Positions 1 through 30,546 of a DNA stretch of 30,546 nt are shown here, piece after piece. A program made the position numbers and the translations under genes. The notes under the pieces were generated by a model. The model searched no databases. It was not told the DNA's origin and saw only the letters and a program-made list of their open reading frames with translations. Source of the DNA: a virus; IMG/VR virus record IMGVR_UViG_3300036719_000772, positions 1-30,546 of that record; one strand, given 5' to 3'. The first letter of the stretch is position 1, and each line of letters starts with the position of its first letter.

Positions 1-1
1 A

Positions 2-967
2 AATCCGACTTACGACATCGAAGTAGGGGCAGAAAACGCACCCGAAGTTCAAGTCGACATAGATGATGAGGGCAAGGCAGAGATTGTAGAAGACCTTGCT
101 CCAGAGCCTGACAAACCTGCCTTAGCAGAGCCTGTAGACAAAGAGCCTGCTAAGGAAGAAGCCAATAACCAGGGCGAAGAGCTCAAGGAATACAGCGATA
201 CCGTTAAAAAACGGATTGATAAGTTGACTTCTAAGCTGCGTGAGGCAGAACGCCGTGAACAGGCAGCTTTGGAGTTTGCAAAAGGCGTTCAAGGTCAGTT
301 CCAGCAAGCCCAGCAACGGGCTGCTACCTCTGACTATGGCCGCTTGGCAGAAGCCAAGAGCCGAGTAGACACTCAGCTTTTGACTATTCGTCAAATTATC
401 AAAAAAGCCCGTGAAGAAGGTGACATTGACACCGAAACCGAAGCTCAAGAGCGCTTAGCCTCTCTAGCGCATGAGCAACGGGAGCTTGCTGGCTACTTAG
501 AAAGAGGTGCAGAGCAACCTCAAGCACAGATTTACAACCCGCCTATCCAACCACAGCAGATTTACCAACAACCTCAGTTTCAACCTCCAGCTCAACAGGC
601 TCCACGGGTTGATCCAAAGGCAGAGTCTTGGGCAGAAGAAAACCCATGGTTTGGTCAAGATACAACGATGACCTACGCTGCTTGGGGGATAGATAAACAG
701 CTTCGTGAAGCAGAAGGGTTTGACGGATCATCAGATGAGTATTATGATGAGCTAAATCGGCGAATTAAAGCACAGTTTCCGCAGAAGTTCGCTGCACAAC
801 CTAACAGGCAACAACGGCAACCCGTGCAGGCCGTTGCACCTGCAGCCCGGTCATCCGGAGTAAATACTAATGCACGCCGCAGCGTAAGACTGTCTCCTAG
901 TCAAGTCGCTATTGCTAAAAAACTTGGTGTTCCTATTGAGGAATATGCCAAATACGTAAAGGAATAA
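2..967 (+). CDS. Capsid scaffolding protein (5'-partial)
   Basis: The frame is open from the left edge to the TAA at 965, giving 321 residues without a start; the true start lies outside the window. A TTG at 224 is only an internal codon. Seen in order: an acidic stretch rich in E, D and P (about residues 1-60), a long charged helix with coiled-coil character (about 60-165), a P/Q-rich linker, and a short basic C-terminal helix ending EEYAKYVKE. This arrangement, just upstream of the capsid gene, is typical of phage scaffolding proteins, whose basic C-terminal helix binds the coat protein during procapsid assembly. The role is inferred from architecture and position; no protease motif is visible. 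Alternative: a minor internal capsid protein. Confidence 0.75.
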   Translation, partial: NPTYDIEVGAENAPEVQVDIDDEGKAEIVEDLAPEPDKPALAEPVDKEPAKEEANNQGEELKEYSDTVKKRIDKLTSKLREAERREQAALEFAKGVQGQFQQAQQRAATSDYGRLAEAKSRVDTQLLTIRQIIKKAREEGDIDTETEAQERLASLAHEQRELAGYLERGAEQPQAQIYNPPIQPQQIYQQPQFQPPAQQAPRVDPKAESWAEENPWFGQDTTMTYAAWGIDKQLREAEGFDGSSDEYYDELNRRIKAQFPQKFAAQPNRQQRQPVQAVAPAARSSGVNTNARRSVRLSPSQVAIAKKLGVPIEEYAKYVKE

Positions 968-971
968 AACC

Positions 972-1463
972 ATGACTGATACTGTTAAATTTAATCGCAG
1001 CTCCCGTAACGCTCAAACACGTGAAAAGACTGCGCAACGTAAACCATGGGCACCTCCTTCTCGTTTGGATGCTCCCCCTGCACCAGATGGTTTTAAATAT
1101 CGTTGGATTCGCTCTGAAGTTCAAGGCTTTGAAGACAAGCAGAATGTGTTTAGTAAGCTTCGTGAGGGATATGAACTCGTTCGTTTAGAAGAGTTGCCCG
1201 AAGAATATCAAAACACCATGCCTACTGTTGAAGATGGTCGGAACAAAGGAGTCGTCGGAGTTGGCGGCTTACTTTTAGCGAAAATCCCCGAAGAAACTGT
1301 CAGTGAGCGTAATGCTTATTACCGCCAACGTGCAAGGGACCAAATTGAAGCAGTAGACAACAATATGATGAAAGAGAATGCGCATTCAACAATGCGTTTT
1401 CAGCAGCCAGAGCGTAATACTCGTATTTCTTTTGGTGGCTCTAACTCTAAGAGTGAAAGCTAA
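972..1463 (+). CDS. Hypothetical virion-associated protein between scaffold and capsid genes
   Basis: A 163-residue soluble protein with no signal peptide or membrane segment. The N-terminus is basic and polar, the middle has a compact domain with the run GFKYRWIRSEVQGFEDKQN, and the C-terminal third is charged and helical (around EETVSERNAYYRQRARDQ). It begins 4 nt after the scaffold stop and ends 24 nt before the next gene, so it is part of the capsid operon. I do not recognise a named family. Position suggests a minor head or assembly protein made in step with scaffold and coat. There is no clear Shine-Dalgarno before the ATG, so translation may be coupled to the scaffold gene. Confidence 0.7.
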   Translation: MTDTVKFNRSSRNAQTREKTAQRKPWAPPSRLDAPPAPDGFKYRWIRSEVQGFEDKQNVFSKLREGYELVRLEELPEEYQNTMPTVEDGRNKGVVGVGGLLLAKIPEETVSERNAYYRQRARDQIEAVDNNMMKENAHSTMRFQQPERNTRISFGGSNSKSES

Positions 1464-1487
1464 TTAATTTAATTTTGGAGAAAACAA

Positions 1488-2084
1488 ATGGCAAACGTAA
1501 ATAAAGCCTTTGGTCTTCGTCCTCTAGGAAAACTAGGCAGTAACTACAACAGCGATGGTGATACACAGTACAAAATCGCTAGTGGTACGGCTACAGCAAT
1601 CTTTCAGGGCGATACCGTAACTTTCGGTGTTTCTGGTAGTGTTTCTACCGGTTTCATCGTAAAACACACCCCTGGTGCAGCTAACATTCTTGGTGTTTTC
1701 CTTGGATGTAACTACACCGACCCTACAAGCAAAAAGCCTGTATGGCGTAACTACTATCCAGGTGGCATCGCTGCTTCGGATATCGTAGCTTTCATTGTGG
1801 ATGACCCTTATGCTCAGTTCTTGGTTCAGGCTTCTGGTGTCGCTGGCGTAACCGCCATCGGCCAAAACGCTGACTTAGTACAGACAGTAGCAGGCAATAC
1901 CACAACGGGCGTTTCTGGATTAGAACTCAGCACTGGTACTTTGGCTGCTGCTTCGGCACTTAACGTCAAAGTTATTGGTGTTACCGCTGATCCTAGCAAC
2001 GATGACTTAACCGCTGCATACGCTGACTTGATCGTTACGATCAATGAGCATCTGTATAAAGCACCAACAGCAGGAGTTAGTTAA
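1488..2084 (+). CDS. Putative capsid decoration/cement protein
   Basis: A 198-residue protein rich in G, A, T, S and V, with alternating beta-like segments and no hydrophobic helix. The start is supported by GGAG about 9 nt upstream. The N-terminus reads MANVNKAFGLRPLGKLG and the end has a V-x-V-I-V-T strand pattern (ADLIVTINEHLYKA). Small beta-rich proteins encoded directly before the major capsid gene are commonly head decoration or cement proteins that stabilise the shell. That role is inferred from composition and place only. It lies 2 nt before the capsid start, so the two are surely cotranscribed. Confidence 0.65.
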   Translation: MANVNKAFGLRPLGKLGSNYNSDGDTQYKIASGTATAIFQGDTVTFGVSGSVSTGFIVKHTPGAANILGVFLGCNYTDPTSKKPVWRNYYPGGIAASDIVAFIVDDPYAQFLVQASGVAGVTAIGQNADLVQTVAGNTTTGVSGLELSTGTLAAASALNVKVIGVTADPSNDDLTAAYADLIVTINEHLYKAPTAGVS

Positions 2085-2086
2085 TC

Positions 2087-2998
2087 ATGGCTATCACTCG
2101 TTCACAACTAGTTAAAGAACTAGAACCAGGTCTTAACGCTTTATTCGGTCTCGAGTACAAGCGCTATGAGAACGAACACGAAGATATCTTCGAAATTGAA
2201 GATTCTGAGCGTGCGTTCGAAGAAGAAGTTATGTTAACAGGCTTCGGCCAAGCCCCAGTTAAGGCTGAAGGTGCTGGCGTTAACTATGATTCTGCACAAG
2301 AGTCATTTACCGCTCGCTATACCCACCAGACTATTGCATTGGCATTCTCGATTACCGAAGAGGCAATCGAGGACAACCTCTACGACCGTTTGGCAAGCCG
2401 TTATACCAAGGCTTTGGCTCGTTCAATGGCTCACACCAAGCAGGTATTTGGTGCGTCCGTATTGAACAACGCCTTTGACAGCAACTATCCAGGTGGCGAC
2501 GGCGTACAGTTGTGCGCAACAAACCACCCAACCGCTCTTGGTCCAAACTTCAGCAACCGTCCTACGACTCCTGCTGATTTGAATGAGACCTCCCTTGAGC
2601 AAGGTATCATCGACATCGCTGGTTTCACAGACGAGCGTGGTTTGAAGATTGCCTTGATTGCTAAGAAGTTGGTAGTTCCAAAAGAACTCCAGTTCACAGC
2701 AGAGCGTTTAATGAAGTCTACTCTCCGTACTGCTACGGCTGATAACGACATCAACGCTATCAAGTCTATGGGTCTAATTCCTGATGGATTCGTTGTTAAC
2801 CATTACCTAACCGACGTATCGGCATGGTTCTTGTTAACTGACGCTCCAAATGGACTCAAGATGTTCCAACGTGCCCCAATCCGTACAGCTTTCGAAGGCG
2901 ACTTCGACACCGGCAACGTACGCTACAAGGCTCGTGAGCGTTACAGCTTTGGCTGGTCTGATCCACGTGGTATCTACGGATCACCTGGCGCAACCTAA
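2087..2998 (+). CDS. Major capsid protein (HK97-fold, Mu gpT-like)
   Basis: A 303-residue protein of the right size and place for the main shell subunit. The N-terminus (MAITRSQLVKELEPGLNALF) is followed by an acidic arm, then a segment with ITEEAIEDN and a helix ARSMAHTKQVFGASVLNNAF resembling the spine-helix region of HK97-fold coat proteins. The C-terminus has a compact strand-rich end (YSFGWSDPRGIYG). It resembles the Mu gpT-like major head subunit group, which I judge from pattern only. AGGAG lies about 12 nt before the ATG. An intrinsic terminator follows 22 nt after the stop, so this is the last gene of the capsid transcription unit. Confidence 0.85.
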   Translation: MAITRSQLVKELEPGLNALFGLEYKRYENEHEDIFEIEDSERAFEEEVMLTGFGQAPVKAEGAGVNYDSAQESFTARYTHQTIALAFSITEEAIEDNLYDRLASRYTKALARSMAHTKQVFGASVLNNAFDSNYPGGDGVQLCATNHPTALGPNFSNRPTTPADLNETSLEQGIIDIAGFTDERGLKIALIAKKLVVPKELQFTAERLMKSTLRTATADNDINAIKSMGLIPDGFVVNHYLTDVSAWFLLTDAPNGLKMFQRAPIRTAFEGDFDTGNVRYKARERYSFGWSDPRGIYGSPGAT

Positions 2999-3015
2999 AC
3001 CTTGTTCACGTGAGG

Positions 3016-3399
3016 TTAGGCCCCACTTCGGTGGGGCTTTTTCTTTTGTCTTTTAGAAATTTCGTTAAAGTGCAAAATTCTATGGCAGTTAGCACATAGG
3101 ACAAGGCATTTTTTAACTTCTTCCATTGCCCTAGTGTATTGATAGTTTTTGACGTAGTAGCTGACTTCCCGGTCTTTTTGTTTGGGGTCTTCGTGATGAA
3201 AGTCTAGCGCAGCAGGATGGTTTTGGTCACAATAACTGCATTTCAAACTGGCTTTAAATGCAACCCATTTTTCTCTTTCTTCTTTTTTTCTTTTATAAGT
3301 AGCAATAAGTACTTTTAATTTGTTTTTCTTGTAATGATTGGCAGAACCCCTACGCAACGCCTGCTTTTTTCTTGGATCGTTTGGGTCTTTGTAAGGCAT
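3016..3399 (-). CDS. HNH endonuclease-like protein
   Basis: A 127-residue basic protein. The N-terminal half is lysine/arginine-rich and helical. The C-terminal half carries a zinc-stabilised HNH-type core: CSYC (C54, C57), DFHH (H68, H69) and LCANCHRILH (C102, N104, C105, H106, H110). The two CxxC pairs with DFHH and NCH agree with the HNH nuclease fold, where the histidines and asparagine hold the catalytic metal. Free-standing HNH genes in phages are often homing endonucleases; others nick DNA during packaging. Its start overlaps the 3' end of the GNAT gene by 50 nt. Its 3' end carries the forward terminator of the capsid operon. No intron or intein disrupts the neighbours. Activity is inferred. 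Confidence 0.8.
   Translation of the reverse strand: MPYKDPNDPRKKQALRRGSANHYKKNKLKVLIATYKRKKEEREKWVAFKASLKCSYCDQNHPAALDFHHEDPKQKDREVSYYVKNYQYTRAMEEVKKCLVLCANCHRILHFNEISKRQKKKPHRSGA
3020..3047 (+). terminator. Rho-independent terminator after the capsid gene
   Basis: A perfect GCCCCAC stem with a TTCG tetraloop and GTGGGGC return arm (3020-3037) is followed by TTTTTCTTTT. This is a textbook intrinsic terminator for forward transcription. It overlaps the last codons of the reverse-strand HNH gene. On the reverse strand the hairpin has no T-tract after it, so it works mainly on forward transcripts. Confidence 0.9.
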
Positions 3400-3835
3400 C
3401 GCTCTGGTCTATCCTGTATTTCCAATAGATTGCGTGCTTAAACGACCACGGGGTACTAGGGGTATAAATTTTAAAGCCAGCATTAATTAACGAGTTAGAT
3501 GAAGCAGGGTTATCGGTTGTATCTGTAATAATCCAATTCCAGCCTAATTCCTTGGCCTTACGGATTCTTACATTAATTAAACGTCTTTGCAAACGGTGCC
3601 CTGTGTACTCATCTAAGACCCCTGCACGACAAAGGTAACCCGTGTCTGTAAATCGTTGTGATCTTACTAGCCCAGCAAATGCTACTGGTTTGCCTTCTTC
3701 TGTGTAAGCTAACCACCAATGCCCGTGAGTTGGTTTGTAAGGAGCATCCGAAGGCAGTATTTTTTTCTGAAGGTAAAGAATTACGGTCTTATTAGACTCA
3801 TTGCGTAAATCAACCTTCTTAATGGTAAATTTCAT
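3350..3835 (-). CDS. GNAT-family N-acetyltransferase
   Basis: A 161-residue protein reading MKFTIKKVDLRNESNK from ATG at 3835. That start is chosen over one eight codons earlier because GGAGG lies 6 nt upstream of it. The core shows the GNAT pattern: strand with KPVAFAGLV, strand GYLCRAGVLDEY, the acetyl-CoA loop/helix TGHRLQRRLINVRIRKA, then a strand with WIITDTT and helix PASSNSLINAGFKIY, the usual end of the fold. GNAT enzymes move an acetyl group from acetyl-CoA to an amine; the acceptor here cannot be predicted. It is the first gene of a reverse-strand pair with the HNH gene, inserted against the late operon, which suggests an accessory (moron) role such as host or virion protein modification. 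Confidence 0.82.
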   Translation of the reverse strand: MKFTIKKVDLRNESNKTVILYLQKKILPSDAPYKPTHGHWWLAYTEEGKPVAFAGLVRSQRFTDTGYLCRAGVLDEYTGHRLQRRLINVRIRKAKELGWNWIITDTTDNPASSNSLINAGFKIYTPSTPWSFKHAIYWKYRIDQSDALQRPKRSKKKAGVA

Positions 3836-3857
3836 GATTCGCCTCCGGGGATAACCC

Positions 3858-3885
3858 ATTTTATCTAAAAAACTGTTGCAACCAA
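3858..3885 (-). promoter_or_regulatory. Candidate reverse promoter for the GNAT/HNH cassette
   Basis: Read on the reverse strand, TTGGTT (3885-3880) and TAAAAT (3863-3858) are separated by 16 nt. This would start RNA some 15 nt before the GNAT ATG at 3835, leaving just room for its GGAGG site. The -35 match is weak, so confidence is modest. Confidence 0.4.
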
Positions 3886-3904
3886 ATGAATTTAGGGGTA
3901 TAAA
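3876..3904 (+). promoter_or_regulatory. Sigma70-like forward promoter restarting late transcription
   Basis: TTGCAA (3876-3881) and TATAAA (3899-3904) are spaced by exactly 17 nt. Predicted transcription start is near 3911, about 90 nt before the ATG at 4001. Forward transcription is stopped at 3020-3047 and only reverse genes lie between, so a promoter is needed here. It overlaps the candidate reverse promoter, so the two probably interfere. Confidence 0.6.
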
Positions 3905-3913
3905 TACACCAGG

Positions 3914-3993
3914 AACTGGGATTTTTTATTCCTGTAGACTGGCCCAGCAGACGATGCAGAGACTACAGGAAAATGTACTGCATATACAAGGAG
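3914..3993 (+). promoter_or_regulatory. Structured leader with mutually exclusive stems and the ribosome site
   Basis: Three pairs of complementary arms are visible. A: CTGGG 3916-3920 with CCCAG 3943-3947. B: TTCCTGTAG 3929-3937 with CTACAGGAA 3963-3971, a perfect 9-bp stem. C: ATGCAG 3954-3959 with CTGCAT 3978-3983. A and C can form together, but B crosses both. Stem C ends 4 nt before the AAGGAG ribosome site (3988-3993) of the gene at 4001. This looks like a two-state leader, although no known riboswitch class is recognised. Confidence 0.4.
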
Positions 3994-4000
3994 TTATACC

Positions 4001-4561
4001 ATGGCACGTACCTCATTTACAGGGCCAGTGGCCTCAGCTAACGGTTTTATTACTACAATTACCGATACTTCTACCGGCTCATCTACCTTTAACGCAAGCA
4101 CAACCGAAGTAACAATGACCGGTGCAGGCGGTGTTGGCGGACGTACTCTTTTCCAGCTAAATGCTGATGCTGCTTTGGGTTCGTTTTCAAATGCGTTAAA
4201 AGCAAACGTTGTTTATGGTGCTAGTGGTCGCACAACTGGTCTAGGTTCAGCTTTTGTAGCTGAATTAACCCTTTCGGCAGGCACTTCTTCAGGTACTTAT
4301 GCTCCTGTTGAAATTGAACTTAATGCCCCAGCAAGTGCATCAACTGGAACCCTTACGAGCTTTATCCACGCATCAACCCAAGGCGCTAACGTAGCTGCGG
4401 TTGACGATAATGCCGTGTTCTTTAATCTTCAGGGTGTAACAGCAGGTTCTGGACACATTTTCCAAACTGGTACAACGCTTGGAACTGCAGGAGCTACTAT
4501 TAAGGTTAGGGTTGGTAATAACAATTTCTTCTTGCCCCTTTACGCTACTCAGATCACCTAA
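4001..4561 (+). CDS. Putative head decoration/fiber protein, beta-rich
   Basis: A 186-residue protein rich in T, A, G and S, with many short beta-like segments and no membrane helix. The N-terminus reads MARTSFTGPVASANGF and the C-terminus ends in hydrophobic strands (NNNFFLPLYATQIT). AAGGAG sits 7 nt before the ATG. It is the first gene after the restart promoter and leader, so its expression is probably set separately from the capsid gene. Composition and location next to the capsid block suggest a surface decoration or fiber protein of the head. I do not recognise a named family. Its TAA overlaps the next ATG. Confidence 0.65.
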   Translation: MARTSFTGPVASANGFITTITDTSTGSSTFNASTTEVTMTGAGGVGGRTLFQLNADAALGSFSNALKANVVYGASGRTTGLGSAFVAELTLSAGTSSGTYAPVEIELNAPASASTGTLTSFIHASTQGANVAAVDDNAVFFNLQGVTAGSGHIFQTGTTLGTAGATIKVRVGNNNFFLPLYATQIT

Positions 4562-4731
4562 TGGCTGTGCTAGATAAAGAATACCTGTTGGATTTGAGAA
4601 ATCAGGCACTTGAGCAACGGCAAAAGTACTTAGAACTTATCCAACAGGCTAATGGAGCAATTGCAATGGTGGACGTTTTGTTAACTGAAATAGATCGGCA
4701 AGAGCCACCAGCAGAACACGAAAAGGATTAA
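4561..4731 (+). CDS. Small coiled-coil protein (56 aa)
   Basis: This short ORF begins at an ATG overlapping the previous stop (TAATG at 4559-4563) and ends at TAA 4729. The product starts MAVLDKEYLLDLRNQALEQR and continues as one charged amphipathic helix with heptad-like leucines and isoleucines, then a short acidic tail ending EHEKD. It has no signal or membrane segment. The stop/start overlap and the next start 2 nt later show it belongs to the operon. Function is unknown; a helical bundle or small chaperone-like virion part is possible. Confidence 0.7.
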   Translation: MAVLDKEYLLDLRNQALEQRQKYLELIQQANGAIAMVDVLLTEIDRQEPPAEHEKD

Positions 4732-4733
4732 TT

Positions 4734-5018
4734 ATGCTTCAATATGACGTCTTATCAACCGCAATTGCTGCAGGGCAAACTGATGCTGCTGTTTTTGCTG
4801 GTCCTGCTAGGATTAAAGGAATGGTAGTAGGTGTTCCTGCTGCTGGTGGCACTTTAACCCTTAAAAATGGCTCAGCTGGTACCACAGTTTTTAGTTTTGT
4901 AGCTCCCGCAGCAGCTCAATCCCTTAACATAAGCATCCCTGGCGATGGTATTCGTTGCAGTAACGGTATTTATGCAACCACCCCTGCTAATATGACCGTT
5001 ACGGTGTTTTATGGCTAA
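4734..5018 (+). CDS. Small beta-rich hypothetical protein
   Basis: A 94-residue protein, rich in A, G, T and V, starting MLQYDVLSTAIAAGQ. It shows alternating strands (IKGMVVGVPAAGGTLTLKNG; NMTVTVFYG) as in small jelly-roll or immunoglobulin-like structural domains. GGAT lies shortly before the ATG. The 3' end overlaps the next gene by 8 nt. Placement beside the decoration-like gene suggests a virion surface component, but I do not recognise the family. Confidence 0.65.
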   Translation: MLQYDVLSTAIAAGQTDAAVFAGPARIKGMVVGVPAAGGTLTLKNGSAGTTVFSFVAPAAAQSLNISIPGDGIRCSNGIYATTPANMTVTVFYG

Positions 5019-5271
5019 GAACCCTTCCCTTGCTATTGGGCGGGGAGAAAAGCTCCCTGTAAAACAGGGAGCTGGACTTACTGCCAAGGGAAGAGCCAAG
5101 TACAACAAGGCAACAGGTAGTAAATTAAAAGCCCCTGCACCAAACCCAAAAACAAAAGCGGACGCAGGCCGTAAAAAATCGTTCTGTGCCAGAATGTCAG
5201 GAGTAGTAGCGAAAGCTAAGGGTCCTGCAGAGCGTGCAAAAGCTTCATTAAAACGATGGAACTGCGCATAA
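5011..5271 (+). CDS. Small basic protein, resembles DUF6321
   Basis: An 86-residue, strongly basic protein. Recognisable parts are GRGEKLPVKQGAGLTAKGRA at the N-terminus, a K/P-rich linker, and KKSFCARMSGV ... SLKRWNC at the C-terminus. This pattern resembles a small phage family that I believe carries the name DUF6321; function is unknown. The charge suggests nucleic-acid contact. A perfect 10-bp hairpin is embedded in codons 14-21. The start overlaps the previous gene by 8 nt, and the TAA overlaps the next ATG (TAATG). Confidence 0.75.
   Translation: MAKNPSLAIGRGEKLPVKQGAGLTAKGRAKYNKATGSKLKAPAPNPKTKADAGRKKSFCARMSGVVAKAKGPAERAKASLKRWNCA
5051..5073 (+). promoter_or_regulatory. Perfect 10-bp hairpin inside a coding region
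   Basis: AGCTCCCTGT and ACAGGGAGCT are exact reverse complements separated by AAA. The hairpin sits about 40 nt after the start codon at 5011 and is not followed by a T-tract, so it is not a normal terminator. It may protect, process or slow the mRNA. Confidence 0.45.
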
Positions 5272-5507
5272 TGGAAGAAATACAAACAGCTAGGGAGTTA
5301 GCGACACATGCAAACGATATTAAACATCTTCAAGCGGATATGGACAAACTTGTTGGAGACATGGACGAAATTAAAAAGTCGATTCAAATAATCCAAAAAA
5401 CATTGTCTGAAGCAAAAGGAGGCTGGAAAGCCTTGATTTGGGCAGGTGGAGCAGTTAGTGCTGCAACAGGAGTTATTGGCTTTATTATGGGCCATTGGGG
5501 AAAATAA
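5271..5507 (+). CDS. Coiled-coil protein with C-terminal membrane segment (XhlA/holin-like)
   Basis: From the ATG at 5271 the product has 78 residues; an in-frame ATG at 5256 would add five. The later start is preferred because it forms a TAATG overlap with the previous stop, as at other junctions here. Residues 12-48 form a heptad-like helix (HLQADMDKLVGDMDEIKKSI), followed by one hydrophobic segment (ALIWAGGAVSAATGVIGFIM) near the end and a short tail HWGK. This helix-plus-one-membrane-span design resembles XhlA-type or small holin-associated proteins. It lies far from the lysin gene at 16492, so a lysis role is possible but unproven. Confidence 0.65.
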   Translation: MEEIQTARELATHANDIKHLQADMDKLVGDMDEIKKSIQIIQKTLSEAKGGWKALIWAGGAVSAATGVIGFIMGHWGK

Positions 5508-5870
5508 ATGGTAAAACGTGTAAACCCCACCCCTTCTGTTCCTGCAACTCCTGCTAAACAAAACCCTAATGCAACAGACAAGGTAAATAAAAACAAAGTT
5601 GATCCAGGATTTAAAGAAGTATTGGATAAGGTTCGTGGAAAGAGTCAACAAGACGTACCTGATAATTACAAAAGTGGAGGTAAAGTAATGGCAACAAAAC
5701 CCGGCTTATATGCCAATATCGCAGCTAAAAAACGCAGGATCGCTGCGGGTTCTGGCGAAAAAATGAGACCAGTTGGAGCAAAAGGTGCGCCTACCAAACA
5801 GGCGTTTATTAATTCGGCTAAAACGGCTAAAATAGCTAAGCCAGCCAAACGTTCAGCGAGAGGAAGATAA
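5508..5870 (+). CDS. Basic small protein with probable internal start
   Basis: A 120-residue, very basic protein (many K, R, A, P and G). The first part (residues 1-60) is a polar linker; the second (61-120) begins MATKPGLYANIAAKKRRIAA and contains GEKMRPVGAKGAPTKQAF. An ATG at 5688, in frame and preceded by GGAGG at 7 nt spacing, could give the 60-residue second part as a separate protein. The C-terminal half alone looks like a small basic protein typical of environmental phages. It has no cysteines or membrane segment. The gene starts directly after the previous stop. Function is unknown; DNA binding or packing inside the head is plausible from charge. Confidence 0.68.
   Translation: MVKRVNPTPSVPATPAKQNPNATDKVNKNKVDPGFKEVLDKVRGKSQQDVPDNYKSGGKVMATKPGLYANIAAKKRRIAAGSGEKMRPVGAKGAPTKQAFINSAKTAKIAKPAKRSARGR
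5676..5690 (+). promoter_or_regulatory. Internal ribosome-binding site and start codon
   Basis: GGAGG at 5676-5680 lies 7 nt before an in-frame ATG at 5688 within the gene starting at 5508. This is a stronger site than the one at the gene's own start, so a 60-residue product is likely made as well. Confidence 0.5.
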
Positions 5871-6200
5871 ATGGACTATAACGCAAGCAACACAAACCGC
5901 CACAAGCTTATGGCTATGGGCAAACCAATCAAAGCCGCTAAAGGAGGCGAGATGAAAAAATCTGCAACTAAAGCTTCTGCTGGTGCAAAAGCTGATCGCC
6001 AAGGTCGTGCTTTGTTACCCGGCAAAATGGCTAAAAACTTGCCTATGATTGCACCACAGTCTGCGTATAAAAAAGGCGGAGATGTAAAGCCTTCTGCTTA
6101 CGACAAGATGCAAGATAAAAAATTGGCTGCTCATGCAAGCAAGCCAGCAAAGGTAGCCCACAAAAAAATGGGCGGCATGGCTAAACGTAGTTGCAAATAA
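5871..6200 (+). CDS. Basic small protein with probable internal start
   Basis: A 109-residue lysine-rich protein with no cysteine except near the end (MGGMAKRSCK). An in-frame ATG at 5952, preceded by AAGGAGG, would yield an 82-residue form starting MKKSATKASAGAKADRQG. It repeats short basic patches (KKGGDVKPSAYDKM, AHKKMGG). It begins right after the preceding stop and shares the same basic, alanine-rich makeup, so these neighbours may be related in role. No known family is recognised. Possible roles are condensing DNA or joining virion parts; this is inference from charge only. Confidence 0.68.
   Translation: MDYNASNTNRHKLMAMGKPIKAAKGGEMKKSATKASAGAKADRQGRALLPGKMAKNLPMIAPQSAYKKGGDVKPSAYDKMQDKKLAAHASKPAKVAHKKMGGMAKRSCK
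5943..5954 (+). promoter_or_regulatory. Internal ribosome-binding site and start codon
   Basis: GGAGG (5943-5947) with 4 nt spacing precedes an in-frame ATG at 5952 inside the gene starting at 5871. A second nested product is therefore likely, as in the gene before it. Confidence 0.45.
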
Positions 6201-6207
6201 GGAGTAA

Positions 6208-6384
6208 ATGATGAAAAAACGTGGCGTAGGTGCAGCAATTAAAGGTTTTGGTGCAGTATTCTCTGAGACTACCGAGCAGGCTAAAAAACCTGAAAAAGTA
6301 GACGTAAACTTTGAAAATCAAAAAGTTTGCGGCACAGTAGATACACCAAAAGACAAGCGTATTCCTCAACCTACCAGCTTCTGA
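6208..6384 (+). CDS. Small hypothetical protein (58 aa)
   Basis: A short ORF with an AAGGAG ribosome site overlapping the previous stop region, starting ATGATG at 6208 and ending TGA 6382. The product starts MMKKRGVGAAIKGFGAVFSE, then has a charged helix and an end with VCGTVDTPKDKRIPQPTSF. It has one cysteine and no membrane segment. It closes the train of small genes and sits 6 nt before the first neck gene. The good ribosome site and tight packing support it as real; function is unknown. Confidence 0.68.
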   Translation: MMKKRGVGAAIKGFGAVFSETTEQAKKPEKVDVNFENQKVCGTVDTPKDKRIPQPTSF

Positions 6385-6390
6385 TAACTA

Positions 6391-7074
6391 ATGGCCACGT
6401 CAGGTACAACTACCTTTGACCTGGACATTGAGGAGCTGATTACCGAAGCGTACGAACGCTGCGGTATTGAGTCTCGCACAGGTTACGATCTAAGAACAGC
6501 AAGGCGCTCGCTGAACTTGCTGTTTTTGGATTGGGCAAGTCGTGGCTTAAATTTATGGACTATACAAGAACGATCACAGGCTTTAACCGCCAACGTATTC
6601 GAATACAATCTACCCACGGATACAGTAGATGTGTTGTCTGCGGTGGTTCGTTCTCCCCAAAGTCCTGGACAAAACATTGATATTACCCTCAATCGTTTTA
6701 GCCAAGCAGAGTGGCTGCATACTCCTAATAAATCAGGCACTCTAGGTCGTCCAGCGCAGTTTTATTACCAACATACTAATCAGCCAAAGGCATACTTTTT
6801 TCCTTGCCCTGATGACTCACAACCCTATACTTTTGTGTACTACGCTATTCGCAGGATTCAAGATGCGGGTGGTTTTACCAATACTGCAGACGTAAACTTT
6901 AAGTTTTTGCCATGCCTAGTTTCAGGTCTGGCTTATTATGTTTCAATGAAAAAAGCCCCTGATCGTATGGTTCTTCTTAAACAAATCTACGAAGAGGATT
7001 TTAAACGGATTTCTGAGTTTGACAGGGATAGTGCTAGTTATTATGCTGTTCCTGACACACGTCTAAACTACTAA
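6391..7074 (+). CDS. Head-tail adaptor, P22 gp4-like
   Basis: A 227-residue protein. The N-terminal helices (DIEELITEAYERCGIESRTG) and the following pair (LRTARRSLNLLFLDWASRGL) match the helical start of the P22 gp4 / SU10-type neck protein group. A central strand-rich part (FEYNLPTDTVDVLSAVVRS; AYFFPCPDDSQPYTFVYYAI) follows, and a C-terminal helix (LVSGLAYYVSMKKAPDRM) ends the fold. In P22 gp4 binds the portal after DNA packaging and starts tail assembly. Size and neighbours (second adaptor, nozzle) agree. The family is recognised by pattern only. Confidence 0.75.
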   Translation: MATSGTTTFDLDIEELITEAYERCGIESRTGYDLRTARRSLNLLFLDWASRGLNLWTIQERSQALTANVFEYNLPTDTVDVLSAVVRSPQSPGQNIDITLNRFSQAEWLHTPNKSGTLGRPAQFYYQHTNQPKAYFFPCPDDSQPYTFVYYAIRRIQDAGGFTNTADVNFKFLPCLVSGLAYYVSMKKAPDRMVLLKQIYEEDFKRISEFDRDSASYYAVPDTRLNY

Positions 7075-7075
7075 A

Positions 7076-7405
7076 ATGGCTTATGCACAAGGAAGACTTG
7101 CCTGGGGTGCCTGTGATCGTTGCGGACAACGATTCTTCCTTAACGCCTTGCGAAAAGAGTGGCAAGGACTTAAAACATGCCAATATTGCTATGAATCAAA
7201 GCATCCTCAGTTGGAGCCACGCCGTAATGTCTCAGATGCTATTGCATTGCAAGAACCTCGCCCAATTCCTGACGATACGTTTAACGTATATATTGGGGTT
7301 ATTGGAGACAGCGCTATCGGGTCTAACGGCATGGTTCCTGTACCTATTTCTAATCCGACCATTGCAGTAACTTATGCGGGCAACATGAAAGCAACGGGAT
7401 TATGA
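7076..7405 (+). CDS. Zinc-ribbon protein in the neck gene block
   Basis: A 109-residue protein whose N-terminal 40 residues contain two CxxC pairs, CDRC (C13, C16) and CQYC (C35, C38), about 18 residues apart: a four-cysteine zinc ribbon. The rest is a flexible middle followed by a G/V/P-rich end (NPTIAVTYAGNMKATGL). It sits between two adaptor genes: its start is 1 nt after one stop and its stop overlaps the next ATG (ATGA). That tight placement suggests a virion or assembly factor of the neck rather than a transcription factor, though DNA binding cannot be excluded. Confidence 0.72.
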   Translation: MAYAQGRLAWGACDRCGQRFFLNALRKEWQGLKTCQYCYESKHPQLEPRRNVSDAIALQEPRPIPDDTFNVYIGVIGDSAIGSNGMVPVPISNPTIAVTYAGNMKATGL

Positions 7406-8055
7406 ACTACTTAGAACTAAAACAAGCAATCAAGGATTACACCGAAAACTTCGAACAGACGTTTGACGACAATATCCCTGTTTTTGTAAAGCAAGCAGAA
7501 AAGCGCATATATAACACCGTTCAGTTTCCTTCCTTACGCAAGAACGTTACAGGTAACTTAACTTCTGGTAATAAGTATTTATCTACTCCTGGTGACTTCT
7601 TGTCTGTTTATTCTTTGGCTATCGTAGTTAGCGGAGAGTACTACTATTTGATTAACAAAGACGTAAACTATATTAGGGAAGCCTACCCAAACCCTAGTAC
7701 TACTGGTATTCCCAAGGTTTACGCTATCTTTGGGTCACAGCTTACGTTTCCAAATGAGCTGAGCCTTATCCTTGGACCTACCCCAAATAGTGGCTATTTA
7801 GCTGAGTTGCATTATTTCTTTTACCCACAGTCGATTGTGGATGCTAACACTTCTTGGTTGGGCGACAATTTTGACCCTGTATTGCTCTATGGCTCGTTGC
7901 GTGAAGCTTATTTGTTTATGAAAGGCGAGCCTGACTTAATTGCCAACGTAGAGCAAAAATACGCTGAAGCCATTGGACAGGCTAAACGTCTTGGTGACGG
8001 CCTTGAGCGTCAAGATGCTTACCGCTCTGGTCAAGTTAGGGTTCCGGTGACCTAG
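7402..8055 (+). CDS. Neck adaptor protein, SU10-adaptor-like
   Basis: A 217-residue protein beginning MNYLELKQAIKDYTENFEQT, a helix typical of head completion or adaptor proteins, then IPVFVKQAEKRIYNTVQFPS, a strand region with TPGDFLSVYSLAI, and a long C-terminal helix (LREAYLFMKGEPDLIANVEQ) ending in a charged tail. This helix-strand-helix layout resembles the second adaptor of SU10-like podoviruses, which sits under the portal and receives the tail nozzle. Its ATG overlaps the previous TGA. The call rests on pattern and position. Confidence 0.72.
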   Translation: MNYLELKQAIKDYTENFEQTFDDNIPVFVKQAEKRIYNTVQFPSLRKNVTGNLTSGNKYLSTPGDFLSVYSLAIVVSGEYYYLINKDVNYIREAYPNPSTTGIPKVYAIFGSQLTFPNELSLILGPTPNSGYLAELHYFFYPQSIVDANTSWLGDNFDPVLLYGSLREAYLFMKGEPDLIANVEQKYAEAIGQAKRLGDGLERQDAYRSGQVRVPVT

Positions 8056-8056
8056 A

Positions 8057-8479
8057 ATGTTGACACAAACCCTAACCACCTCGTTTAAGCGGGAAATCCT
8101 AGAAGGCGTCCATAATTTTTTGACGGACACTTTTAAGATTGCGCTCTACACTTCCTCTGCTACTCTAGGGCCTAATACGCTTGTTTATACGGCTTTAGGA
8201 GAAGTTACCCCTCAAGGCACCTATGCTGCTGGAGGGCAGGTTTTAACAGGCACTATCTTGAGCACAGGAAGTGGAATCGCTTACGTGACTTTTAATAACT
8301 TAACCTGGACCAGTGTTACCTTTACTGCTCGAGGAGCCCTGATATACAATAGCAGTAAAGGCAATAAATCAGTTGCCGTATACAATTTTGGTACGGATCA
8401 GACTGCGGGAGCATTAGATGTGTTTAACATTACAATGCCCCCAAATACCGCAAACGAAGCAATAATTCGCATTACTTAA
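8057..8479 (+). CDS. Putative small tail/virion protein, beta-rich
   Basis: A 140-residue protein. The N-terminus MLTQTLTTSFKREILEGVHN leads into DTFKIALYTSSATLGPNT and a strand-rich body with TSVTFTARGALIYNSSKGN, a pattern seen in phage tail or fiber-linked proteins. It has no signal peptide or cysteine. It starts 1 nt after the adaptor stop and is followed by a strong ribosome site for the next gene, which looks like a larger protein of similar type. The exact role is unknown. Confidence 0.65.
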   Translation: MLTQTLTTSFKREILEGVHNFLTDTFKIALYTSSATLGPNTLVYTALGEVTPQGTYAAGGQVLTGTILSTGSGIAYVTFNNLTWTSVTFTARGALIYNSSKGNKSVAVYNFGTDQTAGALDVFNITMPPNTANEAIIRIT

Positions 8480-8489
8480 GGAGCTAAAA

Positions 8490-9068
8490 ATGCAAGTTGA
8501 AAAATTAAGCGTTGAGGACAAGGTTTCTAGCACCTTAACCAAGGCGATGAAATCTGGTGATTCTGCCCGTGCTACGGGTAAATATAAGATTGAGTGTGTA
8601 GACGCTCAAGGTAATGTCAAGTGGGTGCTAGAGCCCTCTAATTTGGTTGTAAACGAAGGTTTACAAGATATGAATACCAAGTATTTTACTGGCGTGACCT
8701 ACACCGCTGCTTGGTTCATTGGTTTATACGGCGCTGCTGCGTCTAATAACCCAGTTGCTGGCGATACTGCAGCAGTCCATGCTGGCTTTACCGAGATTGT
8801 TCCTTACAGCAACGCTACCCGCCCTGCTTGTACCTTTGGCACAGCGACTACGGCTGACCCTTCTGTTATCAGTAATTCTGCCTCTCCAGCAGCGTTTAAT
8901 ATCAACGCTACCTCGACTGTAGGCGGTGCGTTTTTAATCAGCAATAACACCAAGGGTGGTTTTACCGGTGTATTGTTCTCAGCTTCTGATTTTGCAGCTC
9001 CTGGAGACCGCACAGTAGCTTCTGGTGATGTTCTAAACGTAACATATACGTTTAGTTTGGATGCGTAA
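8490..9068 (+). CDS. Putative tail/virion protein, beta-rich
   Basis: A 192-residue protein with AAGGAG 6-8 nt before the ATG. The N-terminus is charged (MQVEKLSVEDKVSSTLTKAM); then comes GKYKIECVDAQGNVKWVLEP and NLVVNEGLQDMNTKYFTG. The pattern of an N-terminal GxYxIEC strand and WxxxLYG-like core resembles phage tail accessory proteins. The C-terminal half is G/A/T/S-rich and ends VLNVTYTFSLDA. It stands just before the fiber bank, so a tail base role is likely. No family name can be given with confidence. Confidence 0.65.
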   Translation: MQVEKLSVEDKVSSTLTKAMKSGDSARATGKYKIECVDAQGNVKWVLEPSNLVVNEGLQDMNTKYFTGVTYTAAWFIGLYGAAASNNPVAGDTAAVHAGFTEIVPYSNATRPACTFGTATTADPSVISNSASPAAFNINATSTVGGAFLISNNTKGGFTGVLFSASDFAAPGDRTVASGDVLNVTYTFSLDA

Positions 9069-9078
9069 GGACACGAAT

Positions 9079-9246
9079 ATGTTTAAAAAAGGCGAAGTTG
9101 TAAAGGTAAAAGCAGTTGTTCCAGAAGGCCCAGTAATTGCCCTACGCATGTCGGAAGATGGCGTAGTGTCTTACTTAGTTGAGTGGAATGACGGGGAAAC
9201 AACCCAACAGCGTTGGTTTGAGCAAGATCAGCTCGTAGCGGGCTAA
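9079..9246 (+). CDS. Small SH3-like barrel protein
   Basis: A 55-residue protein from ATG 9079, chosen because AAGGA lies about 7 nt upstream; an in-frame ATG at 9061 overlaps the preceding gene. The sequence (MFKKGEVVKVKAVVPEGPVI ... YLVEWNDGETTQQRWFEQDQ) reads as five short strands, as in SH3-like or KOW/chromo-like barrels. It lies 2 nt before the repeat fiber gene. It may be a small tail-binding or assembly protein; the function is unknown. Confidence 0.68.
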   Translation: MFKKGEVVKVKAVVPEGPVIALRMSEDGVVSYLVEWNDGETTQQRWFEQDQLVAG

Positions 9247-9248
9247 AT

Positions 9249-10343
9249 ATGCCAGACGGCGGCTGGAGCTCAGGCACCTGGGGCGAAGCCGGATGGGGCA
9301 TGTCGGTATATTACCGAGATGCCAATGAAATAGCCGCCGGATCAGACGCCGTATCTGCAGCACAAACCTTTGGGGTAGCTGTTGCGGAGACCGCTACGGC
9401 CACGGATTCCGTATCTGCAGCACAAACCTTTGGTACGGCCGTAAGCGAGTCTGCTGCTGGCTCTGATGCGGTATTGGTGGCTGCAAGCTCGTTTGAGGTG
9501 TCCGTAAGTGAAATAAGTGCAACAACGGACGCATTTAGTGCTACCCAGTTGTTTGCTACCGCTGTCAATGAGACTGCCGTAGCCACGGACAATATTGCTG
9601 CACTGCAAACATTTGCTACCGCTGTCAACGAAAGTGCAGTTGCTACTGAATCCAAATTTGTGGCTGGCAGTAGCTTTAATGCTTCCTTTAGTGATATTGC
9701 CGCTGGGTCGGATGCCGTATCCGCTACCCAAGCTTTTGCCTCGGCAGTCAATGAAACCGCTACCGCTACCGATGCTATCTCCTCGACCCAGGTATTTGGT
9801 ACTGCAGTCAATGAAACCTCAGTAGCCTTGGATTCCGTATCCGCTTCCCAGAACTTTGCCACCGCCGTAAGTGAGTCAGCTTCTGGAGCAGACAACCTTT
9901 TTGCTGGGCAGGTATTTGCCACCGCCGTAAGTGAGTCCGCCGCTGGGGCAGACGCCCTAGACGCTGCTTTTGCTTACTTTGTTGATGTCAGCGAAACAGG
10001 GGTAGCTTCCGATCTTGTAGAAGCGTTACAGAACTTTGTTGCGGCCATAAACGAGTCCCTTACGGCAACAGGCGTAATGGACCCGGCAGGAAGTACCTTC
10101 TATGCTGGGTTTACCGATTCGGGTAAGGCTGCTGTGATAGTTTCAACTCCCTCTAGTATTTTTGTTGCCTCTGTAATAGAATCGTTAACAGCGACAGATT
10201 CAGTTACTGCAAGGCTATTTTGGGAGCCAATTGATGATAACCAAACGATTACGTGGGCTGCTATCAATGATGACCAGCCCGCAAGTTGGACTCAGGTAGA
10301 TGACTCCCAGAACCCTACCTGGACTGAAATAACGACTGTATAA
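9249..10343 (+). CDS. Tail fiber-like protein built of 20-residue tandem repeats
   Basis: A 364-residue protein in three parts. Residues 1-36 carry GGWSSGTWGEAGWG, rich in G and W. Residues 37-320 hold fourteen repeats of 20-21 residues, consensus close to xxQxFATAVxExAxATDxVS, which strongly suggests a long repetitive rod. Residues 325-364 hold three and a half 11-residue repeats (WxxIxDDQxxx). There are no cysteines. Such periodic A/T/S/D-rich proteins are typical fiber shafts, possibly trimeric. It is upstream of three further fiber genes. The shaft role is inferred from periodicity; the receptor-binding tip is not obvious here. Confidence 0.75.
   Translation: MPDGGWSSGTWGEAGWGMSVYYRDANEIAAGSDAVSAAQTFGVAVAETATATDSVSAAQTFGTAVSESAAGSDAVLVAASSFEVSVSEISATTDAFSATQLFATAVNETAVATDNIAALQTFATAVNESAVATESKFVAGSSFNASFSDIAAGSDAVSATQAFASAVNETATATDAISSTQVFGTAVNETSVALDSVSASQNFATAVSESASGADNLFAGQVFATAVSESAAGADALDAAFAYFVDVSETGVASDLVEALQNFVAAINESLTATGVMDPAGSTFYAGFTDSGKAAVIVSTPSSIFVASVIESLTATDSVTARLFWEPIDDNQTITWAAINDDQPASWTQVDDSQNPTWTEITTV
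9357..10208 (+). repeat. Tandem 60-63-bp coding repeats (14 units)
   Basis: Units of 60 bp (four of 63 bp) follow each other without breaks and keep the reading frame. Neighbouring units share long identical runs, for example CCGTATCTGCAGCACAAACC at about 9348 and 9408, and GCCACCGCCGTAAGTGAGTC at about 9858 and 9918. The array may grow or shrink by slippage or recombination, changing fiber length. Confidence 0.85.
10221..10340 (+). repeat. 33-bp coding repeats ending the fiber
   Basis: Three 11-residue units, WEPIDDNQTIT, WAAINDDQPAS and WTQVDDSQNPT, plus a partial WTEITTV, form the fiber C-terminus. They have diverged at the DNA level but keep tryptophan, the D(D)xQ motif and spacing. Confidence 0.7.
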
Positions 10344-10352
10344 GGACTAACT

Positions 10353-11351
10353 ATGCCATCCACCTTTTCACCGCTAAAAATAGAGCTTATTGCTACTGGC
10401 GAGCAGTCGGGAACATGGGGTAATACTACCAATACCAACCTTGGTACGGCCATTGAAGAGGCTATTACAGGTTCTGCAGATGTAGCTTTTTCTAGTGCGG
10501 ATGTTACAGTTACACTAACGGACACAAACGCAGCCCAAACAGCCCGCAATTTACGGCTTAATTTAACAGGTACTTCTGGCGGGGCAAGGAACTTAATCCT
10601 TGGTTCTGGATGTCAGATTGAAAAACTGTATCTTATTAATAATGGATTAGCAGACGCAGTAACAGTCAAGAACACCACAGGTACAGGTATTGCCGTCCCC
10701 GCCGGTACGTCCATGTTTGTGTTTAATAACGGTACAAACGTGGTTGCTGCTGTAACCGCTGTAACTTCCTTAACTAACTCAAGCCTAACTTCTGGTCGTA
10801 TTCCTTATGCCACAACAAATGGGTTGTTAGCAGATTCTGCAAACCTAACTTTTGATAATGCAAACGTAAGACTTGGAGTTGGTACAGCCTCCCCAGCGGT
10901 AACTACTGCTTTGGTTGGCACAGACGCAATTTTAATACCAAAAGGCAACACAGCCGCTCGCCCAACGGGTGTTTCAGGTTATTTGCGATTTAACACTCAA
11001 ACAAACGAATTTGAAGGTCATAATGGCACAGCATGGTCGTCTGTTGGTGGCTCTGCAATTAGCAATGACACATCTACTGCAAGTGACCTTTTTCCAACAT
11101 TTTTAAGTGCAACGACTGGCACAGCAACAAGTATTTTTACATCCAACGCTAAGTTACTCTACAAACCAAGCACAGGAGAGTTTAAGGCTAGTGCAGTAGT
11201 TGCCAGCAACGGTATTTTTGTAAACAGTCAAACAGTAGCTACTAGCTACACCATTGCTGCAGGAAATTCAGGAATGTCTTCTGGTCCCGTCACCGTAGCA
11301 AGCGGACAATCAGTAACCGTCGCCAGCGGAGCTCGCTGGGTAGTTCTATAA
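10353..11351 (+). CDS. Tail fiber protein
   Basis: A 332-residue protein with AAGGA about 8 nt upstream. The N-terminal region (KIELIATGEQSGTWGNTTNT) looks like a conserved attachment domain of environmental phage fibers. A G/T/S/N-rich shaft follows, with the motif RLGVGTASP near residue 175 and a segment YLRFNTQTNEFEGHNGTAWS resembling short-fiber domains. It ends in the strand-rich VTVASGQSVTVASGARWVVL. The GxGTxSP motif is shared with the next three fiber genes, so these genes have probably exchanged parts. No S74 chaperone is present here. Confidence 0.78.
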   Translation: MPSTFSPLKIELIATGEQSGTWGNTTNTNLGTAIEEAITGSADVAFSSADVTVTLTDTNAAQTARNLRLNLTGTSGGARNLILGSGCQIEKLYLINNGLADAVTVKNTTGTGIAVPAGTSMFVFNNGTNVVAAVTAVTSLTNSSLTSGRIPYATTNGLLADSANLTFDNANVRLGVGTASPAVTTALVGTDAILIPKGNTAARPTGVSGYLRFNTQTNEFEGHNGTAWSSVGGSAISNDTSTASDLFPTFLSATTGTATSIFTSNAKLLYKPSTGEFKASAVVASNGIFVNSQTVATSYTIAAGNSGMSSGPVTVASGQSVTVASGARWVVL

Positions 11352-11360
11352 GGAAATAAT

Positions 11361-12614
11361 ATGGCAAGCATAGTCGTAACAGGCGATACATCAGGTGCAA
11401 TAACTATTGCTGCCCCAGCGATAGCAGGGACCAACACCCTAACCTTACCCGCAAGCACAGGAACCCTAGTCGTTACTGGCGGTGCGCAGACTATTGAGTT
11501 TGCAGACGGCTCTGCTGCTGCCCCTTCGATTACAAACTCAGGCGATACCAACACAGGTATTTTCTTCCCAGCAGCCGACACTATTGCCTTTACAGAAGGT
11601 GGTACTGAGTCAATGCGTATTGATTCTAGTGGTAGTTTAGGTATTGGTACATCAACACCTTCAAGTTATGCGTTTGGTTTAGCTATTGATAATGCGAACG
11701 CAACAAATACTGGATATATTATAAATTTATTATCTGGTGGTTCTTCTTGGTTTAAGATTGGTCGTTTAGTTGCGTCATCAACAGCAATTCTGCAAAGTGG
11801 TGCGGATTTAGCATTACAACCTGATAGTGGTAATGTCGGTATTGGTACTAGTAGTCCCGCAACAAAACTACAAGTTGCTGGAACTACAAGAATAGGTGTT
11901 ACTGGCACAAATGGAGAATTACAACTTGCCAGAACATCAGATGGAGCAACAATTAGTACTTTCTTAACTGATGGAACAAGTGGAATAATTAACTCAGCCG
12001 TTAGTACAACTTTTCAAATAAATACCGCAGAAAAGATGCGTATTGACTCTAGTGGTAATGTGTTAGTTGGAAGAACAAATAATCCATCAGTAGTTAAATT
12101 TAATGTGTTTGGTCTTAATGCAATGGATGCTGAAACATCAACAGCTACAGGAACTTGCTATCAAGGAACATACTCAAATACAACAGGTCTTGTTTATTTT
12201 GGAAATTGGGCATATAACGGGTCTAATGTTGGGTCTATTACTTCTACTGGAAGTAACACATCTTATGTAACTTCTTCTGATTACCGATTAAAAGAAAACA
12301 TTACACCAATGACAGGTGCTTTGGCTAAAGTAGCACAACTAAAGCCTGTTACATATAAATGGAAATTAGATGGTTCTGATGGTCAAGGTTTTATTGCCCA
12401 TGAATTAGCAGAAGTAGTGCCTGATGCGGTTACTGGTGAAAAAGATGCAGTAGAAACCTACACAGATGAAGATGGTAATGAGCAAACACGAATCAAACCA
12501 CAAGGCATCGACACTAGCTTCTTAGTAGCTACACTAACAGCCGCTATCCAAGAACTCAAAGCAGTCGTAGATGCACAAGCAGTCCGCATCGCTGAATTAG
12601 AAGGAGCTAAATAA
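11361..12614 (+). CDS. Tail fiber with C-terminal S74 self-cleaving chaperone
   Basis: A 417-residue protein. The first 300 residues form a G/T/S-rich shaft containing TGIFFPAADTIAFTEGG, ESMRIDSSGSLGIGTSTP and GNVGIGTSSP repeats. From Ser306-Asp307 the sequence SDYRLKENITPM starts a typical peptidase S74 intramolecular chaperone: it guides trimer folding and then cuts itself off at the serine. GFIAHELAEVVPDAV and a final helix IQELKAVVDAQAVRIAELEG complete the domain. Its stop overlaps the next ATG (TAATG). The fiber likely binds the host surface. Confidence 0.88.
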   Translation: MASIVVTGDTSGAITIAAPAIAGTNTLTLPASTGTLVVTGGAQTIEFADGSAAAPSITNSGDTNTGIFFPAADTIAFTEGGTESMRIDSSGSLGIGTSTPSSYAFGLAIDNANATNTGYIINLLSGGSSWFKIGRLVASSTAILQSGADLALQPDSGNVGIGTSSPATKLQVAGTTRIGVTGTNGELQLARTSDGATISTFLTDGTSGIINSAVSTTFQINTAEKMRIDSSGNVLVGRTNNPSVVKFNVFGLNAMDAETSTATGTCYQGTYSNTTGLVYFGNWAYNGSNVGSITSTGSNTSYVTSSDYRLKENITPMTGALAKVAQLKPVTYKWKLDGSDGQGFIAHELAEVVPDAVTGEKDAVETYTDEDGNEQTRIKPQGIDTSFLVATLTAAIQELKAVVDAQAVRIAELEGAK

Positions 12615-13513
12615 TGGCTAGTATCGTAAGTGCTGGAACTACCAGCGGCACATCACTAAACCTATCTGCTGATACGTCAGGCGTACTGCAACTCGCCACC
12701 AACGGCACAACCACGGCTGTAACGATTGATACTTCACAGAACGTGGGTATTGGTACTGCTAGTCCTGGAGCAAAAGTTGAAATTAGTGGAACTGCTGCTG
12801 CACAGAATTTAGCGTTACGCATTACAAATACAGCCACAGATGGCTATAGTACGCTACAACTTGGCGGAAGCGGTGATGGTGGTGTATTCCGCAATGGTTC
12901 AGCGCAGTCAGGGTATGCTGGCGCAAGTAGCCTTAACTTAATTACAGTTGGCGCACACGCTATTGGTCTTGCTACTGGAAATACTATAAGAGCAGTTATT
13001 CCTGCCGCAGGTGGAGTTCAAGCCGTTACTTGTGTATCGGTAGGAAATACAACCCCAGCTTCAACTGGTGCAGGCATCACATTCCCAGCAAGCCAATCCG
13101 CTTCATCTGACGCAAACACACTAGATGATTATGAGGAAGGGACTTGGACACCAATAATTACTGGTGCAACAACCGCTGGAACTGGAACTTATACTTTACA
13201 ACTAGGTCGATATACTAAAGTAGGAAGATTAGTTACATTGGAAGTTTATATTCTTTGGACTGCTCATACAGGAACAGGCAATATGCAAATTTCTAATTTG
13301 CCTTTTACAAATGCAGCTAATAACAATTCTGCAGTTTGTTTTGGTTATGTTAGCAATATTGCTTTGACTGCTGGAAATATAATGACTGGCTATACAGGTG
13401 CTGCCTCAACAAATATTGTTTTGTATCAATATCCAACTGGTGGCGGAGCAACAACAGCAGTTCCTATAGATACAGCAGGAGATTTTGTGTTTAGTGTTAC
13501 ATATTCTGTTTAA
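12614..13513 (+). CDS. Tail fiber/receptor-binding protein without S74 domain
   Basis: A 299-residue protein. The N-terminal half is shaft-like, with SLNLSADTSGVLQLATNGTT and NVGIGTASPGAKVEISGT, close to the S74 fibers on either side. From residue 170 comes LDDYEEGTWTPIITG, then TYTLQLGRYTKVGRLVTLEV and MQISNLPFT: a strand-rich C-terminal domain that recurs at the ends of phage fibers and probably holds the receptor-binding tip. It starts within a TAATG overlap. It may be an alternative tip to the S74 fibers. Confidence 0.78.
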   Translation: MASIVSAGTTSGTSLNLSADTSGVLQLATNGTTTAVTIDTSQNVGIGTASPGAKVEISGTAAAQNLALRITNTATDGYSTLQLGGSGDGGVFRNGSAQSGYAGASSLNLITVGAHAIGLATGNTIRAVIPAAGGVQAVTCVSVGNTTPASTGAGITFPASQSASSDANTLDDYEEGTWTPIITGATTAGTGTYTLQLGRYTKVGRLVTLEVYILWTAHTGTGNMQISNLPFTNAANNNSAVCFGYVSNIALTAGNIMTGYTGAASTNIVLYQYPTGGGATTAVPIDTAGDFVFSVTYSV

Positions 13514-13533
13514 CTAGACCAGATTAGTCTAGT
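13513..13533 (+). promoter_or_regulatory. Intergenic 7-bp hairpin
   Basis: ACTAGAC and GTCTAGT pair around a 7-nt loop immediately after a fiber stop codon. No T-tract follows, so it is not a standard terminator. It may stabilise the 3' end or separate translation of the next gene, whose AGGAG site lies just downstream. Confidence 0.35.
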
Positions 13534-13556
13534 CGGATATTTATAGGAGAAACAAA

Positions 13557-13811
13557 ATGGCATTAACTAAAGAAGTAGCAGTCGATCAAATTACAGTAAC
13601 CGAGAACGGCATCGTGCTGTATCGTGAGGCAACGACCATCAAAGAAGACGGTGAGGAAATCAGCAAGAAGTACCACCGTACCTCATTAACCCCAGGACAA
13701 GACCTCGCTGGTCAGCCTGAGAAAGTCGTAGCCATCTGCCAAGTAGCTTGGACGAACGAAGTAATCGCCGCATACGAGGCACAGCAAGAAGCCAATAAGT
13801 TAGGAGCGTAA
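13557..13811 (+). CDS. Small hypothetical protein between fiber genes
   Basis: An 84-residue acidic protein with AGGAG about 9 nt before the ATG. It starts MALTKEVAVDQITVTENGIV with beta-like strands, then a charged turn (EDGEEISKKYHRTSLTPGQD) and a C-terminal helix (AWTNEVIAAYEAQQEANKLG). Small proteins of this kind often accompany phage fiber genes and may act as fiber chaperones or caps, an inference from position. It ends 1 nt before the next fiber start. Confidence 0.68.
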   Translation: MALTKEVAVDQITVTENGIVLYREATTIKEDGEEISKKYHRTSLTPGQDLAGQPEKVVAICQVAWTNEVIAAYEAQQEANKLGA

Positions 13812-13812
13812 T

Positions 13813-15057
13813 ATGTCTTTAATACTAAGTGGAACAGACGGACTATCGGATGTAGACGGCTCCGCTGCTACCCCAGCCATACGAGGCACAGACGCTAATA
13901 CGGGAATCTTCTTCCCAGCCGCAGATACGATTGCGTTCTCCGAGGGTGGTGTTGAGAGTATGCGTATTACTTCTGCTGGCGATGTTGGCATTGGTACTGC
14001 TAGCCCTAATACCTATACTAACTACAAAACTCTCTCTATTTTTGGCACAAACGGCGGTGAGTTTGATTTAGGTGATGGGGCTAATACTCGTTTTAGTTTA
14101 TTTTCCCAAACAACAGCTACACAGATGTATACAGTAGGTGCTATACCTTTAATTTTGGGAACAAATTCCGTAGAACGGATGCGTATTCTTTCTGGTGGTT
14201 CAATTGGTATTAATACATCAAGCCCAACTACTACTTTAACTGTTGATGTTAAATCAAATAGTTATACAAATGGTATTGATATTTCCAACAGTAACAGCTG
14301 GGGATATGGCAGTTCTATTAATTTTAGAAACATTCCAACTAACGGAGGTTCATTAACTACGGTTGCTCAAATACAACAATTTTTTGAAGCAAGCAATAAA
14401 TATAGTTTAAGTTTCTCCACATACAATAGTAGCCTTGCAGAGCGTATGCGTATTACCTCTGATGGTTATTTAAAAGCAAGTAATACTGGAGTATATGTAA
14501 GTCCTACAGGCATTTACCATGAAATGATTTCTGACGGAGATAATACAAGTTTAATTGTAAGAAATACAAATGGAAGTTTAACTGCTGGTGGCGTTCTATA
14601 TGTTGATGCAAACAGAAACACTACAAATAATGCTTTTTATGCGATTGCTTATTACAACAACGGTGCTGGCGCATATAAATTTCAAGTAGCCGATTCAGGA
14701 AATGTAACAAATACAAACAATAGCTATGGTGCTATTTCTGATGTTAAATTAAAAGAAAACATTGTCGATGCAAGCCCTAAACTTGAAGATTTGTGCAAAG
14801 TCAAAGTTCGTCAATACAACCTTAAATCTGACCCTGACCACAAACAAATTGGTGTAGTAGCGCAGGAACTTGAAGAAGTATTTGCTGGGCTAGTAGAAGA
14901 AACCGCAGACAAAGATAGAGAAGGTAACTATTTAGGTACGACTACTAAACAAGTTAAATATTCTGTATTTGTACCAATGCTTATTAAAGCTATGCAAGAA
15001 CAACAAGCCCTTATTGAAAACTTAACAACACGCTTAAATGCGTTAGAAGGAAAATAA
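13813..15057 (+). CDS. Second tail fiber with C-terminal S74 self-cleaving chaperone
   Basis: A 414-residue protein whose N-terminus parallels a stretch of the fiber at 11361: NTGIFFPAADTIAFSEGG, ESMRITSAGDVGIGTASP. The shaft has further ERMRI repeats (ERMRILSGGSIGINTSSP, ERMRITSDGYLKASN). Ser309-Asp310 with DVKLKENIVDASPK opens the S74 domain, followed by KQIGVVAQELEEVFAGLVEE and a terminal coiled coil (QALIENLTTRLNALEGK). The chaperone differs clearly from that at 11361, so the two fibers probably form separate trimers. Confidence 0.87.
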   Translation: MSLILSGTDGLSDVDGSAATPAIRGTDANTGIFFPAADTIAFSEGGVESMRITSAGDVGIGTASPNTYTNYKTLSIFGTNGGEFDLGDGANTRFSLFSQTTATQMYTVGAIPLILGTNSVERMRILSGGSIGINTSSPTTTLTVDVKSNSYTNGIDISNSNSWGYGSSINFRNIPTNGGSLTTVAQIQQFFEASNKYSLSFSTYNSSLAERMRITSDGYLKASNTGVYVSPTGIYHEMISDGDNTSLIVRNTNGSLTAGGVLYVDANRNTTNNAFYAIAYYNNGAGAYKFQVADSGNVTNTNNSYGAISDVKLKENIVDASPKLEDLCKVKVRQYNLKSDPDHKQIGVVAQELEEVFAGLVEETADKDREGNYLGTTTKQVKYSVFVPMLIKAMQEQQALIENLTTRLNALEGK

Positions 15058-15058
15058 A

Positions 15059-15349
15059 ATGGCAACATGGAACATTACCCAAACAGACTACGAAACCGCA
15101 AATGGTTTTATAACTACGGCTCATTGGACTTGCACAGAAGTCGATGGCGAATATAGTGCATCGGTATATGGCACTTGTGGCTTTAGTGGCACACCAACAA
15201 TCCCTTACGCACAAGTAACAATGCAAGAGGTTTTAGATTGGTGTTGGGCTGGCGGTGTCGATAAAAACGCTGTAGAGGAGTCTTTGGCAGCCAATATCGC
15301 CCTACAAAAGAACCCAGTAGTGGAATCAGGTACACCTTGGGCAAGCTAA
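15059..15349 (+). CDS. Small hypothetical protein (DUF7936-like)
   Basis: A 96-residue protein beginning MATWNITQTDYETANGFITT, with AHWTCTEVDGEYSASVYGTC, then TMQEVLDWCWAGGVDKNAVE and a final helix. The start MATWNITQ and the W/C-rich core resemble a small phage family which I believe is called DUF7936. Three of its cysteines could pair or bind metal. It sits 1 nt after the S74 fiber, so it probably serves fiber assembly. Function is unknown. Confidence 0.7.
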   Translation: MATWNITQTDYETANGFITTAHWTCTEVDGEYSASVYGTCGFSGTPTIPYAQVTMQEVLDWCWAGGVDKNAVEESLAANIALQKNPVVESGTPWAS

Positions 15350-15383
15350 CAGCCTTTCTTTGTTAGCATTTTAGGAGAACGAC

Positions 15384-15599
15384 ATGGGCGAGAAAAAAAC
15401 AACCCCCATTACCATCGACAACGTTGATTACAACTTGGAAGACTTAACCCAAGAGCAACAAGTCTTGTTTAACCACTGCTTGGACTTAGACCGTAAGATT
15501 AGCTCGGCACAGTTCAACTTAGACCAACTACAGGTCGGTAAACAAGCCTTCTTCAAGATGCTCAAGGATTCGTTAACCAAAGAACAGACAGTGCAGTAA
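15384..15599 (+). CDS. Small helical protein (DUF6447-like)
   Basis: A 71-residue protein with AGGAG 7-8 nt upstream. It starts MGEKKTTPITIDNVDYNLED, a strand pair (TIDNVDYNLEDL), then two helices (EQQVLFNHCLDLDRKISSAQ; LQVGKQAFFKMLKDSLTKEQ). The TIDGVEY-like beginning resembles a small phage family known to me as DUF6447. It is the last gene before a hairpin at 15603, so it may end the fiber transcription unit. Function is unknown. Confidence 0.7.
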   Translation: MGEKKTTPITIDNVDYNLEDLTQEQQVLFNHCLDLDRKISSAQFNLDQLQVGKQAFFKMLKDSLTKEQTVQ

Positions 15600-15602
15600 C
15601 CG

Positions 15603-15624
15603 AGGGGGTTCGCCCCCTATTTAA
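15603..15624 (+). terminator. Possible intrinsic terminator between fiber and lysis genes
   Basis: AGGGGG, TTCG loop and CCCCCT make a tight stem (15603-15618), followed by only a short, interrupted T-run (ATTTAATG). It sits in the gap between the fiber unit and the lysis genes. It is more likely a partial terminator or attenuator than a full stop, since no clear promoter is visible afterwards. Confidence 0.55.
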
Positions 15625-15645
15625 TGAGGTATTTTAAATTGGGAT

Positions 15646-16095
15646 ATGGCAGACGAACTTGGATTGGCGGCTGGTGCCAAGGGCATCAGCGAAGGATTTA
15701 AAACCGGGCGAGAAGCTGGTAAAGAGATCGCCAAGAACATCGAGGATGTTCAAAAGGAAGCAGTCGATGTAGCAAAAGAACGGGCAAATGCAAGAATCCG
15801 TGAGCGCAGAGAAGCAGAGTTTAAGAAGGAACGGGCAATATTTAAAGCCCTTGAGGAGTACCGACACCGTAAGGAAATATCGGATGAGGAGTATAAATTA
15901 CGGGTAGAGTTTATTAAAAAGTTTGGTACTAAAGAATGGGATAAAGTCATTCAGATTAAGAATGACATAGAAAAAATAGAAAAGGCAGACAAAGAATACT
16001 TTGATGCCGAGCTGTCAAAAGTAAGGTGGGTGCAGTTTTGGTGTTTTTTAGTAGCTGCTTGGATTTCATGGTATATCGTATGGGGGAGTAAATAA
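15646..16095 (+). CDS. Coiled-coil protein with one C-terminal membrane span, lysis-associated
   Basis: A 149-residue protein. After a short N-terminal part (MADELGLAAGAKGISEGF) it is mostly charged helix (about 20-120), then one hydrophobic segment near the end, WVQFWCFLVAAWISWYIVWG, about residues 127-146. It overlaps the holin gene by TAATG and thus heads the lysis group. A C-terminal anchor with a cytoplasmic coiled coil resembles an antiholin or regulator rather than the usual i-spanin, whose membrane segment is N-terminal. The role is inferred from location; the start has a poor ribosome site. Confidence 0.68.
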   Translation: MADELGLAAGAKGISEGFKTGREAGKEIAKNIEDVQKEAVDVAKERANARIRERREAEFKKERAIFKALEEYRHRKEISDEEYKLRVEFIKKFGTKEWDKVIQIKNDIEKIEKADKEYFDAELSKVRWVQFWCFLVAAWISWYIVWGSK

Positions 16096-16502
16096 TGTTT
16101 CCATTGACCGCAATCGTAGACGTTGGGATGAAAATCTTAGATAAGTTTATCCCCGATCCAGAAGCAAAGGCCAAAGCTCAACAAGAACTTCTTAAGATGC
16201 AACAAGAAGGGCGCCTAGCTGAACTTAATGCCGATAACATTGAAGCCCAAGAACTGACCAAGCGCCAAGAAGCGGATATGGGCAGCGACTCTTGGCTATC
16301 CAAGAATATCCGTCCTATGACCTTAATCTTTATTCTGGGTGCCTACTTTATTTTTGCCATGATGTCTGCTTTTGGCTCCAACGCCAACGAGAAGTATGTA
16401 GAATTACTTGGACAATGGGGCATGTTGATTATGTCGTTTTATTTTGGCGGCAGGACCTTAGAAAAGATTATGGACATGAAAGCTAAAAAAGATGCAAAAT
16501 AA
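16095..16502 (+). CDS. Holin, GTA/3TM holin-like
   Basis: A 135-residue protein. The N-terminal amphipathic part (AIVDVGMKILDKFIPDPEAK) and a charged helix lead to GSDSWLSKNIRPMTLIFILG, a signature of the GTA-type holin group. Hydrophobic segments lie at about 74-93 and 103-120, and the C-terminus is short and basic (MKAKKDAK). Holins make lesions in the inner membrane at a set time so that lysin reaches the wall. The endolysin follows immediately, overlapping by 11 nt. Confidence 0.83.
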   Translation: MFPLTAIVDVGMKILDKFIPDPEAKAKAQQELLKMQQEGRLAELNADNIEAQELTKRQEADMGSDSWLSKNIRPMTLIFILGAYFIFAMMSAFGSNANEKYVELLGQWGMLIMSFYFGGRTLEKIMDMKAKKDAK

Positions 16503-17022
16503 TTTTGAGAGTTGCCTAAAAAACCTGTTAAAACACGAGGGAGGCTTCGTAAATCACCCTCAAGACCCAGGTGGCATGACTAACCTTGGAGTTACCAAGG
16601 CGGTTTACGAAGCGTGGGTAGGGCATGAAGTTACTGAAAAAACAATGCGAGAGCTTACTCCCGAAGCCGTAGCACCGTTATATAGAAAGAAATATTGGGA
16701 TGCTTGCCGAGCTGATGAGCTTGTATCTGGTCTTGACTATGCTGTTTTTGACTGCGCTGTTAACTCAGGGGCAGGGCGTGCTATTAAGTTTTTACAGAGT
16801 TGTGTTGGGGTTAATCCTGACGGTGGTTTTGGCAGCCTTACTATGGCTGCCGTAAATCAATTCCAAGGGGACGTATCTAACACCTTGGTTAAAGAGTATT
16901 GTGAAAAACGCTTAGACTTCTTAAAATCACTTAAGACCTTTGAAACGTTTGGCAAAGGCTGGGAACGCCGTGTAAACGAAGTAAAAGATGAAGCCTTAAG
17001 GATGGCAAATGCCACTATCTAA
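16492..17022 (+). CDS. Endolysin, GH108 N-acetylmuramidase
   Basis: A 176-residue lysin. The N-terminal domain shows the GH108 core with catalytic Glu16 in LKHEGGFVNHPQDPGG, then MTNLGVTKAVYEAW and an acidic-aromatic helix around PLYRKKYWDACRADEL. The second half (SGLDYAVFDCAVNSGAGRAI; CVGVNPDGGFGSLT) is the peptidoglycan-binding part that commonly follows. It cuts the glycan strands of the host wall. There is no signal peptide, so it depends on the holin for export. Start and end overlap the holin and nozzle genes, so lysis is embedded in the tail operon. Confidence 0.9.
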   Translation: MQNNFESCLKNLLKHEGGFVNHPQDPGGMTNLGVTKAVYEAWVGHEVTEKTMRELTPEAVAPLYRKKYWDACRADELVSGLDYAVFDCAVNSGAGRAIKFLQSCVGVNPDGGFGSLTMAAVNQFQGDVSNTLVKEYCEKRLDFLKSLKTFETFGKGWERRVNEVKDEALRMANATI

Positions 17023-18946
17023 GTTACAGTTTCGCCCTGGAATTAACAAGGAAGTCACTAACTACACGGGTGAGGGTGGTTATTTTGAGTGCGACAAGAT
17101 TCGCTTTCGTGCAAATATGCCCCAAAAAATTGGTGGCTGGATTCAACTATCTCCAATTAATTTCCTTGGAACTTGTAGAGCGCTGTGGAATTGGGTCACG
17201 CTTAACGGCGATAACCTAGTTGGAGTTGGTACAAACCTAAAGTATTACATTGAAAAGGGTGGTGGCTACAACGACATTACCCCAATCCGTACAACAGTTA
17301 GTCCCATGTTGGGACCTCAGCCCCCTGCTACAGGAAACCCTTTTGCTGCAACAGCCGGGTCTGCTACGATTGTAGTAACGGACATTGGCCACGGGGCTAC
17401 AAACAATGACTTTGTTACGTTTAGTGGAGCAACAAGCCTTGGTGGCAATATTACTGCAGCCATCCTAAACCAAGAGTACCAAATTACTTTTATTGATAGC
17501 AATCAATATAGCATCCAAGCACGAGCCGTATCGTCTGTCGCAACTCCAGGAGCCCCTGTATTAGCAAGCGCTGGAGACACCGGGGGAGGCGGGAATGCCG
17601 TAGTTGCAAGCTACCAGATCAACGTAGGCTTAGACAAGTATGTGGGTGGCAACGGCTGGGGAGCAAGTTTTTGGAGCCGCCTAACCTGGGGCTCTGGCGC
17701 CCAGCTAACGGCGGGTGAGCAGCTACGCCTTTGGACAAACGACAACTACGGCGAAGACCTGCTCATCGCTCCTCGGGGAAGCGTTCCTTATTATTGGGAC
17801 GCTACTACCGGAACAACCACTCGTGCGGTGAGCCTTTCTAGTAAATCTACAACTGAGGGTTATTTGGGTCAGTTTGTTCCTACCCAGACTAACCAGATTG
17901 TAGCTTCAGCTATTCAGCGGTTTGTTATCTGTTTTGGCTCAAATAGCTATGACCCAGATAATGCAAACACAACTTTTGACCCAATGCTGGTGCGTTGGTC
18001 AGACCAAGAAAACCCTTATCAATGGGTTCCAGCAGCAACCAACCAAGCTGGAGAATTTAGATTAAGTAATGGTTCGTTTATCCTAGCTGCTAGAAACACC
18101 CGCCAAGAAATCTTAGTTTGGACAGATTCAGCAATCTATTCCATGCAATACCTTGGACCACCCTTTGTCTGGGGCTTTAACATTATCCAAGACAACGTTA
18201 CTTTACTTGGACCAAATACTGTAATTACAGCAAACAACATTACATACTGGATGGGTAGCGACAAGTTTTATTTCTATGATGGCCGAGTGCAAACCTTGCC
18301 TTGCTCACTAAGATCGTTTGTTTTTGGTCGCTTAAATAAAGCTCAAGCATGGCAGTGCCATACAGGCTACAACGAAGAGTTTAATGAAATCTGGTGGTTC
18401 TACCCATCTACTGGGTCAGACATAATTGACAGCTATGTAATCTACAATATTATTGAAGGTAGCTGGTATTACGGCACTATGGGACGTACTGCATGGCTAC
18501 ACTCTGGATTACGTGAGTACCCCTTTGCTGCGGACTATAATGGTCGCCTTTTGTACCATGAAGCCTCTGTGGACGACGAAGCAGGTGCCACTCCACAGCC
18601 AATTGCGGCTCATATACAAACCTCTGACTTTGACATTGGTGACGGGCATAACTTTGGTTTTGTATGGCGTATTTTGCCTGACTTGACTTTTGCTGGGTCT
18701 ACGGCAGCCAACCCACAAGTCACCTTGACAGTTAAACCTAGGGTTAATTCTGGAACTCCCTATGGCACGTCAAACAACCCCACAGTGACCCGAACGGCTT
18801 CTTTCCCTGTGGAAGAGTATACCGGTCAGGTATATACCCGTATTCGTGGCCGCCAAATGGCATTTAGGATTGACTCTACAGGACTTGGCGTGCAATGGCA
18901 GCTTGGTAGCCCTAGAATAGATATCAGACCCGATGGACGCAGATAA
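17009..18946 (+). CDS. Tail nozzle/hub protein (P22 gp10-like, tentative)
   Basis: A 645-residue beta-rich protein. It starts inside the end of the endolysin gene (14 nt overlap), with AAGG 5-8 nt upstream. The N-terminus LQFRPGINKEVTNYTGEGGY followed by KIRFRANMPQKIGGW resembles nozzle or packaged-DNA-stabilising proteins that cap the neck in short-tailed phages. Later parts have repeated tryptophan-strand blades (SFWSRLTWGSG; DNYGEDLLIAPRGSVPYYWD; YSMQYLGPPFVWGFNIIQDN), compatible with a propeller-like fold. The C-terminus ends QLGSPRIDIRPDGRR. The role is inferred from these patterns and from neck genes upstream. Confidence 0.72.
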   Translation: MPLSKLQFRPGINKEVTNYTGEGGYFECDKIRFRANMPQKIGGWIQLSPINFLGTCRALWNWVTLNGDNLVGVGTNLKYYIEKGGGYNDITPIRTTVSPMLGPQPPATGNPFAATAGSATIVVTDIGHGATNNDFVTFSGATSLGGNITAAILNQEYQITFIDSNQYSIQARAVSSVATPGAPVLASAGDTGGGGNAVVASYQINVGLDKYVGGNGWGASFWSRLTWGSGAQLTAGEQLRLWTNDNYGEDLLIAPRGSVPYYWDATTGTTTRAVSLSSKSTTEGYLGQFVPTQTNQIVASAIQRFVICFGSNSYDPDNANTTFDPMLVRWSDQENPYQWVPAATNQAGEFRLSNGSFILAARNTRQEILVWTDSAIYSMQYLGPPFVWGFNIIQDNVTLLGPNTVITANNITYWMGSDKFYFYDGRVQTLPCSLRSFVFGRLNKAQAWQCHTGYNEEFNEIWWFYPSTGSDIIDSYVIYNIIEGSWYYGTMGRTAWLHSGLREYPFAADYNGRLLYHEASVDDEAGATPQPIAAHIQTSDFDIGDGHNFGFVWRILPDLTFAGSTAANPQVTLTVKPRVNSGTPYGTSNNPTVTRTASFPVEEYTGQVYTRIRGRQMAFRIDSTGLGVQWQLGSPRIDIRPDGRR

Positions 18947-20334
18947 TGGCTTCGTCGCTTACTATTCGCCCGACCAAGGCTCCTAACTTAATTGTTGCAA
19001 GACCAGACTATAACCAGCAGCAACAAGAACTTTTTAAAAACCAGCTACGAATTTATTTTAATGAGCTAGATAATGCAATAGGACAATTGGTGCAAGCTAT
19101 GAGCGGAACAATTAATGACCCAACCTACGTAACTTTTCCCCCTACTAACGTAGATGCCTTTAACCGCCTAGTCGTAGCGTCTCCCTATACGCTATTTGAC
19201 AGTCAAAATCGTTTTGCTGCTGACAATCAATTTGATACCAGCACAGCTACTGGGGGGTCTACTACCTACCTACCTAATGAGTCTACGGTTCAGTTAAGCG
19301 TTACCACCAGCAATGGTTCTGAAGTCGTCCGTCAGTCATATCGAACAATGCCATACCAGCCAGGCAAAGGTCTTGGGTTGTTAGCTACGTTTACTATGAA
19401 CGCTGGTAAAACAGGTTTACGTCAGCGAGTAGGCTACTTTAATACCCAAAACGGGGTGTTTTTTCAGCAAAACGACGGCGTCTTGTCGTTTGTTTTACGT
19501 TCATATACCAGCGGTGCCCCTGTAGATACGGTGACCACTCAAGCTAATTGGAATGGTGATAGGCTAGATGGAACAGGACCTAGCGGTCGTATTATTGACG
19601 TAACCAAGACCCAGATTCTGGCTATTGATTTTGAGTGGTTAGGCGTAGGAGATGTGCGGTGCGGGTTTTTTATTGATGGTCAATTTGTTGTATGCCACAC
19701 CATCCATAACGACAACATACAGACTACGGTCTATATGACCACGGCTATCCTGCCTGTTCGCTATGAGATTCGCAATACGGCTGGTACGGCTTCAAGCTCG
19801 TCTATGAAACAGATTTGCTCTAGTGTGTATTCGTCTGGGGGCTATGAACAGACGTCAATTGACCACGTGGCTAGGCGAACTACCATATTTAATAACATTA
19901 CCACCGCAGCAACCTTCTTTCCCATAGTGTCTATACGGCTGGCTTCAACTGCTTTGGGTGCTGTAGTCCTACCTAATCGGGTACAGTTTTTGCCAACAAC
20001 CAGTCAAAACTATGAAGTGGCTTTATTAAAGAATCCAACCTTAACTGGGGCGACATGGGCTGCTGCTGTGCCAACGGACGCTAATGTGGAGTTTGATGTA
20101 GCGGCTACAGCTATATCTAACGTAGGTACTATTGTGCAAACTGACTATGTAACCGCCTCTGGAAGTGCGGGGGTAAGCGCAACAAGTGCCGCAACGGGGT
20201 ACAACTTTGACCTACAGCTAGGCGCATCTTTGGCAGGGGTCAGTGATATATACACCCTAGGGGTCAGAACCGTCTCTGGAGCTACTAACGGAGATGGCGT
20301 AGGCTCTATTTCCTTCTATGATTTAACGCAATAA
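18946..20334 (+). CDS. Large beta-rich virion protein
   Basis: A 462-residue protein starting at a TAATG overlap. A helical N-terminus (NQQQQELFKNQLRIYFNELD) precedes a strand-rich body with a jelly-roll look: RQSYRTMPYQPGKGLGLLAT, RQRVGYFNTQNGVFFQQND, FEWLGVGDVRCGFFIDGQFV. The C-terminal 120 residues form a separate G/S/T-rich domain. The jelly-roll part recalls lectin-like carbohydrate-binding domains, so it may be a tail or head fiber. No catalytic motif is recognised. It is followed by a 51-nt gap with a GGAGAGG ribosome site. Confidence 0.65.
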   Translation: MASSLTIRPTKAPNLIVARPDYNQQQQELFKNQLRIYFNELDNAIGQLVQAMSGTINDPTYVTFPPTNVDAFNRLVVASPYTLFDSQNRFAADNQFDTSTATGGSTTYLPNESTVQLSVTTSNGSEVVRQSYRTMPYQPGKGLGLLATFTMNAGKTGLRQRVGYFNTQNGVFFQQNDGVLSFVLRSYTSGAPVDTVTTQANWNGDRLDGTGPSGRIIDVTKTQILAIDFEWLGVGDVRCGFFIDGQFVVCHTIHNDNIQTTVYMTTAILPVRYEIRNTAGTASSSSMKQICSSVYSSGGYEQTSIDHVARRTTIFNNITTAATFFPIVSIRLASTALGAVVLPNRVQFLPTTSQNYEVALLKNPTLTGATWAAAVPTDANVEFDVAATAISNVGTIVQTDYVTASGSAGVSATSAATGYNFDLQLGASLAGVSDIYTLGVRTVSGATNGDGVGSISFYDLTQ

Positions 20335-20385
20335 AATGATACCATTCTATACAAACCATTTACCGCTTATGGAGAGGCCCTGACC

Positions 20386-22515
20386 ATGGCTCAAGAAGGC
20401 ATTGCAACGCTACCCCAATCACCTGAAAACGCCGAAATGCAAACTTTTTCGGGAGCCCTAGATTCAACCAAAAATGCTGTAACGCAGCAAGTTGGCCCAG
20501 AGGCCATGGGTGGTTATGAACAGACCATGGATCAGATGGTTAGTTCCTTAAATCTTCCAGTAGAAGAACTCCAAACTTTAATGGAAGTTTTGAAGTATTT
20601 ATTGCAAAACGAGCAACAATATCCCCAGCTCCGCCAACGTTTAATCCAAGAAGCTGGATTAGACCCAGAAGATATCCCTGAAGAATTTGATCGTGGCTAC
20701 CTGACCACTATGATGGTTGTTGTACAAGAAGCCCTTAACAGGGCTCAAGGCAGCGGAGCTCAAATGCCACAGCCCCAAGGCTTTCAAAAAGGTGGATTAG
20801 CAGGCGCAGCAGAGGCATTACGTCAAAAAGGCCGTGGTGGCGACACCATCTTAGCCCATATTAATCCCCAAGAAGCCCGTGTGCTTAAGTCTATGGGCGG
20901 CGCAGGCACCATTAATCCTGCTACTGGGATCATGGAATTTAAGGGTGGCGGAGGTGGTGTTTTTGGCGGCATTGGTAAAGCAGTAGGCGGCGCATTTAAG
21001 GCCGTTGGTAATGCTGTTAAATCCGTAGTTTCTTCTCCTGTTGGACGGATTGTTGCTACAGTAGCCCTGACTGCGGCTCTTGGGCCAGCGGGTTTAGCAA
21101 TTGCGGGACCAGCGTCAGCGGGATTTGCTGCTTTAGCAATACCCGCAGCTCTTGCCGCATCAGCCGTTTCACTAGCTGGTGGGTCTAATCTTAAACAAGC
21201 TTTAATAGCAGGTGCAACGTCTGGAGCCCTAGCGGGATTTGCTCCTAGTATCTCTAACATGTTACCTGGAACAGGTGGTTATTTAAACGCTGCTGCTACT
21301 GGTGCCATTATGGGTGCTGGCTACGGGGCAGCAACCGGTCAAAACATTGGTCAGGCTGCTTTGACAGGTGGTGTATTAGCGGGTGGAATAAGCGCTTTTG
21401 GTGGAGCAAGTGCCATGGGCCCAGGGCAAGCTCCTGCTCCAATTACAGACAGTAGCCAAGTATTAAACGCAGACGGGACTAGAGCTCCGCTTAGCGGAGG
21501 AGCGGTTTCTCCTTCAAGCCAAGGTATTAGTACACTAACTAGTGGTCAAACTAATTTAACTGCTCCTACAGATGTAGTAGGGGGCTATGGCCCTGATACG
21601 GGATTTGCACCTATTTCAAGTGAAGTAGGTGGCTATGGCCCAGATACAGGGTTCCCACCTCAAACAAGAGGCTCAGAGTTAATTCCAGGAAATGTAAACA
21701 CAGAAGTAACCTACACCGATAAAAGACTTCCTTTACCAAACGCAAGAGATGTGGAGTCTCAAGCTGGTGGTACTTACGGTGGCAGGTCGCCTACTGCAGA
21801 AGAATATCTGATGAGAGAACAGGGTATGCCACGATCTGTGCCTCAATCTGACAGCACAGGAATTGGCAGCTACTTTGACAAAGCAAGTGATTACTTATTT
21901 AGCAAAGACCCAAGTAATCCAGGGTTCTTTTATAACAGTAAAGGAAACATTAGTATTCCTGCTGTTGCTGGAACCGTGCTTGCGGGTGGTGCGTTAATGG
22001 GTGGATTTACACCAACCCAACCCGCTCCCCCTGGAATAGTAGACCGCAGCGTTACAGGCGAAACATTAGTAGACCGTGATCCTTCTCGCTATATCGTAGG
22101 CAATATACCAAACTTTAATACTGGTCAGCCAAACATGCCCCCGGTAACTTACACAGCAGCACCTCAGTACGGGCGCTCTGCTGTTCCTACCTACACGCCT
22201 CCAGCAGGAACAACAACCGCAACCAACTATCAGCCCATTCAACAGCCATACAATAATCCGTATAATTATTCATTTATGCCTAGGGTATATGCAGCTAAAG
22301 GCGGAATAACCAGTATTTACCCAAGAAAAACAGGAAAGATAGATGGCCCTGGGACAGGTACTTCGGATTCAATTCCAGCGATGTTGTCTGATGGCGAATT
22401 TGTATTGACTGCCAAAGCTGTTAAAGGTGCAGGTAAAGGAAGTCGCAGAGAAGGTGCAAAAAAACTATATCGTATGATGCACGCACTAGAAAAGAAAGCA
22501 GGAGGTAGAGTCTAA
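20386..22515 (+). CDS. Internal virion/ejection protein with tape-measure-like motifs
   Basis: A 709-residue protein. Residues 1-125 are helical and acidic; residues 149-185 hold GRGGDTILAHINPQEARVLK followed by SMGGAGTINPATGIMEF. Residues about 185-345 are G/A-rich and hydrophobic, as in proteins that cross membranes during DNA ejection. A P/T/Y-rich linker follows, then residues 653-703 with DGPGTGTSDSIPAMLSDGEF and TAKAVKGAGKGSRREGAKKL, a motif seen at the ends of phage tape-measure proteins. GGAGAGG lies about 8 nt before the ATG. The role is inferred from composition, order and lack of a tape measure elsewhere. Confidence 0.7.
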   Translation: MAQEGIATLPQSPENAEMQTFSGALDSTKNAVTQQVGPEAMGGYEQTMDQMVSSLNLPVEELQTLMEVLKYLLQNEQQYPQLRQRLIQEAGLDPEDIPEEFDRGYLTTMMVVVQEALNRAQGSGAQMPQPQGFQKGGLAGAAEALRQKGRGGDTILAHINPQEARVLKSMGGAGTINPATGIMEFKGGGGGVFGGIGKAVGGAFKAVGNAVKSVVSSPVGRIVATVALTAALGPAGLAIAGPASAGFAALAIPAALAASAVSLAGGSNLKQALIAGATSGALAGFAPSISNMLPGTGGYLNAAATGAIMGAGYGAATGQNIGQAALTGGVLAGGISAFGGASAMGPGQAPAPITDSSQVLNADGTRAPLSGGAVSPSSQGISTLTSGQTNLTAPTDVVGGYGPDTGFAPISSEVGGYGPDTGFPPQTRGSELIPGNVNTEVTYTDKRLPLPNARDVESQAGGTYGGRSPTAEEYLMREQGMPRSVPQSDSTGIGSYFDKASDYLFSKDPSNPGFFYNSKGNISIPAVAGTVLAGGALMGGFTPTQPAPPGIVDRSVTGETLVDRDPSRYIVGNIPNFNTGQPNMPPVTYTAAPQYGRSAVPTYTPPAGTTTATNYQPIQQPYNNPYNYSFMPRVYAAKGGITSIYPRKTGKIDGPGTGTSDSIPAMLSDGEFVLTAKAVKGAGKGSRREGAKKLYRMMHALEKKAGGRV
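21577..21654 (+). repeat. Two-copy in-frame repeat (VGGYGPDTGF)
   Basis: The ten residues VGGYGPDTGF occur at 21577 and again 48 bp later at 21625 within the 709-residue gene, with different synonymous codons. It may be a duplicated glycine-rich spacer. Confidence 0.6.
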
Positions 22516-23585
22516 TGCCTGAAATTACCGAACAAATAGTCCGGGAAGCCCCCGAGATAGAAGCCTATAAAATAGGCCTTTTAAGGTCTGCAAAAGGCTT
22601 AACTGACACGGCTGTTAATTTACCAGGGTACAACATTGCTGGGTTTAACCCAGACCAAATTAGAGCTTTTGAACAAGCACGCTCAGGTATTGGTGCCTAC
22701 CAGCCTTACTTATATGGTGGCACACAAGCCTTAGAAAGAGGTATTGCTACTACTGGTGAAGCCGCTGATGTATTGCGTGGTGCAGACACTCGTAATCAAT
22801 TCCAAGCAGCGCAGGCTGCACAAAATGCTGCTGTGCAAGGAACCATGGGCGCTGGCCGACAGCTTGGTCAGCAAGACATTCAGCAATACATGAACCCTTA
22901 CTCTAACTTAGTTTTGCAACAACAGTTAGGGGAAATGAATCGCCAAGCAGCTATGCAACAGCAAGCTTTGCAGGGTCAAGCCGTTCGAGCAGGTGCGTTT
23001 GGTGGATCACGGGAAGGTATTCAACGTGCTGAGTTAGGTCGCAATTTAATGCAGACACAAAACCAAGCTATTGCTCAATCACTGCAACAAGGCTATGGCC
23101 AAGCGTTAGGTACTGCTCAACAACAGCAACAGGCACAACTAGCCGCTGCTGGGCAATTAGGTAATCAAGCTCAAGGAATTGGTGCGTTGGCTGGTCAGCA
23201 GTATGGAATTGGTCAAAACATGGCTCAGTCCCTTTCTGGAATGGGCGCTCAGCTTGGCAACCTTGGTGTTCAGCAAGGCGCTCTTGGACAGTCTGCTCAA
23301 CAGCTTGGACAGCAAGACGTTAACTTCTTGTACAACATTGGCCAACAACAGCAAGCTCTTACCCAGCAACAAAACGATGCACAACGCAATGCGGCATTGC
23401 AGCAAGCTTACGAGCCTTATCAACGTTTGGCATTCTTGTCAGATATTTACAAAGGTGCACCATCGTCTCAGCAGTCTATTTCAGCCGCTACTGCACCTAC
23501 TCCAAGCGCATTCCAGCAAGCCGTTGGAACAGGTATCGCTGGTCTAGCAGCAGGCACAGCCGCTAAAAAAGCAGGATTATTCTAA
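22515..23585 (+). CDS. Glutamine/alanine-rich internal virion protein
   Basis: A 356-residue protein starting at a TAATG overlap with GGAGG about 10 nt upstream. The N-terminus (IVREAPEIEAYKIGLLRSAK) is a short domain; residues about 90-320 are extremely Q-, A- and G-rich (QQQQQAQLAAAGQLGNQAQG; QLGNLGVQQGALGQSAQQLG). A conserved-looking patch, QQYMNPYSNLVLQQQL, precedes AGAFGGSREG. The end is hydrophobic (GTGIAGLAAGTAAKKAGLF). Long Q/A helices are typical of ejected core proteins, as in P22 gp7/gp20 or T7 gp14. The role is inferred from composition and order. Confidence 0.7.
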   Translation: MPEITEQIVREAPEIEAYKIGLLRSAKGLTDTAVNLPGYNIAGFNPDQIRAFEQARSGIGAYQPYLYGGTQALERGIATTGEAADVLRGADTRNQFQAAQAAQNAAVQGTMGAGRQLGQQDIQQYMNPYSNLVLQQQLGEMNRQAAMQQQALQGQAVRAGAFGGSREGIQRAELGRNLMQTQNQAIAQSLQQGYGQALGTAQQQQQAQLAAAGQLGNQAQGIGALAGQQYGIGQNMAQSLSGMGAQLGNLGVQQGALGQSAQQLGQQDVNFLYNIGQQQQALTQQQNDAQRNAALQQAYEPYQRLAFLSDIYKGAPSSQQSISAATAPTPSAFQQAVGTGIAGLAAGTAAKKAGLF

Positions 23586-23594
23586 GGAGAAGGT

Positions 23595-26036
23595 ATGGAT
23601 TCGAAGGTATTTGAACGGGCGATGTTTAAAGCGGAAAGCAAGCCTCGCAAAGCCGATTCTGGAATTATGCAAGGGTTTGATGACGAAGAGCCAAAAGATA
23701 TTGAAGAGAATGACGACGAGATGATGGAAGAAGTATCCCGTCGTTCACCTAGCTCTCCTGAAATTCTAATGAATAATTTACGGGGCGACATGCGCTCGGT
23801 TGACGCTCGCTATCAAGAATTAGCGGAGATGGTAGGCGAAGATGTTGCGATGGAGACGCCTCCTGAAGTGTTGGCAATGTTGCAGTCTCAGTTTACAGCG
23901 CAACAAGCTCCTGCTGGAATTAGTGGCTTACCTGCTGGTGGAGCGCCTATGGCCCCACCTCCTCCCCCACAAATGGGTGGTGGTATGCCTCCTGCTCCTC
24001 CCCAAATGCCACAAGGACCAATGCCCACGGATCAAGGGCCAGCACCACAAGGGTTTGCTTATGGTGGCATGGTAGATAGCGCCCCTGGTTATGGCCCAAT
24101 GAGCATGATGGCTCCTCCAATGTACCAAGGTGCAATGGCACCACAAGGGTACGCAAAAGGGGGTATTGCAAGCCTACCTCAGTCGGGTGCTAACTATAAC
24201 CAAGGTGTCAGCTACTCAGGACAACTAGAGCCAGGCGCTAATTACATTCAAGGCGCTGGTCGCAACGGCGATACGATGGTTGCGCATATGACTCCTCAAC
24301 AACACCAAGTTCTTTCGATGATGGGAGGGGGCTCGACCACCAACCCAAAAACAGGTCTGCCTGAGCATTACATGGGTGCAGGAATGGCTACAAACTTAAT
24401 GCAGCGCATTCAGCCCTACGCTCAGGCAGCAAATCAAATGATTGGTAGCCGGATGGCACCTGTATTAACGCCACCTAGCATTCAACAAAGTCGTACTACA
24501 TTAGGCACGTTTGGTCCTAAAACAGTAGAAGGAATGGAGCTAACCTATCCTACGCTTACGCAACGGATTGGCATGGCAACAGAGCCTGTACGTAACTACA
24601 TTGCTAATATGCCTGCCTCACAAAAGGCAATCGGTGCGTTATCCACTATCCCAGGGGGTGCAGCAGTAATAAACGCCATGGGTGGCGGAGAGCGTGTAGA
24701 AGCCATGCCTGCTACTGATGTGCCTGCTGTTATTGGCACAGATGCGGCTGGTAATCGTGTTTATTCAGCTCCTCCAAAAGCAGAAGTTCCTAAAGAGCCA
24801 GTAGCAGAAGAAAAGGCAGCGCCAAGTAAAGTAGTGGCAGACACCACTCCTTCCGCTGCACCAAAGACGGTAGAAGAGCTTATTACTAGGCAAACAAAGG
24901 CTGAAAAAACAAATCGCCTAGAAGATTACATGAAAGAAAACCTGCCTATATTTGAGAAGTATATGGGCGGGGACAAAGAAGCCTCGCAAATCCAAGCGTT
25001 GTTATTGTTGGCAGATGCTGGTCTTGAGTACGCTACCAAGCCTGCTCGTACAGGCATGATGGCCTTAGCTAACGCATTCAAGCGTATGCCTGCTGGCCTT
25101 AGCCAGTTGGCTGCACAAGAAGAAGCTCGTAGAACACAGATTCGTGGTGCTGCCCTTACCTCTGGCTTGCAGACTATTGCTGCGGAAGATAAGGCTACTG
25201 CTGCAATTCAACGAGAGCTTTTAAAGAAAGCAGTTAGCGCTGGGGAATTAGTTCCCACAGATCGTGGCGCAGGATTAACTTCTTATGTAGACAAGCAAGG
25301 TCAGCCCAAAGGCATGCGGATTGACCCACAAATTGTTAATAGCTTCTTGAACAGCCGCTTTACACCGCAGGTTCAAAAAAATAAAGAAGGTAATTTAGTT
25401 GGGTTTGACACTCCGTATGCTCGTGTAAGCCCTGCATCACAGACCCTTAACGAAGACAAAACTACTCGTGAGCGTTTAGCAAATGAAGTATCTCGTCAAG
25501 AGTCTGCGTTGGCTGCAATGGATGATGCAATTAAAGAATACTCAGGCGCATTTGGTCCTAAAGCGTTTTTCTCTAATTTGAAAAACAACATCTTGGTTCC
25601 TGTGTCTCCACTAGACCCTAACGTCATGACTGAGCAACAACGTACCAAAATTAACATGGCAATCAATAATGCGACCAAGGCAATTGCAAGGACAGGCGAC
25701 ACAGGAAATATTGCTGTAGCTGAACAAAACGCAGCCGCTTCAATTTTAGGTGACAAGCCAGGTACATTCTTCTCTGATTCTCAGAGCGCTTTGAAACGCA
25801 TGATGACTGTGCGTACATCGTTAGCTAACCAGCGTTTGAATACTGCAGCTCAATTAGGTTGGATTAACCAAGACGTTCAGTTAGAAGTGCCAAACCTTGG
25901 CACGCCTGCTGATCCTATCCCACAAGAAAAGCTAACCTATTTGAAGTCGCTCAAACAAGTTAACCCAAATGCTCAGGTTTACATTAACATTAACGGTAAA
26001 TCCACTCCTGTTTTGTTGTCGACATTGAAGGACTAG
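23595..26036 (+). CDS. Internal virion/ejection protein
   Basis: An 813-residue protein with AAGGAG before the start. The N-terminus is charged and acidic (DEEPKDIEENDDEMMEEVSR); a P/M/G/Q-rich spacer follows (about 110-200). At residues 222-261 is GRNGDTMVAHMTPQQHQVLS, then MMGGGSTTNPKTGLPEHYM, closely paralleling residues 149-185 of the 709-residue protein. The C-terminal half (about 430-813) is long helix, with FTPQVQKNKEGNLVGFDTPY and a coil around NEVSRQESALAAMDDAIKEY. No catalytic motif is recognised. It probably belongs to the internal core packed in the head. Confidence 0.7.
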   Translation: MDSKVFERAMFKAESKPRKADSGIMQGFDDEEPKDIEENDDEMMEEVSRRSPSSPEILMNNLRGDMRSVDARYQELAEMVGEDVAMETPPEVLAMLQSQFTAQQAPAGISGLPAGGAPMAPPPPPQMGGGMPPAPPQMPQGPMPTDQGPAPQGFAYGGMVDSAPGYGPMSMMAPPMYQGAMAPQGYAKGGIASLPQSGANYNQGVSYSGQLEPGANYIQGAGRNGDTMVAHMTPQQHQVLSMMGGGSTTNPKTGLPEHYMGAGMATNLMQRIQPYAQAANQMIGSRMAPVLTPPSIQQSRTTLGTFGPKTVEGMELTYPTLTQRIGMATEPVRNYIANMPASQKAIGALSTIPGGAAVINAMGGGERVEAMPATDVPAVIGTDAAGNRVYSAPPKAEVPKEPVAEEKAAPSKVVADTTPSAAPKTVEELITRQTKAEKTNRLEDYMKENLPIFEKYMGGDKEASQIQALLLLADAGLEYATKPARTGMMALANAFKRMPAGLSQLAAQEEARRTQIRGAALTSGLQTIAAEDKATAAIQRELLKKAVSAGELVPTDRGAGLTSYVDKQGQPKGMRIDPQIVNSFLNSRFTPQVQKNKEGNLVGFDTPYARVSPASQTLNEDKTTRERLANEVSRQESALAAMDDAIKEYSGAFGPKAFFSNLKNNILVPVSPLDPNVMTEQQRTKINMAINNATKAIARTGDTGNIAVAEQNAAASILGDKPGTFFSDSQSALKRMMTVRTSLANQRLNTAAQLGWINQDVQLEVPNLGTPADPIPQEKLTYLKSLKQVNPNAQVYININGKSTPVLLSTLKD

Positions 26037-26037
26037 C

Positions 26038-29000
26038 ATGGCTCAAATTACCACACCAGATGGTCAAGTGATTGACCTAGACACTGGCACAGTTGTTGGA
26101 AGAACCGAAGCCCCTGTACCTAAGTCAAAGTTTGAGATACCAGGAAATCCGTATGACTTAGCTAAGCAAGCCAGCTATGGCTTTAATGCTGCCTTGTTTT
26201 CTCTTCCAGATGCTGCTGTTCGCCAGATTGGTAAAGCACTGGGGTACGATGAAAAAAATGTACAGACCTTAACTAAGATTTTTAATAAAGGCGATACAGG
26301 CCCAAAGAACTCTGAAGAGCGATACGCTCGTGCTATTGCAGAGGGTATTGGTGCAAACTTACCTATTACAGGTATTTTAGGGTTTGCTGCTGCAAGCCAA
26401 AAGTTAGCTGCCCCACTTGCTGCCGATGCCGGAGTGTTAAAACGGGTTGCAAAAGAGACCCTAGACTTTATTCGTAAGAACCCAAAAGCAGCCCTAGCGG
26501 CAGACATTACTTCTGGTGGTGCGTTTGGTCTTGCCCAGCAATACACAAAAGAAGAAGAGATGGGCCCGTTGGCTCAAGAGCTAGTCCCACTTGGCGCAGC
26601 TATTGTTGCACCAATCGGAGGAGCTGCCGCAGCTAAAGTTGCTTCTACTGTTAGCCCTAGTGGTATTGCTGCTCGGTACTTAAAACAAGTAGTAAGCCCT
26701 TCCGAGCAAAAACTAAGTGAAGTTGGAAAAGAGATTGCTGGAGAGTATGGTCCATTTACCCGACCAATTGCTAACCTGTTAGTCCCCCGTGCAGAGCGAG
26801 CCGTGGGCAAAGCTCTAAGCAAAGGGGAAGTCCAAGAAACACTCAGAAAAGCAGAACAACTAATCACGGACCTCGGAGCACAAGGCGTTAGATTAAACAC
26901 CGCCGAGCGTACCATGTTGCCTCAGTTCTTGATTGAACAGGGCAATCTAGTAAAAAATATGGCCCCAGAGCAGCTACAAAAAGAGCTTGCCCGTCGTGCC
27001 AGCAACCTAGCTGAGTTTGATAACATCATTGAGCGCTTCTCTCCTAAAGCAAACATGCCTATTGAAGAAGCAATTCTTAAAGTAAAAACAGATTCGGAAG
27101 AGTTGCAAAACGGTTTAATACAAAAAATCTCGCAAGAGAAAGCGGTTGAAGCAGATCGGGTTGCTAATCGCTACTCTTCTATTGATAAGAACTTAGTAGG
27201 AAATGAGCTGCGTAATACTATTTTAAGCAGCGGGGAAAGCACCTTTTTTAATTTAAGAAATGTAGCTGACCGCATGGGATTACGCCGTAACTTTACAGAT
27301 GAGGACGGCGTGCCTCTTCCCACTCGTGACAACGATGGCAAGTCTTTATTCCCCGCATTTAATATCGAAAAAGACATTAATGCTATTACTGCAAAGTACA
27401 ATGTTTTAACAGGGCCTATTAAAGAATACAGTCCTTACTTGGCAAACATACTGGCACGTTACAAAACTAGACAACAAGCCAAAGGCACAGATGCGTTTGA
27501 AAATGCGTTAGTAAAAGAAATTGCAGAAATTCTTGCTAAAAAGAGGCGGCCTGAAAGTCCCCCCGGGCCTATGGCACCTTATCTGGCGCCGTCTGAACTT
27601 GCAAAAGATGCAATAGACGCTGATCTAAAGTTTGTGCAAATGCAAGAAGGCAACGCTAAATTTATTGTTGACTCTTTAATGCGTCCGGCTGCTGGAACTA
27701 AAAAACGCCCTGGCTTAGCGGATTTAGAACCAAGCCAACAAACTACTTTATTAGCCCGTTCTTTTGACATTGACCCCGCAGAGCTAAAAGCGGCGCAAGA
27801 CCGTGCTATGGCGTCCGCTAAAAAAGTAGGCCAAGTTGATATTAACTTCCCCGAAGCAATTGAATTAATGCAAGCGGCCACCCAATCACGGAACCTAGCC
27901 GTTCAGCGTTTTACCGATGCTCAGTTTGCGGGGCGTGGGAGACAAGCTGCACAAAAAGATTTAGACAAAATTAATGCTGTCTACAAAGACGTAGAAAAAA
28001 TGTTGTTTGATGCTGTGCCTAAAATGGGTAAAGAATACACAGACTTTAAGCAAGTCTATAACGACATATATGGCGGTGCATATGAGCGTTATTTACCTAT
28101 TCTTCTTGGTGCAAAACGGCCTACAGGAGAGTTTTTAACCCCCAATGAAGCTGTAGTTAACGAAGCATTTAAAAACGCTGCAAATCTTAGAGACATGAAT
28201 ATCCTGGTGTCAGACACCCAACAGGGAAGAGACCTCATGGCTCGTGCATCAATGGATTGGCTGCGTAGCAAAAACATTTTGGATAAAGACGGGTTAGTTG
28301 ATCCCAACAAACTGCAAGCTGTAATAAATAGTAATAAAGCGATTATTAACGCTATGCCTGATGTAGTTCGTCAAAACATTACTGACGACTTAGAAATAGG
28401 CAAAGCGGTGTCTGCTCGTATTGGACAGCTAGAAACTCGTAAAAACGCAGCAATAGACGATGAATTAAACAAACTAATTGCTAAAAGCACAAGAGAAGGT
28501 GCTGACCCCAGCGAGCTAATTACCCGTGCCTTGCGTGACCCGGCAGATATGCGTTTGTTGGTTAAATCGCTAGAAGGCTCTCCAGAGCGTTTAGAGGCAT
28601 TACGCCGTGCTGTCTACAAAGAAGCTGCCGACCCTAACGGCAAAGTAATGATTTCGCAGTTCTTGGACCAAGCTAATCCGAAGTCGCTGTCGTTTTTATT
28701 TAGCGAAGAGCAACTTGGAAACTTACGCAAGATTGGTGAGTTAGAAAGATTAATTAAATCCTCTCCTGATGTTGCAAACATTCCTTCGCCGTTTGAATCA
28801 ACTAGCGAAAGACTTGCTAAGACAGTAGGCACGAGCCTCCCTGGCTTAACTAGCTTGGGTCGTTCTATTATGGAAGGCCGTACAGGCGTTACTTGGCCTA
28901 CAGCCTACGTTCTTACCCGCTTCGTAGGTCGTCAAGAGTACGGCATTCTTGACCGTGTGATGCAACGTGCGGTTGAAGATGCGGACTTTGCAAAAGCGTT

Positions 29001-29457
29001 GGTACAACAAGCCCAAGACAAGACTGCAGAAGGCTTTGGCAAGCGGATGCAGAACTTCTTTAACAAGAGTGGTGTGTATATCCCTGAAGTGGTATATAAC
29101 GCTCCTCGTCGTGCAGTAATGACAGAGACCGCTCAAGCATTACAAGAAGAGCCTATGGTAGAGCAACCTACTATTTCAGCTATGCCTCCACAGGTTACAC
29201 CTGCACCACCAGCTATGCCACAGCAAGTCACACCTGCTCCGGTCCAGCCAAGCAACGCTCAACAGCAGATGCAGAAGTTTAATCAACGTTTCCCAGCGCC
29301 TCCTACTAAAGGCATACCAGAGCTAAAGCCTGCGTTCCCGACTACCCCTCCAGCCCCTAGTGGGAATGCTGCGGCGATGTATCAATCCTTGTTCCCACGG
29401 GATACAATCGGTCAGGCTATTCAAGTAAATAAACAACCGCCTCCACCGCAACAATGA
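26038..29457 (+). CDS. Large internal virion/ejection protein (1139 aa)
   Basis: The largest gene here. Hydrophobic stretches at about 100-128 (PITGILGFAAASQKLAAPLA), 151-167 and 182-203 (LGAAIVAPIGGAAAAKVAS) are consistent with membrane insertion. Residues about 210-1010 are long charged helices typical of ejection proteins. The C-terminal 120 residues are P/Q-rich with repeated VTPAPPAMPQQ-like patches. There is no lytic transglycosylase motif. It starts 1 nt after the previous stop, ends the forward late unit, and is followed by the reverse-strand terminator region. Being last and largest of four such genes fits the channel-forming role of P22 gp16 or T7 gp16, an inference only. Confidence 0.7.
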   Translation: MAQITTPDGQVIDLDTGTVVGRTEAPVPKSKFEIPGNPYDLAKQASYGFNAALFSLPDAAVRQIGKALGYDEKNVQTLTKIFNKGDTGPKNSEERYARAIAEGIGANLPITGILGFAAASQKLAAPLAADAGVLKRVAKETLDFIRKNPKAALAADITSGGAFGLAQQYTKEEEMGPLAQELVPLGAAIVAPIGGAAAAKVASTVSPSGIAARYLKQVVSPSEQKLSEVGKEIAGEYGPFTRPIANLLVPRAERAVGKALSKGEVQETLRKAEQLITDLGAQGVRLNTAERTMLPQFLIEQGNLVKNMAPEQLQKELARRASNLAEFDNIIERFSPKANMPIEEAILKVKTDSEELQNGLIQKISQEKAVEADRVANRYSSIDKNLVGNELRNTILSSGESTFFNLRNVADRMGLRRNFTDEDGVPLPTRDNDGKSLFPAFNIEKDINAITAKYNVLTGPIKEYSPYLANILARYKTRQQAKGTDAFENALVKEIAEILAKKRRPESPPGPMAPYLAPSELAKDAIDADLKFVQMQEGNAKFIVDSLMRPAAGTKKRPGLADLEPSQQTTLLARSFDIDPAELKAAQDRAMASAKKVGQVDINFPEAIELMQAATQSRNLAVQRFTDAQFAGRGRQAAQKDLDKINAVYKDVEKMLFDAVPKMGKEYTDFKQVYNDIYGGAYERYLPILLGAKRPTGEFLTPNEAVVNEAFKNAANLRDMNILVSDTQQGRDLMARASMDWLRSKNILDKDGLVDPNKLQAVINSNKAIINAMPDVVRQNITDDLEIGKAVSARIGQLETRKNAAIDDELNKLIAKSTREGADPSELITRALRDPADMRLLVKSLEGSPERLEALRRAVYKEAADPNGKVMISQFLDQANPKSLSFLFSEEQLGNLRKIGELERLIKSSPDVANIPSPFESTSERLAKTVGTSLPGLTSLGRSIMEGRTGVTWPTAYVLTRFVGRQEYGILDRVMQRAVEDADFAKALVQQAQDKTAEGFGKRMQNFFNKSGVYIPEVVYNAPRRAVMTETAQALQEEPMVEQPTISAMPPQVTPAPPAMPQQVTPAPVQPSNAQQQMQKFNQRFPAPPTKGIPELKPAFPTTPPAPSGNAAAMYQSLFPRDTIGQAIQVNKQPPPPQQ

Positions 29458-29493
29458 AAAAGCCCCCGAAATTTCCTACTTATGATCGGGGGC
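29457..29493 (-). terminator. Intrinsic terminator of the reverse replication operon
   Basis: On the reverse strand, GCCCCCGA and TCGGGGGC form an 8-bp stem around a 16-nt loop, followed by TTTTT. It lies about 28 nt beyond the stop of the exonuclease gene and in the gap after the last forward gene, so it closes the reverse operon. On the forward strand no T-run follows the hairpin. Confidence 0.8.
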
Positions 29494-29520
29494 AAGGCAA
29501 CGTATTTGATTGGATAATGG

Positions 29521-30219
29521 TTACTGCTCAGACTGTCCGTGAAAAGCGTAGAACGCTTCGAGACGAGCAAACCACGCCTGTTTATACTGCGTCCACTCGC
29601 GGCCGACCGACACAAACTCTTGTACCTGCCCATCCTGGGATGCCATCAGCACAACCCCCTGTTCAATCTCCGTACCATGAACTGCATCATGCGCTAACGC
29701 ATAAGCTGCAAGCTGGTGAAAATAGTCCTCAATCCAATCCCGCTTCTTCATCCGATTAGCCTGTTTAAAGTCTACGATTGCGCTTTTATTGCGATATACC
29801 CCTGCCATATCAGTTGATCCAGCATATTTTTGTGGGTAATAAACGTTGACCTCGGACCCCCAAACTTCATTCAAATTAGGGAAAAAGTTTTCAGCTAGGG
29901 TCATTGCCATTCGATAGCCTTTGACCGCTAACCAAGACGTTGGCACTTCAATCGGGCGGTGTTTGATAAAACGTTCTAGACAGCCGTGCATGTGTGTTCC
30001 AACCATGGCTGCTTCGTTTTTAATCCTATTCGCTTCTTCCTCTCCAACATTCTTGACCCACGCATCAAGGTGAGACTTATCCTTTGTTGCGTCAAGAACT
30101 GTAGTCACAGAAGGCAAGGCTTCTCCCCCTTCAAGCACGTATTTACGGCCCTCTGGGGAATCCTTACGAACCAAAGATTCGTACTTATATTTCTTAACTA
30201 CATTGATTAAGTAAGCCAC
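29521..30219 (-). CDS. PD-(D/E)XK exonuclease (RecB/Cas4-like)
   Basis: A 232-residue protein beginning with a GTG at 30219 (MAYLINVVKKYKYES), supported by AGGA about 9 nt upstream; there is no ATG near. Features: a helix with VGTHMHGCLERFIKH, then GSEVNVYYPQKYAGSTDMAG, and the catalytic strand pair in SAIVDFKQANRMKK: D of STDM and D-x-K of VDFK. WIEDYFHQLAAYALAH is the Q-x-x-x-Y helix of RecB/Cas4-type nucleases. It probably processes DNA ends in phage recombination or replication. It overlaps the upstream helicase gene by 13 nt and is followed by a terminator. Confidence 0.83.
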   Translation of the reverse strand: MAYLINVVKKYKYESLVRKDSPEGRKYVLEGGEALPSVTTVLDATKDKSHLDAWVKNVGEEEANRIKNEAAMVGTHMHGCLERFIKHRPIEVPTSWLAVKGYRMAMTLAENFFPNLNEVWGSEVNVYYPQKYAGSTDMAGVYRNKSAIVDFKQANRMKKRDWIEDYFHQLAAYALAHDAVHGTEIEQGVVLMASQDGQVQEFVSVGREWTQYKQAWFARLEAFYAFHGQSEQ

Positions 30220-30546
30220 GCTTTTAGTTCCTCTCCCATTACTTCATTAGCAATATTTATCTTCTTACGAAGAGCTTCTACAATCTTTTCGTCGACTGTT
30301 TTTGGTGCAATCAGGTCAATATAGGTCATCTTTCGGGTCTGCCCGTAACGATCAATTCGAGCTTCGGACTGCAACCGCACCTCTAAGTCATACCCGTTGG
30401 AGTAGTAGATCATGGTAGATGCTGCAGTTAGGGTTAACCCGTAGCCACCTGTTCTAGGCTGACCAACAAAGAACCGCAGCTCACTGCTCTCGTCTTGAAA
30501 GCGATTAACAATCTCTTCCCTATCCTTAGCCTCTGTATCGCCAAAA
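30207..30546 (-). CDS. SNF2-family helicase, C-terminal part (5'-partial)
   Basis: The frame is open on the reverse strand from the right edge to TAA at 30207, giving 112 residues; the start lies beyond the window. It reads FGDTEAKDREEIVNRFQDES, then FVGQPRTGGYGLTLTAAST (motif V) and EVRLQSEARIDRYGQTRK (motif VI, as in the Q-x-x-x-R-x-x-R-x-GQ of SNF2 proteins), and ends VDEKIVEALRKKINIANEVM. Phage SNF2-like helicases belong to replication or recombination modules. The Q-x-x-x-R-x-D-R-x-GQ arginines are present, so the fragment is probably from an intact enzyme. It is cotranslated with the exonuclease. Confidence 0.85.
   Translation of the reverse strand, partial: FGDTEAKDREEIVNRFQDESSELRFFVGQPRTGGYGLTLTAASTMIYYSNGYDLEVRLQSEARIDRYGQTRKMTYIDLIAPKTVDEKIVEALRKKINIANEVMGEELKAWLT

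Follow-up and report, generated by a model that had tools for sequence, protein, structure and literature searches.

Why would a phage place a membrane-anchored helical protein at the head of its lysis genes, directly before the holin? The question arises in a freshwater phage whose whole virus record, IMGVR_UViG_3300036719_000772 (30,546 b; here "the window"), holds a three-gene lysis group in the order of a 149-aa protein that we name CCA, a holin, and a GH108 lysin (Table 1). The first-pass annotation of this DNA had offered two roles for CCA, i.e., an antiholin or an alternative way of achieving the outer membrane (OM) step of lysis. Our analysis leans toward the first: at a probability of roughly 0.45, CCA would be a tail-anchored, cytoplasm-facing lysis-timing factor of antiholin-like character. 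Its retention in lysis operons with or without spanins makes a lysis regulator a likelier reading than a spanin replacement.

Table 1. Positions of the lysis-group features and of the XhlA-like gene in the window
Feature	Position	Strand	Basis
CCA, 149-aa C-tail-anchored helical protein	15646..16095	+	ORF, relatives, dN/dS, structure model
C-terminal membrane span of CCA, residues about 127-146	16024..16083 (approximate)	+	Hydropathy; model helix 95-146
Holin, GTA_holin_3TM family, charged arm ahead of hydrophobic part	16095..16502	+	Pfam PF11351, PHROG_3427
GH108 endolysin with peptidoglycan-binding domain	16492..17022	+	Pfam PF05838, PF09374; PHROG_315
78-aa XhlA-like small protein, helix and C-terminal span	5271..5507	+	PHROG_1193; Pfam XhlA below cut-off

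The lysis group and its anchored helical protein

Holin and lysin are as clear as had been claimed, both lying above their Pfam cut-offs. The holin meets GTA_holin_3TM (7.7e-12, 46.2 bits versus a cut-off of 24.8) and matches the PHROG_3427 holins (2.1e-24); the lysin meets Glyco_hydro_108 (8.7e-29, 100.3 bits versus 21.2), with further matches to PF09374 (1.8e-5) and to the PHROG_315 endolysins (4.7e-52). The same annotation had described an anchored coiled-coil protein overlapping the holin. Its C-terminal span and its overlap stand, the latter being the single base shared by CCA stop and holin start (TAATG); the coiled coil is better set aside, because hydrophobic periodicity runs along the rod without a clear heptad peak, making "long helical rod" the safer label for what the sequence suggests. 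A stem-loop at 15603-15618, upstream of CCA, is no more stable than its shuffled versions (z 0.27), and no terminator is called there. Elsewhere in the window, two genes within the structural region (3016-3859, - strand) run on the opposite strand, one encoding an acetyltransferase (Pfam Acetyltransf_1, 3.6e-6) and the other small and HNH-like by eye.

CCA is a real gene and not a chance frame, as follows from its 395 relatives in one IMG/VR scan (best 80 of the 395 kept) and from a median dN/dS of 0.075 over 2011 pairs drawn from 65 distinct window-like sequences, i.e., it is under purifying selection. Synonymous variation displays no clearly protected stretch. Scans of IMG/VR from other members returned 340, 489, and 312 relatives, the best 80 of each being kept and the four sets overlapping. 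By tblastn, a relative was found in one of 50,697 phage records (49% identity), and a pattern search across bacterial genomes turned up two, each from a metagenome bin. CCA thus belongs to a large, widespread, and unnamed family common in lysis operons. No family match of weight emerged from Pfam, PHROG, or NCBIfam (best values 0.29, 0.05, and 0.042, respectively), and a literature search of limited wording, with many subscription papers outside its coverage, found no description of the family.

The modest-confidence structure model (pLDDT 62, pTM 0.32) places helices at residues 8-76, 80-93, and 95-146. No match of weight was found among solved structures (best 0.045), and none of 26 matches in a viral fold library reached E <=0.001, the query model itself being weak. 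Hydropathy gives CCA one span, at about residues 127-146, and an N terminus with neither a hydrophobic stretch nor a lipobox; nothing in the sequence, neither signal nor lipobox, would take the rod into the periplasm. The rod (about 125 residues) is therefore most likely cytoplasmic. This missing export signal is a stronger topology argument than the Lys/Arg count, which favors the N side over the C side in 121 of 123 distinct sequences (the other 2 being balanced) and leans by construction, a mean of 1.4 residues following the span as placed. Scans for a lipobox within the CCA gene or in its antisense frames gave no credible nested lipoprotein.

Holins and spanins around CCA

Pooled CCA loci number 309, of which 235 are non-identical. 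In 164 of these 235, with starts taken from the longest frames, the next lysis gene (the holin or a small gene before it) begins at -4, -1, or 0 b from the CCA stop; in 11, no next lysis gene was found. As the first gene of the group and abutting the next one, CCA is probably translationally coupled to it. Holins and spanins were counted in the 183 non-identical loci with at least 1800 b downstream. There, a holin follows CCA in 181, being of the window's class, whose three divergent versions were joined through iterated profiles, in 137 and of a short 81-aa class, which lacks the long arm of the former, in 44. The two remaining loci are L346, in which a holin-like gene lies directly upstream of CCA and a lysin-like gene downstream (by eye), and L021, discussed below. 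On a CCA tree of 122 distinct rows, holin type changes 25 times (least possible, 4); it still clusters, with a shuffled mean of 57.1 and none of 200 shuffles as low as 25. The short-holin group taken by itself requires 8 changes, 6 of which are forced by well-supported branches. In 25 of the 183 loci (e.g., L007, 2505-2759), CCA and holin are separated by the gene of an 86-aa protein that has a charged helix and an N-terminal span and never co-occurs with Rz; this protein is a possible i-spanin-like or other envelope factor.

The genome of the window's phage kind is tiled by the window and two related records, G001 (34,035 b) and G004 (57,811 b). G001 equals window positions 14141-30546 at 99.9% and continues for 17.6 kb beyond, G004 agrees with the window at 91-99% in aligned stretches, and the tiling follows from the two G004 ends, which fall on G001 2.8 kb apart. 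Rz and Rz1 profiles gave zero matches across all three records. A six-frame lipobox scan of the window returned two weak TTG-start frames, neither convincing; relaxed lipobox frames in the window, G001, and G004 together number nine, eight lying over longer ORFs and one not. Among ORFs below 260 aa, hydropathy spans were confined to CCA, the holin, the XhlA-like gene, shadow frames, and a handful of genes in the distal part. The earlier claim that the window holds no visible spanins is thus borne out, also by the profile search of the rest of the genome for which the first-pass annotation had called. These heuristics, which could miss divergent spanins, support a phage kind without a detectable spanin.

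Could CCA itself be the missing spanin, in an inverted layout with a periplasmic rod and a C-terminal inner-membrane (IM) anchor replacing Rz/Rz1? The lack of a detectable spanin in this phage kind would fit, as would the lack of an Rz match among 103 loci of the CCB and CCC families introduced below (the Rz profile having been built from CCA loci). Moreover, in the available text of Kongari et al. (PMC6139136), no spanin is reported for 91 of 677 phage genomes and other spanin layouts are left possible, N-out proteins with a C-terminal span being named as a possibility outside their survey. We nonetheless consider this reading very improbable, as CCA lacks an export signal, the residues before its span are positive, and an Rz-type gene lies beside it in 44 of the 183 loci (none in 139) with selection on CCA persisting: dN/dS is 0.119 with Rz (96 pairs) and 0.089 without (1410 pairs), i.e., still purifying and slightly weaker beside Rz. 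Kept under purifying selection in both settings, CCA does not find support as a stand-in for spanins, and the suggestion that it is a different solution for the OM step is contradicted. CCA also resembles neither known spanin type, having its sole span at the C-terminal end and none at the N terminus where an Rz-type i-spanin would carry one, and having neither the lipoprotein signal nor the lipobox of a u-spanin of the T1 gp11 type.

The Rz-type call is based on layout: the gene has an N-terminal span and a nested lipobox frame and lies between the holin and the lysin. For 43 of the 44 loci, a permissive script run without a control detected a lipobox-like frame overlapping Rz; in the 44th, L245 (pair 943-1374 with 1145-1324), the frame was missed by the script and is plain by eye. 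Layout carries the call since the L245 pair matches PHROG spanin profiles weakly (0.016 and 0.0027). Of 28 Rz loci in an earlier set, 25 had an overlapping lipobox-like frame and 3 were cut at the contig end.

Rz presence tracks holin class exactly, with an Rz-type gene in 44/44 loci of the short holin versus 0/137 of the window's class (and 0/2 of those without a downstream holin), and with at least 6 switches forced by well-supported branches of the CCA tree. CCA loci may constitute a natural experiment in which a short-holin and Rz/Rz1 module has been exchanged for a long-armed holin without a spanin. OM disruption in spanin-less phages is called an open question in the available text of PMC12819732; here, that question narrows to the differences between two holin modules. 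A charged lysin tail as the OM factor was considered and set aside: 10 distinct GH108 lysins with Rz and 15 without are similar in their lengths and in the charge of their ends.

Two observations count against a spanin-less reading. Two records (L274, 9137, - strand, in G009; L276, 12386, + strand, in G011) encode, close to the lysis genes and on the strand opposite to them, an 83-aa predicted lipoprotein, possibly a lone o-spanin or an exclusion lipoprotein. Also, L238, a CCB locus too short for the CCB counts, holds an Rz1-like lipoprotein frame. Rz1 profile matches in G009 and G011 were discarded as frames over longer ORFs, a false frame from L043 (in G011) having entered the profile. A relative of the holin occurs in 29 phage records, of which two were read widely and ten up to 3 kb from that gene; in five of these ten, six weak lipobox frames were found, none judged by eye to be an o-spanin, and one of the ten, DSL-LC04, carries a CCA relative.

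XhlA-like genes, related families, and CCA outside the lysis cassette

XhlA proteins of PBSX-type lysis operons consist of a helix followed by a C-terminal span and are encoded upstream of the holin. The 5271 protein of the window, raised at first pass as similar to CCA, smaller, and possibly its partner, matches the PHROG_1193 hemolysins (5.9e-5) and, below cut-off, Pfam XhlA (0.0038, 17.8 bits versus 34.7). The likeness in plan stands. A fixed partnership lacks support, with an XhlA-like gene directly upstream of CCA in 87 of the 215 loci with enough upstream sequence and, by profile, in 6 of 16 records searched whole (window included), some of the other ten being fragments and G001 starting past the part that would carry the gene. 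A small, very basic protein adjoins the XhlA-like gene in the window (5011-5271), and one of like look follows the lysin in some relatives (L082, 22136-22363; L084, 2404-2637; L244, 2821-3012).

These genes bear on the reading of CCA as a required holin co-factor that would help the holin open, as XhlA with XhlB, and exert no brake. CCA has the XhlA-like plan and the slot before the holin, XhlA-like genes precede it in those 87 loci, and in PBSX, per the available text of PMC5589764, xhlA, xhlB, and xlyA are all required for vesicle formation. Nevertheless, we regard this as unlikely: searches with the Pfam XhlA profile (PF10779) found no sequence relation between the two proteins, CCA coexists with different holins, and the separate XhlA-like gene in the 87 loci implies that CCA is not the XhlA itself.

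CCA does have a relative among helical proteins of similar position. The CCC family (77 loci) was found via the DSL-LC04 gene directly upstream of a holin of the window's class. The DSL-LC04 paper mentions this holin, and no mention of the gene upstream was found in the available text (PMC10611076). Profile alignment makes CCA-CCC homology firm (hhalign probability 98.2, E 4.5e-14, 137 columns). For a further family, CCB (best 80 of 590 relatives kept), no direct homology to CCA was detectable in profile comparisons, and the link appears only through CCC, whose profile picks up CCB (2.6e-5) among 13,275 ORFs. Crude motif labels divide the rows of that search into 55 CCC, 314 CCA, 44 CCB, and 23 "other", six of the latter having been viewed and all six beginning like CCC. 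Conversely, the CCB profile recovered neither CCC nor CCA from the same ORFs, and CCC-CCB hhalign gave a probability of 6.6 only; the relation of CCB to CCA and CCC is thus suggestive. PHROG_32327, of unknown function, is matched nearly full length by CCB (2.7e-10) and, more weakly, likewise by CCC (0.001).

The window's holin class follows CCC in 40/40 loci and CCB in 60/63. Counts by the "N202" tag were left out for CCC, as the tag can apparently match the holin frame (judging from L440, where the holin frame is next). CCB has a Lys/Arg excess on the N side of its span in 70/70 sequences, and its model (pLDDT 69.8, pTM 0.44) consists of four helices, the last long and running through the span. 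In the isolated Pseudomonas phage ZRG1 (L435, 1084-1515), a lysis group is headed by a 143-aa protein that is helical, carries a C-terminal span, and has no strong PHROG match; a muramidase and a holin of the window's class follow.

CCA is not confined to lysis cassettes. In L021 (record G007, taken as T4-like from its gene content), CCA is present with no holin, lysin, or other lysis gene adjoining; in place of lysis genes, it is followed at 5001-6187 by genes that are IscU- and IscA-like by eye. The CCA gene is the sole DNA match above 300 b between G007 and the window, and G006, G010, and G013 share with the window the CCA gene and one or two further short matches only, as if CCA were a mobile, host-directed gene. 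CCA could then be a superinfection exclusion or takeover protein riding in the lysis operon with no role in lysis. The exchange of holin, lysin, and spanin around a conserved CCA would agree with this, as would L021 and the cytoplasmic part of CCB, which is almost invariant, its span being variable. We place this first among the alternatives and still consider it unlikely, given that an unrelated function would hardly account for the close spacing in 164/235 loci and the downstream holin in 181/183.

A putative lysis-timing factor and its known counterparts

For CCA as a lysis-timing factor, the evidence comprises its spacing, the near-constant downstream holin, purifying selection, an N terminus without a hydrophobic stretch, the Lys/Arg bias of CCA and CCB, the place of its homologue CCC, likewise before a holin, the recurrence of the window's holin class after CCC and CCB, and the precedent of T4 RIII. 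Against it count the 25 holin changes on the CCA tree, with which a specific holin contact is not obvious, and the 81-aa holin without a long arm; L021, with CCA outside the lysis cassette, counts against a dedicated holin partner, and the sparse DNA matches of G006, G007, G010, and G013 to the window, of the kind a mobile gene would leave, also weigh against this reading. The antiholin remains our leading idea, fitting as it does the position and the probable coupling and topology of CCA. Close holin spacing, the membrane anchor, and a presumably cytoplasmic rod together suggest control of lysis from inside the cell.

Model: CCA would be anchored in the IM by its C-terminal tail, with the helical rod facing the cytoplasm. 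The rod would hold the holin, either via the helical arm of the holin or via a shared host factor, until release, and in this way would time lysis from within the cytoplasm, as a brake or checkpoint of the antiholin kind; it would neither cross the periplasm nor perform the OM step. A shared holin feature or a host factor is proposed as the contact because holins are exchanged and CCA once occurs outside the lysis cassette. What the sequences show is the gene with its position, conservation, and spacing, and its co-occurrence with spanin genes; we infer topology, coupling, contact with the holin or a host factor, and brake direction. A more speculative version, to which we give low odds, is a holin-independent checkpoint in which a CCA-type rod senses a conserved host factor and is retained as holins, lysins, and spanins are exchanged; in this version, the exchange of holin modules would imply that the long-armed holin cassette without a spanin disrupts the OM otherwise or need not do so. 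As a common and unnamed lysis-operon protein family, CCA deserves functional study.

Comparison with known systems places CCA apart from the spanins. With lambda Rz/Rz1 and T1 gp11, it has in common a membrane anchor and a place by holin and lysin, but it lacks an N-terminal span, a lipobox, and periplasmic routing, and it co-occurs with Rz-type genes in relatives. A C-terminal span is also described in the available text of PMC8879335, on a lysin and not on a separate protein. CCA shares its plan and the slot before the holin with XhlA, yet it is longer, has no XhlA match, and coexists with separate XhlA-like genes. The two families that match PHROG_32327, CCB and CCC, are helical, with a C-terminal span and a position upstream of the holin; CCA itself has no match to this PHROG and is linked to it only through CCC. 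A precedent for the proposed action is T4 RIII which, according to the available text of PMC11413866, is a cytoplasmic antiholin that binds the cytoplasmic domain of the holin T and alone cannot hold off lysis stably. CCA differs in being membrane-anchored, and searches of Pfam, PHROG, and NCBIfam gave no RIII-type match for it; by analogy, CCA would likewise target the holin from inside the cell.
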